64,000 nucleotides of DNA from Eretmocerus hayati. Taxonomy: Eukaryota > Arthropoda > Insecta > Hymenoptera > Aphelinidae. The stretch is taken from the NCBI GenBank assembly GCA_029851415.1, contig CM056743.1, positions 126,386,305 through 126,450,304 on the forward strand, read 5' to 3'. The translations under genes and the position numbers were made by a program. Positions 1-64,000 of this stretch are shown piece by piece. The notes below the pieces were generated by a model that was not told where the DNA came from, did not search any database, and worked only from the letters and a program-made list of their open reading frames with translations. How positions within the stretch are numbered: position 1 is the first letter of the stretch; the number at the start of each line of letters is the position of its first letter.

Positions 1-209
1 TCTCGAAGAAAATGAAGGAGAGAATGTACATTTGAAAACTTTAATCGTAATGAAATCATAAAAAAGGAGATGGCATGTCAATATTGATAAAATCACTTTA
101 TAAGTAGAACTGATTAATGAAATGGATAAGATATTTGCATTTAGAATCTGGAATGATTGGATACATGTTTAACAAAAGTGAAGCGGCTGATATGATGCAA
201 GACATAGTA

Positions 210-1002
210 AGGTAAGTGTGCCTAATTTGGCCCCACTACTTTTGTTTTGCTCGCCATTTCAACTCATCGCTATATTTTTCAACGTACTTTAGCTCATTTT
301 GAAGCTTGTTCCAAGACCTTCAAAATGAGCTAAAGTACGTTCAATTTCATTGGATTGGAGCCGAGATATCTTGATTTCCGCGAAAGAAGATTTTTTGCGA
401 GTTTCCAACGGTGTGTTCCTAATTTGCCCCCACAGGGAAAAGAGGCCTATTTTCATGAGATTATACGGGTTTTTCGTATAATCGAGATATCTCGGCTCCC
501 AGACCTCCAAATAAGACGTACTTTAGCTCATTTTGTAGCTTTTTTTACCCTTTTTTGAATTTTTGAAGTGAGACTGATGTATTTGAATGGAGTGAGGAAC
601 GAGTTTAGAAAAAGACTTTGGGGGCAAATTAGGAACACTGCACTTTTTCTCGTAATATGAGCGTAGAATTGGCTAAAAATCGAATTTTGCAATTCTGCAA
701 AAAGCATTCTAAAGTTGGGACAAAGACCAAAAAAATGAATTAAGGTACGTTGGAATTGATCACATCAATTTTGTTTGGCATAGCTTTTAGTGACTAACAA
801 AAAAGAAGTCAAAAGTACCGAAAACCACTTTTTTGTTGTGAGAAATGCGCGGGTCATAGAGGATAGGTCCAGAATGTTCATTTCTTCATATTTTAACGTA
901 ACAAACATGAAAAAAATGCTCGGCAGGGTCTGCGGGTGCATACATTTGAGAACTTGAATGGGGGCAAATTAGGGAATGGGGGCAAATTAGGCACAGTTAC
1001 CT
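210..1002. mobile_element. MITE, about 0.8 kb, TA-flanked
   Basis: Terminal inverted repeats starting AGGTAAGTGTGCCTAATTTG at the left match the reverse complement of the right end (AGGTAACTGTGCCTAATTTG). Both ends are flanked by TA (208-209 and 1003-1004), the target used by Tc1/mariner-type elements. TA is its own reverse complement, so this target call is suggestive only. The interior holds several further copies of the terminal word GGGGCAAATTAGG (about 420-435, 600-630 and 960-990) and a local hairpin around 285-340 built on ACGTACTTTAGCTCATTTTG. The short open frames inside run across these inverted repeats and look non-coding. No transposase is present, so it would be non-autonomous. 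Confidence 0.75.
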
Positions 1003-1004
1003 TA

Positions 1005-3130
1005 CTCTTCAAGGTTTTTGTTTACATGCTCGATTCTACGCGTTGCTGCCCGAGTCATTCTTCTTCTTCTCTCACTAATTCCGGCACTTCTTCTGTAGAT
1101 GGTTGACTGTTCCTGAATTCCTCGCAAAACATTCATTACAGTGAAGATATTTGGATGCGCACAGTCAAAGTAACCATTTTATTTCGAGTGAAAACACTCG
1201 CAAGCGTTGGTGGTCGTCTCCATCGCAGTATCCCTCGATGCCCACATTTCTGGAGGAAACTTCACATCTTCACTTATCTAAGTGTTTAACAGATAATCAC
1301 AGAAATTCTCGATTTCTGGTGTCATTAGAGGTACCAAATCTTCCACAAAAGCCTCTGACACCTCACAAGGATCGAGAAACGGGACACCAAAAATCCATCT
1401 GGATAAGGACCCGCTCTCTGATTCAACATCTTGGTACATCTGTGTTAGCCCTGAGATTTTTCTACATTTTTGTATTCCCCATTAAATTTACAAGAGTGTG
1501 CCTCGACGCGCATGTTATGAAACACTCTGTCCATTGATGTCTCTTGGAGACTGATGTGAGACTAATTGGAAATTTGTGAGACAGTATACTCATGATTCCA
1601 AAAGTTGTGAATTATGTGTTCATCTACGAAATATCGCCTACTGATCGACAATTGACATATATACACCCATACATTCAAACATTTATTTAGTCGTGTTCTC
1701 TTATATAGCTCACACCCGTTACTGCATGGTCCTCTGCACCGAGTCACCGAGTCACTCGCTCTGCACATTTTCTAGAATCGAGGATCAGGTAAGGGTTTTC
1801 TGCGAACCGACCGATGTGCGCAATCGACAATGTTCTAGGCCGGCCGTGTGCGCAGTTGACAATATTTTGCTACCACACAATTTGACCGCGTGCGCAATTA
1901 ATGGTCAGCCGGTTCATACACGCTTGTCCAAAACGTTAGTGCGTCATCATCCTCATACATGACACACTGCAATAAGCCGTATCAAATGCACGATTACCTA
2001 TCCAAGGTCATATTCCATTGTCTGCGGCGGTAGAATTCCATTAAAGACCCAGTCACGAGTTTATACCCACAACTTGCAACCGAGGTCACTTATCTTATCA
2101 GTGCAACAACAGTAGTGTGTATACCAAGCCATCCTGGCGCCGGCGGCGCCTCTATCGCTGTACGTAATCATATATCTGGCAAAGTTCACTCGCCCATCAA
2201 GCGGTGGCGACGACGACGCTTTAGTATTATCAGCTACAGCCGTTGCCTTGGACTTCCGGCGCAGCTGTGCATCGCGTCGTGCATAATACATTATAACAGA
2301 ATTTGCAGTCTGATACAGTGCACTGCCCTCTGATAGCTCCGGAAACACTGGCGGCATCAGATAGAAGCAGGCAAGCCATTGACCTACATTGCAACCCTGT
2401 CTTCGTGACAAGTTGGCATCGGTTTGGCTCATACATACTACGTCGACAATTTCACTGTGATGAATCAATCGAGTTGGGTATAATACAAGCCATTCAGTTA
2501 AGCTATAGTTCTAGGTCAAGGCTGTTATAGCTATTGTACAAGTGCAGGGTGATTACCGAGAGCATTGAGAGCTCTATCAACACCGGGGGGGGGGGGGCAC
2601 GATTTGAACGTTATAACACCGATTACGATCAGTCACGCAGATGGCTCTCTGCGTGTTATTCACCCATTCGACAGTTCATTTACATAATACCTCGTTTTGC
2701 TTTGAGTATTATGTACGCATATTTTTTTACCGCATACTTCATCGTTATTAACTGCTCTTTGGAGTCTGAACGATATTATGTAGACACTTCCTGGTTAAAG
2801 TGCGATACTTCCTAACTCACGTTCTGGTCAATACTTTATCCGTCACCGGGCCTTTTAGCCACCCGAGGAATATAAGCCTGTCTGCTTTATTTGCTGACTC
2901 TCGTAGCTATACAGAAGTACGTATGCACTTGTTCGAGGTAAACAAAGCACCTGCAGCTATTATCTTGTGTCCGTAAATATATATAGTACAACTCTGTTGT
3001 TTGTGTATACACTTGGAGATGAAATGGAAAGTGGCCTTCTGATGCAGAGATATTGAGGGTCGTTGGCGTAGACTTTGTACAGCTATATGTACGACGGCAT
3101 CGATACGATATCGACAGGGTCTGTTGTGGT
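1005..3130. other. Unannotated DNA, no supported gene
   Basis: Only short open frames occur here, the longest 128 codons (1151-1537). They have no recognisable domain and no exon-like flanks. A run of 13 G lies at about 2587-2599. I see no repeat family shared with the rest of the window. Confidence 0.5.
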
Positions 3131-3134
3131 ACAG
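3131..3134. repeat. Target-site duplication, left copy (ACAG)
   Basis: ACAG directly precedes the left LTR terminus TGTGACGTCC. The identical ACAG directly follows the right LTR terminus ACGTTACA at 17523-17526. A 4-bp duplication is what a Ty3/gypsy integrase normally produces, and it shows the element is bounded and complete. Confidence 0.9.
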
Positions 3135-3652
3135 TGTGACGTCCAAGATGCGCTTATAGTTTTGAGCCAGAGAAAATTACTCTAGGGCTCGGGAATCCCT
3201 TAAAGAGATTTATCGCGGTAACGGGTGTGAAATCGGCTCAATAGCCGATGCTTCGAGTCGCGGGGCGAACTGGCTTGCGGTAGAAACTGTTTTCCGATAT
3301 TTCCCTGCGCCAAATTCAAAAAACTAGACTGGTCGGCCGAAAATCCGATCGATACGTTGGCGTAATAGAAACCCGAAACTGAACGGGTATATTACCGACG
3401 CAAAATTTCTTTTAGGAATAATAGACGGTGACTTGGGATCTGTTCTTCAAAAATCAAAAATAAGTCCTAAAATTTCAATACGAGAGTCAATTACAAGTCA
3501 AGATTACTAGTTCCCGCATGAGCAACCGAAAGGAATATTCTGTACGGGAATAAACAAGGAATGGGCCTCGAACTGGTTCCCAAATGAGAAACTCGAGTTT
3601 CTAAGGTGTCCGTACGATAGAAAAAAAAAATCCCCCGCGATCCCGGTCTAAG

Positions 3653-4025
3653 GTTCCTGTATAAGGAACAAATTTCGAGGTTCCTGTATAAGGAACAAGT
3701 AAAATTGAAATTTGTCAGAGCCCCTGTATGAGGAACAATTCTTCAAGGTTCCTGTATAAGGAACAACTGAGGTTAAATTTTGTCAAAGTTCCTGTATGAG
3801 GAACAATTTTTCAAGGTTCCTGTATGAGGAACAAGTAGGATTAAAATTTCTCAAGGTTCCTGTATGAGGAACAAATAAATGACCAATTCTCAACGTTCCT
3901 GTATAGGAATAAATAAACGACAAGTTTTCAAGATTCCTGTATAAGGAATGACATAAAAGATAGCTATAGTTATTCCTGTAATAAGGAACAAATGGGTAAA
4001 TTTGCAAGATTCCTGTATGCAGAAC
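3653..4025. repeat. Array of 11 short palindromes in the 3' LTR
   Basis: Eleven units of the form GTTCCTGTATAAGGAAC, with variants GTATGAGG and TATAGG, recur every 26-40 bp. Each unit is an imperfect palindrome (GTTCCT...AGGAAC) and could be a dimeric protein-binding site in DNA or a small hairpin in the transcript. The right LTR carries ten units; the missing one is the main length difference between the LTRs. Confidence 0.85.
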
Positions 4026-4189
4026 AATTAATCAAAAGCTCTAGTGGCACCCGAAAGGAGCGCGAAAATGCATACTCAAAAGGAAATAAATTAAGTTTTC
4101 TCTTACTTTTATTTTCTTCTCGATGTGTTGAGAAGAAAATGACCCTGGGTAGACGAAGTGTAGCGGTGAATTTTTGAGGGAGTCCAACC

Positions 4190-4372
4190 TTCGGCACGGA
4201 GCACGGGTGACCTTGGTGTAGTATTGGTAGCCAGGACCTTGGCTGCGACGGGCCGGCGGCGAATTCTCGAGGGTGCCTCACCTTCAGCAGGAAGCACAGG
4301 TGGCCTTGGTGTGGTATTGGTGGCCAGGACCTTGGCTGCGACGGGCCGGCGGCGAATTCTCGAGGGCGCCGC
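4190..4372. repeat. Tandem duplication of about 105 bp within the 3' LTR
   Basis: The block CTTGGTGTAGTATTGGTAGC ... GCGAATTCTCGAGG is followed by a second, slightly diverged copy (CTTGGTGTGGTATTGGTGGC ... GCGAATTCTCGAGG). Both copies contain GACGGGCCGGCGGCG. The same pair is present in the 5' LTR at about 16147-16329. Function is unknown; it could be duplicated enhancer sequence. Confidence 0.8.
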
Positions 4373-5564
4373 TGGTTCGGTCAGGCGCCTCGTAATGATT
4401 CCGCTCAGGGGTTGCGAAATCAGTAAATGCAACTGACAACAGCACCCCAAGGTAGAATCCTGAATGCGGCCGCACGGCTGACGAATCTCTTGGAATATCG
4501 ACTACGGGAAAGGGCGCACACTAAAGTACTGGTCGTCCGTAAAAGATATTCTCTCGCTTTCAAAAATAAGAGAGACTCGACGGCCTTCACCAGCTTCGGG
4601 CTTTCCAACTACGGGAGAAAGGCGCACACTCAAGTACTGCTCAACCGTAGTGGGATCGCTTTCGACGTCCGAAGCTTGAGTGACGAAGCGGCGACAATGG
4701 CTGTTGAAGGCAGAAGAAAAGAACGTTCGAAATGCCTCGTGCCACGGAGAGGGAAGGTCTGCTGTGAGCGACTTCCCTGCACCGACCTCCTCGCCGTCTC
4801 ATCGTGGCCCTGTATAAGGTGAGGGCGCGGACGTCGGAGAGAGACCTGGTCAAGTTTTTCCCTCGCTGGCTGGATTTTGTGCTTCAAGTATCTGGTTTGA
4901 TCGTCGTATTTCCTTTTTGAATCGCTGTGTCTTAGTCAACCCTTGGTCATTTCCCTTCTCATATTATATCCAAAAGGTTAATACATAGAAATTGATTTTT
5001 CTGCGCCGTAAGAGCTAAATATTATGCACTTAAGATTAGGTTACTTCAACAGCTGTATGAGTCTTGTTGTCTTATTCTATATTGTTTTACAAAGGTATAT
5101 CTTATTGTTGTACAACTTATTGTTAAACATTACATCTTAGACTACTTCCTATCAGTAAAGTCTTACATAGCTTAATTTATTAGGGTTTAGTGATTAAAAC
5201 ATGTGAAGATTATTGCCTCGGTAGGCTGCGTTATCCTTGCATCTTACATATCGTGGTGTAATTGCCTATATCTAGGGCACGGACGTTGGAGAGAGACCGC
5301 AGTGCTCTTTCCCGTCGGGAACTTTGTGCCTTACATTAATTAAAAACTTTTCTTATTTTACTCACGAACAATTATAATGGTTTTTTTTTCTATTATTATG
5401 ATTAAAAATATATATATATTTTTTTTTTTTTTTCTTTAGAGTTGATTATTTATTCTTACGTGTTCTATCTATTTTGACGGCTCAATTGACGGTTAATTGC
5501 TACGGCATTCCATCAAAAAGGGAACAAAACAAAAAAAAAAAAAAAAAACGGCGCCGACGTTACA

Positions 5565-5572
5565 CCCCCCTT
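5565..5572 (-). promoter_or_regulatory. Polypurine tract
   Basis: On the minus strand AAGGGGGG abuts the first base of the 3' LTR (TGTAACG). This is the expected position and composition for the plus-strand primer of reverse transcription. Confidence 0.85.
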
Positions 5573-5670
5573 GTTAAACGATTGCCGGAGGTTATGGAAT
5601 AATTTCAGGCAATCGCAAGTAGGGCGTGGGCTGAGCCGGCGGACTACATATAAGATCACTCAGTCGCCTC

Positions 5671-8600
5671 TCAAACTTCGTCTCGGGTCATCCTCCCGTT
5701 CAGATGGGAGATTCTCAATCTGTTGGCATGTACTATTTTAGGCTTATTCTTTATTTCTATCTTGTAGTTACTTTTACCTAATACCTCGAGCACCATGTGC
5801 GGGCCCGAGTAGTGATCTCCAAATTTTCCCGGCTTCGGGCCCTTCTGCAAAAACACGTAATCCCCCGTTTTCAGGCTAATGGGATTTATCCGCCTATCAA
5901 AATATTTCTTGGCACGGATCTTGGAGCTCAATAAATAGTCGTAAGCTATTTTGCGGATCCCTACTAGTCGCGTTACCAGGTTTTGAATATAGCCCTGATA
6001 CGTGGGGAGGAGGTCTTGTTCACGAAGAGCAGCCGCTGACGGTAGACGTGCCAATCTTCCGTGAACTATCTCAAAGGGGGTATGCTTCGTGCTTTCGTGG
6101 ACACATGTATTGTAGTTCAGGCAGGCGATCTCAACCCATGAGTCCCAGTCCTGGACCTTGCTCGCGTACTGTTTCAGGAATTCAGCGAGTACGTGGTGGG
6201 AACGCTCCAAACTTCCGTTACTTTCCGCATGAAAAGCGGTGGATTTTATTTGACGAATGCGGAACCTCTTAGCTACCCTTTGCATTAATTTGCTTAGGAA
6301 ATTTCTACCTTGGTCAGTCAATATTACACGAGGAGCGCCATATACGCATATACATCTTTTCACAAATGCATCGGCGATTGTGGCTGCTGTAGCGTCTGGG
6401 AGAGGCACGGCTATACAATATTTCGACAATTGGTCTTGCATGGTTAATATAAACTGATTTCCTGATTCGGTTTTATCGAGCGGTCCTACGATGTCAAGCG
6501 CTATTTTGTCAAAAACTGTGCCTGGCGTGTCGGTTATTACCATAGGTTGCTTGGTTTTGACACGCACCAATTTTTTTAATTGGCATTCTAGGCACTGTTG
6601 AATCCGGCGTTGAATATCATGTTTCATATTTTCCCAATGGTATGCTTGTCGTATCCGGTTGTAGGTTTTGGATACACCACGATGGCCGCCGATTGGGGAC
6701 GTATGCAGTTCATAAAATACGTCATCTCTATCCTTCTCAGGGACATATTTCAACGTGCCCTTACAGATTATTATTTTAATCATCGTACTTTTGAAGACTG
6801 TATCTATTAGGTATATTATGTCCTCCCAGTTGACTCCGAGTATTTCTTTACTTTTAGCTAAACTTATTTGGCATATCCCTTTTTCTAAAAGTATTTCTCT
6901 TAATCTTAATAATGCTCTATATACATAATTCTTAATTATTATGGGCGATTCTTCTTCCTTGCCCTTTACGCACAGGGCGAAATAAAATTTACCCGAGGAT
7001 CGTTTTATTTCAGCGACCTCTCGCAGGCGGTGGTTGACACTCGTTGGGATTTTAGCCAGTTCGGTTAATTTCCTAGCCCCTTCATCACAAGGAGAGCCTA
7101 ATTCATCGACGAAAAATGCAACATTATCTTCTCTATAAGATAACAATTCCTTCGTCTCTACCCGACTGGTTTCGTCCTCGAGGTCGGAAATGTCGGCCAT
7201 CAGACTCAGGTCGCTGGCTGCTCGAGAGTTATCGTCTCCAAGCTCGTTCTCACCCCTAGGTTCGCCAGATCCTGACCCAGAATAGAGATCATCCATATCA
7301 CCTGCTCCTTGTTTTGAGGGAGTCGGATTTGGGTCGGGGGTGGGTGGATGGGCTGCCGGATCAGCTGGCTGCGACGTTATTGCCTTAGTTTGTCTTCTCG
7401 TGATTGCGTTAACGAGCTCAGTGGGTTGGTCTTCTCGCGGTTCTATGGGATTTCGAGAGAGGGCGTCAGCATGAGTGTTACCTTTAGCTGGAGAATATTT
7501 TACTTCGAAAGAGTACTCCATTAGTTTTAACCTCCATTTGAGTACTCGTGTGTTTATGTCTGCTGTTTTCATCCATATCAAAGGCTGGTGATCAGTAATA
7601 ACCGTGAAGGTTTTGCAAAATAGATATAGGCGGAAGATTTTAACTGAGTAGACTACGGCTAACATTTCTCGCTCATAAGTACTATAATTTAGCTCCGGGC
7701 CCCGGAGCACTCTCGATGTATATGCTATTGGCCTATCTTTACCCGTGTCGTCGTCGAGTTGGGACAGGATACCCGCAATGCAAAATCCTGACGCATCGGT
7801 GGTGATTCGGTAAGATTGATCTAGCCTAGGGAACATCAAACAGGGGGCCGTACACAGCTTGATTTTCAACAAATCAAATGCTGCCTGGGTTTCGTCAGTC
7901 CAGACGAAATCTTGATCTTTCTGAAGGAGCTTGGTCAGAGGTTTCGCAGTTTTTGCGAAACCTTGAATAAACCGCCTATAATAGCCTGCTAAACCTAAAA
8001 ATTGCCTCACGTTTTTAGCATTCGTCGGCCGCGGGAACTCTCTTACTGCCGCTACCTTGCTTGGATCGGGGTTAAGGCCGTTTTTGTTGATGACATGACC
8101 GAGGTACGAAACTTCACGTTTAAGTATTTCACATTTGTCGGGTTCTAGTACAAATTTTGCTTTACGCAGCCTTTCCATAACTGCTCTAAATAAATCATTG
8201 TGGCCTTCTAGCGTATCCGAAAATATAACAATGTCGTCCATAAAAGCGAAAACGCCGTTGTTAATTAAATCCGAGAGGGTAATTGATATCGCTCTTTGCC
8301 ACTCTACTCCAGCGTTACGTAAGCCAAATGGCATTTTCAAATATTCGTAATGCGATGTAGACGTACTGAAGGCCGTCAGGTGTTTAGACTCTTCTGCTAA
8401 TTTTATCTGAAAGAATGAGTTTTTACAGTCGATTACCGTGAAATATACGGCTTTTCCGAGCTGATCGAATATATCTTGGATATTCGGGATGGGGTACGAC
8501 ATGGGAACCGTGATTTCGTTCAAGGGGCGAAAATCCACGACCACCCGCCAGCGCGGTTTGCCTGAGGAATCCGGTTTCTTTGGGACGCACAGTAAACTAG

Positions 8601-9966
8601 AGTTGTAACTACTCCTAGATTTCCTTATGATCCCTTGCCGTTCCATTTCTAACACTTGTCTCTCTACCTCCTCCTTGAGGGCATGGGGTAGTCTATATTG
8701 CTTCACGTTGATAGGCCTATCGTGTATGATGTGTATTTTGTGTTCTACGATATCAGTTACTGGGAGTTCGTCTCCCTTCAAGAAAAATCTGTCGTGGTTT
8801 TCTGCGATTAATTTTTCCGCGTGAGATCTTTCTTCGCCCTCGAGGTGATCCAAACGGACTATTTTCAGAAGCTCGTTTACCCGGTATTCATCGCGTGCCT
8901 CCTTGCCCTTGCCTAGAGGGTCTTCACCTTCGTATTTTGTATCGTCACCTGACTTACAATTTTCGCTTCTCGGTTCGGTAGGTTCCTCTTGAATAGAACT
9001 TACCGATTGAGGGGGCATAACAGTGTACGTGTGATTGGTTTGATAGTTACACGCGCATTCAGCAGACCTCTTTGTCAATATTATATCGACCCCATTTACG
9101 TTTAAGAGTTCCCTACCAAAATCGATAATGGCCTGGTGTTTGGACAGGAAACTAGCTCCTATAATTCCTTCGGCGGGTATCAAAAATTCATCCGGCACTA
9201 CGTGGAATTCAACCCAATTATTCATCATGTAAACTGGGGCTGTACCCAAGGTATTTATTGGAACGTTACCGACTCCTGTTAGTTGAATAGAGCTGGACGT
9301 GTTTAATAGAGTCGGATCTTGCAACATTTTGCGTTTGATGATATTTCCTTCCGCACCCGTATCGATCAGAAATTGGCCATTAACTTCGCGGTTTTTGCCA
9401 ATGAAATTGAAGTACAAGAGAGGACTTTGTTTAGAGACCCATACCGCGTTGTATATACCGGCGGCGTGTTTTGAGCCTTGAATGAACTTGAATTTTGATG
9501 CTCCAATCGTTAACGTATTAGTCTTGAAATTCAACACTCCGCCGGCGTCAACGAGGAATCTCATTCCTATTATTCCATCATGCGGCATGTGGATAGAGTC
9601 GTCTAGTACGTGAAATTTTACCGCGAATTTCGTAAATTTGATTCTAGTGGTACCTACCGTTGGAATTTTATTCTCAGTTATTCCTTGAATATTGACCGTT
9701 TCTTCTAAATTAATCTCCTCGTCAATCGGTAGCACCGAGATTTTTATAAGATTACCTTGGCTACCTGAGTCAATCATTAAGCTTATTACCTTATCGTGAT
9801 ATTTAAAACGAAGAGCCGGTATGTGCGCGGCGCAAACTAGTCCATGGGTATCAACTCTTTGAGAAGCTCGTCCATCGTCGCTGTGTTCATCGAGCGCGTC
9901 GGTTGGATGGGTGCCTCCCTCGTCGCGCTCGAACCCGAGGCACCCTGTCCATTTCCCGACCTCCAA
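5671..9966 (-). CDS. pol: pol: tandem aspartic proteases, reverse transcriptase, RNase H, integrase
   Basis: The frame is 1431 codons and has no ATG at its 5' edge; it opens inside the end of gag and is entered by -1 frameshifting. Residues are numbered from the frame's start. Two retropepsin-like domains come first: DSG at 66-68 with GIIG at 131, then DTG at 202-204 with GIIG at 267. The DxG-to-GIIG distance is 65 in both. The reverse transcriptase spans about 400-680, with motif A aspartate D513 and FMDD at 575-578 in place of the usual YxDD. RNase H follows, with D724, E767, D792 and D834 as likely active-site residues. Integrase has an HHCC zinc motif (H1088, H1095, C1125, C1128) and a DD35E triad (D1158, D1218, E1254), then a GPY/F-like tail. 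All catalytic residues are present and no stop interrupts the frame, so the copy may be functional. The RT-to-integrase linker (about 840-940) is acidic and proline-rich. Confidence 0.97.
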   Translation of the reverse strand: MEVGKWTGCLGFERDEGGTHPTDALDEHSDDGRASQRVDTHGLVCAAHIPALRFKYHDKVISLMIDSGSQGNLIKISVLPIDEEINLEETVNIQGITENKIPTVGTTRIKFTKFAVKFHVLDDSIHMPHDGIIGMRFLVDAGGVLNFKTNTLTIGASKFKFIQGSKHAAGIYNAVWVSKQSPLLYFNFIGKNREVNGQFLIDTGAEGNIIKRKMLQDPTLLNTSSSIQLTGVGNVPINTLGTAPVYMMNNWVEFHVVPDEFLIPAEGIIGASFLSKHQAIIDFGRELLNVNGVDIILTKRSAECACNYQTNHTYTVMPPQSVSSIQEEPTEPRSENCKSGDDTKYEGEDPLGKGKEARDEYRVNELLKIVRLDHLEGEERSHAEKLIAENHDRFFLKGDELPVTDIVEHKIHIIHDRPINVKQYRLPHALKEEVERQVLEMERQGIIRKSRSSYNSSLLCVPKKPDSSGKPRWRVVVDFRPLNEITVPMSYPIPNIQDIFDQLGKAVYFTVIDCKNSFFQIKLAEESKHLTAFSTSTSHYEYLKMPFGLRNAGVEWQRAISITLSDLINNGVFAFMDDIVIFSDTLEGHNDLFRAVMERLRKAKFVLEPDKCEILKREVSYLGHVINKNGLNPDPSKVAAVREFPRPTNAKNVRQFLGLAGYYRRFIQGFAKTAKPLTKLLQKDQDFVWTDETQAAFDLLKIKLCTAPCLMFPRLDQSYRITTDASGFCIAGILSQLDDDTGKDRPIAYTSRVLRGPELNYSTYEREMLAVVYSVKIFRLYLFCKTFTVITDHQPLIWMKTADINTRVLKWRLKLMEYSFEVKYSPAKGNTHADALSRNPIEPREDQPTELVNAITRRQTKAITSQPADPAAHPPTPDPNPTPSKQGAGDMDDLYSGSGSGEPRGENELGDDNSRAASDLSLMADISDLEDETSRVETKELLSYREDNVAFFVDELGSPCDEGARKLTELAKIPTSVNHRLREVAEIKRSSGKFYFALCVKGKEEESPIIIKNYVYRALLRLREILLEKGICQISLAKSKEILGVNWEDIIYLIDTVFKSTMIKIIICKGTLKYVPEKDRDDVFYELHTSPIGGHRGVSKTYNRIRQAYHWENMKHDIQRRIQQCLECQLKKLVRVKTKQPMVITDTPGTVFDKIALDIVGPLDKTESGNQFILTMQDQLSKYCIAVPLPDATAATIADAFVKRCICVYGAPRVILTDQGRNFLSKLMQRVAKRFRIRQIKSTAFHAESNGSLERSHHVLAEFLKQYASKVQDWDSWVEIACLNYNTCVHESTKHTPFEIVHGRLARLPSAAALREQDLLPTYQGYIQNLVTRLVGIRKIAYDYLLSSKIRAKKYFDRRINPISLKTGDYVFLQKGPKPGKFGDHYSGPHMVLEVLGKSNYKIEIKNKPKIVHANRLRISHLNGRMTRDEV

Positions 9967-11321
9967 TTCTCATTCATTTGTCTCTTACGGCATTCCTCGA
10001 CCGTGTGTCCCTTGTTCTTGCAATACCGACATTCCGGGATTCTGGTTGCGTTGTTACGAGGACAACCCGCCGACGAGTGTCCAAACTGGCCGCAAGATTG
10101 ACACGCTTCGTCCGCTCTTTTCGCTTGGTCCGAACCGCGAAGGAATTTTGGACACATTTTTGCTCCATGACCCGTTTGGTGACACAATTGACATGCGGAT
10201 ATAGAAGTCTGAGCCATTTGATTTTGAAGTTTGAAACACGTCTCCGCTGAGTGACCCCGGCGGTCACAAAATTGGCAGACTGGGGTGTCGTTGGCCTTGA
10301 GCTGAAAGCAAGCGTCGGCTCTGTGGCCCGGCCGGTTACAGATTTGACAGTTTTGCTGGGCTCGCTGCTTCGCGGAGCAGTCTGCTATGGCATGCCCAGG
10401 ACGCTTACAATAATTGCAATACCCATCCGTTTGACGTCTAGCATTACATCGCGTTGCGTCGTGGTCGCCGGATTGACAAATTTGGCAAGCGTACACTAGT
10501 TTCCTAGTGTCTCGGTTTCTTGCCATATTCTCAGAGTGCCCTTCCGCTTCACGTAAGGACCTTTTTGCTTCTAGTTTACGCTCTATGCCGATAGCGTTCT
10601 GGATAATGCTAGAGATGTCGTCATCTTGCTCCAGTTTAGCATCGATCTCGGGCTTGAGTCCATTACGGAAACACTCGATCGTATTTCTATTTATGTCGGC
10701 TCTAAATTCATCATCAATTCGCCCGGCATTCACACGTTTAGCTTCTACGATCCTGCGAGCGATGTCACGTACCCTATTCGCGAACGCGATCACCGTTTCG
10801 TTATCTCGTTGGTACTCATGGCCCATTTCGCCTAAGAGTTGATGAACGGTTTTCGCCGGAGCGTATATGGTTTTAATGTAGTCCTTCAATGATTCTACGG
10901 TGGTAAAAGATTGCCCTTGGATCGCTGTTCGCGCTTCACCTATCAGTTTGCTACGTAGTAAACGAGTGAGGTTACTTTCGTGTGTCGGGCCTACCATTTC
11001 CTTGGCTTCGTCACATCCCTCGAAAAACACGCTAAGGGGCGGTCTTTTGCCGTCAAATTCTGGCACTACCTTTAAGGCGTCCTTCAACGTTACTTGAGCC
11101 ATTTCTACTTGGTGAACTACGGGAATTTCGAGAGGAATTTCTACTTGTATTGCTAAATCAGCCGCCGCAGGTGCTTCTCGGATCGTTATATCACTTTCGT
11201 CTTCTTCTGAGGTTTCTTCTTCAGGTAATGGTGCGGGTGGAAAAGGGTAAAATGCGTCTACCTCTTCGTTGGCACTATTACTATTCCTCGCTAAATTTCT
11301 TGTAATTCTTCGCCCGTTCAT
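9837..11321 (-). CDS. gag: gag: capsid protein with seven CCHC zinc knuckles
   Basis: The protein is 494 aa and starts at an ATG (11321). An acidic N-terminus (about 30-50) precedes a retrotransposon-gag-like helical region (about 75-250). Seven zinc knuckles follow at residues 279-292, 302-315, 325-338, 349-362, 377-390, 407-420 and 431-444, each C-x2-C-x4-H-x4-C. Most gypsy Gags have none to three, so seven is exceptional. The product should form the particle and bind genomic RNA. Its start overlaps the end of ORF-E by 41 nt. Its last 130 nt overlap pol, and the -1 frameshift signal lies within that overlap, so Gag and Gag-Pol share this start. Confidence 0.95.
   Translation of the reverse strand: MNGRRITRNLARNSNSANEEVDAFYPFPPAPLPEEETSEEDESDITIREAPAAADLAIQVEIPLEIPVVHQVEMAQVTLKDALKVVPEFDGKRPPLSVFFEGCDEAKEMVGPTHESNLTRLLRSKLIGEARTAIQGQSFTTVESLKDYIKTIYAPAKTVHQLLGEMGHEYQRDNETVIAFANRVRDIARRIVEAKRVNAGRIDDEFRADINRNTIECFRNGLKPEIDAKLEQDDDISSIIQNAIGIERKLEAKRSLREAEGHSENMARNRDTRKLVYACQICQSGDHDATRCNARRQTDGYCNYCKRPGHAIADCSAKQRAQQNCQICNRPGHRADACFQLKANDTPVCQFCDRRGHSAETCFKLQNQMAQTSISACQLCHQTGHGAKMCPKFLRGSDQAKRADEACQSCGQFGHSSAGCPRNNATRIPECRYCKNKGHTVEECRKRQMNENWRSGNGQGASGSSATREAPIQPTRSMNTATMDELLKELIPMD
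9890..9957 (-). promoter_or_regulatory. Programmed -1 ribosomal frameshift signal (gag-pol), slip site plus H-type pseudoknot
   Basis: The slip heptamer G GGA AAU lies at 9957-9951, in the register required by the gag frame; slipping back one base enters the pol frame. A 5-nt spacer (9950-9946) follows. Stem 1 is 9 bp and perfect: GGGTGCCTC (9945-9937) with GAGGCACCC (9917-9909). Stem 2 is 9 bp and perfect: TCGAGCGCG in the stem-1 loop (9932-9924) with CGCGCTCGA downstream (9898-9890). Loops are 4, 6 and 10 nt. Slip sites of the XXXYYYZ type with a downstream pseudoknot drive -1 frameshifting in many retroviruses. The gag and pol frames are offset by exactly -1 here. Confidence 0.88.
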
Positions 11322-11988
11322 TAATGGCGCTTGTATTATAGTAGTTCCAGTATAAGTGGGATATAAAGCGTTCTACTCGTGGGCCTTGACACAAGGTCTT
11401 TGAGTGTACTACTAATTTCGCCCACTGGAATACCTTGTTGGCAGGTATCTTGACGTGGTCTGTTTGATAACACTTCTTTTCCTGCACACAATATAATAAC
11501 TTACTGATTAATCTATTTAATTGAAATATTCTTCTTACTTTACCGATTTTACAATTTCCCGGTAACAAAGAGGGATCTATATGGAGTCCGTAATCTAAGT
11601 CAACAAGGACGTGTCTATCTAGGTAAAATCCTTCGTCGTCTTGTTTTAAAGAAAGTCCTAAATGCTCACTACCAAGTAATCGAATCGCAGCTGACTTCAA
11701 ACCTGCGTACGTGATTCTGTGCAAACCAAAGAAAGTTGTTGGGCTTATTTTACCGTCAGTTGTCTGTAAGTAACTCACTTTACCAAATTCGCTTTCGTTA
11801 ACCTTAATCTCTCCGGAGTGTAGATTATCATGATAAAAATATACCTTAATTTTACAATATTTATCTGGCTTCGATTCTAATACATCTAAAATTTTATATG
11901 CCTCGAAAAAATGGTCATCGAAAGTTCGTTCTTCAGCTAACTCTTGCAAAGAAGAAATGAACTTACTCTTGGTTTCGACCGCTTGCAT
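11281..11988 (-). CDS. ORF-E, accessory protein of unknown function, paralogue of ORF-A
   Basis: The 235-aa protein starts at ATG 11988, 23 nt before the ORF-D stop, and overlaps the gag start by 41 nt. I do not recognise a family. It shares an ordered pattern with ORF-A: an F-D-x-H-F start (residues 23-27), K-V-Y-F-Y-H-D ending at 54, K-I-S-P-T-T-F-F-G at 80-88, Y-L-D-R at 122-125 and a later F-x-x-x-x-x-I helix. Spacings agree within one residue. There is no signal peptide or membrane segment, so it is probably cytosolic or nuclear. The intact frame in a young element suggests it is maintained. Its position immediately before gag and the overlap suggest co-translation with the structural genes. 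Confidence 0.85.
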   Translation of the reverse strand: MQAVETKSKFISSLQELAEERTFDDHFFEAYKILDVLESKPDKYCKIKVYFYHDNLHSGEIKVNESEFGKVSYLQTTDGKISPTTFFGLHRITYAGLKSAAIRLLGSEHLGLSLKQDDEGFYLDRHVLVDLDYGLHIDPSLLPGNCKIGKVRRIFQLNRLISKLLYCVQEKKCYQTDHVKIPANKVFQWAKLVVHSKTLCQGPRVERFISHLYWNYYNTSAINERAKNYKKFSEE

Positions 11989-12277
11989 TGATGTTTAGAT
12001 TATGAAACCTATCTTCTAACCTCTGCAATGACCTATGATGATCGTATAGGTAATTTTCAGTCGCAATAACTGAAACAGCTAAATCTGCTTCGTCTTCTTC
12101 TAAAGCTTTAGCTTTCCTAAATATTTCAGAAATTTTCTTTTCAGCTTCTTCTACCCTAATACGTAAAATTCTAGTTAAAACTAATAATTGCTCGTTTTGC
12201 TTCTGGACTTGTCGGTAATCTCGTTCCAGTTTGTTCACCAGTTTTTGACAGTTACAGCAACGTTGCTCGGCGCTCAT
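11963..12277 (-). CDS. ORF-D, small coiled-coil accessory protein
   Basis: The 104-aa protein starts at ATG 12277, 4 nt after the stop of ORF-C. It is mostly charged and helical (rich in E, K, R, L) and probably forms a coiled coil over residues 10-95. A cysteine cluster CCNC lies at 7-10. The segment R-V-E-E-A-E-K-K-I-S-E-I resembles R-I-R-K-A-E-I-K-I-D-E-L in ORF-C, hinting that C and D are duplicates, but low-complexity helices can converge. No family is recognised. A role in oligomerisation, for example with other element proteins, is only a guess. Confidence 0.75.
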   Translation of the reverse strand: MSAEQRCCNCQKLVNKLERDYRQVQKQNEQLLVLTRILRIRVEEAEKKISEIFRKAKALEEDEADLAVSVIATENYLYDHHRSLQRLEDRFHNLNINASGRNQE

Positions 12278-12281
12278 TGGT

Positions 12282-12536
12282 CTACAAATGCTCAGCTGCT
12301 TGCTTTTGCACCTTTCTTAACCTATTTCTGAATTCTGGAATATACTGTTGCGCTGGTCTGATAGATTCTTTCATCCATTCTCTACTACGTTCTAATTCGT
12401 CTATTTTAATTTCGGCTTTTCTAATTCTAACTTCTACTTTTTCCAAAAATTTTAAAGAAGAACGTAGTGTTTTGTCCAATCTAATTAACTCACTTTTAGC
12501 AATATAGCTGAATTCCTTTAGTTCAAAATCGTTCAT
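12282..12536 (-). CDS. ORF-C, small coiled-coil accessory protein
   Basis: From the first ATG (12536) the frame gives 84 aa; it stays open upstream to about 12575 but without an earlier ATG. The sequence is highly charged, with leucines and isoleucines spaced as in an amphipathic helix, and no Cys or membrane segment. The stop TAG is separated from the ATG of ORF-D by only 4 nt, an arrangement compatible with reinitiation. No family is recognised. Confidence 0.7.
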   Translation of the reverse strand: MNDFELKEFSYIAKSELIRLDKTLRSSLKFLEKVEVRIRKAEIKIDELERSREWMKESIRPAQQYIPEFRNRLRKVQKQAAEHL

Positions 12537-12725
12537 GGGCCAATTATATCGAAAATTGTAAAAATTAGAGTTCACACAGCTAAATCTGCTACTGGATCTT
12601 TGATATTGATGATATAATTCAATAATGCAAACTTGTTGATAGCGTTTTGGGAACAGAAAGGATAATTCTAGAATATTTTTGTTCTCTCTCTATATTACAA
12701 GTAACTAATCAAATTACATTAGGAG

Positions 12726-12998
12726 TTATAATTCTGGAAATCTTAATTTAAAACAATAAGGACAGAAATAAGGAGTTTCTTTTACTTGACACTCTTCACA
12801 CTTAATGACACTGGTAGACACTATCTTTTTCGGAGGGTCGAATATCACTCCCTCGAAAATGTCAAATTCATTTGTAACTTTTGGACGAGTCCCTCTCCTC
12901 CGCAGTGGTACCACAAGGGCTGGCTCCTTGCTGGCTTCTTGATGTCGCGACTTCTTCTCCTTGAACCACTGCCTTAGCTTTTGCTGCTGCTGGCTGGG
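12726..12998 (-). CDS. Zinc-ribbon tail, separate frame overlapping the end of ORF-B
   Basis: The frame is open from just after a TGA at 13001-12999 and lies +1 relative to ORF-B, overlapping its last 130 nt. It has no ATG. It begins P-S-Q-Q-Q and is basic in the middle. It ends with C-E-E-C and C-P-Y-C separated by eight residues, a C-x2-C...C-x2-C zinc-ribbon-like pattern. The lack of an ATG means it is probably a 3' coding exon or a frameshift extension joined to ORF-B. A short direct repeat shared with the ORF-B 5' region (GACCCAGCCAGCAGCA) puts both copies in the same peptide phase. Confidence 0.5.
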   Translation of the reverse strand, partial: PSQQQQKLRQWFKEKKSRHQEASKEPALVVPLRRRGTRPKVTNEFDIFEGVIFDPPKKIVSTSVIKCEECQVKETPYFCPYCFKLRFPEL

Positions 12999-14337
12999 TC
13001 ACAACTATCGTTTTCTTCGGAGCTGTAGGTACAATTTCTTCGTGAGTTGCCCGCGCAATCACTACCGTAGGGTCGTGTTTAGGAATACGGACCGGCGGTA
13101 ACGTTGGTTGCACTGCGTATTTGCCTCCAGATTTTAATTGGACGCTACACTTGGTATTGTCGCTCTGTCTCTCCGAGGGTTGGTTCACTGTACTCCGTTT
13201 TGTAGAGGGACGCCGAGGCTTCCCTAAAGCTCGCTCGCACCCCCTGCGGAAAACTTCTAATTTGGAAACCTTAACGGTGGTTCTTGGTTTCTTGGCCAGC
13301 TGATTTCCAAGAGGCAGCCCTCGCTTGTTCGTGTCTGGACTATCACTCGTCGTTGAGGTCGGTGGGAGGTCTCCAGATGACGTGCAAGTTAGCAGATCCT
13401 CCTCTGCGTGCTCTGACCGGCTGGTAGGTGATGACTCTTGAGCGCTGGCTTGCTTGGGCCAGGTTTCGTAACCTTCTCGGATTTGGGACAGGTCTGACGC
13501 TGAAAGCTGGCCTGTTGATGGTTCTCCTAATTCTTGAGATTCTTCGGATCCTGTGGATGATGCGCCTCGAAGCGTCGGAGCTGGTGGAGGCGGTGTCGAC
13601 AGGAACTCTCTGGAGTCTCGCTCCGGTGTGTCGCTGGGTAACGGGCTGATTGGTCGCCTGGACAAAAGTTCTCCGAAGATAAGGTCGCCCAGACCACCTT
13701 CTTGTTGCTGGGAGTCTCCAGATGATCCGCCTGGTGCTGGAGAACCTGTAGCTTGGAGCCCCTTCGACGGGTCTAGGTAGACCAGAAGCGGCGGCGTTGA
13801 GTATTGCTCGCCACCTCGCTTGCCCTGCGATTCCCCTGCGTTGACAGGCGACAAAGGCTGCGTAAGAACGGGCGGAGCTGGCGGTCCTTCGTTGGCTGCT
13901 TTGTCGCGTCCGACGGCGCTGAATCTTTGGGGTGGCGGGTAGTGATTCTGATGTTCCTTCCGGTTCGGAGCCTGATGAGTAGGCTGAGCCGGAAGCTGCT
14001 CCTGAATCCGAAGACGTGGTGAGAGTGGTTCTGCTTCGATGAAAATGGGCGTATAATCGCCCTTGAGTTTTGCTAGTTGTTCCGCAAAAACTTGGAACTC
14101 AGTTTTGCGGAAACAATCCAACAGCGTCAATTTGATGTTGGTCTTGTAGGTTGCGTTGAACTTCCTCTGCAGGAAGGCCACGTAGGGTTTTGCTTTTCTT
14201 CTTTGCTGCTGGCTGGGTCCGTTTTTGTAACGATACACAGGAAACAAGGTCACTAAAGTGGAACAAGGAAGAACAAATACTCTAGAATATATCCCAAAAG
14301 CTGCAACGTATTTAAAAATTTCCAGATAACTTATCAA
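12868..14337 (-). CDS. ORF-B, long proline/serine-rich accessory ORF without an ATG
   Basis: The frame is 489 codons from its first near-cognate TTG and contains no methionine codon anywhere. The likely coding start is an exon beginning at 14252, after a sequence resembling a 3' splice site (TTCTTCCTTGTTCCACTTTAG). From there about 460 codons remain. A basic, ordered N-terminal segment of about 70 residues is followed by a long disordered region rich in P, S, G, Q and E, and a basic C-terminus with a KKPR cluster that could be nuclear-targeting. No enzyme motif is visible. The absence of stops over 1.4 kb, with protein-like composition, argues for real coding. It follows the ORF-A stop by 12 nt in another frame. 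Confidence 0.65.
   Translation of the reverse strand: MISYLEIFKYVAAFGIYSRVFVLPCSTLVTLFPVYRYKNGPSQQQRRKAKPYVAFLQRKFNATYKTNIKLTLLDCFRKTEFQVFAEQLAKLKGDYTPIFIEAEPLSPRLRIQEQLPAQPTHQAPNRKEHQNHYPPPQRFSAVGRDKAANEGPPAPPVLTQPLSPVNAGESQGKRGGEQYSTPPLLVYLDPSKGLQATGSPAPGGSSGDSQQQEGGLGDLIFGELLSRRPISPLPSDTPERDSREFLSTPPPPAPTLRGASSTGSEESQELGEPSTGQLSASDLSQIREGYETWPKQASAQESSPTSRSEHAEEDLLTCTSSGDLPPTSTTSDSPDTNKRGLPLGNQLAKKPRTTVKVSKLEVFRRGCERALGKPRRPSTKRSTVNQPSERQSDNTKCSVQLKSGGKYAVQPTLPPVRIPKHDPTVVIARATHEEIVPTAPKKTIVVTQPAAAKAKAVVQGEEVATSRSQQGASPCGTTAEERDSSKSYK
14253..14278 (-). promoter_or_regulatory. Candidate 3' splice site for ORF-B
   Basis: The minus strand has a pyrimidine-rich tract ending CCACTTTAG, followed by TGACC. 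The ORF-B reading frame puts the first exon bases TG as codon positions 2 and 3, exactly as at the ORF-A site. Prediction from sequence only. Confidence 0.55.
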
Positions 14338-14348
14338 AGATCCATTAC

Positions 14349-14930
14349 CTAAATATTATTATTTCGATCAGACCTGCTTGTATTAGTCAAAACTTGGAGC
14401 CTTCTTTTCCATTCATAAAAATCCCGTCTGAAGATTTTATTTCCTTTAAATCTATATGTCGTTCTATACCGCCTTTCATGGAAATGAGTAATTATTTCTT
14501 GGATTTTATCTACTATTTCAAATATGAAATCTAAATTATCGAACCCAGGAATTCTCAACCTTAACAATGGACAATCTAAGATTATTGCAGGGTCTAAATT
14601 TTCTCTGTCTATATAGATATCATTAAGTTCATCAAACTTAAAGAAAACGCTCCAAGCTTTGGAAGCTAATAACTCTTGCAGATATTTCCAAGTTTCTCGG
14701 AGGACCTTGAGGTCAGCCCCAAAATAAACCGGTGAGCTGATCTTTTGGTTGGACAGCAAACAATACGGGTACTCGGGTGATCCAGTAACCGCTACACGTC
14801 TACCGGTAGAAATGTAGTCGTGCCAAATGTAAATCTTCCGGTCGACGTCGCCAATATCAATGTAGCTTCTGAGGTACTCTCTACATACACGAAAATGAAC
14901 GTCAAACAGCGTTTTCAACGTATGCGTCAC
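14349..14930 (-). CDS. ORF-A, accessory protein of unknown function, paralogue of ORF-E, without an ATG
   Basis: The frame is 193 codons, begins at a GTG and contains no methionine codon. An in-frame TAA lies 9 nt upstream inside a pyrimidine tract. It therefore needs a non-AUG start or, more likely, an upstream exon joined at 14929. The shared pattern with ORF-E is F-D-x-H-F (residues 9-13), K-I-Y-I-W-H-D ending at 38, K-I-S-S-P-V-Y-F-G at 63-71 and Y-I-D-R at 106-109. The C-terminus is basic. There is no signal peptide, transmembrane segment or catalytic signature I recognise. It is the first gene after the leader. Confidence 0.7.
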   Translation of the reverse strand: MTHTLKTLFDVHFRVCREYLRSYIDIGDVDRKIYIWHDYISTGRRVAVTGSPEYPYCLLSNQKISSPVYFGADLKVLRETWKYLQELLASKAWSVFFKFDELNDIYIDRENLDPAIILDCPLLRLRIPGFDNLDFIFEIVDKIQEIITHFHERRYRTTYRFKGNKIFRRDFYEWKRRLQVLTNTSRSDRNNNI

Positions 14931-14960
14931 TAAAAGAAATTAAGGGAAAATATTTTTAGA
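14930..14960 (-). promoter_or_regulatory. Candidate 3' splice site for ORF-A
   Basis: The minus strand reads CTAAAAATATTTTCCC and then TTAATTTCTTTTAG, followed by TGACG. This gives a branch-point-like CTAAA, a long pyrimidine tract and AG. The exon would begin TGAC, like the ORF-B site, and in the same codon phase. The likely donor upstream was not identified. Confidence 0.55.
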
Positions 14961-15118
14961 AATCTTGTACCAGAAATATTTCTTGGAAAATAAAATTTTT
15001 CAAGAATTTTCTCAAAAATTTCCAAAAAATTTTTCACTGTTGGAATTTTGTGGTATTCCCGCAACGATTTGATACGGTTTATCTCTCTAAAGCAAATCCC
15101 TCCGGGGCCTCCATTTCT
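14961..15118 (-). other. 5' leader of the retrotransposon
   Basis: About 160 nt separate the 5' LTR from the ORF-A acceptor. The leader contains the primer-binding site and a short ATG frame of 11 codons whose ATG (15114-15112) overlaps that site. The remainder is A/T-rich and likely holds packaging signals, but nothing specific is visible. Confidence 0.5.
15093..15113 (-). promoter_or_regulatory. Candidate primer-binding site (tRNA-Gln-like)
   Basis: Five nt inside the 5' LTR the minus strand reads TGGAGGCCCC, then GGAGGGATTTG. TGG complements a tRNA CCA end. TGGAGG matches the tRNA-Gln acceptor end and ATTTG resembles its T-arm, but the middle does not match a canonical tRNA-Gln. The tRNA identity is tentative. 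Confidence 0.55.
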
Positions 15119-17522
15119 TGTGACGTCCAAGATGCGCTTATAGTTTTGAGCCAGAGAAAATTACTCTAGGGCTCGGGAATCCCTTAAAGAGATTTATCGC
15201 GGTAACGGGTGTGAAATCGGCTCAATAGCCGATGCTTCGAGTCGCGGGGCGAACTGGCTTGCGGTAGAAACTGTTTTCCGATATTTCCCTGCGCCAAATT
15301 CAAAAAACTAGACTGGTCGGCCGAAAATCCGATCGATACGTTGGCGTAATAGAAACCCGAAACTGAACGGGTATATTACCGACGCAAAATTTCTTTTAGG
15401 AATAATAGACGGTGACTTGGGATCTGTTCTTCAAAAATCAAAAATAAGTCCTAAAATTTCAATACGAGAGTCAATTACAAGTCAAGATTACTAGTTCCCG
15501 CATGAGCAACCGAAAGGAATATTCTGTACGGGAATAAACAAGGAATGGGCCTCGAACTGGTTCCCAAATGAGAAACTCGAGTTTCTAAGGTGTCCGTACG
15601 ATAGAAAAAAAAAATCCCCCGCGATCCCGGTCTAAGGTTCCTGTATAAGGAACAAGTAAAATTGAAATTTGTCAGAGCCCCTGTATGAGGAACAATTCTT
15701 CAAGGTTCCTGTATAAGGAACAACTGAGGTTAAATTTTGTCAAAGTTCCTGTATGAGGAACAATTTTTCAAGGTTCCTGTATGAGGAACAAGTAGGATTA
15801 AAATTTCTCAAGGTTCCTGTATGAGGAACAAATAAATGACCAATTCTCAACGTTCCTGTATAGGAATAAATAAACGACAAGTTTTCAAGATTCCTGTATA
15901 AGGAATGACATAAAAGATAGCTATAGTTATTCCTGTAATAAGGAACAAATGGGTAAATTTGCAAGATTCCTGTATGCAGAACAATTAATCAAAAGCTCTA
16001 GTGGCACCCGAAAGGAGCGCGAAAATGCATACTCAAAAGGAAATAAATTAAGTTTTCTCTTACTTTTATTTTCTTCTCGATGTGTTGAGAAGAAAATGAC
16101 CCTGGGTAGACGAAGTGTAGCGGTGAATTTTTGAGGGAGTCCAACCTTCGGCACGGAGCACGGGTGACCTTGGTGTAGTATTGGTAGCCAGGACCTTGGC
16201 TGCGACGGGCCGGCGGCGAATTCTCGAGGGTGCCTCACCTTCAGCAGGAAGCACAGGTGGCCTTGGTGTGGTATTGGTGGCCAGGACCTTGGCTGCGACG
16301 GGCCGGCGGCGAATTCTCGAGGGCGCCGCTGGTTCGGTCAGGCGCCTCGTAATGATTCCGCTCAGGGGTTGCGAAATCAGTAAATGCAACTGACAACAGC
16401 ACCCCAAGGTAGAATCCTGAATGCGGCCGCACGGCTGACGAATCTCTTGGAATATCGACTACGGGAAAGGGCGCACACTAAAGTACTGGTCGTCCGTAAA
16501 AGATATTCTCTCGCTTTCAAAAATAAGAGAGACTCGACGGCCTTCACCAGCTTCGGGCTTTCCAACTACGGGAGAAAGGCGCACACTCAAGTACTGCTCA
16601 ACCGTAGTGGGATCGCTTTCGACGTCCGAAGCTTGAGTGACGAAGCGGCGACAATGGCTGTTGAAGGCAGAAGAAAAGAACGTTCGAAATGCCTCGTGCC
16701 ACGGAGAGGGAAGGTCTGCTGTGAGCGACTTCCCTGCACCGACCTCCTCGCCGTCTCATCGTGGCCCTGTATAAGGTGAGGGCGCGGACGTCGGAGAGAG
16801 ACCTGGTCAAGTTTTTCCCTCGCTGGCTGGATTTTGTGCTTCAAGTATCTGGTTTGATCGTCGTATTTCCTTTTTGAATCGCTGTGTCTTAGTCAACCCT
16901 TGGTCATTTCCCTTCTCATATTATATCCAAAAGGTTAATACATAGAAATTGATTTTTCTGCGCCGTAAGAGCTAAATATTATGCACTTAAGATTAGGTTA
17001 CTTCAACAGCTGTATGAGTCTTGTTGTCTTATTCTATATTGTTTTACAAAGGTATATCTTATTGTTGTACAACTTATTGTTAAACATTACATCTTAGACT
17101 ACTTCCTATCAGTAAAGTCTTACATAGCTTAATTTATTAGGGTTTAGTGATTAAAACATGTGAAGATTATTGCCTCGGTAGGCTGCGTTATCCTTGCATC
17201 TTACATATCGTGGTGTAATTGCCTATATCTAGGGCACGGACGTTGGAGAGAGACCGCAGTGCTCTTTCCCGTCGGGAACTTTGTGCCTTACATTAATTAA
17301 AAACTTTTCTTATTTTACTCACGAACAATTATAATGGTTTTTTTTTCTATTATTATGATTAAAAATATATATATATATTTTTTTTTTTTTTCTTTAGAGT
17401 TGATTATTTATTCTTACGTGTTCTATCTATTTTGACGGCTCAATTGACGGTTAATTGCTACGGCATTCCATCAAAAAGGGAACAAAACAAAAAAAAAAAA
17501 AAAAAACGGCGCCGACGTTACA
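15119..17522 (-). repeat. 5' LTR (2404 bp)
   Basis: This is the second copy of the LTR. It should contain the promoter and the start of the element transcript on the minus strand. I saw no clear substitutions against the 3' LTR by eye. Differences are the missing 27-bp palindrome unit near 15636 and lengths of A, T and TA runs near 17340-17510. Confidence 0.95.
15636..15982. repeat. Array of 10 short palindromes in the 5' LTR
   Basis: Same units as at 3653-4025, one fewer. In element sense they lie about two thirds of the way through the LTR, so depending on the transcription start they may be in the transcribed leader. Confidence 0.85.
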
Positions 17523-17526
17523 ACAG
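17523..17526. repeat. Target-site duplication, right copy (ACAG)
   Basis: Follows the right LTR end directly and matches 3131-3134. Confidence 0.9.
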
Positions 17527-18780
17527 TTTACAACACAGATTTCAGAGCGTGATGGCACAATCCTGAGGTTGATCTCACGGTCAGTCCCTGTGGCAATACG
17601 GTTTTGATAGCAAGTCGTGATAGCCCAGTTTAAGGATCTCGAGATGGTATATCGCAAGAACGTTTCATTGAGAAGTTGTAAGATGGGAGAGTATGTGTAG
17701 CGAAACCCTTGAGATGTTACAGACTCATGGATTGAACGTGCCGCTAAACAGCTCGTGCGACGAGACGTGGGCTCCGTGACGTGGGCACCCGAGTTTGTGA
17801 AAAAATTATTAAAAGAATACTACCTAATTGTGCGTCTCAAGCGCGTTTAGATACCGTTTGAAAATCAATTGTAGATGTTATGGTTTTTCCAAAAAAACAT
17901 AAAGAAGTTTTCGTGTGCTGGGAAACTTAACTATTTTTTTCTCGTCAACCGTACACTGTGGGAATTGTGCGTTCAGTGCGGTCGATTGCGCGTAGTTTTT
18001 CCTACAAGTGAGTATTCTTACTCTCCAAAAACCCCCATTATTTTGGTCGGTAATTAATTAAAACTGCGTCTCCGACCTTCACTTTTCCTCTGTCGAGCAT
18101 GTTCTAGTTCTGCACCCATGACAAGACAAGAGCGCCCTTCATTTCTTTGGCTCAAGGGACAATCGTAAAACTTCCCGCACATACGCGCAACAAGTTCGTT
18201 AACCACATTACCAGACAGGGTTGATCAAAGTCGGCGTTCAATGGTGTATTACCAGACTGCCACAGCAACTGATGCACTTGTAACACCATGAGAAGTTTAT
18301 TAACCAATTATCCTACCCTCTGACATACTAGATACAAATGCATTTGTTATTTCATGATGGTCCCGACGAGCTCATTCGATTATTCAATGCAAGGGTCAAT
18401 ACATGGTCGGTGCACCCAATCAAATTAGGGAGGCATTTCGCTGCCACTGTAATGGCGGCGACCGATTGACATAACTCCAAAATCATACATTTTGAAGCAG
18501 GGTAGCCTTTGAATGATCGAAAGTTAGCGAGGTCAGAGCAATGCTACGATCTCAATCACAAACCACTAGGGGGGTCTTCGGGCCCAGAACAGGTACAATC
18601 CTCCGGTCCACTAGTTACACCGTACCCGGGAATCGGCCCATATCCGGTAGGGAAGAGCCTGGTCCCGATGGTCTTAAGTTGTGGATTCCTCCTCGTCCGT
18701 TGGCAAACTAGATGTAATGAGTGACTCCAGTAGACTCGATACAAACGGACTTTATTGCCAAAGTCTTGTCAATTCTCTTC
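17527..18780. other. Unannotated DNA
   Basis: No gene or clear repeat. The stretch 18500-18780 next to the ribozyme has a different, more GC-rich texture and may be the remains of the same element. Confidence 0.4.
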
Positions 18781-18783
18781 AAA

Positions 18784-18827
18784 ATTCCGACGTTTCGGAT
18801 GCGTAAAATGCACCCCTCATCAGGGAA
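18784..18827 (-). ncRNA. Hammerhead ribozyme, minimal type I (Penelope/retrozyme type)
   Basis: On the minus strand the parts follow in order: TTCC (stem I, 18827-18824), the core CTGATGA (18823-18817), a stem II hairpin closed by GGGTGC/GCATCC with an ATTTTAC loop and one unpaired G, GAAA (18796-18793), CG, then TC and GGAA (stem I, 18788-18785). All invariant core nucleotides are present. Predicted self-cleavage falls after C at 18789. Stem III is reduced to A-U plus C-G with no loop. That is the form described for Penelope-like elements, which usually act as dimers. No Penelope reverse transcriptase or GIY-YIG frame is nearby, so this is probably a solo remnant. Confidence 0.8.
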
Positions 18828-19919
18828 AACTGAGCAACAAGAAAAATTTTTTACATAAGCTATGATCACAATTACAAATTTCTGACAACATACTTGGTAA
18901 TGGTAACACTAATTGTCTATACATGTAATGCAAAGAATTTGCTCACCAAGGAGAATTATAAGTCATGACTTGTTAGGCCGTGATGGTAATTTCTAACAAG
19001 TGGCATAATTCATTCATTGAAAATAGAGGCTAGAACAAAACAAGAACAGACTGGTACACAGGGCCTCGACTGCTATGAAATAGTTATAAAAATGAGATAA
19101 AAATCAAACTTACATGGTAGGCGTAATGAGAGCCTGGTCCCGAGTCTGGTGCTCGGTGCTGCCATGGCTCCTCCCGCTCCTAGGCACCAGCGCCCAAACT
19201 TTTAAAGTCATTTCGATTTGGAAAAATTATGGCACATACTCCGTGATGCAAGGAATCTATTGCAGTTTCGAAATATGCGGGTTGCCAACCTTATTTTTGA
19301 GAAGAAAATTCTCAAAGTATTGGAATTTAACACGGCGTCTTACGGGTGATGACCACGGAATGAGTCATATCTCAAAATTTAACAGTGTTACCGCAACGAG
19401 CAACTGTCCAAGCATGCATCATTTATAGACGAATGGAATGTCATTGAGAAACATGCATGTTGCCGACGTGTAAAGGGCAGGAAAACATTCGAAAGGATCA
19501 AATCTGTCGAAAAACAGGTGTGCAGCGGCGACTCGGACGCTGCACGCTTGCGCGAGCGCGAGCTTGGGTTGTGTATGTGTGTCGGTGAGCGAGCGCGTCT
19601 CGTAGCCTGGCGCTTGTGTTGGTAGGCGCGGGGCCCTAACTGCTCGTGATACGTTACCCAACGCTGGTGCCTCCTTAACGAGTGCTAGGTCGCTCAGGTG
19701 GCTCAGCCCTGGGGCGCGACAGTCCTCCTGGTCCTAGTTACGTCAGCCGGAGCGCGGAGTCCGCACAGCTCCATTCGGTAGGGTAACGATGTCAGCCGCG
19801 ATGCCCCAGAACTAGGCGAATGGTGGGCGTCGTGACCGAGCTGCCCTAGGGTGACTCGCCGTGTGGCCGACATGACTCATTCAGACTTCCGGAAGGGCTC
19901 CCTGGGCTCCAGCAAAGTC
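18828..19919. other. Unannotated DNA between the ribozyme and the foldback element
   Basis: GC-rich blocks at 19120-19195 and 19530-19910 contain small inverted words (AGGCACCAGCG at about 19180 against CGCTGGTGCCT at about 19662). No frame with recognisable content. Confidence 0.35.
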
Positions 19920-19921
19920 TA

Positions 19922-22900
19922 CCCATGTGAAAAACGTATGACTTGCCAATGACTTGTGTATAGCTTGTGAATAGACAGAAATGGGCAGCGTTTATCAAGC
20001 TATTGACAAGCTATTCACAAGTCATTGGCAAGTCATTGAATGTAGTCCTACGAAATTTATCAGTGAAGATGCAGTTATGTCTGGGCCTCACTGCTGCAAC
20101 TTCGGCTCGGGTCCAGGGGCAACCTCGGCGCATCCACCCACACTGAGCGTGTGTGGGAGGCCCGGGAGATCGTTGGAGATTGCGGAAAACGTCTAATGTG
20201 CTTGGAAAATACACCCGCGATGTTTTCGTTGTCGATGCGGGGCCTCTGGCTCACTTCGGCACGCGTGTCCTCCACCTATACATCATGCGTGGGTGGAAGG
20301 CTTGCGCGGGAGGTTAAAATATCTCAGAAAAGGTTCGGAGCCCTCGTGGATGGTCATAGTGAGACTCAACACATGTCTGAGCCCCAGCTTTTCTCAGCAA
20401 GCATGCACCTCTGATATGATGTGTTCGCCCACTGATTGCGTAGGCAGATGAATTGAGGGGGCGGGTGAGGGAGGCAAAAATCGTGTTAACGGCAAAAACT
20501 GCAAGTTTGCCGGGAAAATAGACCTTGTGTGAAAATCAAGACGATTATCAGTGTGATAACGTGGTATTTTTTATGAATACTATTCTTGGGAAAATTTCGT
20601 TCTAAGTTACATATTTTTACCATAAAAATTGGTGTGATAAGTGGATCATTTTTATTGAGTTTTATCTCGGTTTTATTCAAGATGATCATAATATAACCAA
20701 TGAATTTCAAATTTCACCTGTGGTGTCTCGCGCAATGGAAAAACACAACAAATGAGAAGAGAAAGCGCTCGCCATGAGTGAGAAAGACGATTGAAAGTTA
20801 TCGACGAATTTTGGTGATTAGAGTACTTATGAGTCATTCTTTTTAATATCGCCAGGTTTTGTGGCGGGGGGTCAGGGATTTTTCTGTAACTTTAGGTACA
20901 TGTTGTATATGATAGAAGAAGATGAAAAGCACAGTTTTTAGGTCCCGAAAGTCATCCGCGCGAGTTTGGCGCCCTATTCTCGTTTTCAAAATTCGTGAAA
21001 AATTCGATTTTTCAACTTTTTGATTGATTTCTCACCAGTATAGAACCCGGTAAAACAATTATCCAAGACACATATTTCGACGTAAAATGAGCTGAATTTT
21101 ACGAAAAAAATACTCTTAGATCCGTCAAAGGTGAACATAACCTCAAAAAAAGTGGTTTTTTCAGAAAAACCGAATTTTCAAGTCTTAGGCCCTATTTTAT
21201 CTCAATTTTGACATTTTTATCGGATCCCTCGTCAAATTTTACGTCGAAAACCGTTTCCATAAAATTGGGCTGAAGATGGGTTTGGCCACCATAATAACAA
21301 CTTTAGTAGCAGGGTCGTAAAAATAGCGCTAAATTGTTCGTTTCGGGAGGGACACTTATAACACTGGACAACAAAATGTTGGTTCATAAGTAGCGCATTG
21401 ATCAAGCAATGACTTTTTCGTGTATTTTTCGACGCAGAAACCGAATCCGAAACCAGTTTTGCACCTAGACATCGGGAATTTTTTTAAATCGCGAAATACT
21501 GAGCTTCTACAAAACTGCGTTTTTAGCGTTTTTTGATGATTCTGTAGATACATGATTTCGATGGTGCAACCTTGCAGCGGGCTTAGAGCGTACCCAGACT
21601 ATGATTTCTGACGTATTTCGAGCTGCTGAACACGATGGCAGTGGTTTTAGAGGGCTAGCATACGTTCGGAACGAAGGACAAGGTGATTTTTTGAGTTGCT
21701 ATCAGGAGAGTTTGGACAATTTCGCAATCAATCTCAAAGTGCTCACGAAATTGATCAGAAACACCCTTTTGGATCTCACGAGGGCGCATTCTTTTCGTAT
21801 TTGTACACGCAGTGAGGAAAAATATTTGTAATCGCCTAGAAATAGATGAGTAGAATATACGTGTGTTATTCCGAAAAGAAACTTTTGATCTATTCCTGAG
21901 GTAAGCTCAAGCTTTCTCGTAATAAGTCAAAGCAGTTTCCTAGTCTCATGTGCTTCTGAGAACATATAGGTAGCCGTTTGCAACCAGCCCAAGATAGTAC
22001 ATCTGACGCTGAATATTCTTATTCACTCCCTTCCAGAATAGAATCATTGGAGTGCCCACATTAGCTTAAGGTGAAAAACGATGTAACTAGGTTGATGACA
22101 TATTCATGGTATGTCAAGGTACGTTCCGTGACCTAAACCGAGTTTAGGTCTCCGGGACTTCTGATACCGTATCCTAGCAACAAAATGACATTGTTTTAAT
22201 AGTTTGAGTGACTTCTACGTACAAATACTCGAGCTTTGATCCAATACGAGGAGGCTTGAACTCACTCGAGGAATAGATCTCGAAATAGATCAAAAGTTTC
22301 TTTTCGGAATAACACGCGTATATTCTACTCATCTATTTCTAGGTGATTACAAATACTTTTCCCTCACTGCGTGTACAAATACGAAAAGAATGCGCTCTCG
22401 TGAGATCCAAAAGGGTGTTTCTGATCAATTTCGTGAGCACTTTGAGATTGATTGCGAAATCGTCCAAACTCTCCTGATAGCAACTCAAAAAATCAGCTTG
22501 TCCTTCGTTCCGAACGTATGCTAGCCCTCTAAAACCACTGCCATCGTGTTCAGCAGCTCGAAATACGTCAGAAATCATAGTCTGGGTACGCTCTAAGCCC
22601 GCTGCAAGGTTGCACCATCAAAATCATGTATCTACAGAATCATCAAAAAACGCTAAAAACGCAGTTTTTTAGAAGCTCAGTATTTCGCGATTTAAAAAAA
22701 TTCCTGATGTCTAGGTGCAACACTGGTTTCGGATTCGGTTTCTGCGTCGAAAAATACACGAAAAAGTCATTGCTTGATCAATGCGCTACTTATGAACCAA
22801 CATTTTCTTGTCCAGTGTTATAAGTGTCCCTCCCGAAACGAACAATTTAGCGCTATTTCTACGACCCTGCTACTAAAGTTGTTATTATGGTGGCCAAACC

Positions 22901-24363
22901 CATCTTCAGCCCAATTTTATGGAAACGGTTTTCGACGTAAAATTTGACGAGGGATCCGATAAAAATGTCAAAATTGAGATAAAATAGGGCCTAAGACTTG
23001 AAAATTCGGTTTTTCTGAAAAAACCACTTTTTTGAGGTTATGTTCACCTTTGACGGATCTAAGAGTATTTTTTTCCGTAAAATTCAGCTCCTTTTACGTC
23101 GAAATATGTGTCTTGGATAATTGTTTTACCGGGTTCTATACTGGTGAGAAATCAATCAAAAAGTTGAAAAATCGAATTTTTCACGAATTTTGAAAACGAG
23201 AATAGGGCGCCAAACTCGCGCGGATGACTTTCGGGACCTAAAATCTGTGCTTTTCATCTTCTTCTATCATATACAACATGTACCTAAAGTTACAGAAAAA
23301 TCCCTGACCCCCGCCACAAAACCTGGCGATATTAAAAAGAATGACTCTTATACATTGCTTGATTCAAAAGTTCATCCCGATCTCGGAGGTCTCGTATAGC
23401 TTTTTTCGGTTGTCGATCTGTTGATTTGGGCTATGGCATTGGATATTTGTGCTCAATTCTAAACAATTCACGAAGTCACAAAGAATATGGTAACTAGTTG
23501 TTTGTTGTCGACATGTGTTCCTACTTACGACGACTATATCGATTGAAAATAGATGGCGACAAATATAAACAAGGAATTGACATCCGTCAAGACCCCGAGA
23601 TCAAGGACAAAAATCTTTCTATGGTGAATTCAAAATTGTATCATGTCCCCAGGCTCTCTCATTTACTACACATATGATCGGGACCACCGAGAGAAGCTAT
23701 ACGAGTGCCTCGAGATTGGGATGAACTTTTCAGTCAAATGCATTATTCTAATTACCAAAATTCGTCGATAACCTCAAATTGTCTGTCTGTCTCGCTCATC
23801 GCAAGCTCGGCCGCTCGGCGCACTCTCTTCCCGTTTGTTGTGTTTTTCCATCTTATTTTGGATACTATAGGAGATACTACTCTCTACTCACCCGCCCCCG
23901 CAATTCATCCACATTATATCAGAGGCGCATGCTTGCTGAGAAAAGCCGGGACCCAGAGCCCAGACATGTGTTGAGTCTCATTATGACCATCTATGAGGGC
24001 TCCGAGCTTTTTCTAAGATATTTTGACCTCCCCGCATCGACAACACAAACATTGCAGGTGTGTATTTTCCAAGCACACTAGAAGTTTTCCGCAAGCTTCA
24101 AAGATCTCCCGGGCCTCCCACACACGCTTAGTGTGGGTGGATGCGCCGAGGTTGCCCCTGGACCCGAGCCGAAGTTGCAGCAGTGAGGCCCAGACATAAC
24201 TGCATCTTCACTGATAAATTTCGTAGGACTACATTCAATGACTTGCCAATGACTTGTGAATAGCTTGTCAATAGCTTGACAAACGCTGCCCATTTCTGTC
24301 TATTCACAAGCTATACACAAGTCATTGGCAAGTCATTGTCAAGTCATACGTTTTTTACATGGG
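19922..24363. mobile_element. 4.4-kb palindromic foldback transposon, TA-flanked
   Basis: The left end CCCATGTGAAAAACGTATGA is mirrored at the right end (reverse complement CCCATGTAAAAAACGTATGA). Both are flanked by TA (19920-19921 and 24364-24365). The arms run inward for about 2 kb to about 21902 and 22266, leaving a loop of about 360 bp. Each arm begins with its own nested hairpin built on ACTTGCCAATGACTTGT and CAAGCTATTCACAAG. Small frames are mirrored between arms: a 76-codon frame at 21601-21831 and its partner at 22339-22578, and a 65-codon pair at 21356-21553 and 22626-22823. No transposase is recognised. The right arm carries a nested insertion; the left arm has diverged or extra sequence around 20480-20720. 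Confidence 0.8.
23357..23742. mobile_element. MITE nested in the right arm of the foldback
   Basis: This stretch interrupts the palindrome: the left arm continues without it. It has inverted ends containing AAAAGTTCATCCC, ATCTCG and CTCGTATAGCTT, mirrored at 23695-23741. Its exact boundaries and target duplication are unclear. Confidence 0.65.
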
Positions 24364-24365
24364 TA

Positions 24366-25610
24366 CAAATGAACTCTTGAGCTTTTCACCGAGGAGTGGA
24401 ACCGGCAGAGTACTAGTGACTGATCCGAAATTCGGTTGTGAGGTGCGAACCAGTGCCGAGTCACTCGTGGCCAAGCAATGGCTACCCTGTAAACGAACAT
24501 AGAGCGTATCCCTGCTCCGCAACTATGGGGGCGATCGGGATGGAACCAATAGGCGGGAGCCTGGTATTTAAATGAATCATAAACACCGATACTCAATTAC
24601 ATCAATACACTAAACAGCCTCAAACAAGTTTTGGGTGCTTTGCAAATACAGTAGTATATTACGCAACAAGGGCCGGAAGTAACCCATCACGTTCGGGGTA
24701 CATACTTGCGGGCGTTATGGGTTACTTTCATCCTCGAAAAGGACACACTGTCTTTCGTTACAATGTAGTGACTACTGCGCATGCTCAGTTATTTTCTGGG
24801 TGGCATTGGGGCATTTTCTGCCTCGGGATCGGTGCCGAAACCACGGGCGACGAGCACAGGCTTTCCCTGCCATTGTATCAAAAAGAAATATAATGAGACC
24901 ATGAAAGATAAATACAATGATAAACTAGATGAAAAAGCAGATGAGAGTCCAGATGAGGAGTTCATGCGAAAGGAATTGGGTACACGAGAAGTCTTGAGAG
25001 TCCTAAATCTCTCAAGATGGCGGCAAAATATGCACCGGGTAGTCGTTCTTAGCAACTGTATTCATATATAGCTATTGGCACACGAGGTTAGCGTTGTTTC
25101 GAGCTCATGCGTTTCGAGCTAAGCTAGTGCATCCGCGTTGGTGGTAGCCACCGGACCTTTCCTGAACCACAGCTGCTGGAAAATCTGGTTCTGACCCTAT
25201 GCTGCGTGAGTAGGGAAGCATGAGCCCGGAGTCACGTGATCTGCGGATTCCAACGGAAAGAAGGTGAGCTCGTCAAAGATGAAGAAAGCTAACAGCGCAT
25301 CCTAATATGTGGATGAATCGTTTCGCCAACTCAAGATTCTGATCTCATATAACACGATTTCCGCCTCGGGGATCAAGCAATCGAGCAAAGAATGAATATG
25401 ATCCGTGGAGAATTGAGCTATAGCCCCCATTCAAAATAGTCTGCTACACTCCCTAAACCCCAGTTTAAATACAACACGACCCATGATAATCAGTTTCCAC
25501 AACTACATTCAAATCTGCCAGCATCTTCCACAACACTTGCACTTGTTGAATTACTCTCTTCTCCTCCATTCACCCTTTAATCTCAATTATCTCAGCAAGC
25601 ACCGCTGGGG
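24366..25610. other. Unannotated DNA
   Basis: No recognisable gene. A 96-codon frame (24781-25071) is acidic and lysine-rich but has no domain and a competing frame on the other strand. Confidence 0.4.
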
Positions 25611-25673
25611 GGCACGACCGGGAAAGATGTAGTTATACCCGAAGGTCGCGGTCTGCTCCGATGACCTAGTGCC
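25611..25673. ncRNA. Possible structured RNA, three-way junction
   Basis: Three complementary pairs nest as a three-way junction: GGCAC (25611) with GTGCC (25669), GACC-GGG (25616) with CCC...GGTC (25638-25647), and GGTC (25650) with GACC (25663). I tried to match it to tRNA, 5S, snRNAs, 7SL and small ribozymes and found no convincing fit. Chance folding is possible. Confidence 0.2.
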
Positions 25674-27820
25674 GCGCTTGCAAAGGCAAAGGCCAGGCAT
25701 CTCTCGTCCGTCTAGCGCGTATAAGTACATTGTACACATCAGCAATTTCCTCGTAGCTGAGTTCCACAGCTTTGGCCGTTACTACCGCAATGTCCCATTA
25801 GCATCGCTAGCAGAGAAAGTTTTGTCCGCTTCATTTACATTCGGACGTGCCGTGCGCTTGAAGCCGTATCATGCATAGTCGAGAGAAGGGCGCAATGCTT
25901 TCCATCTCTCTGGCGTCATCCATGAAGTATTATACTCTAGCTACAATAAGAGAGAGAAAGAGATAGAGAACTGATTTATGAAACCACCTGCAGGGGCAGG
26001 GTTTAACGACCTCAGCTTCTGTTTTGTGTATTAGTCTGCGAGCTGCGCCTTTTTTTTACTCGCAGTCTCCCTCTTATTTGCGGAAGCCACAGTGATGAAT
26101 GTTTGCCACAAGCTAAATCTGCTGCTGTTCACTGTGAATTGCACGCTCGGCATACCATACCCCTCTTTTCTCTTTTTTCCCTCTCTGTTGGGTAAACAAT
26201 GAATGGAAGAGGCCTTTGAAGCTGGCCTTTGGTACTCTACTATATACTGGGTTTACGCCTTGTGGCCATGACAAACGGGAATCAGCTGTTCGATCAGCTG
26301 TTGACAATGCTTGGTGGGACATCGACCTAGAGAGATGCGGTTTAAAGTGAGACTTGGCTCAGTCCGATTCCACGGATATCTATCGATTTGATAGCGATTA
26401 CTTTATGTGATATGGTCAAGCGAGAAACTTGATCTATCAATTCATCGACTTCACGCACACTCTGAATAACACACTGACGAGATTATGGCTGTTGAGGTCC
26501 TGCAAGTTCAGCAGTCTACGATTATAGCTCATGCTACTAGAAAAGGTGCGCTATGGTTGTGTAATCCTTTTGACATATCTGCTTCAAACGAGATCGTTAG
26601 CTTCTATTATCGATCGACCAGGTCCTCTCATTATCTTTTAATTCGTTGAGATGCTTAGTCAGTTTTAAGCTTTTAGGACTAGTCAATTGTAGGCGTATAG
26701 ACCTCGGTTAGCTGAAACTCGAAAGAGTGTGAGTTCGAATTTTGGTTAGGTTATCAATGACTTTTTTAAAGACAAGCATTTCTTAGGGAAGCATCTGGTT
26801 GGGCGGAAAGGTTTATATTCCAATTTACTCAACACACCACACCCTTCCGAAAGCTCCCGAGAATTCTAAGTTGCTCAAATCACTCCATACTAGCGCTTTG
26901 CCCAAACAAGCTCGTTCACATCAGAAGTATCGGGAGGAAGCTGAGCTTTGATAAGTGTAATGACAAGTACCAACCACTAGAGTGGACAGTAACACATTGA
27001 AAATTTCATCTGAAAGGAGAATCCAGAACATTTGTTTGGAATCCTGAATTGATTCTTGAATCGTGCTGAAAAAATGACTTAATGAATCAAGATTACATGA
27101 ATTATGATAATTTTATGTCGCGCAAAAATTGTAGGTCAAGTGAGCCATTGGACTGCGATGAAACGACGTCGTTTTCACTTTTACTGATCAGGCAGTAATC
27201 GGATCTATTAACGTACCCGCAGTCACATCTCCATTATGATGAGGTGACCTTGCGCCACTTAATGTCACAAACCTAGCGACGTTTTGATTCGTATACTATT
27301 CCTCTGAATTTTTTAAGAAGGCATAAGCCAATAGGTCGGGAGATGCGAAGACAGAACTTGAATGGGGTATCCCGCCGTGTATTGTTTGTCTACCTTTTCG
27401 CATAGTCCTTCGCTTGGGTAACAAAAAGCAAGTAGCCATTGAGTTTGTAGTCGCGAATGAATTGACCGCGTGCTGGTGCTAAGATTAGCCCTCAGCTTCA
27501 AAAGCCAACCTGAGAAGATTCCCGAGTTATGTAATCTGTTTTTTAAGCTGTCACTTGAGCTGCTTCTATAGAGTAGCTATGTATCGATCTGGCATATAAG
27601 AATCTGAGACTCTTGATCTCCAAATTGATGAACTGATAATCTGCTCGTGCTTCGGGATTGAACTTGACAAGATGTATTGGTGCAGTCTGGATCTTACATT
27701 GTATCAAAGTGTTTCGTCGTATCAAATTTCTAGATATCATGTGTATGGTGGCACTGTTGTTATTGCTCGCCCTCCGCTAATCTATTCTTCTAAGTATTCC
27801 TTCAAAAGGCTATATATTTA
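25674..27820. other. Unannotated DNA
   Basis: No supported gene or repeat. A tRNA B-box-like word (GAGTTCGAATTTT) occurs at 26731 without a convincing tRNA around it. Confidence 0.4.
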
Positions 27821-27824
27821 CTTC

Positions 27825-29090
27825 CTAAACGTGGGCTCCGCCTCCAAGCGAACGATGTCATCAAACTCCTGGGGTACGCGGATGACCTGGACGTCATAGG
27901 CGACACCAAACAAGATGTAGAAGAAATTGCACATATCTTGATCCCAAGCGCAAAAGAAGTAGGCCTAGAGGTAAATGAGTCGAAAACGAAATACATGGTC
28001 ATGGACCGTAACAACGCGGATGACGACGCAGATCCTATCCAAATCGCGAATTACTCCTTCGAGAAAGTCCCCCTCTTCCCCTATCTTAGGACCACAGTAA
28101 CGCACGATAACAACATAAGGATAGAGTTTGATAAAAGAATAAGCGCAGGACATAGGTGTTTTGGCTCGTTACAGAAACTCTTCAGAGATAAAGACCTCTC
28201 ACGCGAAGCCAAAATAACGATTTACAAAACCATTATTCAACCCGTGACTCTCTATGGATGCGAGACTTGGTCAATGTCGCAGCTAGATCAGGGGAAGTTC
28301 CAGGTCTTTGAAAACAAAATACTGCGGAGTATTTTCGGATCAACTATTGATCAAAGCTCGGGAATCCCTAGAATCAGATATAATGATGAGTTGCTCCAAC
28401 TCTACGGGTCCCCGAGTATTGTCAATGTCATTAACTACAGGAGGGTACAGTGGATGGCCCATGTAGCGAGAATGGATGAGGAACGTGTAGCGCGGAGGGT
28501 ACTGGATTACAAACCAGACTCGCGACGGGGCAGGGGAAAACCACGTATAAGCCTGGAAAAAAGCGTGCTAAGTAAGATAAAAATGACGGGCCGCAATCCC
28601 AATGTACGGAGAAACCGAGCACAGGACAGGAGCGTATGGCGTGATTGCTGTCGAGCAGTCAGAGACTACGGCCTTTTCAACCCAGATATCGCCCGAGCCT
28701 AGTGTGAGCAACGTGTGGTGAACGTATCTCTGTAACGCTGGCTGCTCAGTAAGGGCGCCTCCACCCCGTAAAGTGCGTATCGTCGCAATACGGAAAGGGA
28801 CAGCTATCGTCCTGGTCGAAAGCGGGTCCGGGCCTGGCACGAGCGTACGTGTGGTGAACGAACCTCAACAGTGCAAGCGGCCAAGACGGGCCAATACACC
28901 TAGAAACGGCCCACCCTCCTCTCACAAGCTGAGCAGCGGAAATACATCCCAGCATCGAAGAATGCTGGATTGGTTTTCAGCTAAAAGGCATGCGAGCGGG
29001 AGTGTGGATTACCGAGGCAATAGACCTCGTGGTCTGAAGGTCTAAACGCGTGGACCCGAGAAAGCCAACTGATGATGATGATGATAGAAT
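27825..29090 (+). mobile_element. 5'-truncated non-LTR retrotransposon (RTE-like)
   Basis: The copy contains the end of a reverse transcriptase frame, an untranslated stretch of about 370 bp, and a 3' tail of five TGA units ending about 29090. A 5' truncation with a short-repeat tail is typical of RTE-group insertions. No target duplication was identified. Confidence 0.75.
27829..28702 (+). pseudogene. Reverse transcriptase C-terminal fragment (non-LTR)
   Basis: The frame starts at the truncation point and runs through YADD (about 27878) to a TAG at 28702. After YADDLDVIG come a thumb-like region with N-E-S-K-T-K-Y, L-Y-G-C-E-T-W and R-R-V-Q-W-M-A-H-V-A-R-M, and a basic, GR-rich C-terminus with A-Q-D-R-S-V-W-R. 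This motif series is common in RTE-like elements; the clade is not firmly assigned. The fingers, most of the palm and any endonuclease are missing. The frame is otherwise unbroken, so the copy is fairly recent but inactive. Confidence 0.8.
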
Positions 29091-29410
29091 ACGTATACGT
29101 CAAAATTTGAGATCAGACTGGAATGGACTACTTACAGAATTTGATATGAATCAGGATATGGATAACTCGAATCGCATAAAGCTCATAAACTAAGAATGAG
29201 CGGTCCAATTGTCCTCTAAATAGGCATGTGCTGGGTTGCTAGAGCTGAATGGTATAGATTACGCACTGAAGTGCCTTGTGAAGTGCATTATGCTTCTTTA
29301 TTAGCTGCGTATTTACTTTCTGAACTACCAAGCGGAATCTCGCTCACTCGTTTCACAAGAGTGTTGAGAGGCTTATACGTACACGGGGGTCATCAGAATC
29401 ACCTGATAGT

Positions 29411-30345
29411 CACCGCAAGAAAGATCTTCGGATCTTGGGAGAGTAACCGGCCCCAGTTAACCGCAAGGAGGATCCTTAGTTGATCCTGGGAGACAGAAGC
29501 ACTCCCTGGCCCTAATCTTCCGACAAGGGAGATCTTAGTGTCTCGGCAGCACACAACAACTCCCCCGCTCCGAGTCTTTAGCCCTAGCACCCATATGTGT
29601 GCTTTTACCACCTCGTCCATCTCAGTGCGTATGAGCCTTGAGTGGCATCTTGGACCACTTCAGGGCTCCCGCTTCTTCGCAAGCCTCCCTGTATCTTCCA
29701 TCTTTTCTCTACTCTATGTTCCTTCCTTCCTTCTTCCGGGACTATAACCTTCGGGTTGGCGCCCACCGGGGAGGGGTTTAAGTTGGTAAGTGCCCGACTT
29801 TTCTTGGGTGAACCCGACACTACCCACACTCTTAAGAAGATTTCCCCTTCCCGGCCTACCAAAAAAAAAGGCTTTGAGGACCCGCAAGGGAGATCTACGG
29901 ATCTTAACAGAGTAACGACTCCCCGACCCCAGTTAACCGCGGGGAGGCATCTTGGTTGATCCTGGAAGACAGACCCACTTACCGGCCCCGGCTCTATTCT
30001 GGGAGCATACGACAACTCCCCCGCCCCCAGTCTTCAGCCCCAGCACCCATGTGTGTGCTTCCACAACCTCGTCAAGTCAGTGGGTAAGAGTCCTGAGCAG
30101 CGTCTTGGATTGCATCAGGACTTCTGCTTCTTCACTAGCCCCCTAGTATCTTTCATCTATACTCTACTCTCCCACACTCTCTCCTTCTTCTGGGACTATA
30201 ACCTTCGGCTTGGCAACCTTCGGGGAGGGGTTTTAGTCGGCAGGTGCCCGTGGTTTTTCGGTCGAATCTGACACTACCCACACTCTTGTGGGTGTCTATG
30301 AAGATTTCCACTTCCCGGCCTACCAGAAGAAGAAAAAACACCTGA
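29411..30345. repeat. Two tandem copies of a 467-bp unit
   Basis: Copy 1 starts near ACCGCAAGAAAGATCTTCGG (29413) and copy 2 near ACCCGCAAGGGAGATCTACG (29880). Shared landmarks in order are CAGTTAACCGC, TTGATCCTGG, GGGACTATAACCTTCGG and TTCCCGGCCTACCA. Open frames inside are inconsistent between copies. It could be a satellite dimer or part of an unidentified element. Confidence 0.75.
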
Positions 30346-32226
30346 TACTATTGTCTGTCCTAGGTACCTAGGGAGGGCCATGATGAACCGACTCTGCATA
30401 CTGTCACGAAACCCCGGTTTCATTTAGATTTTTTCTTGAGCCTCTTAAAGTGTAGCGATTCAGTACATGCCTGGCCAGAGGCCTACTGGATCGCTCGATC
30501 TGAATATATGACTCTTATGCGGTTCAAGTTACCTACACAAATTCTCCACGTCAAACTTGTGGTGATGGCCTATTCTGAGACGGTATTCTCACCAACTAAA
30601 TGCGATCAGTACAGGTGTTGATTTTGATACATAACAACAATGTAAACTCGTTTGTACCCCAGTATCTGAAAAAAATTCACCATATTTATCATGGTGACAG
30701 CGGTGGGATCAGTGTCTAAGCCTTCGTATACACGTCGACAGTTCAACTCCAGACTTTGGGGGAATTGATGAGCAAATGTCAGATTCATGACTGACTCTTT
30801 TGCTATCAAGAAATCCGCACTTATCACATTCCGAAATAATCAAAAATTCTCTCTGAACTGAATCCATTACACACGTCAAGATATTGTATCAACATATTCG
30901 ATCATCAAACTAGAAATACACAAAATCAAAGGCAATGTGAATGACCCGTCAGTGCTCGGAGACATCGCGTCAAATCTCAAGCCAGAAACACGAGCGCACG
31001 TGACATTGCGGAGAAGTTCATTCATAAAATGGATAATGGGCCAACTTGGGTATATGTAATACATGCACAAAGAGGTATGTATAGTAAGAAACAGGCAGTG
31101 GCGAATATTCAACAAGCTGCATAGCGGAGCGCAGACCATTCACATCAAGAGAGAGATACTAAAACTAATACTAGAGCAAGTCAGCAAAAGGGGCTGTCTC
31201 GGTCTCGGGGTCGGAGAATCAGGAGTAAGAGGAGGGCACTTGGCGCCTTGGGGAGATAATAGCTTGAAATTAACCGGGCGCATCTCTCGTAAAAACGAGC
31301 AATTCAGAAACCCGAGTCTCCGTTTTCGCCTGATGGGTGGCTCCTGATTCTCGTGCTCGCCTGCATTCTTTATCCGAATGATGAATCGCGATGCGGACCT
31401 TGACCGCGACTTTCAGTCTCATTGTAATGCTTTCAGACTTCTGAGTTGGAGCCCGTGATGTTGCATTGTTGTATAATATAACACGATAGTAGCTTTTTAC
31501 GAGGGAGTAGTGCTGTAAAAGTATATGGTTGGAGTATAATGTACGAATGGGGCATCAGATTGAGAGAGAGAGATAAATCTCTACAGAATCTCGCGCTCTT
31601 GATATCCTCGGGGTGTACGTGTTGGCGCCTATAAAAATCCGTAATGGTACACCTGCATATCCCACCTGTATCGATTTGGGCCATCTCCTTTTTGTAGATA
31701 TATCTCGCTAGGTTGCTGTAAGTAGTTGGCATTGTTCCACTGAACCAGTGCTTCTTCAGCTCATCCTATTATATCCTTTCACTGCTTCTCGAGTATAGTC
31801 GCGTGCCACAGGGAGCTTTGGCACGCGACCACCATCGCGAGGACCTTTGCCTCTTTTTTCCTGGATTTTTTTTCTGTTTGCATCAAAGGGATTCCTGTAT
31901 CCTGCGGTAATTGGACACTGTTGTCTTGAAAGTTTACACTCTAACCAGATTTTGACATTCAACAAGGAGTTGAACCTTCTGATTTAATAGAACGGGTGCC
32001 TAGTTTGCAATGGAATATTACATCCACACCAGGGTTGCCATAAATATTGACAGATCCGATTCAGTATCGTATGAATCATTTTCAGACTCACAAAATGCCG
32101 TTTCGATAATCTAGAGGTTATACTACTAATCATTCACTACTATAAGAATTTTTCCTAACATGCAGGCGAACTTTCATCTTAGATAATAACGTTTGGACTT
32201 TTTTGAATAGGTGGTCATAGATGAAA
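30346..32226. other. Unannotated DNA
   Basis: No gene supported. Short frames only. Confidence 0.4.
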
Positions 32227-32997
32227 TCGATGGCTCAGAGTAAAAAGGAACTATCTAAAATCGTAAGACTGGAAAGGGACTATCTAAAAGTGTCTGTAGA
32301 AAGAACTATCTATAAATATTTGGCTGAAAGGAACTATCTAAAATCGTAAGAGTTGAAGGGAGCTATCTGGATTTGTCTGATTTAAAAGGAACTATCGGAA
32401 AATGTCTGTTTTAAAAAGGAACTATCTATAAATTTTTGGTTAAAAGGAACTATCTAGAATCGTAAGAGTTGAAAGGAATTATCTGAATTCGTCTGATTTA
32501 AGAGGAACTATCTGTAGATTTCTGGTTAAAAGGAACTATCTGAATTCGTCTGATTTAAAAGGAACTATCTGTGAATTTCTGGTCAAAAGAAACTATCTGA
32601 AAATTGTCAACCGAAAATTCACGAATAGTTCCTTTTAAACCAGACATTTTCAGATAGTTCCTTTTAAACCAAACAAATTCAGATAGTTCCTTTTAAATCA
32701 GACGAATTCAGATAGTTCCTTTTGAACTAGAAATACACAGATAGTTCCTTTCTGAAACAAAAATGTCCAGATAGTTCCTTTCAAATCAGACAAATCCAGA
32801 TAGTTCCTTTCAGTCAAAAATGTATAGATAGTTCCTTTCTCAAAAAGACATTATCAGATAGTTTCTTTTGAACCAGACGAATTCAGATAGTTCCTTTCAA
32901 GTAAACAATTTCAGATAGTTCCTTTTACAGACATTTTTTGATAGTTCCTTTCAAGTCTTACGATTCCAGATAGGTCCTTTTTACTCTGAGCCATCGA
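32227..32997. mobile_element. 771-bp foldback element made of GGAACTATCT repeats
   Basis: The left end TCGATGGCTCAGAGTAAAAA is the exact mirror of the right end TTTTTACTCTGAGCCATCGA. The left arm holds about ten spaced copies of AAAGGAACTATCT; the right arm holds the same number as AGATAGTTCCTTT. The arms meet near 32605-32630. Spacers alternate between words such as GAATTCGTCTGATTTAA and ATTTCTGGTTAA. No coding potential. Confidence 0.85.
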
Positions 32998-34420
32998 AAT
33001 ACAGCCTCCAGGATACCTCAATGATGTTAGAATCTATGAAATTGACTTGCGCTGTTCCATTTTAGTATGGAGATTCCATGACATCTTGTTATTTTCAGGT
33101 TGCAGAAATTGGAATAACTGATGATAGTGCCAAAAGCTAATTTTCTGCAACTTTTTCAAAGTTGGATAATCATCATCGGGCACCAAAGAATGTTTTACTG
33201 GACGAGTTCGTGAAGGGATTGATCTGTGGGAAAGTACGAGATCTTGAGAACCATTTGATAAGACTTTCTCATGAATATGATACATTCATTATCACAAAAT
33301 CAACAGCAAAGCTTGAAGAATTCTTCCATCAACTCATCACCAGATGTTGAAATGATTGAAAAATATGATATAAAATTCGTGATATGTAACACTAACATCC
33401 TTGTGGACAAGAATTCATTACAAAAACAGCGAAATAGAAAATTGATGTAGAAAAATCGAAAGAATTCGTTGTCAGGGTCAAGGTATCGAGTTTAAGAGAC
33501 CCTCAAGGAAAACGTAAGATTGCATCCGCACCAGATTGTGAATGAAAAGAGTCATCCTGTCGGCGAATTGAAAAGGACGAAGAGATGCTCGAAGAGATGG
33601 GTAAAGTAAAAGCTCATCGTTCACTCGGTCGGGTTCACTAACTCGTTGAACCCGGCTTTCAGCTCGTGCAAATCTTCACATTCATGTGTGGGTGACTCGA
33701 TATGACCCGCAGGAAACACATATCCAATCCAGTCTCTGGATAGGTTGCCTTTACATACATATACGTATACAGTTTGCCCTCCCGTACACTCGGGGTATTT
33801 GCTCCACTTTTCCGCGTCTGCGATCGTAATTCAAGGTCGTCGGCCTCGTTCGCAACCCGCATGCAGATCGTATAACTACACATATAGTCCCGTCCCAAGG
33901 GCTTATGCAGATGGACGCGTTCGAGTATCTCACTTGAATGAATCGCTGCATGCCTGTCTACATTTGCATCGAATGGAATCGCTTCGTCGCCACCGATGTG
34001 TGGTATGCGCTGAGGTTCATGTATGAATGAGAAATCACAGTTGGAACGTGTTGTGTTATCTGACTAATCGCGTCATGATCGATTAGTTTGTCTGCTATTA
34101 TCTTGCACTCCTGATCGATTGATTGAAGTAATCTGTACACTGGTAACTTCGAGAATGAATAATTTGTACTCTGGATTTATCGATTTTCTGAACTAAGTGT
34201 GTCTTATTGATGCGTGGTCATCATATATCATTGAAATTGTCTAATATGTCAAAATCTTATACAATTACTTTACCCAGTTATCATTAATTAAAACGCCCAA
34301 TATAGTAGCTATCTATCTCCAATACTGCCTTTGGATCAAGAAATTGAATTTACTTTACCAAGTGCTTTTGATACAGCAGATTCGTGCTACCCGAATCAAA
34401 CCCATAGTAAGCTTTCGAGA
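32998..34420. other. Unannotated DNA
   Basis: No supported gene or repeat. Confidence 0.4.
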
Positions 34421-34422
34421 GT

Positions 34423-34581
34423 TTATCAACACCTTCACTGCGATGGGCCCCAGCAGGGGGGCCCACACGTCCAACTCTGTGTGCGGTGGTGATAAAAATC
34501 CCATTGAATGGGCTCCACCAGTACGCCCGGTAAAACACAAACCCGTACACGATTTTTGCCGTCGCAGTGACCGTGTCGAAT
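34423..34581. mobile_element. Small MITE with ACACCTTCACTGCGATGG ends
   Basis: The left TCAACACCTTCACTGCGATG mirrors the right end, whose reverse complement reads TCGACACGGTCACTGCGACG. The same terminal word appears in two further mini-elements at 59.3 and 59.7 kb. Confidence 0.55.
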
Positions 34582-34583
34582 AA

Positions 34584-37500
34584 AAGAGATTCGACATATT
34601 TCATTGAATTTTTCATAATTAGCGGTGTCAAATTCGACAGCTGAACAGAGAAAAAGTGAAATTGATAGAAGGCACCCTTCAAGGTCAGAGTATCAAGAGA
34701 AGCGACAAGAAACTAATCCTCGCAAAAGATATAAACCTCTCATCCGTGCACTGACCTATTTTTTCGTAACGTAGAAAAGTTCAAAGAAAACAGTAGTGAA
34801 TGACCCCCTCGCAACGGCCCTCAAGCAATTTCAAGATCTTGCAAGGCCATGCTTATCGTAGATTCTATATAGCAGGCTCAAGTTTACGGCTTTCCATGCA
34901 AGTACGCGAGCAGAATATACCCTTTGGACTCGTTCAGTCATCATCCCATTCATGTTATGGGATAGCGTACTTCCCATTCACTCTTATGAAATCGATCATA
35001 TGTCTCCACTTTCTATTACGTCCCCTTTTCAGCTAACTTGTAACTACCACAAACCCATCAATGCTACATGTATATTCCAAAAGAATCCTTAGTAAGGCAA
35101 GAGATATGAAGAATTGATGACTAAGGGATTGAACACTTTATTGGAGGCCCCGGAGGGATAATACGATGTATTTTTTGCTACGGTTGTCAGATGTCTTCGT
35201 CTGCTTCGCAGGACCTCACTAAACTTTTTCAAAGTGAACAATCCCACGCTTATTTTCACATTCTAGTCTCAACAAGTGAGTGAGGTTATACATATTGATT
35301 GAATTGTAGCATTCATGGTATGCTAGCATTCTGGATGTATTATTTTGAATTTAGATAACGTTTCATTTCTACAGTCTAATTGCGATCCTAGCAGTAGATA
35401 CTTGGAATCTTTTGAGCGTTGACAGAAAAAAAGCTTCCTGCTGTCGTTCTTAGGAAAACAGTTATCGAGAAAATGTTTTGTTTCTCCGAATCAATACTGA
35501 AGAAGATATTTTGAAGGTAAATTCACCATTAACTTGAGGATATACGTGGTTTGATTAGCATCAATTCGATGATGAGCCAAACAACATAATTAATGAATAT
35601 TGTTTCATTTACTGAAGCCACTGCAATTTTTGGGCATTGGATGTACAACCTTCCGGTTTACCTCGGTCTCGGACTCTACAGACTTTCAAAAGGACCGTAA
35701 AACCCGAACTGTCTTAAAGAGATAATACGGAAGTTTGAGAAGAGGTATAAAGTAAACGACACTCTCAGTGGCAATTAAAGAAGCGCTGGTAAGGTGCGAC
35801 TGGGTCAAGTTCAAACAATCTCCCCACGGATATAGTACGAAAAGCTATAGCCGCAGAAGAGAATGATGAAAAAGAGGTACTTACCAACAAAGCTCTGCTT
35901 GGCTCAAAGCCGATGAATGGACGTAAGCCTCAGCCAACTTTACACCCTTTAGGCAAATACCACTCATCCGCTTCAGTATTACCCTTCGATCGATAAATAT
36001 CCATCACACGTTTGATCGAGCAACGTACAAACCAAGAAATTTTAAAGTGTGCAGACACACCGTACGACTGTGATCCAACAAGTTGCCTTCGTCAAGTTTC
36101 GACAAGGAAATATGGTCTCACGCTTTGACGGCCAGAAGCTCTCAGCTGATTCGGTCTCTGTGATGTGGATTTACTTACTCCTCTCACACAAATGCGCTGT
36201 AGAGATTTACTATCTGAAGCTCACGTGGGTGCAAATGTAGGTGAACTCTGTAGCGTGTAAACCGCAGAGAATTGGCCGAGTTGAGGTCGTTGCGCCCCCG
36301 ACACTTTGCACGCCCTCCACAGTAGCTTGTGGTATGAGGCGCGTGACATCGTTCTCTCCGAGCTTTCTATTTTCATTTTTAAAGCTGTCGTGTCACAGTG
36401 TAACGCTCTTCATCCTGTTATTTCTTTTTTTTTTTCAGCTCTCATTGTGCGTCAGATTTAATTTACAACGCACGAGGTAAAGGTCGTTATCGCTTTGTGG
36501 CAAAGCTTGCGGTTTTGTCTGTGCGAGCTCGTTTTGGAATGCGCCAGTACTGCCCAGCACGCCATGATTCATATTTAACAACTTCTGTGATGCTTCAATT
36601 ACATTTCAATGATTCCCTGTAACAGGATTGATGGAAACAATGAATGGTTAAGTAACTATCGGCTCAAGATATCTGAAAACAGCGTGCTATGGAGTTTAAG
36701 AACACGGTGAAGGAAATGGAATTAGAAAGAGTTTTTGTTATCTCATCAGCAATGTATTTAAATCCGAGGAATGATTTTTGACTCTTGCTTTAGGCTAAAA
36801 ACTATAAAATACTGTGACGTATAATCTCTCAATTCCCAAAAACTTTATCGAAACAACAGGAAAGGAAAAAACTTGATTCAATCGTCACATTTAGCATAAA
36901 AGCAGGTGCATGTAAATAAATCTTGACCAACCGAGGATACCACACTCAACAGGTAAAAAAGAGTAACAAGAAAGACAATTACAGTTTGCGTCCTAAGACG
37001 CGGTAAGCGATGACGAGTAGCAATGCCCGCTATACATCTGTGACGCGGTCGAACTTGCAAACTGGGTCAAGTTCACGCTGGTATTATACAAACTGTGACA
37101 AGAAACATCTGAGAACCACCGTCTGCATGCGAATGAGACAAGTCAGAGTAAGTTGGGTCTACGTGTATTCTGTGTAGGCATACACACAGCAAGTTGCGGG
37201 TGCAGTTCGCGTCGTCGTCGTCGTCGTTGCTAATGAGACGTTCTTGCGATTCCCGATTGAGATACTCGTGCCACGTGTTAGAAGATACCTGCACTTGGAG
37301 TCAATGAGAAATCCAAGATCCGACTCTTACTTTTTACCTGTTGGTCACGGTGCATTCCGTTTCACTATTTTTCGCTCGCTCGGCATCAGTATACATAGGT
37401 ACGCCTTTTTTAGATCGGCGTCCGGGGAATGCGGATGAGGCGCTAACTGGCTTAACACTGAGTGTATACATACATATGTAGCTTGCAGTGCAAAAGTGGA

Positions 37501-38750
37501 ATACCCTCGAGATTCACACACCAACTTGAGACAAGGCGCCAGCAAACTATGTTTCTTTTTGTCTTTTTCGTCGTCTTCGCGATGATCAGACGTTGAGAGG
37601 AATACAGGACGCGTGAGTTATCGTGTGATAATTAGACCTGTCTATAACTGATTGGTCCTGCAGTTGTACAACAACTATATTAGCTTCTAAATAATACCGT
37701 TATCAGTTTTGTGACGTGGAGTAGATGATTGAATCAGTTTGCCAATGGAGATAGATACACCCTGCCATCTCAGTAATGAAAAAAAAAAAAAAACCAACGA
37801 AATTACCTTTTCTATCTCAAACAGACAGTCTTTGATAGGTATTTCCAAATTTTTCTTCCAATATGACACATCTGAACTTCCTTTGCCATTTATCTACTCA
37901 TCGTATGTAAAACTAGAGTAAAGAGTGCCAGAGAAGTGAGGGGAATAAAAAAGCAAATGATCCGGTGAAACAGGAGGCAAGCATGTACAGAGTTGAGGCG
38001 ACCAACCAGCCACTGATACCGATCAACACGATGTAAGATGCTACAGACAGAATCATTTGAAGAGGCGTCATATTAATAAACAGATGATCGAAGACCAGTA
38101 ACGACTGCGAGATCTTCCAGAAGTTATGCCGTAAGGCACATGACAACAAAACTGTGGACTTGCTGGATCAAAAAGGACCCCCATTACAAATAATAAGAAG
38201 GATAACCACAGGACACTGTTCAGTCACCAGAGTCAAACTCAAATAGTATATTATATCATCCAGTGCGAAAGTGGCGACCCCTGAGAGGTCGCCGCACGTG
38301 ATATATGTACTATTTTATATTACGAGAACTGGAAATTGCGCAACCAAGTTTTATTATTCAATCGATGATTGAGTCATTTTAGATGAACGGATTTTGTATT
38401 TCAAACATTGATCGCAAAACTAGTGATTGTGCCACAAAAGCACCAAAATATACGTTGAGAATGGCCTCTACGATTTTTTTTCCCCCAACTTAAGTCGCGT
38501 TACGCGCCATACTCGCCGCCACACACTGATGCGCGCGAATACTCATGGATATCGCTTGGATACCCGGCGAATATCTTGCGAGTATCGTTGTGAGCAACCA
38601 GGAGTATTGCGAGCACTCGAGCGATTGCCCTCGTCACGGACCCCACGACTTCGAATTTCAGATCGGATGCTTTCTTTCCTTCCTTTTTCTCCCTCTTTTT
38701 TTCGCCTCCTTTCTTCACCTCCATGGTGGAGATCTTGTCAAGATTGGGAC
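34584..38750. other. Unannotated DNA
   Basis: No supported gene. A (CGT)n microsatellite lies at 37206-37226 and a poly-A run near 37780. The word CTGGGTCAAGTTC occurs at 35804 and 37067 (and again at 41108), meaning unknown. Confidence 0.4.
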
Positions 38751-38756
38751 GCGACA

Positions 38757-40160
38757 CCTCTCCGGAACTCGAACAGTACCTCAACGGTATTAGCGCAGCA
38801 GTGCCGGTTCGCGACTGATGCGGGAGCTCCGCGACACTTTTCGGAACTTCAATGCCACTGCAAAAGTACTAGCGCAGCAGTGCCAATTTGAAACACACAT
38901 AGCTGGTTCGTGAGACTGATACGGCGACAATAGTACTTTTGTGGTACCATTCAGGTCCCGGATATGTGTCGCGGAACCGTCGTATTGATATTGAATCGAT
39001 ACTCCTGCTCTTGTACTGTTGCGGTAATACCCCAAGTTCCGAAGAAGTGTCGCGGAGCTTTCGTATTGGTTTTGAATTGGTACTATGTGCTAGTCCGTCC
39101 ACGATACCATTCAAGTTCCGAAAAAGTGTCGAGGAGCTCCCGTCACAGTCTCGAACTAGGGTTACCGCGGCGTCCGGCCACGGTACCTTCCAGGTTCCGA
39201 AAAAGTGTCGTGTATCTCTCGTATCAGTTTCAAACTGGTACTACCGCGCTAGTCCGGTCGCAGTACCATGCAAGTTCCGTAAGAATATCGTGAAGCTCCC
39301 GTCACTGTCTCGAACTGGTACTACTGCGCTAGCACTATTGTGGTACCATCCAAGTTCCGAAAGAGTGTCGTAAAGCTCCCGTATCAGTTTCGAACTAGTA
39401 GTACCGCGCTAGTCCGGTCGCGGTACCATCCAGGATCCGAAAACGTGTCGTGCAGCTCCTGTATCAGTCTCGGACTGCTAATACCGCACTAGTTATATTG
39501 TAGCGGTATTATTCAAGTCCCGAAAAAGAGTCGTGAAGCTTCCGTATCAGTCTCGAACCGGTACTGCTGCTTTAGTACTACGGTGGTACCATCCAAGTTC
39601 CGAAAAAGTGTCGTGAATCTCCCGTCTCAGTCTCGAACTGCTACTACCGCACTAGTTATACTATCGCGGTATTATTCAAGTCTCGAAAAAATGTCACGAA
39701 AGTTCCGTATCAGTCTTGAACTGCTACTGTTGCGCTAGTACTATTGTGGTACCATCGAAGTCCCGAAAAAGTGTCGTAAAGCTCCCGTCTCAGTCACGAA
39801 TTAGTACCACTGTACTAGTCCGTCAGCGGTACTATCTAAGCTCCGGAAAAGTCTCTTGAAGCTCCCGTATCAGTTTCGAACTGGTATTACTGCGCTAGTG
39901 GTTGCGGTACCGTCCAAATTCCGGAGAAGTGTCGCGAAGGTGCCGTATCAGTCGCGAACTGGTGCTACGTGCTAGTACTGTGGCGGTACCATCCAAGTCC
40001 CGAAAAATTGTCGCGAAAGTTCTGGATCAGTCTCGAAATGCTACTGCTCTACTAGTACTATTGTGGTACCATCTAAGTTCCCAATAAGTGTCGTGAAGCT
40101 CCCGTATCAGTCTCGAACTGAAACTATATACTGTCAGGACACCACTCAAATCCGGTAGAA
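38757..40160. repeat. Minisatellite, about 80-bp unit, about 17 diverged copies
   Basis: Landmarks recur every 78-83 bp: GGTACCATCCAAGTTCCGAA, GTGTCGTGAAGCTCCC, GTATCAGTCTCGAACTG and GCTAGTACTATTGTGG. Examples of the GGTACCATCC landmark lie near 39343, 39421, 39586, 39986 and 40065. The frames running through it (for example 38939-39373) are by-products of the repeat. Confidence 0.9.
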
Positions 40161-41298
40161 TTGTTACGGAACTGCCGCGCGAGTCTTGGACTGGCATTGC
40201 ATTAGTATTAGGTTTGTGATTCTCAATCGGGTTTTGGAGGAAATGTTCTTTATCGAAAAATTTCGACCTCAAAAAAATCCATCCACCATTCAGGAGTAGA
40301 GACAAAAAAAACCATCCAACCCGAAGTTCGAAGTACTTTCACCCCATGCAAGTGAATACACTGCTTTTGAAACGCCCCGTATGTTTTCAAAAGTCAGTAA
40401 TACATCTTACAACCTTGGGAAATGAGATTTGGGGTCGGCACATTTTCGACCCTCAAATATAAAAGTTTTTGCGGAACTACTCATACATGAACTTGATGGA
40501 AATAACAAGAGCTTGCACTATGTTTTCCCACTCAAACGACCCGAAGGTGAAAGACCGGAAAATCAGCTTACATCGCGTAAAGTAAACATCAACAGTTGTT
40601 GTCCAGCAAAATCGCTGAACAAGAGCTTTACGAGAGAAAGCCCTCAATTTCATACGGAATAAATCCAACTCTCTCTCTTTCTCTCACTCTCTCTCTCTCT
40701 CAAGATAGGGAGAGCTTGCAACGAGGCTATGGGTCGTTCGCCCAAGCGTGCGTGATATGTACTATATAGAAACTTCTGACGTAGTTCAAGAGCCCAATAC
40801 AATTTACACGGATAGATACACATACACATAGGACAAATACGTACTACGCAAAGCTCTCTACCCCTTCAAGAGCGTGACGCGAGCAAAACAGCTGTTATCG
40901 CGTTATAGCTCGAGCACGAGTTGCTCGTAACTTGACGGGACATCGTGGCTCGAAGCTGCGGGAGGCACGCGCCCGGTAAACGACCTGCATCCCTCTATCT
41001 CTCTCCCTCTCTCTTGTTACATAGTGATGGCAGTGAGCCGAGTTGCAGCAATAAAGAGCGGAACCTCGACGTGGCCCCCCCTGACTATATAGGTTTACTT
41101 ACACGAAGCACTGGGTCAAGTTCGCCGCAAGCTCGAGATAACATTCCCTCTGATGTCTACATGCATACAATGCACGTGTAGATATATTCATGAGTCGAGA
41201 GTGGTTCAACGCAATTTGGTAGACGTCTTAGAGGATGGGTCGAGTTTGTCGACCTTCCAAGATAAAATTCAGTTTTAAACAAACAAGAGGAGGAAGAT
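40161..41298. other. Unannotated DNA
   Basis: Contains a (CT)n tract at about 40670-40700. No supported gene. Confidence 0.4.
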
Positions 41299-41375
41299 GT
41301 CCTGGCTCAATGGATAGCGTGCTAGAATGAGAAGCGAAATTGATCAAGGGATCATGGATTCGATTTCCAATCAAA
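41299..41375 (+). pseudogene. tRNA-like sequence (pseudo-tRNA or SINE head)
   Basis: An A-box-like TGGCTCAATGG at 41303 and a B-box-like GGATTCGATTTCC at 41356 lie in tRNA-like spacing and could act as an RNA polymerase III promoter. The acceptor ends do not pair convincingly, so it is not a functional tRNA. A tRNA-Arg-type origin is possible. Confidence 0.45.
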
Positions 41376-41689
41376 ATATTTGATGGCAAAGTTTCCCGTA
41401 ACACTTCGACTGTCTCAAAATGATTGTATGAGCAATTTTCGTCCAGTGATATTCTGAATTCTTCGTTTCATAAGATCTGACTGATAAGCATTGGGCAGCT
41501 GGGAAACAGAGGGATGTTGGGTGTCATTGAAAGTTTTCAAGTCAATCGGATGTGCCTTTCTTAGTGTACCGTAGAATTGCAGAGAACGCTGACCTGGGAG
41601 TTCCGACTTAAAAAAAGTCCATGGCCCTGCAATTTCAGAACATTTTCTTTCTGGGAATGCTTACGGAACAGCTGGTCCGATGTCCCACT

Positions 41690-42035
41690 CACGAGGAACA
41701 CCTAGAGGTTGTGGTACACGGATTTGACTGAAACTCTGGGGATAGTCCCCTTTTACCGCCAAAAGATGAAACCCAGAGCCGCAGTTGCAAATGCCCAACC
41801 ATTATCAAGCTATAGCTCATAACATTAGCATTGCCCATATGGGCCCATTTCCAAAGAATATGTATATAGATATACCCGTAATGCTAATTTTATGAACTGA
41901 AGCTCGGAAACGGTTGGGCATTTGCAAGTGCGGCTCTGGGTTTCACTTTTTGGCGGTAAAAGGAGACTATCCCCAGAGTTTCAGCCAAATCCGTGACCCA
42001 CAATGCCTGGGTGCTCCTTGTCAGTGATACTCACA
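41690..42035. mobile_element. Hairpin MITE A (shared-core family)
   Basis: Long inverted arms: GGATTTGACTGAAACTCTGG on the left against CCAGAGTTTCAGCCAAATCC on the right, plus TTTTACCGCCAAAA and CAAATGCCCAACC words. The right terminus in reverse complement is CTGACAAGGAGCACC. The loop holds CATTGCCCATATGGGCCCAT (41829), a core shared with the elements at 46.9 and 52.9 kb. Confidence 0.75.
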
Positions 42036-45000
42036 GGAATGTCACTCTAACCGAAATCGGATCTAGACATTCTGTGGATGCAAATCATGGCGTTAGACTC
42101 GGCGTTAGATCACCTATCGGGAATGATGAAAACTGCAAGGATAGAAGGTGGGTATAAGACAGGGCATAATCTCTCTCACACAGCTGGTACATACATAGGC
42201 CCTTCGCGCTGTGACAGAACTTTCCTGTTCGCAACCATGGTATTCAAACGATAATGTGGTATATATCTTGTGGATAGTTGATAGTTTTGTTTCAACGATA
42301 TCAATGGGGATTTTACACACTGCGTTTTCTGTCATTTCAAGTTTCAATTTAATCCATTCGACGCATCGAATGGGTCTTGTCAGATCCATGACGTATATTC
42401 CAATGTTGTAGACCTCGTGTCATAACCCAAACTAATCACTTTTAACGATAGGAGGGTACAACAAACCCCCTCCAACTAACTTCCCAATAAGAATATAATT
42501 GAACGCTTTTTTGAAATTTTGCAAGAGCGTAATCTCTTTCATTTTCTAAATGATTGATCGTAAGCAGGTAAACTTTGGCCACTAAAAACTATCCAGACCT
42601 AAAGTTCGAGCTTCCCTCAAAGGTGTCCCACGAGCACAATTCGCCTCCGCTCGCGATTTCAACAGGAGCTGATCCAGACTGATCTGCTGAAAGTACCTAT
42701 GGGACCTGTAGGACCCAACCAGTTCTCAAGGGTTGCGAAAATTGGTAAATGAAAATTCGAAAAGAGATGATGGAAAGAGTTCTATGAATAATTAGAGCTC
42801 TGTCTAATGGTCTTCCCGACGAATATATTATATTCAAGAAACAGATGTGCTCCAGAGAGTGAGAGTGAGAGAAGGTAATGTTGACGTAATGTCAAGGAAA
42901 TTGTTTCTTGTGGTCTAGTATCTGTAGCGTGTGGTATTGACACTGTTACTAGTATAGACTGAGTGTGAAAGTATTTAAATTTTATTTCGTCTTTTGAGTA
43001 CCCTAAGAACCTTGTGGGTCTTGCAGGAGCCATCGTGAAAAATGGTGTTCTCGGGAATTCTAAGCAATTCTATGGTGGTTGCGCCTGGTCAAAGCCTTAA
43101 CAAGAGTGAATTACCTCAAAAGAAAGAACATTTATTTGTTTAATATGGTTCCGGTTTGAATGGCTTAAGGGGGTTCAATAGCGACTCGCGAGTCAAGGTC
43201 GGAGGCCCCTCAATCGATAAATTGTATCAGTCCCAGCTTCCTGTCCGGAAGAATCAGTAAGTATCGAACCCCCTCAATTGGATGCAAGTGAGGTCCATCA
43301 GTTCCATAAGTACAATATGGAAGGTCAGAGAATATGTGACACGGACATTGATAAAACTGAAGCTGATACAATGAAGTAAATGTTGAAAACGCCTCGGGCG
43401 ATTTCAGAGTCTGTGCAACAAGTGCGAAAAGAAGGATGCATTTACTGTGTTCGTATATACAAACGATGCATATGTGCCGCCAAACGGAAGCAAGGAACGC
43501 TTGAGGCAACGGGCTGACGCGATCAAGTGCTCGTGCGTGCTTTTTAAATTCAAGCCAAGCACCACGGTTGATTCGGCGAGTGAAATATGCATTTGAGAGC
43601 CATCAGCCTTGTGTTGTGCAGCATCAAAACTGGCGGCAAAAGTTTTGCGCTTTGCACTGTATGGATATAATGCATATATAGAGTTGGTACAGCGACGAGG
43701 ATGCATGGGTAAAATGCGTATAAATCGCACGCCCGTCGAGAGTAAGAGTGAACACGTCGCGAGAGTTTTACCACAACTTGTTTACCCTATACACTTCCGT
43801 CGTCGTTCTCGTTGTATGACTCTCTCGTTCGCATTTTTATTTCCTCTTCTTTTTGCGCAATCTCTGCCTCTAGCGTTTCCGTTATATGGGTGCGCACGTC
43901 ACAAGGCACTCGACCCGTATTTGAAGTACCATTGTGTGAAACCGCATTTTGCTCCAATTTTATAGTTTGGTACAATGATTCCTCGAATCGATCTGTCCAT
44001 TTATTCGTGCGTGAAAAAACCGAATGAATGGAGGAAATTATTTTTTTCTGCGGAAGTGGTGAGAGTTACAGAATGCTGTTATCAGCGATGATGATGCATG
44101 AAAAAGAATTTCACAATTTATTCCTAAAAAACTCATGCATATGATCGCGGATTCTTTGTTAGGTTCGAATAGAATACAAGGATAGTTGCTTCCCGAATCT
44201 GATCGATGTCCCATGAAGAGGACCGAACCGAATTACGATGTAAACATGATTTCTACTTGTGTAATTTTGGTAGCAATTTCCAACTCCTTTGTGCATTTGT
44301 TAACGAAATTGGAAATTTTCGTTGGGTTTTTAGTGACCCAAGCGTTTTGCAAGTGTGAAGCAAGTGACGACGGGTGCACCGAGAACGTGTTTGAAAAAGG
44401 AAATCCGAGAACACAGTGATTTATCTTCGTGTGCACGAATTCAAGTGATAAATACCGCAACAAGTGTCACTAAAACGACTCAAACAACACCAGCTTCGTT
44501 TTTTTGCACGTCCATCCCAGACTTGACATCACTCTCAGTATAGCTGGACCATACATTTTGCGAAGGCATTCCAGGTGAAGAATGGGCGTTTAAAAGAGGC
44601 TCAAACAGAAGTTTTACGACTTAATCATATACTCTTGAGCATTTTTAATAACTATGTGACGAGCTATGTGAACATACACTGAGAAAATCTTTGGGAAATA
44701 TTGCAACCAATTTTTTGCGGTTCTAACTACAACCACTGGCTGCATACCGAATTCAGCCTGAATATGACTTCCAAGCGGTAGCTGATGAATTTGGTAGTTA
44801 ATCAACTAATTTTTTACAGTTTACGTATCGAAGCAATCTGCTTAGATTGACCGATCGCTCAAGCAAAGACAAATGTAATATTCAAAATCAAAGTGGACTT
44901 GGTCTTATAATTTTGAAATGTGCAAAATGTTAAACCAAGAATTCCCCAAGTTCTGGCGGATTTGAAGTTATCTTATGCCAAAGATCGTATCCTGTAACGT

Positions 45001-46764
45001 TCTTCCACTTGAGAAATAAATCCGAGATGGCTTCCATTCGTGGGCCGCATGATTGCGGGGACCGTCGAATGAGTGAGTCTTAAAAGTGGACTTGGCACAT
45101 TTTGATTTGAACCGCATAAAAGGTGCTATTGAGGTATCTCACCAGTGCAATTTGGCACTTCTAGAGCCTGCATATTCAGATCGAGATCGTCGTTGACTTC
45201 TTGAAATCTGAGCCATCACAATATCCTCATCGTATTCGTTGCCATATTTCATTTTGAAACCAGAAATTATACCTAACTTTTGAATTGAGTTGCAACAGAT
45301 GCAGCAAAGTATTCCAAACTGAGAGTACTTAACGTGTTGACGTACAACTCAGGAACCACGCACGGATCAACGAAAGTGTCAAGGACCCTGTGATATCTGA
45401 AATATTCTGGTTATACCTTATTTCACCCTAAAGTCTTGGATGCGACAACCACACAATCAACACTTATTCAATTGAGTATTCTATATGGTGCATGTCTGGA
45501 GTCAGGCGCTATCTGGCCTGAAGTCAACCGATACTCTCCTAGAAAATTAAAGAGATAAGAGTTGCGGTAATCCAATTTGGTTTGGAGAGGTAAATTCGAT
45601 GAACTCTCGCGGAGAGGGAAGTCCTCCGACAGAATAATCAGTAATAGGATGGAAAAGGTATACTTTTCGTACCTTCAGGATTGAATCTGGTTCGGGAAGT
45701 CATTATCACAATCTCCAAGAGCCAAGAAATCCTCTCTAATGGATAAGAATTGCGAATGTTTCAGTCCAATCTTAGGTGGCCCCATGATGCAATTTGGCCC
45801 CACGTTGGGCGCCAACATACAGTTGTAACCTCCCAATTCTGCTGACACGACAATTGTCAACGTCAAAGAACTCTGTTCCGTCACTTCATGCGAGTACCAA
45901 ACATTCATAATATCATCATCACCTATCTCAAGAAGAAAGTCGGTAACAAAAAGTGGAAAAGATGCAGTCAGCCATTTCTGTATATCAAGATTGCGAAGAG
46001 GCGCGAGAGGCACGTATTCAGGAGCTCGCAAAAAAGCTGTTTATTGCCAAAAAAAAGTCAAGCTGAATGGATACGTGATGCGAGCGGTAACGATTTGTTG
46101 TGACGGGGAAATGGAGGAATTAGAGAATGAGATGAATGACTGGATCATCAAGCTATGCTGTGATATAGTATGTCAAAGCTCGCTTAAGCGACTTGAATGC
46201 CAAGCCAAGTGACATAATCGTCTCCGTGAATGGGTATACCGTATTAAGAGATCCTATGCGCGTAAAACACGTGCGGGACGTGCGTCAGTCGTTCAAAACG
46301 ACTGCATCATTACGGGCTTAGCTCGTTTTGTGGATCGTTTGTTGAATGGCTTGCTCTCACGACTCATCACTTCACACGAATGCAATTTTACTCGCACAGC
46401 TGATTGAGTCGTTGCCAATGGCTGACAGCTCGTTTCGGACTAGTGGTGCGGAGATTTTGCTAATAGCTTTTTTCCACCTGTTGGACTGTACATGAAAGAT
46501 GAATCTTTATCATCTATATCTCTGATGTTTATCTTCTTGAGAATAGTAGTAGCAATCGAATATGACGCAGTATTCAATTGTCCGAGTAGTAAAAATGTTT
46601 CATTCGCCGTTTCTGATGAAGTTTAAGATCTGGTATTGTTGGATTGTGAATATCTAATGAATGTGTCTGAAATAAATCAATGGAATCCACTTTTGTACAG
46701 CATTATGTGATTTTCAAATACGAAATGATTGGTTGAACTGTTCCAGGAGTATGAGACAAAATGG
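42036..46764. other. Unannotated DNA
   Basis: No supported gene. A possible 115-bp mini-element with AAGGGGGTTCRATA ends lies at about 43165-43278. Frames at 43404-43965 overlap on both strands and show no domain. Confidence 0.35.
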
Positions 46765-46794
46765 GACGAGTTCGCTCAAACCTCTTAAACTGTT

Positions 46795-47482
46795 TGTATG
46801 ACTAATAAGGAGAGCATCAGTTCTGCGGAACACGGATCTTGATGAAACTCTACGGATCTTCTTGTTTTGGTGAAAAATGACGGTATCTCCAAGGGTTAAG
46901 TTCAATGAGCCTCCTATCCCAAGATACAGCTGTGGAGATTAACATTGTCCTTATAGGCCCATGTTAAAAAGTCGGTATACAATCTGTTACAGAAGGTGTG
47001 TACATAGTGTAACCGGGGGGTTGCAAAAAATTGTAAATTTTATTCGTGCATTTCAAATTTTTTGTAAACCCTCGTGGTTTTTGTCACTCTTACGCAAAGT
47101 ATGGCATTTCAGTGTAACGCTAGACGTGTAATGGTTAGTCACCTTCTACTGTACAGTTTCGCGTACGGGAGGCTGGACCTCGCGCGCGCGAGAATCCTTA
47201 TCCGGCAGCGCGCTGATTCGCGCTGCCGGATAAAATTTGAAATGCACGAATAAAATTTACAATTTTTTTGCTACACCCCGGTTACAGTATGTACACACCT
47301 TCTGTAACAGATTGTATAGATGTGCTTACGATGCTGATCTCCATAGATGTATCTCGGAATAGAAGGCCCATGGGATGAAACCCTTGGAGACACCTTCATT
47401 TTTCACCAAAACAGGATGATTCCCAGAGTTTCGTCAAGATTCGTGTTCAGCAGACCTGATGCTCTCCTTATAAGCCTTACAT
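46795..47482. mobile_element. Hairpin MITE B (shared-core family) with nested inner hairpin
   Basis: The left arm reads AAGGAGAGCATCAG ... TGTTTTGGTGAAAAATGA ... CTGTTACAGAAGGTGTGTAC. The right arm is its inverse, ending CTGATGCTCTCCTTATAAG. The core ATTGTCCTTATAGGCCCATG (46943) is in the left arm only. Embedded in the centre is a second hairpin (next entry). Confidence 0.75.
47012..47284. mobile_element. Inner hairpin element nested in MITE B
   Basis: Ends TAACCGGGGNGTNGCAAAAA are mirrored, followed by TTGTAAATTTTATTCGTGCA. The loop holds a GC-rich hairpin on ATCCGGCAGCGCG (47200-47230). It interrupts the outer palindrome at a symmetric point. Confidence 0.7.
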
Positions 47483-47484
47483 GG

Positions 47485-50400
47485 AAATAACGACGACGAA
47501 AATTTCAAAGATTGAGAGAAAATTGTTTGAGTATCGTCGCTCTTTCAACAACTAGATATGTAAGTAAAAGTTTAAGAAGGTGAAAAATCAAGTACCAGAC
47601 TGAATCCAACATTCAAAATCAATCCATTTGATTCGATATTCATTTAGGAACACGACGATCCATATTCCCTGCTATGGCATTGCTGAAAAAAAAGATCATG
47701 AAAATCTTAAATAATTAAGAAGCGTGTGGGGTACCGTGTTGATCATCACTGCGGCTTCCTGGCAGAAGCAACAAATGTATCAGAAGTAGACCCATAAAAC
47801 TTTATCCACGAAATTCGTCTCGACCGATAACCGAACCAGACTCATATTTTATCTGATGCCAACTATTATTTGTTTTGACACAGTCAGTTATTAACCGCTT
47901 GAAGATTGTGAGATTTTGTTCGTATACACATATTGAGAAAGAAAGAGAAACATGAAAAGGCGAGAGTTGATATATCAAAAAAAAGAGATTTGATCGTTTT
48001 CTCATGTAATGCATGATGCTTGCACGAGACTGATCGAACGAGACAGTTTGGCGCCGAAAGGTTAATGGAGCGAGTCTCTCATCGATATGAGAGTTTATAT
48101 AGGGAATTACATCGTAAAAAGAGATATATAACCGTATTTCAGCGGATAAAATCGACGTATATTTACGACAAGCCAAGTCATTCAACGCACGAGCGATGCC
48201 GTGAATGAGTAAACTCATTCAGAAATTATGAATGAGCGTGTATAATATAACCCGCGTGGCCGTCGCTTATGATAATTAAGATCAATAAGCCTATATCAAC
48301 GAGGCACATCGACGAGAGTACTACACGAGAATGCGATTATGTCAAATTGAGTGAGAAAGAGAGAGAGAGGTATATAAGGCCGTAATCGACAAAATGACGC
48401 TTATTTTTAAACCGGCGCCTGTTACGTGGTACGCTCATTATTACACTGTTCAACGCAAAGTCAATTCGTTTTCATTTATGACCGTGGGAGAAACGATAAA
48501 TCAAGATCAAAGTCGCGCACTCGAGCGGTAATCAAGAGCTTGTTGTTATTATATACTCTCGTTCCTCAAGTTTTTCTCTGTTTTTCTTGTAATACGCCCC
48601 GTATGCAGTCCATAGAAGTTTATCGTTCAATCATAGTATGCGTGAGTGTTTCATTATACTTTGAAGTACTTTTGAGTGCGCACTTGCTATCCTATGTACC
48701 GATAAAATGACAGTTTGATGTTAATGTCAGTATCTTGTTAAATTAATCATGTTTATAGCGGATAGTGGTGGTTGAAATAATTTTCACTCGGACACATTTT
48801 GTAAGTGAAGAAACAACAAACTAATTTATTGCCTATAGCTACATGCTAAATGGCGAGGTGATGCGGACGAGCGATGGACGGGAAATGGCGAGAGACGCGA
48901 AAGGCGACAAATGCGACGTCGAGAAGCTTGAGCACGACGCAAAATGGTGGTAGCGCGCCGAAATTCAAATAGTATAAGATAGATAGATGTGAAACTGAAC
49001 AAATCATTATCCAAAGTTGAGCGATAAACTATAATAAATTGGAAAATAATTGTCTGCACAATGAACTCTTAAAAGTAGTAGTGCAAGAGTTGATCCTCAG
49101 TGAAAATGACAACGAGGATAATAATCAATGAGTATAGACAGAATAGTTGAGACGCTCGATGCGATCGGAAATCAAATACCAGAGTCAGATTCATATTGCA
49201 CTCCGGATCGTGAACGACAATAACTAATATCAAGCACCGCATCAAAACCATTTGTCTGCTGTTATCTACTTGAGGGCCAAACAATCTTCCAAGAGACAGT
49301 CTCGATAATAGAATGTCAATTCGTCTCGGAGCTCGAGGTGAAATATCAAATCGATCTTACATTGGAGGCGAAGTTCACCTTCAAAAAAACTGTTTTCTCT
49401 ATACCAATAGAGTCACAAAAATTCTCCAAGAGATTCGCAGTGTGATACAAAACTACACGGTTGTGGCCTTGATCCAAAAAACATAAACACTCGTGGTCCA
49501 TCAAATATCAGACCGAACCAAATGTACCAATGCCACGCGACCACATCACAGACACACTAAATCCCATCGACAATTCTGATGACCCGAGATCGTGCGTACT
49601 CACCTGTTCATGAATCGGCCCATTCGTAGAGATCCGTTAAATCTGTAACACGCGATATGACACGCCTCGTGCTTCTATGATTCTGTTATATACCTACCAC
49701 ATCGTACCGTATATGGATGCACAACCGCACTATATACTAGGTTCACGGAATGTCACTCGCTTGCATTCATATGCATCGTAAAATGTGGTATATGACGCAT
49801 ACATAGGGTTTGGAATAATAAACGTTTCTACGCTATCTGATATACCCAGTAATTGTTGCGCGTTCAATGACCGATTACGCGAGCGGATATATAATGACTT
49901 ACACTTGGTACGGCCTTGCCAAGTATGCGAGCAGGCATCTCTCGTTTAAAAGCTAAAACAGCTGGTGCATTGTTAATTGACGAGAAGTGCACACGAGTCA
50001 AGAATTTTATCAGTCAGTGCGATGACATGCTCGTGGTAATTGATCGGCTCAACGCCAAGACTATGGCTGGCGATGATTCGCGCAAACCAACTAACTTTGT
50101 TAATGTTTGAGGTGAATGATTTATTCTCTGAAGGTGGTTGCCTCAAGATTTATCAATGGTTGATATTATTTAGTGTCGATACAAAGAACAGTATAACTAA
50201 GAAATTGATCTTATCTTTACCTTTTGTTGTACTCATCCCTATTCAATTAATGGTAATGATATACTTCAGAAATCATTCCTGCTGATTACAGAACAAGAGT
50301 ACAGATGCAATTCAATCTCATCAACTCCAAGAATGCAAGGTGTTTTATGCCCAAAATCAAAGCTCAGGCAAAGGATTGATCTTACCAAGAGTCCATCAAT

Positions 50401-51028
50401 CAAGGATATCAAACTAATCAAGCCACCCCACTCGCTTCAATTTACGGCACATGAATGAGAGTTAACTAATTCTCTTTTCCTTCTTTCGCTTTTTCCCTCA
50501 CACTACATCACTTTCTCTTTCTGTCATCAAATGAGCTAACCGCTATTAAGTGACACTTCTTCACCAACACATTGATAATGACCATCGCACGCTCTTCAAT
50601 TTTCACGCGACGAAAGTGGTTTGCCGCACGAATCAGCATGATGCAGAGGCAACAGCAGAAAAAGCGGTGGCAATCCTCGATTATATAACTTCACTCTCCG
50701 ACTTTATTAGTCATTTGTGGAAACGATTATCGGATATCATTATTCAATCATTCCCGCCTATTCACTTTGGCCGCATGCGTTTACTTTCCCTGACAGAAGT
50801 ACACGGTCACGCTAATTCCGACTCGTCATGTGGCTCCTTACTTGGATACTACTAGCCCTCAATTCGAAGGGAAAGTTGTATTCCCTGAGAGAAGCCCTTG
50901 GATAGCCGTAAAATTGTAGGCTGATTCTGAAAGTTCCACCAGCTTGGCTGGCACCCCTTCAAGATTTTGCGATTCTCCATCAAAAATTTCTCGGCCGGGG
51001 GAAACTGGATACTAGTGATCCAGAACTC
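47485..51028. other. Unannotated DNA
   Basis: No supported gene. A (GA)n tract followed by TATATAAGG at 48357-48380 resembles a GAGA-TATA promoter, but no transcript or ORF below it supports the call. Confidence 0.35.
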
Positions 51029-51262
51029 TTACACTGGTATTCATAGTCGTTATAAACCCAGAATTAAGAATTAATCCGCGGGTTAGGCGCTGTCATCGGC
51101 GTGGCAGAAGAATAAACCATAGACTGCTCATTTACCTCACGTTGTCCCAGTGCTACAGAACATCACAAAATTGAATTCAGTTTTTGCCCACGCCGATTAC
51201 AGCGCCTAACCCACGGATGAATCCTTAACACTAGGACTATAACCACTATGAATACCAGTGTT
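51029..51262. mobile_element. Hairpin MITE, about 230 bp
   Basis: ACACTGGTATTCATAGT at the left mirrors ACTATGAATACCAGTGT at the right. Inner arm words are GGGTTAGGCGCTGT and CGGCGTGG. A TTA/TAA pair sits at the ends. Confidence 0.7.
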
Positions 51263-52065
51263 AATGGTACTCGTGATCGAGTACTCGGGATGATCCTCGT
51301 GATCCAGTACCTGAGGTGATACTTTTATCCATTACTTGATGCGATACTCGTAATCCAGCACTTGAGATGATACTCGTGATCTAGAACTTCAAGTAACACA
51401 TATTATGTAGTACTCGAGGTGATACTCGTGGTTCAGTATTTGAAGTGAAACTCGGGATCCAGTACTCAAGGTTCTACTCACAATCCAAAACTCGAGGTAA
51501 TACTCGGGAATCAATGCTTGAACTGAAACTCGTGATCTGGAATTCAAGATTATATTTGCGACTCGGTACTCCGATTGATACCCGTAATCCAGTATTCAAG
51601 TGAAACTCGTGATTCAGAAACCAAGGTGATATCCGTGATCGAGTACACGAAGTGATCCTCTTGATCCAGTATCTGAGTTGATACCCGTGATCCAGCACTC
51701 GAGGTGATAGTCGTGGACCGGCACATGACGCGATACTCGTGATCCAGTTTTCGAGGTTATGCTTATGATCCAGAGCTCGATGTGATACTTATGATGGAGT
51801 ATTCTAGGCGACTCGTGATCCAGTACTAGCAACGATAGTCATGATCATGCATTTGCGTTGACTTTCGTAAACCAGCACTCGAGGTGATACTCGCGATGAG
51901 ATATTTGAGGTGTCACTCGTGATCCAGAAACCAAGGTGATACTCATATGATTCAGAACTCATCATGATACTCGTAATCGAGTACTCGAGGTAATCCTTAT
52001 GACCCAGTATTAGAGGCAATACTCTCATCCTTTACTTGACGTGATACTTGTGATCCAGAACTTAC
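51263..52065. repeat. Minisatellite, about 30-bp unit, about 27 copies
   Basis: The unit is roughly GATACTCGTGATCCAGTACT followed by CGAGGT, repeated with many substitutions. It starts immediately after the hairpin MITE, whose right end is followed by the first GTACTCGTGATC unit. Units are contiguous, with no unique spacers. Confidence 0.9.
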
Positions 52066-52744
52066 CGCGGTATATTCCTTGTGAGACCTGCTCGAAACGC
52101 GGCCCAATAGGTTTTAGAAATCAGTAATAATAACACAGAGTTGTTATCCCAGTTCCATGTGGAAAAACTGAATGGTATACGCGTGAGAGTAAATACAATC
52201 GAGAGTTTGAGAACCGCGGTTCCGAGACAAGTCATCGTCTATTGAGTGATATTTGCGGCCCAGGCCGACGACGAATACCACATTCCAAAATCATTCCACA
52301 AGGTGCTCGGGAAGCGAGGGAATATCCATTCAAAAATGTCACCAAAATTGGCGTACGTAGTCATCTTCTACCACTCCATACGAGTAAAATCCCGTTGGGA
52401 TTAGACCTGGAGCTGCTCACTTTCTGGAATGTGCTGGAAAAGGGTATTTTCAGATTGATCACCTGCGGATCGTTACCTAGCCGATTTGCACATCCGGAGC
52501 GTCCCCTTCAGATTCAGCATAACTTCTACGTTTTTCTGAGTATTTCTACGCAGCTCGGTTTATTTGAAAGTTGATGGCATAATGTACAAAGTAAGATGAA
52601 GAGGTTCTGATTTTATCCACCTCAAACCAAATACCAGTGAGAACAGTGTTACTACTAAAAATTTCAAGCAAATTTGTAGTTTTAACTGTACCGTCTGGGA
52701 GGCATCCGGTTCATAGATTCCTTGGTTCTTGGAGTTCGTCAACT

Positions 52745-53065
52745 CAACTCACAAGGGGAGGACCAGACCTCTGGATCACCAATCCTTCCCAAAATTTTTT
52801 TACAGTTTTGTGTCACCTACAAAATGAAGAATCCAGGGTAACTCCGTCAAATGGGCCTCCTGTTCAGAGCTAAAAGCAAAAATGTTAGCGATGCCAGTAT
52901 ATATATATCACTTTTTAACATGGGCCTATATGGGCAATGTTAATGTCATGGGCTGTAACTTTGAACAGGAGGCCTATTTGATGGACTTACTCTGGATTCT
53001 TCATATTCTAGGTGATACAAAACTGTAAAAAAATTTCAGAGGTCTGGTCCCCCCTTGTCAGTTTA
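52745..53065. mobile_element. Hairpin MITE C (shared-core family)
   Basis: The right terminus in reverse complement is CTGACAAGGGGGGACCAGAC; the left is CTCACAAGGGGAGGACCAGA. Arms share TTTTTTTACAGTTTTGT and GGCCTCCTGTTC. The core is AACATTGCCCATATAGGCCC in reverse complement (about 52924-52943), as in A and B. Confidence 0.75.
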
Positions 53066-53114
53066 GTTGAAAGATAACCCGCAAATCTACAATATCAAAA
53101 AGAGAATGTCTCAT

Positions 53115-53235
53115 TTTGTCAATAGGGAACCGAAAGAACGCCTTTCGAACGCGTATCGGCGAAAACACCGATTTGCACGTAATTTTGATTGTATCACCAT
53201 ACTCTCGTCAGCATTCGGTTCCCTATTGACGGAAG
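53115..53235. repeat. Short inverted repeat, GTCAATAGGGAACCGAA ends
   Basis: GTCAATAGGGAACCGAA at the left (53117) is mirrored by TTCGGTTCCCTATTGAC near 53216. A small hairpin inside the foldback, possibly a further MITE. Confidence 0.6.
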
Positions 53236-53706
53236 GAGTTTTGAGTAACCTTTCGAATGAACCGAGCTGAGTTGAGGGACTCCGAGAACCAAAGAATCTA
53301 TGGACTGGATGCCTCCCAGTTGATATAGGGGAGAATACCGATTCACTTGTAATTTTTAATGGTAAGTCTGTTCTCACTGGCATTCGCTATGAGGTGGATA
53401 TAATCAGACCTCCTTGATTTTTTTCTTCTACATTTTGTCATTAACTTTCAAACAAACCGAGCTGCGTGGAAAAATTTGGATAGAAGTTATGCCAAATTTG
53501 AAAGAGATCCTCTGCATGTGCAAATCGGCTAAAAACGATTCGCAAGGTATTACACGAACAATACCATTTTTCACCGCATTTCAAAACCCGAGTAGCTGCA
53601 GGTCTGGTTCCAACGGGATTTTTACTAGTATGAGTTGGTAAAAAATGACTACAAGCGACGATTTCGGTGAAATTCTTGAATGGATATTCCCCCTCTTCCC
53701 GAGCAC

Positions 53707-56205
53707 CGTGATCAGAATTATACCACATTTCACCGGCTATGAGTAGACTGTTCGTGAGATAGTGTGCTTTTATTCACACGAAAATAAATTGTGGATTCTA
53801 GATTCTTCGCCTAATTTGGACCTTGACAAAAGTAAGTTCCACGGGGAAATCAATACAGGACCACATTATACAATTCGTATCAACGATTTAGGCTGACCTC
53901 AATTTTCCTTCAAACACAAACGATTTGATTGTGGTGAAAACTTCGCGGATCTCATACAGAAAGTCCGTCATCTCAAAAAGGGACATTTCAATGGTATACT
54001 TTAACTCATTTCTCTCACGTGAAATCAGAGTAGCAAGATTATTCGCTCAAGTGCTGTTTACAGATTGTTTTTTCATCCTTCCTTCATATCATGCCTCTCT
54101 GCCGTGAAGTTCAATTCAAAATTCATTCAAACATCCCTAAGTTTCAGAGTTTCCAAATAAGCATGGCACGAACCCATGAAAAATGAAACAGTATTTGATG
54201 TTGTAAAGAAATATTTCTGGTCCAGACTCAAAGTTTATCCCAGCAAAAGCAAGGCAAGCCTGTTGATCGGCTTCTTCGGTGTATAATACGCGAGCTCGAA
54301 GCTATGCCGATCGTTGCGCATGTGACCGGCTTGAGTCAAGGAGAGGACCGGTTCCAAAGGATACGCTCTCTCTCTTTCTCACTCCCACTTTGCCTCCCAT
54401 GAGGCTGACTCTGCGAGACTCTCCTGATGATGCTCTCTCGAATTCACTGCCGAGAATGTTACCGCCCAAGTTCATCTTTCTTATTTTGCCTCTTTTGCCG
54501 CTTCCTCCGCCTCGCCTTGATGCTCGCTCCAAGTCCGGAGATCTTGTCCTTCTCCCTCACCTTGCCTCACGTTATTTTTATCCTCTGGCTCGCCTCGCAT
54601 CATATCCCGGTTCTCATCCCATACCCGTTTTCTCTATGGAATATTTTGCGTCTTCATTCGCCTATTTTGTACGCATCAACGATCGAGCGAGCAAGCGATC
54701 ATCATTTTATCCTTCCAAGAATCCCCATCGTTTGGCTAATCGATTGCGCGATGCTCCAGGTGTAGTCAAGGTACTCTGGGTTAGAGAATCCCTTGGATCA
54801 CTTCAAACATCTTTTTATGGGTGTTGGATTTTTTTCATTTTTTCTAATTCTTGGGCTATGATATCATCGATAGTTTATTTTTCAGTGTTGATGCGTACCA
54901 TTGATTATTGTTAAAGTGTAAATTTGCCCGACAAATTTGTAATTAATTATTTCAATTTTAATCAAGATAAGACGAAAAATTGTATGCCAACAACCTCGGA
55001 CCTCTTTAGCGCGCCGACGAAATGAAAATGTTGGTAGCTAACCGTCATGATCCAAATGATGCGGAATTTTGCATTTTCCCCCTTAAAGTTGATAAACGCA
55101 TATGAATTCCGTACGATTGATAAAACTTTTATGATTTTTCATATTATTTTCGTATTTTTGATTCATTCTCAATTAAATCACCACGACCGAGGATAAGACG
55201 ATGTTGCCTCATCATCGTGCACGCGCGCACACGTCACCCTATTCTGAAAAAAATTGATGACGAAAGGGAAATTCCCGGCTAGCAACTCGTGCTCACTCAC
55301 CGCTACCGTCTCTTTCCACAATGTCTTATCTCAGCTTTCTGATTGCGTAGCGAGCCCGCCAAATATCTGTCATTGATGAAATATTTCAACTTGTAATAAT
55401 TTTTTATTCGAACAGGAAAAAAAATGATTATTTGACCCCTGACTCTATGAGTAGAATTGCCTATTTTAAGATTTTTATTGTTATCTATTTTCTCATTTGA
55501 TATAATTCACCGTCCAGTAAACCTTTCTACATCATATCTTGTACGCAACACAAAATAATTTTTGAGGTTCATGCGAGTTCAAAAAGGTTCCGGCGCAGTC
55601 TCTTTCAAATCTTTCTCATGGAATGTTTATAATTAACACTTCCAATAATAATGAAGTCCAATTAAAATCAATTTCCTGTATTGATTGTCTTTGTTTCAAA
55701 TTCATGGTTCTTAAATGCAAAAATTCAAACATTTATATCAGGGACTAGATGCACAACATCCTAGCTATACCTCATTGTATATAATGTTGCACTACACTTT
55801 AGCATTACTGAACGTACGCGAACCGCATGAAACAAGTGATGCAAGCTCTAAGGTGCGCCTGCACGTTCTATCATGCGCTATGTTCGTACAAATCCACATC
55901 GGTGGCCTTTATATCGCCGCAAGATTAATGTGTTTGCCGTCTAATACAAGCCTCTCTTATGTACCGAGATGGAGACTTAGTCGAAGTTGTACAAATCCAA
56001 TCTTACGATTACGCAATTTGGAGATTCACGATGACACACATGCGAATTGAGTATTTCTCGTATCAGTGAGCGATAAATGCGCGTATGTATTTTCTTTCAA
56101 GTTGATGGGAGATCTCGCGAAAGCAATTGGGATTACAAATCCAGTGAGGAGGAATGGTGCTCCTGGCCCACTGTCGCTCCCGGCCCACCGGCGTTCCTGG
56201 TCTAC
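53707..56205. other. Unannotated DNA
   Basis: A 211-codon frame (54279-54914) begins at a GTG and looks like chance. No supported gene. Confidence 0.35.
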
Positions 56206-56206
56206 T

Positions 56207-56381
56207 GGCTGCGTCTACATGAGACTGATTCAGCGCGGATTCAGCGCCGATTCTTGTCCGTGCGGAAGGATATGCGATAAAACAGGACGCTTTTCGTGCT
56301 CTGTTTTATCGACTTTTCATCCGCACGGATGAGAATCGGCGCTGAATTCACGCTGATTCAGTCTCATGTAGACGCAGCCAC
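56207..56381. mobile_element. Hairpin MITE, 175 bp
   Basis: TGGCTGCGTCTACATGAGAC at the left is mirrored at the right end. Arms continue through GATTCAGCG, GCGCCGATTC and TCCGTGCGGA, with a loop around 56280-56320 built on GATAAAACAG. Confidence 0.75.
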
Positions 56382-56754
56382 TGTCGCTGCTGGCTGATCA
56401 ACTTGCACTTCTGGACCCCCCATTTCATGGCGCTCCTGGCCCACCGGTACTCCTGGCTCGATGGTCCTTGATTGTGCTACGGCCTCGGAGAAGCTATGCT
56501 GGCACGGCCTCACCAGGAAGGCTTTGTCCCCCTCCCTCTACCCTCCCCTCTCACGGTGACACTGCCTCGAGGAGGATCATGGTGGCATAGCATCAAGAGA
56601 ATCCCAGGGCCTCAAAATCTGTATCACGGCCTTGGTGAGCAATAACGCGATGGCTGTACACGCAACCGCTAGGCGGCTACTGGTTTACTCAGTCTCCAAA
56701 TGAGTTGCAACTTTTATCTTACACACTTGGAGAAGAATAATTAGCCTATCCTCG

Positions 56755-57392
56755 GTGGCATTTGTGCGGTCTTCGAGCGGCATACATATGCCGTCTTTGT
56801 GTGGTCGTCATGCGGTCATGTGCGGTTTTCTTGCGGTCTCGTGCGGTCTTCGTGTGGTCTTGTACAATCTTAATGCAGTCCCGTGTGGCATAATACGATC
56901 TTCATGCAGTCTTTTGCGACATTTGTGCGGTCTTTTGAGGTCTTGTGCAGTCTTCGTGCGGCCTCTTGTGCAGTCTTCGTGCGGTCTTGTGCAACATTCG
57001 TGCGGTCTTCATGCAGACTTTGTGCGGTCTCCATTGCTGACCGCACGAGTGCCCCACAGAACCTCACGAAGACCGAACGTATGCCGCATGAGGACCGAAC
57101 AAAGACCCCGTGTATGTCACATGAGACCCCATCAAGACCGCACAAAGCCCGCATGTATGCCACACGGAACTGTATAAAGACCGCACAAAGACCGTATAGT
57201 TGCCTCACGAGACCGCATGATGACCACACAAAGAATGCAAGTATGCCGCACGAAGACTGCATGAAAGTCGTACAAGACCGCACGAAGACCGCGTGAAGAC
57301 TGCTCAAAGACTCAAGATGTATGCTGTCCGAGACCGCATAGTTGCCGGACGAGACCGTATGAAGACCGCATGTATGCCACACAAGACCGCGC
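56755..57392. repeat. Two-armed satellite of GTGCGGTCTT units
   Basis: From about 56757 to 57040 units read GTGCGGTCTT(CGT/TGT); from about 57042 to 57392 they read in the opposite sense (GACCGCACGAAGACCGCA). The switch lies at about 57041. The cysteine- and arginine-rich frames through it are by-products. Confidence 0.85.
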
Positions 57393-59270
57393 CATTCTCA
57401 ATTGAATTTACTGAAAAAATAGGATGAAGGATTTGGTATGAAAGATTAGGGATGTGTTCGGTCCCAGTTTCTCCTTCTGGGCTCTCCGGTAAAACGAATA
57501 GAGAACCGTCTAGGACACTATGGTTGATTTGAAGGAATATGTGACCGACAATGTAGTTGAAAAGACTATAATCATCAAGGCTATGGATGGGGAATCATCT
57601 AGAGGATCCGTCAAGAATAACAGCCATGTAGACAATTTCATGACATTGGACATAATTTTCCAATTCTCTTCGACATACTCTGTGGTTTTCGAGGAATTCT
57701 TCTTTTAAAAATATCAGAGTGACAAGAGTAATGTCGAACTATGTAAAATTAACGGGAGTGTTATTTCAATATATTAAGAAAAAAATGTTGAGAAAAAATA
57801 TCGAGGAAAAAAAAGATAATAAGAACGAGGAAGTAAACATAAATTCTCCAGGCAATGTCAATGTATGCCATGAATACTGGAAACAAAATCGGACGGACAT
57901 CGCACTGGCATCGGACTAAAAAGAAGTCCTGCTCGGTTAAAAGTGAAGCGTCGTCGGCGCCAAGGAGGCAATAATCCAAGAAAACTATATCTTCAGTATG
58001 ATCGTCGCGACCGGCCCGAGCTAAGGCATTCAGCCATACCCTGACATTCATTCCTCGCAAACAGCCGAGCCGTAGTTCTGACTCGATGGGACCGCTTCTA
58101 TAAGTACACCATTGCTGACGCCGAGGATGACGACGACGCGATGGCGTGGATATGACAATGAACGATACGATATCCTTATGCGTGTGCTCAAATGATGGTT
58201 TCACTTCCTTAGAAGCGTTCACGATTCGCATCTCTAGTCTATTCAGCTTTGCATTGCCCGCTGAAAATTTTACCTTGTATACCACCTTGTAAATCAACGT
58301 TGTAAACAAGCTTGTAAACAACCTTGTAAGTAACGTGGTTTACAAGGTTAATTATAAGGTTAATTATAAGGTCAATTATATACGCATGCGTGAAGATGCA
58401 ACCGAATACTTATATACGCAGAACATTCATAATCGATTCTGGTTTTCAATCGATAAACGATAAGATGAGTGCATTGTAGAAAATTGTAGTGAAAAACTTC
58501 TATCAGGTGAATGAAGCTTTTATCCGACCACTAATTAAGTCTGCTGCTTGAGAAATCGACCAGTTGTTCACGGTGTGATACAAAAAATTTGGGATTTCAT
58601 TAAATGCCAGTTCTGTCTCTTGGATTGGAATACAAAACTGCCAATCTTAAAGTTCCAAAGTCAAAACTGTCAAACCACATCTTCCAACAGTCAGAAGTTC
58701 CATGTCTCAAAATGTCACATGTCCAAAAGGTCCAACACGCAAAAGATCCGCGTATACAGAGATTCCAAAAATTGAGAGGGAAAGCAATTTTTCTGGGATC
58801 TTTGGACCCGAAATTACAACAGTCACGATTCAACCGTAACTGAATACTCTTTATATTATATCAAGTGTGAAAAAAGACGTCAGTCGCGGTATACGAGGAG
58901 AGAATAAGTATTTGAGTGAGAGAATGGGCAACAGCGAGAGCGCAAAACAGAACAACTGTATGAAAGCACTATATGTAACTTGCTCGGCAGTCAGCGGATA
59001 ATTGATCTGCAATCGGGGGCTCTGGATGAAAAAGGACATGATAAGAGAGGCGCAAAAACAACCTTGAAGGTTCAGGAAATATATATGATTGTGATATCGA
59101 AACACTATGGGAAAAATTTGTCCTTCCATGCAGTGCATAGTAATAACTTGATAGCACTTTTCTCATTTTCTGACTTGAGTTCAGTTGTCTCATCATGCAC
59201 TCCTTGAAGCCTTGCACTTGGTGCAATTCTGTTGGGACATGTGTCATTTGGAAATTACTCAGTGAGAGGT
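57393..59270. other. Mostly unannotated DNA
   Basis: Apart from the weak ORF at 57761-58231 nothing is recognised. At 58275-58380 short words (TTGTAAACAA, TTACAAGG, GGTTAATTATAA) repeat and form a local hairpin. Confidence 0.35.
57761..58231 (-). CDS. Unrecognised ORF, possible exon or chance frame
   Basis: From its first ATG this frame gives 156 aa. The middle is arginine-rich; the last 35 residues are strongly hydrophobic and aromatic, like one membrane segment. It is the longest minus-strand ATG frame outside the transposons, but AT-rich sequence alone can give this. No domain, no exon signals. Confidence 0.15.
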   Translation of the reverse strand: MRIVNASKEVKPSFEHTHKDIVSFIVISTPSRRRHPRRQQWCTYRSGPIESELRLGCLRGMNVRVWLNALARAGRDDHTEDIVFLDYCLLGADDASLLTEQDFFLVRCQCDVRPILFPVFMAYIDIAWRIYVYFLVLIIFFFLDIFSQHFFLNILK

Positions 59271-59271
59271 T

Positions 59272-59336
59272 CTTCAACACCTTCACTGCGATGTTTTAAA
59301 CACGATTCTCGCCATCACAGTGAACATGTTAAGAAG
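59272..59336. mobile_element. Mini-element of the CACTGCGATG family, 65 bp
   Basis: CTTCAACACCTTCACTGCGA is mirrored by the right end (reverse complement CTTAACATGTTCACTGTGA). Confidence 0.5.
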
Positions 59337-59678
59337 ATAATTGGATGTATTCATAATCCTGAAATTTCTTGCATGAGAGTGATGACAGACGACGCGCTAC
59401 GACACGATTGTCACGTCGCAGGCAGATATAGCCAACCAAAGAAAGAGAAGAAGAAGAAAAAGATTGTCACACCTCGACCCATAACTTATTTCATCGAATT
59501 CAACCACTGATGGATTAAATTGATGTTTACAATACTATCATGGATTATGAAAATGAATCAAATCCATCGATGGATGGTTTAACCGGGATGAATTTGGTAT
59601 CTTGTCAGGTAGTGTCGTGTCGTGAGATTCTTGTCGTAGCGCGTTATCTGGCATAACCCTAAGATATTAGATGAATGC

Positions 59679-59750
59679 TTAACACGTTTACTGCGACGGT
59701 GAAAATTGTATTTGAGTTTTCGATGGGGCCTATCGCAGTGAAGGTGTTAA
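59679..59750. mobile_element. Mini-element of the CACTGCGATG family with TTAA ends, 72 bp
   Basis: TTAACACGTTTACTGCGACG mirrors the right end, whose reverse complement is TTAACACCTTCACTGCGATA. TTAA at both ends suggests a piggyBac-type target. Confidence 0.55.
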
Positions 59751-60188
59751 AAAATACCTGCGAATCTTGAGAATATACAAATAGACATTTGAAAAATAAA
59801 TAAGTGATGGGTGGCCAGCTGTTATAGCGCCCAGATGAACAACAACTAGATCAGTGGGCGGCCATTGTTGATCTTGCGAATTCTTTTGCAACTGCTCACC
59901 AATGATTATCTCTTCAATATAATGCCCCAAAAAACATACTACTGCATTTCTGGTCACTCAAAGCGGATATTAGTTTAGCTTACAAAGCCATAGAATCATA
60001 CCTGACCCTACAATAAGATTATGAACATCAAACTTCCCTCAAGCACGCGATTTTAATGCCAATTCACCCAATTTAAATAAATATCTTCATGTTTGAGGCT
60101 TTTTGGATGAGGCACTTATTTACCGTGGTACTTTTGGGTGTGTGGCAGCTATTTACATTGGAAGTTTTGAACGGTGGTAGTTTTGGAT
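59751..60188. other. Unannotated DNA
   Basis: No supported gene or repeat. Confidence 0.35.
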
Positions 60189-62020
60189 TTAGTCTGGGAG
60201 CTGGATAGGCTCCCGTATGCACTGAGAGCGCCGATCATGAACCAAACGTTTTCTAACGTGATTTCTCTCGTAGAATTCGAATCCGTCGGTATTTTTACGA
60301 TAGGAGGTGGAGATCGCCTTTATAAACACAATTTTTAACCTAAAAACTATTTTTTTGCGCGGGCAAAGGGACCAATCTCCCAAACTACTTGGATGACATC
60401 CGGAACATAGAAGTGTAAGTGAAAACACGCCATAACATCATATTCCAATATTTTGCATCCGATGTACAGGGTGTCGAAGCCCCTTCGGGGTTGTTTGGTG
60501 CAATCGATGGTCCGGGAACGGATGAATCGCTGAATAATTTAGCTATTGGATATTTATATAATCAGGTCATTGATGCAACGTACTTTCCCACTTCTCGGCC
60601 CTACCGACCCAATATACAGGGTGTCAAAGAGTTGCAATGCCGATCTCGATCGTATTTAAATTACTCCAACTCACGTAATAGAGTATTGGGCAGTGAAATT
60701 GATTAATCTCAATTCAATTTGATCCTCTGACTTGATATTCAAAGATCCTCCGTCGATTTGGAGCATGGAAATTCCGTAGAAGTCACTATTTTCAAATTAT
60801 GAAGATATAATCACTATTTTCCATACCAAATTGTATAGATTTACAATGCGATCACGTCGAAAAACTGAAATTTACAATATGCATGTGGTATGCCATCTCT
60901 GTAAATTCACAAAATAATTATGCGATGCGCGGTCTCTGGTTTATTACTATCCAGAATACGGAATAACGTTTAGTGCTTGTATTAAAATTATCCATAATAA
61001 CCGTTGAAAAATAATCCGTTCAAGACTCTCAAATTTCGAAACAAAGACAAAACTTCCGAACCAAGATCTATAGATCGAAGCATTCATTCAGTTTCTCAGA
61101 ATGACTCAGAATCAATAAGCCTGCAATTTACCGTGGACATAGCGTGTTACCCAAAAAATCGTCGGCTAACAGGTGTCAAATTTGTTCTCACACATGTGTT
61201 TATATGTTTTGAGACGGTGTGAATTCTAATGACCCAACGGTCACGATTAGATGATATGAGGAGCTCCAGGTTTGAAGGCACATCAATAATGTTCATGAAC
61301 TATACAGTTTTCAGAGTTACCAGAGTACAGGCGCAATGCATTACTCTGGATACTGATTAATTAATTGTACATTTCAGTTTTTCAACGTGGTCGCATTGTA
61401 AATCTATACAATTTAGTATGGAAAATAGTGACTCCCACGGAATTTCCATGCTCCAAACCGAGGATCCTTGAATGTCTAGTCAGAGGATCAAATTGGATTG
61501 AGATTTATCAATTTCACTGCCCAATACTCTATTACGTGAGTTGGAGTCATTTAAATACGATCGAGATCGGCATTGCAACTCTTTGACACCCTGTATATTG
61601 GGTCCGTAGGACCGAGAAATGGAAAAGTATGTTGCATCAATGACCTGATTATATAAATACCCTATAGCCAAATTATTCAGCGATTCATCCGTTTCCGGAC
61701 CATCGATTGCACCAAACGACCCCGAAGGGGCTTCGACACCCTGTATATCGGATGCAAAATATTTGAATATGATGTTATGGCGTGTTTTCACTCACACTCC
61801 TATGTTCCGGATGTCATCCAAGTAGTTCGGGAGATTGGTCCCCTTGCCCGCGCAAACAACAGTTTTTAGGTTAAAAATTGCGTTTTTAAAGGTGATCTCC
61901 ACCTCCTATCGTGAAAATACCGACGGATTCAAATTCTACGAGAAAAATTACGTTAGAAAACGTTTGGTTTATGATCGGCGCTCTCAGTGCATACGGGAGC
62001 CTATCTAGCTCCCGGACTAA
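60189..62020. mobile_element. 1.8-kb foldback element
   Basis: Ends TTAGTCTGGGAGCTGGATAG and its mirror CTATCTAGCTCCCGGACTAA. Arms of about 700 bp (60189-60890 and 61365-62020) share GTATGCACTGAGAGCGCCGA, GGGTGTCGAAGCCCCTTCGG and GTTGCAATGCCGATCTCGA; the loop is about 470 bp. The arms' 95- and 103-codon frames (60419-60706, 61480-61791) mirror each other but have no recognised domain. Confidence 0.75.
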
Positions 62021-64000
62021 TTGGCCGTTTTGTCCCGGAACCGTCTTCCAGATACCCGTATTCGTAGTATCACTGATTTTAGATTATTTTCAGAAGAAGA
62101 TGAGCAAGTAAAGCTCGAATCAAGGTTTATTCAAAAAGGGCAGGTAAGTTCAAAAATTTTGATTATAGTGACAAGTACTGCGTAGCCGTTACAGCCCATG
62201 ATATCAAAAATCCCCACAATCTCATTCACAGAAATCTTGACTAGATTTGACTCATCTTTTGCACAAAAACAGTACTCGACATCAGCGATTCAAAGTCAGA
62301 TAGAGTTTGTATACGTTTTCAATATTGCAGATGAAAATGGTGTCAGTTTAAGGCAGATCAGGGCATAAATATTTCTGTAAAACCAAGCCAATAAAAGGTC
62401 GAAATTGAAGTAGATACAACTATTGGTGCACTGTTGGTGATCCCATCTCTCTTACATTGACCGGCTTCCTTCGCTCGAAATAGAGTGTGTTTAAATATAT
62501 CTTATCAAATTGAATAACGATTACCCAAAATCTTACCTGCATAAATTTCTCGTTCTACGAACTATTTCAACGCTCTAATTTATCATCCCCAATGAAAAAG
62601 TTTTGAGGCAGCCACCTTCACACCTCGATCATCAAACATTAAATCCCCCCCAAAAAAACAATGAAAAAAACCCTCCAATCGACAGGAATATCTCCTTAAA
62701 TTACCAAACGAGACATTTTTTGCTATGCGAGCAGCTTCAAAGTTCAGCAATAGCCCTCATAATATTAAATTAGTTGCGAGAGAGCGCAGGAGGGCTCTCT
62801 TTATGCGCGATGGAGCTCATATAGCCCAGGACAGGCAAAAGAGAGCAACATAGAGAGAAAGATATATAGGATGTATACGGCTTTGGTGAAACGGGACGAG
62901 CTCAAAATTGCACTAGGTATGTGTTCGTTGCTGCTGCTGCTGCTGCAGCTGATGGAGAGAAAATTGTGGGAGGGAAAGAGGGCGAAAATACAGCGGGAAT
63001 TGGTCGAATATATAGATGTACACACAGTTTCTAGGCAAGAGCGAGGATGGTGAAGGGGGTTGGTTTGAGAGAACGAGCAATCTAGTAACGTCGATGCGCG
63101 CATGCGCAAAGCTCAAAAAAAATCAAGCGGGTGGTGGGTGGCTCATATCGATCCTGAGCTTCAGGCATAGATATATAGTAGTTGGTATAGCCAGGGTGGG
63201 TTGGTTGATGGGTGGTTAAATATAGATATATGTATGTATGAAAGCGTCCCAGAACATCAGAGTATAGAGAGGGTGGGTGGGTTCAGGGTAGAACGTACAG
63301 CTCCGCATAACTACCATCCGGCTGCCGAGGCTTCGATCGGGTAGCTCCGAGAGTCAAAATATAGGCATACATAGATACGAGATATTCCTCCCTCTTGTAC
63401 CCTCCTCTAGTGCACCCTTTGCTGGCTTGCTCTCGCTCGTATTTTAGCCAACAACTTTCCCGACGCTCTAGAGCCAAAACTCTCCGAGTGTATACATATA
63501 CGGCATATTGGTGTGATAAATATGCCCGACGATTCAAAGCGATCGTTCCCCTCTTGATGCACCAATTTTTGTATTTATTTCGAATGCCCGAAACCTTTCT
63601 TTTTGCTCTTGAATGAAAGAATCGTGATTGTTGGGTGTTTTTTTATGGTACTTCCATCGAAATTTGTTTTGAACTTTTTTTGCGATTTTTGTGCGTTAAT
63701 TGATCAGCTTTTCGTTGTCTCTTCGAAGTCTTGTTTTTTTTTTTTAAAACATTTGATTGTCACATGCGTACTACAAGTGATCGAAATCACAGGATATATT
63801 GCTTTTTTGGATTGCCGATTCGAGTACCATGGGATCTGGCACTCGGTTTAACATTTGCAAAGTTTGACAGAATCAGGCATGAATACATTATGCTCTTGAT
63901 TTATTTGTCCACTATGTATGGCAAACAACTTCTCAAAATACTCCAAAAAGTCGAAAATTTCAAAAAATGAATGATACCGGTTCAGTCTCGAGTCATTTTC
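62021..64000. other. Unannotated DNA to the end of the window
   Basis: Contains a (TGC)n tract at about 62930-62948. Short frames only, no supported gene. Confidence 0.4.

Follow-up and report, generated by a model that had tools for sequence, protein, structure and literature searches.

A conserved accessory gene cassette ahead of gag in an env-less Ty3/gypsy element of Eretmocerus hayati, with probably spliced genes and a duplicated domain of predicted WIV/NSs-like fold

The stretch of Eretmocerus hayati DNA analysed here (the window, 64,000 nucleotides) carries a complete Ty3/gypsy element at 3135-17522 on the minus strand, flanked by a 4-bp target duplication. As a preliminary description of the sequence had claimed, its accessory genes precede gag: the block lies on the minus strand between the 5' LTR (15119-17522) and gag (9837-11321). 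The element and the block contain the following features.

17523..17526, minus strand: target-site duplication CTGT on the 5' side (its other copy at 3131-3134)
15119..17522, minus strand: 5' LTR, 2404 bp, TG...CA, holding a candidate splice donor
15092..15113, minus strand: probable primer-binding site, beginning TGG...
14349..14929, minus strand: frame A, 192 aa following a putative split start codon and free of Met; a paralogue of E by sequence comparison
12868..14252, minus strand: frame B, no Met, with a long Pro/Ser-rich region
13343..14098, minus strand: frame B', 251 aa, basic, overlapping B in another frame; looks coding
12726..12998, minus strand: zinc-ribbon tail, CxxC...CxxC...KLRFP
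12282..12536, minus strand: frame C, 84 aa, coiled-coil-like, with an ATG of its own
11963..12277, minus strand: frame D, 104 aa, coiled-coil-like, with an ATG of its own 4 nt past the stop of C
11281..11988, minus strand: frame E, 235 aa, own ATG, with overlaps of 26 nt (D) and 41 nt (gag); predicted WIV/NSs-like fold
9837..11321, minus strand: gag, 494 aa
5671..9777, minus strand: pol, 1368 aa; protease-like, RT, RNase H and integrase
5565..5575, minus strand: polypurine tract AACAAGGGGGG
3135..5564, minus strand: 3' LTR, 2430 bp

The two LTRs, described earlier as near-identical, differ by no substitution; the 3' LTR has one extra 27-bp repeat unit, there is a one-base difference in a run, and CTGT stands on both sides of the element. 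The TG...CA termini, the short target duplication and the polypurine tract are those of Ty3/gypsy elements (Metaviridae), as is the order of protease, RT, RNase H and integrase in pol. Pfam placed RT at residues 399-563, RNase H at 626-755, H2C2 at 1012-1069 and rve at 1095-1177, while residues 128-216 are protease-like with a Pfam score below the cut-offs. The nearest named pol proteins were those of Trichogramma kaykai (43-48%), in a comparison that included no named MDG1 pol. Seven CCHC-like knuckles were counted by eye in gag, where the Pfam zf-CCHC match is weak. Sixteen bases of the probable primer-binding site occur 35 times in the genome, including in elements L011, L012, L013, L014 and L020 (such labels denote other copies or relatives compared with the window element); a search for the primer tRNA of 15092..15113 identified none. 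The 106 nt between pol (5671) and the 3' LTR (5564) hold no open frame for the env gene found after pol in errantiviruses and endogenous retroviruses.

Frames A, B, C, D and E and the CxxC...CxxC tail, which the preliminary description had presented as intact reading frames, are all present, and B' is additional to them. However, A and B are not ordinary open reading frames, since an in-frame ATG codon is absent from both. B is also interrupted in the window copy: B and the zinc-ribbon tail form a single open frame in L009, L010 and L011 and lie in different frames here. C, D, E and gag each have their own ATG and are at most 4 nt apart or overlap, and pol follows 59 nt beyond gag. In three sequences B' stays open beyond every one of 500 synonymous shuffles, and at 53% over 215 residues its amino acid identity to L010 exceeds the 43% of B.

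Our analysis of other copies revealed that the block is a conserved part of its lineage. Among 20 copies fetched by a match to E, D precedes E and gag lies behind it in all 20, and pol lies behind in 19; C was found in 13 (at 25-31% identity in the remote copies) and A in 7. E lies upstream on the same strand at all 35 best of 87 gag places and at 55 of the 87 overall, and of the 79 E places, 59 are followed by one of these gag places. The remaining 32 gag places, whose upstream stretches could not be read, gave no match to E. The block is therefore not a nested insertion unique to this copy, nor do the other copies consistently lack it, the two findings that would have spoken against the preliminary description. 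Comparison of the window with L010 gave dN/dS values of 0.20 for A, 0.50 for B, 0.08 for C, 0.30 for D, 0.13 for E and 0.05 for gag, and E gave 0.07-0.20 in five of seven other pairs (the five with finite, non-zero dS). Judged by these substitution ratios, purifying selection acts on A, C, D and E. This, together with recurrence in diverged copies, argues that the frames are not chance, and the block can be regarded as conserved and selected. The only protein found to touch it, QAD02_004174, is a gene model with different introns inside D and E.

Sequence comparison identifies A and E as paralogues (BLASTP 4e-6; profile-profile comparison 95.9%, shuffled controls 0.1-0.3%), and two or three A/E-type proteins stand in tandem in the distant clade of relatives. 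A search that sees only relatives sharing short exact words found no relative of this duplicating domain outside E. hayati among 5.8 billion proteins. Among the six best BFVD matches of the E model in Foldseek (probability 0.54-0.97, E-value 0.05-0.11), four are named tospovirus NSs, one is a WIV-domain protein and one is nameless. The WIV-domain protein, A0A8K1XY66, matched with a probability of 0.97 and a TM-score of 0.51 by its own 104 residues and 0.26 by the 235 residues of E. These matches suggest, without being conclusive, that E is predicted to fold like WIV and tospovirus NSs proteins.

A substantial possibility, somewhat short of an even chance, is that E and A have a new fold unrelated to WIV and that Foldseek matched E by chance. 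The E-values are near 0.05, the mean pLDDT of the E model is only 67, the better A model (78.7) has no WIV/NSs fold match, and no match came from the PDB. No sequence-level match of E or A to WIV or NSs proteins was found; the Pfam tospovirus NSs model PF03231 matched nothing in the genome and none of 14 controls. A chance match, however, fits poorly with five of the six best BFVD matches being named NSs or WIV proteins, and with arthropod viruses being the only known source of WIV, as Karlin reportedly described in 2024. NSs is an RNA silencing suppressor, and thrips do not transmit isolates in which it is defective (PMC4974542). Suppression of the host small-RNA defence, which was also among the guesses of the preliminary description, is the function that we favor for the block, and the predicted fold leans weakly in its direction.

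The arrangement of the genes would also suit a different role, in which A, C, D and E would assist Gag structurally or in assembly, serving as scaffold or in nuclear import, and would be polycistronic with gag, with no part in counter-defence. C, D and E overlap gag or sit a few bases off, C and D are coiled-coil-like, and E adjoins gag at the closest 35 of the 87 gag places. We nevertheless consider this unlikely, because the expansion of the A/E domain to two or three tandem copies in the distant clade and identities to L010 below that of gag (E 86%, A 57%, gag 89%) form a pattern closer to that of host-facing accessory proteins.

Less likely still is a cassette for transmission from cell to cell (soma to germline), with C and D as scaffold and A and E as membrane-side or capsid-side partners. 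Its model would be sORF2 of the Drosophila MDG1 elements, which is described as serving such transmission, and those elements share the pre-gag position and the missing env with ours (PMC11952523). No membrane helix was found in the window block, and with it no short transmembrane protein of the FAST-like sORF2 type: hydropathy peaks (KD19 1.61) ahead of exon B and outside the predicted genes, and the block has no ATGGG start. Among 55 pre-gag ATG frames of 55-150 aa in 26 sequences, two reach a KD of 1.6, neither with the myristoylation motif MGxxxS/T. One of them does so strongly, a 98-aa frame before C in the relative L020 (KD 3.38), and this frame, too, speaks for transmission.

How A and B could be expressed is suggested by three further sites; the slash marks the candidate exon boundary.

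16062..16070, minus strand: candidate splice donor in the 5' LTR, AATAAAA/GT(AAG); the exon end would be 16064
14930..14939, minus strand: acceptor-like tract before A, TTTCTTTTAG/TG; exon A would start at 14929
14253..14263, minus strand: acceptor-like tract before B, TTCCACTTTAG/TG; exon B would start at 14252

The window and its relatives contain 18 A/B-type frames, and 13 of them have YAG/TG behind a pyrimidine tract in phase 0, as in the spliced genes of complex retroviruses, where the background is 0.023 per frame for such a site. None of the 18 has one in phase 1 or 2. By the rule used, the acceptor is missing from five frames, and it is likewise missing from B of L009, the closest copy. 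The Met-poor A/B-type frames contain six Met in about 6,570 residues, compared with 1.4-1.5% in gag and pol. A candidate donor AAAA/GTRAG, which would supply the A of ATG, lies ahead of the acceptor in four diverged families of the seven with acceptors, where 0.07-0.14 per 5.5-kb sequence are expected; it lies within the LTR in the window and reads AAAA/GTGAG in L010, L016 and L022. The exact motif is absent from L014/L015, L026 (which has the variant AAAGA/GTAAG) and L027/L028, and L016 is alone in its family in having it, L019 and L020 being without. Further occurrences of this 9-mer, within C in the window and L009 and at the end of B in L026, fall outside the splice model. From the absence of Met, the phase of the acceptors and the candidate donor, A and B are probably spliced genes whose start codon is put together at the junction. 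Over 13 frames, B contains 34 ATG in all reading frames where 143.5 would be expected, and the presumed intron is likewise poor in ATG in three of the four elements. That A and B are instead a 5' leader or intron without protein product, leaving C, D and E as the genes, would agree with this scarcity, as in a ribosome-scanned leader, with the missing ATG codons and with the dN/dS of just 0.50 for B, but it is very improbable given that A is a paralogue of E under selection (dN/dS 0.20), that the acceptors are in phase with the frames and that B' is open beyond its synonymous shuffles. RNA-seq of E. hayati comprises 17 libraries under PRJNA951478 (PMC10482854).

We return to spliced genes and a counter-defence role. 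Transcription is assumed to start in the LTR, and the LTR exon, ending in ...AAAA, would be spliced onto exon A or exon B, both of which open with TG. The junction would read AAAATG, so that A or B would be translated from spliced RNA only; for C, D, E and gag the template would be a longer RNA or one spliced in another way. With its start codon split, the element would have a simple means of keeping accessory and Gag synthesis apart. The duplicated E/A protein would act against the host small-RNA defence. We give about even chances to this reading as a whole, namely a conserved accessory cassette of an env-less gypsy lineage with A and B spliced and a WIV/NSs-like E/A protein countering small-RNA defence. 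More tentatively, and with some doubt, we suggest that the lineage took up a counter-defence domain of the WIV/NSs type from arthropod viruses and multiplied it into tandem paralogues before gag, under an LTR-anchored splice switch that makes the start codon only in spliced RNA. Such an element would combine regulation like that of a complex retrovirus with its own RNA-silencing suppressor.

Env-less LTR elements are usually viewed as carrying gag and pol only. MDG1 elements indicate that pre-gag genes are able to make them virus-like, and the pre-gag cassette of the wasp lineage is much larger and includes a protein domain that duplicates. The E. hayati genome has been described as having grown by bursts of gypsy elements (PMC13116730). 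If the A/E domain is a silencing suppressor, the conflict between retrotransposon and piRNA/siRNA becomes directly testable in a species with gypsy-driven genome growth; and if the viral domain and the splice switch are both real, they would help explain the burst and that growth.

This study also allows comparison with known systems. In complex retroviruses, an LTR-anchored donor serves alternative acceptors, and accessory frames overlap. The candidate LTR donor and acceptors (splicing being read from motifs) and the overlapping accessory frames of the wasp element are similar, but its accessory genes precede gag, the start codon is apparently split by the junction, and env is missing. Plant Ogre elements have an extra ORF between the 5' LTR and gag and make use of an intron; they resemble the wasp element in these described features, and differ in belonging to plants and having one ORF. 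To our knowledge, WIV and NSs proteins come from viruses, not from LTR retrotransposons. They share arthropod hosts with the wasp element, and the E model matches their folds best; at the sequence level no match was found, and A did not match. Insect R1 LINEs carry tobamovirus-like helicase domains (PMC4686597; PMC6338049). They too are insect retroelements with a virus-type domain and suspected silencing suppression; in contrast, they are LINEs, the domain is fused C-terminally, and its homology is evident at the sequence level. Contrary to the preliminary description, which knew of no animal gypsy element with such pre-gag genes, the MDG1 group of Drosophila (412, mdg1, Stalker, blood and others) consists of env-less Ty3/gypsy elements with sORF1 and sORF2 upstream of gag under purifying selection. 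These ORFs are about 110 and 70 aa long, no splicing was seen, sORF2 is a FAST-like membrane protein, and sORF2-like genes are widespread among insect elements (PMC11952523). The wasp element shares with this group the small pre-gag ORFs and the missing env, and differs in that its block has five or six frames, of which two lack a start codon, and in a duplicated domain of 200 aa.

The window holds a complete Ty3/gypsy element on its minus strand (3135-17522), with CTGT on either flank. Its LTRs (2404 and 2430 bp) show 0 substitutions; their differences are one 27-bp repeat unit and a single base within a run. Each LTR carries an array of short units with GTTCCT...AGGAAC (window 3653-3948 and 15634-15905), of which one 27-bp unit is the sole sizeable difference between the two. 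Gag has seven knuckles, counted by eye, and pol contains protease-like, reverse transcriptase, RNase H and integrase domains; the closest named pol proteins among 7,982 candidates scored are from Trichogramma kaykai (43-48% identity). Since only 106 nt separate pol from the 3′ LTR, there is no env. The published assembly of E. hayati is described in the available part of PMC10482854, and an excerpt of PMC13116730 states that its share of LTR elements is the highest in the comparison made there and that, of the species dated, it has the most recent gypsy insertions. Frames A, B, the zinc-ribbon tail, C, D and E form an accessory block that lies downstream of the 5′ LTR and ahead of gag (a slash marks a candidate splice junction).

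Features of the element in window coordinates
14349-14939, minus strand: frame A, between 5′ LTR and gag
12868-14355, minus strand: frame B, between 5′ LTR and gag
13343-14098, minus strand: frame B′, a second frame inside B
12726-12998, minus strand: zinc-ribbon tail, between 5′ LTR and gag
15113, minus strand: primer-site-like TGG stretch
5575-5565, minus strand: G-rich polypurine tract
16070-16062, minus strand: candidate donor AATAAAA/GTAAG, in the LTR

Our analysis revealed that the block is real, that diverged families within the genome have it in common, and that it is under selection. E has 79 genome matches, many of them open and just ~40% identical. We fetched 20 of these places, ~10 kb each (handles beginning with L), and all 20 have D before E and gag behind it, which upholds the preliminary description of a complete gypsy element with an accessory block before gag. 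Downstream, pol is present at 19 of the 20 places; C could be made out at 13 of them and A at 7; the decayed L013 has other sequence between D and E. The reverse test from gag gave 100 matching rows, which after removal of 13 second pieces of listed places left 87 places, a capped list for which 87 of 2,507 candidates were scored. E lies upstream of gag in all of the first 35 of these listed places, so that other copies do not consistently lack the block, and within 5 kb of gag in 55 of the 87; in 28 of those 55 the two matches overlap by 11-37 nt. No E match was found at the other 32 listed places (gag identity 41-58%), where E may be too diverged to see, or missing. Conversely, one of the listed 87 gag places lies behind E at 59 of its 79 matches.

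Nei-Gojobori estimates of dN/dS between the window copy and the related L010 were 0.20 for A, 0.50 for B, 0.08 for C, 0.30 for D, 0.13 for E and 0.05 for gag, with dS near saturation in several of the pairs analyzed. For E, the ratio was 0.07-0.20 in five of seven further pairs, those with finite, non-zero dS; one of the remaining two had a dS of zero and the other a saturated dS. These low ratios, from the comparison across copies that had been proposed, indicate that A, C, D and E are proteins under constraint, and B is looser.

C, D, E and gag each have their own ATG; 4 nt separate the C stop from the D start, and D/E and E/gag overlap by 26 and 41 nt, respectively. The window copy had been described as having intact frames. 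It is not wholly intact, because B and the zinc-ribbon tail lie in separate frames; they are joined in one frame in L009, L010 and L011, and L009 is 99% identical to the window in E and gag. The annotated E. hayati protein QAD02_004174 contains D and pieces of E, letter for letter. Its gene model splices D to the E pieces, using donor and acceptor sites of good appearance on visual inspection, which is either an annotation artefact or a genuine alternative splice.

Methionine is absent from A and B. We counted over 18 long frames upstream of C, drawn from 14 sequences: the window's two and 16 out of a set of 24, from which the near-copies L009, L012 and L018 were removed, as were frames of L015, L021 and L026 that were second or inner ones; L011, L013, L020 and L024 did not belong to this set. 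Together these frames contain 6 methionines in ~6,570 residues, compared with 1.4-1.5% in gag and pol. An in-phase TG after a pyrimidine tract ending YAG/TG occurs within the first 200 nt of 13 of the 18 frames, against a background of 0.023 per frame, and no such tract was found in the other two phases; the acceptors had already been seen before this count was made. The 13 frames fall in seven families by our own grouping and therefore are not 13 independent events. L009, the closest copy, has an acceptor site for A, and none was found for B.

Joined to such an acceptor, the candidate donor would give AAAATG. L010, L016 and L022 carry AAAA/GTGAG 0.8-1.1 kb upstream of the acceptor. The donor 9-mer occurs 11 times in 21 sequences, three of them elsewhere (inside C in the window and L009, at the end of B in L026) and one, in L024, without an assigned acceptor. 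It is missing in L014/L015 and L027/L028 and, within the L016 family, in L019 and L020; L026 carries the variant AAAGA/GTAAG. The candidate donor stands directly after AATAAA at window 16064-16070 and 4107-4113, and the two are fused in the window, L016 and L022 (AATAAAAGTRAG). A donor next to a poly(A) signal might prevent transcript termination in the 5′ LTR. ATG numbers 34 in all three frames of B against 143.5 expected (13 B frames; L025 left out), 27 against 35 in four A frames, and 4 against 11.4, 7 against 7.7, 6 against 14.0 and 3 against 6.8 in the supposed intron; eight gag and pol frames are close to expectation. The shortage in B fits ribosomes that have to get past this frame before they arrive at C, D, E and gag, and other reasons are possible. 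Split-start splicing of A and B is putative, well supported by sequence and unproven.

B′ is open for 251 codons in the window, for 249 in L010 and for 210 in L017, and in each of these it outlasts 500 of 500 synonymous-codon shuffles; it did not exceed all shuffles in L016, L019, L023, L026 and L027. It is basic (R+K 19-20%; 10% in L017). Window and L010 are 53% identical in B′ over 215 residues and 43% in B; the B′ of L017 could not be aligned to that of the other two.

A and E match each other by BLASTP (4e-6) and profile-profile comparison (95.9%), which places them in one family. Five additional places with weak E matches were fetched and show a distant clade, with gag recognisable in three of the five stretches. 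Their E-like proteins score 1e-19 to 3e-17 by HMM, and L042 and L045 have a second adjoining the first (2e-10 and 2e-8). In profile-profile comparison, a third protein in L045 scores 92.5% to the second and 0.2% to E itself, and the protein preceding E in L041 scores 31.5% to E; shuffled-column and D controls gave at most 0.3%. These tandem proteins suggest that the A/E domain multiplies, in the manner of host-facing viral accessory proteins. Zinc-ribbon-like Cys-rich proteins also precede E in this clade (L043 282-779, plus; L042 2979-3500, minus; L044 525-995, plus), that of L043 with a weak C1-domain match below cut-off (E-value 0.0011).

The AlphaFold2 model of E, built on 14 relatives, is moderate (pLDDT 67, pTM 0.65; ten-residue blocks over 31-130 at 70-92). 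Four of its six best Foldseek matches in the fold database BFVD are named tospovirus NSs, one is nameless in the output, and one is a xinmovirus WIV-domain protein (probability 0.97, borderline E-value 0.057; 110 columns, rmsd 5.3, TM 0.51 by its 104 residues and 0.26 by the 235 of E); two more NSs entries stand at ranks 11 and 18. The six matches are one observation, given the resemblance between NSs and WIV entries. The A model (pLDDT 78.7) gave no NSs or WIV match in the fold search. The Pfam tospovirus NSs model found nothing in the genome and was also silent in all 14 controls. Karlin (2024) reportedly described WIV as a domain that occurs in proteins of arthropod viruses and probably helps them to infect. 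We lean towards a link between E and WIV. According to the available part of PMC4974542, tospovirus NSs suppresses RNA silencing, and thrips no longer spread NSs-defective isolates. From the one borderline fold match, our best guess is that the block may have a counter-defence role.

Derivatives and other repeats were also observed. L030-L032 (G000 C2, ~144.889-144.900 Mb) are three tandem copies, 5137-5138 bp apart, of one deletion derivative, in which the LTR and an open A run into the 3′ portion of pol (joined at window positions 14208 and 7371). Another derivative, L035, has its junction elsewhere (14508 and 7699). The window also contains a large nested palindrome, perhaps a foldback element (19938-24347; arms of 677, 277 and 244 nt, 97-99% complementary), a satellite of 13-14 copies of ~80-bp units (39026-40120), a 29-bp unit arrayed in both orientations (32227-33009), and a reverse transcriptase fragment, at a guess of non-LTR type (27794-28702; RVT_1 E-value 7.7e-6, below the curated cut-off).

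The element can be compared with the MDG1 group of Drosophila gypsy elements. In the available part of PMC11952523, MDG1 carries before gag a nuclear sORF1 and sORF2, a FAST-like membrane protein at capsid-rich protrusions, whose RNAs are given there as showing no sign of splicing. Both systems have extra genes before gag and no env, whereas their proteins disagree: the peak hydropathy of the window block lies before exon B, and no myristoylation start was found in the block. Among 55 short ATG frames in 26 sequences, two reach a hydropathy of 1.6, that of L020 strongly. At element-strand position 3416, L020 has a strongly hydrophobic 98-aa ATG frame before C (KD19 3.38), possibly a membrane protein. 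The accessory set had been put forward as unknown in animal gypsy elements; pre-gag genes as such are known from MDG1 (PMC11952523, same part). The element is thus a gypsy of an already-known kind with pre-gag genes, while its cassette is new and larger, and two genes of this cassette are probably started in a new way.
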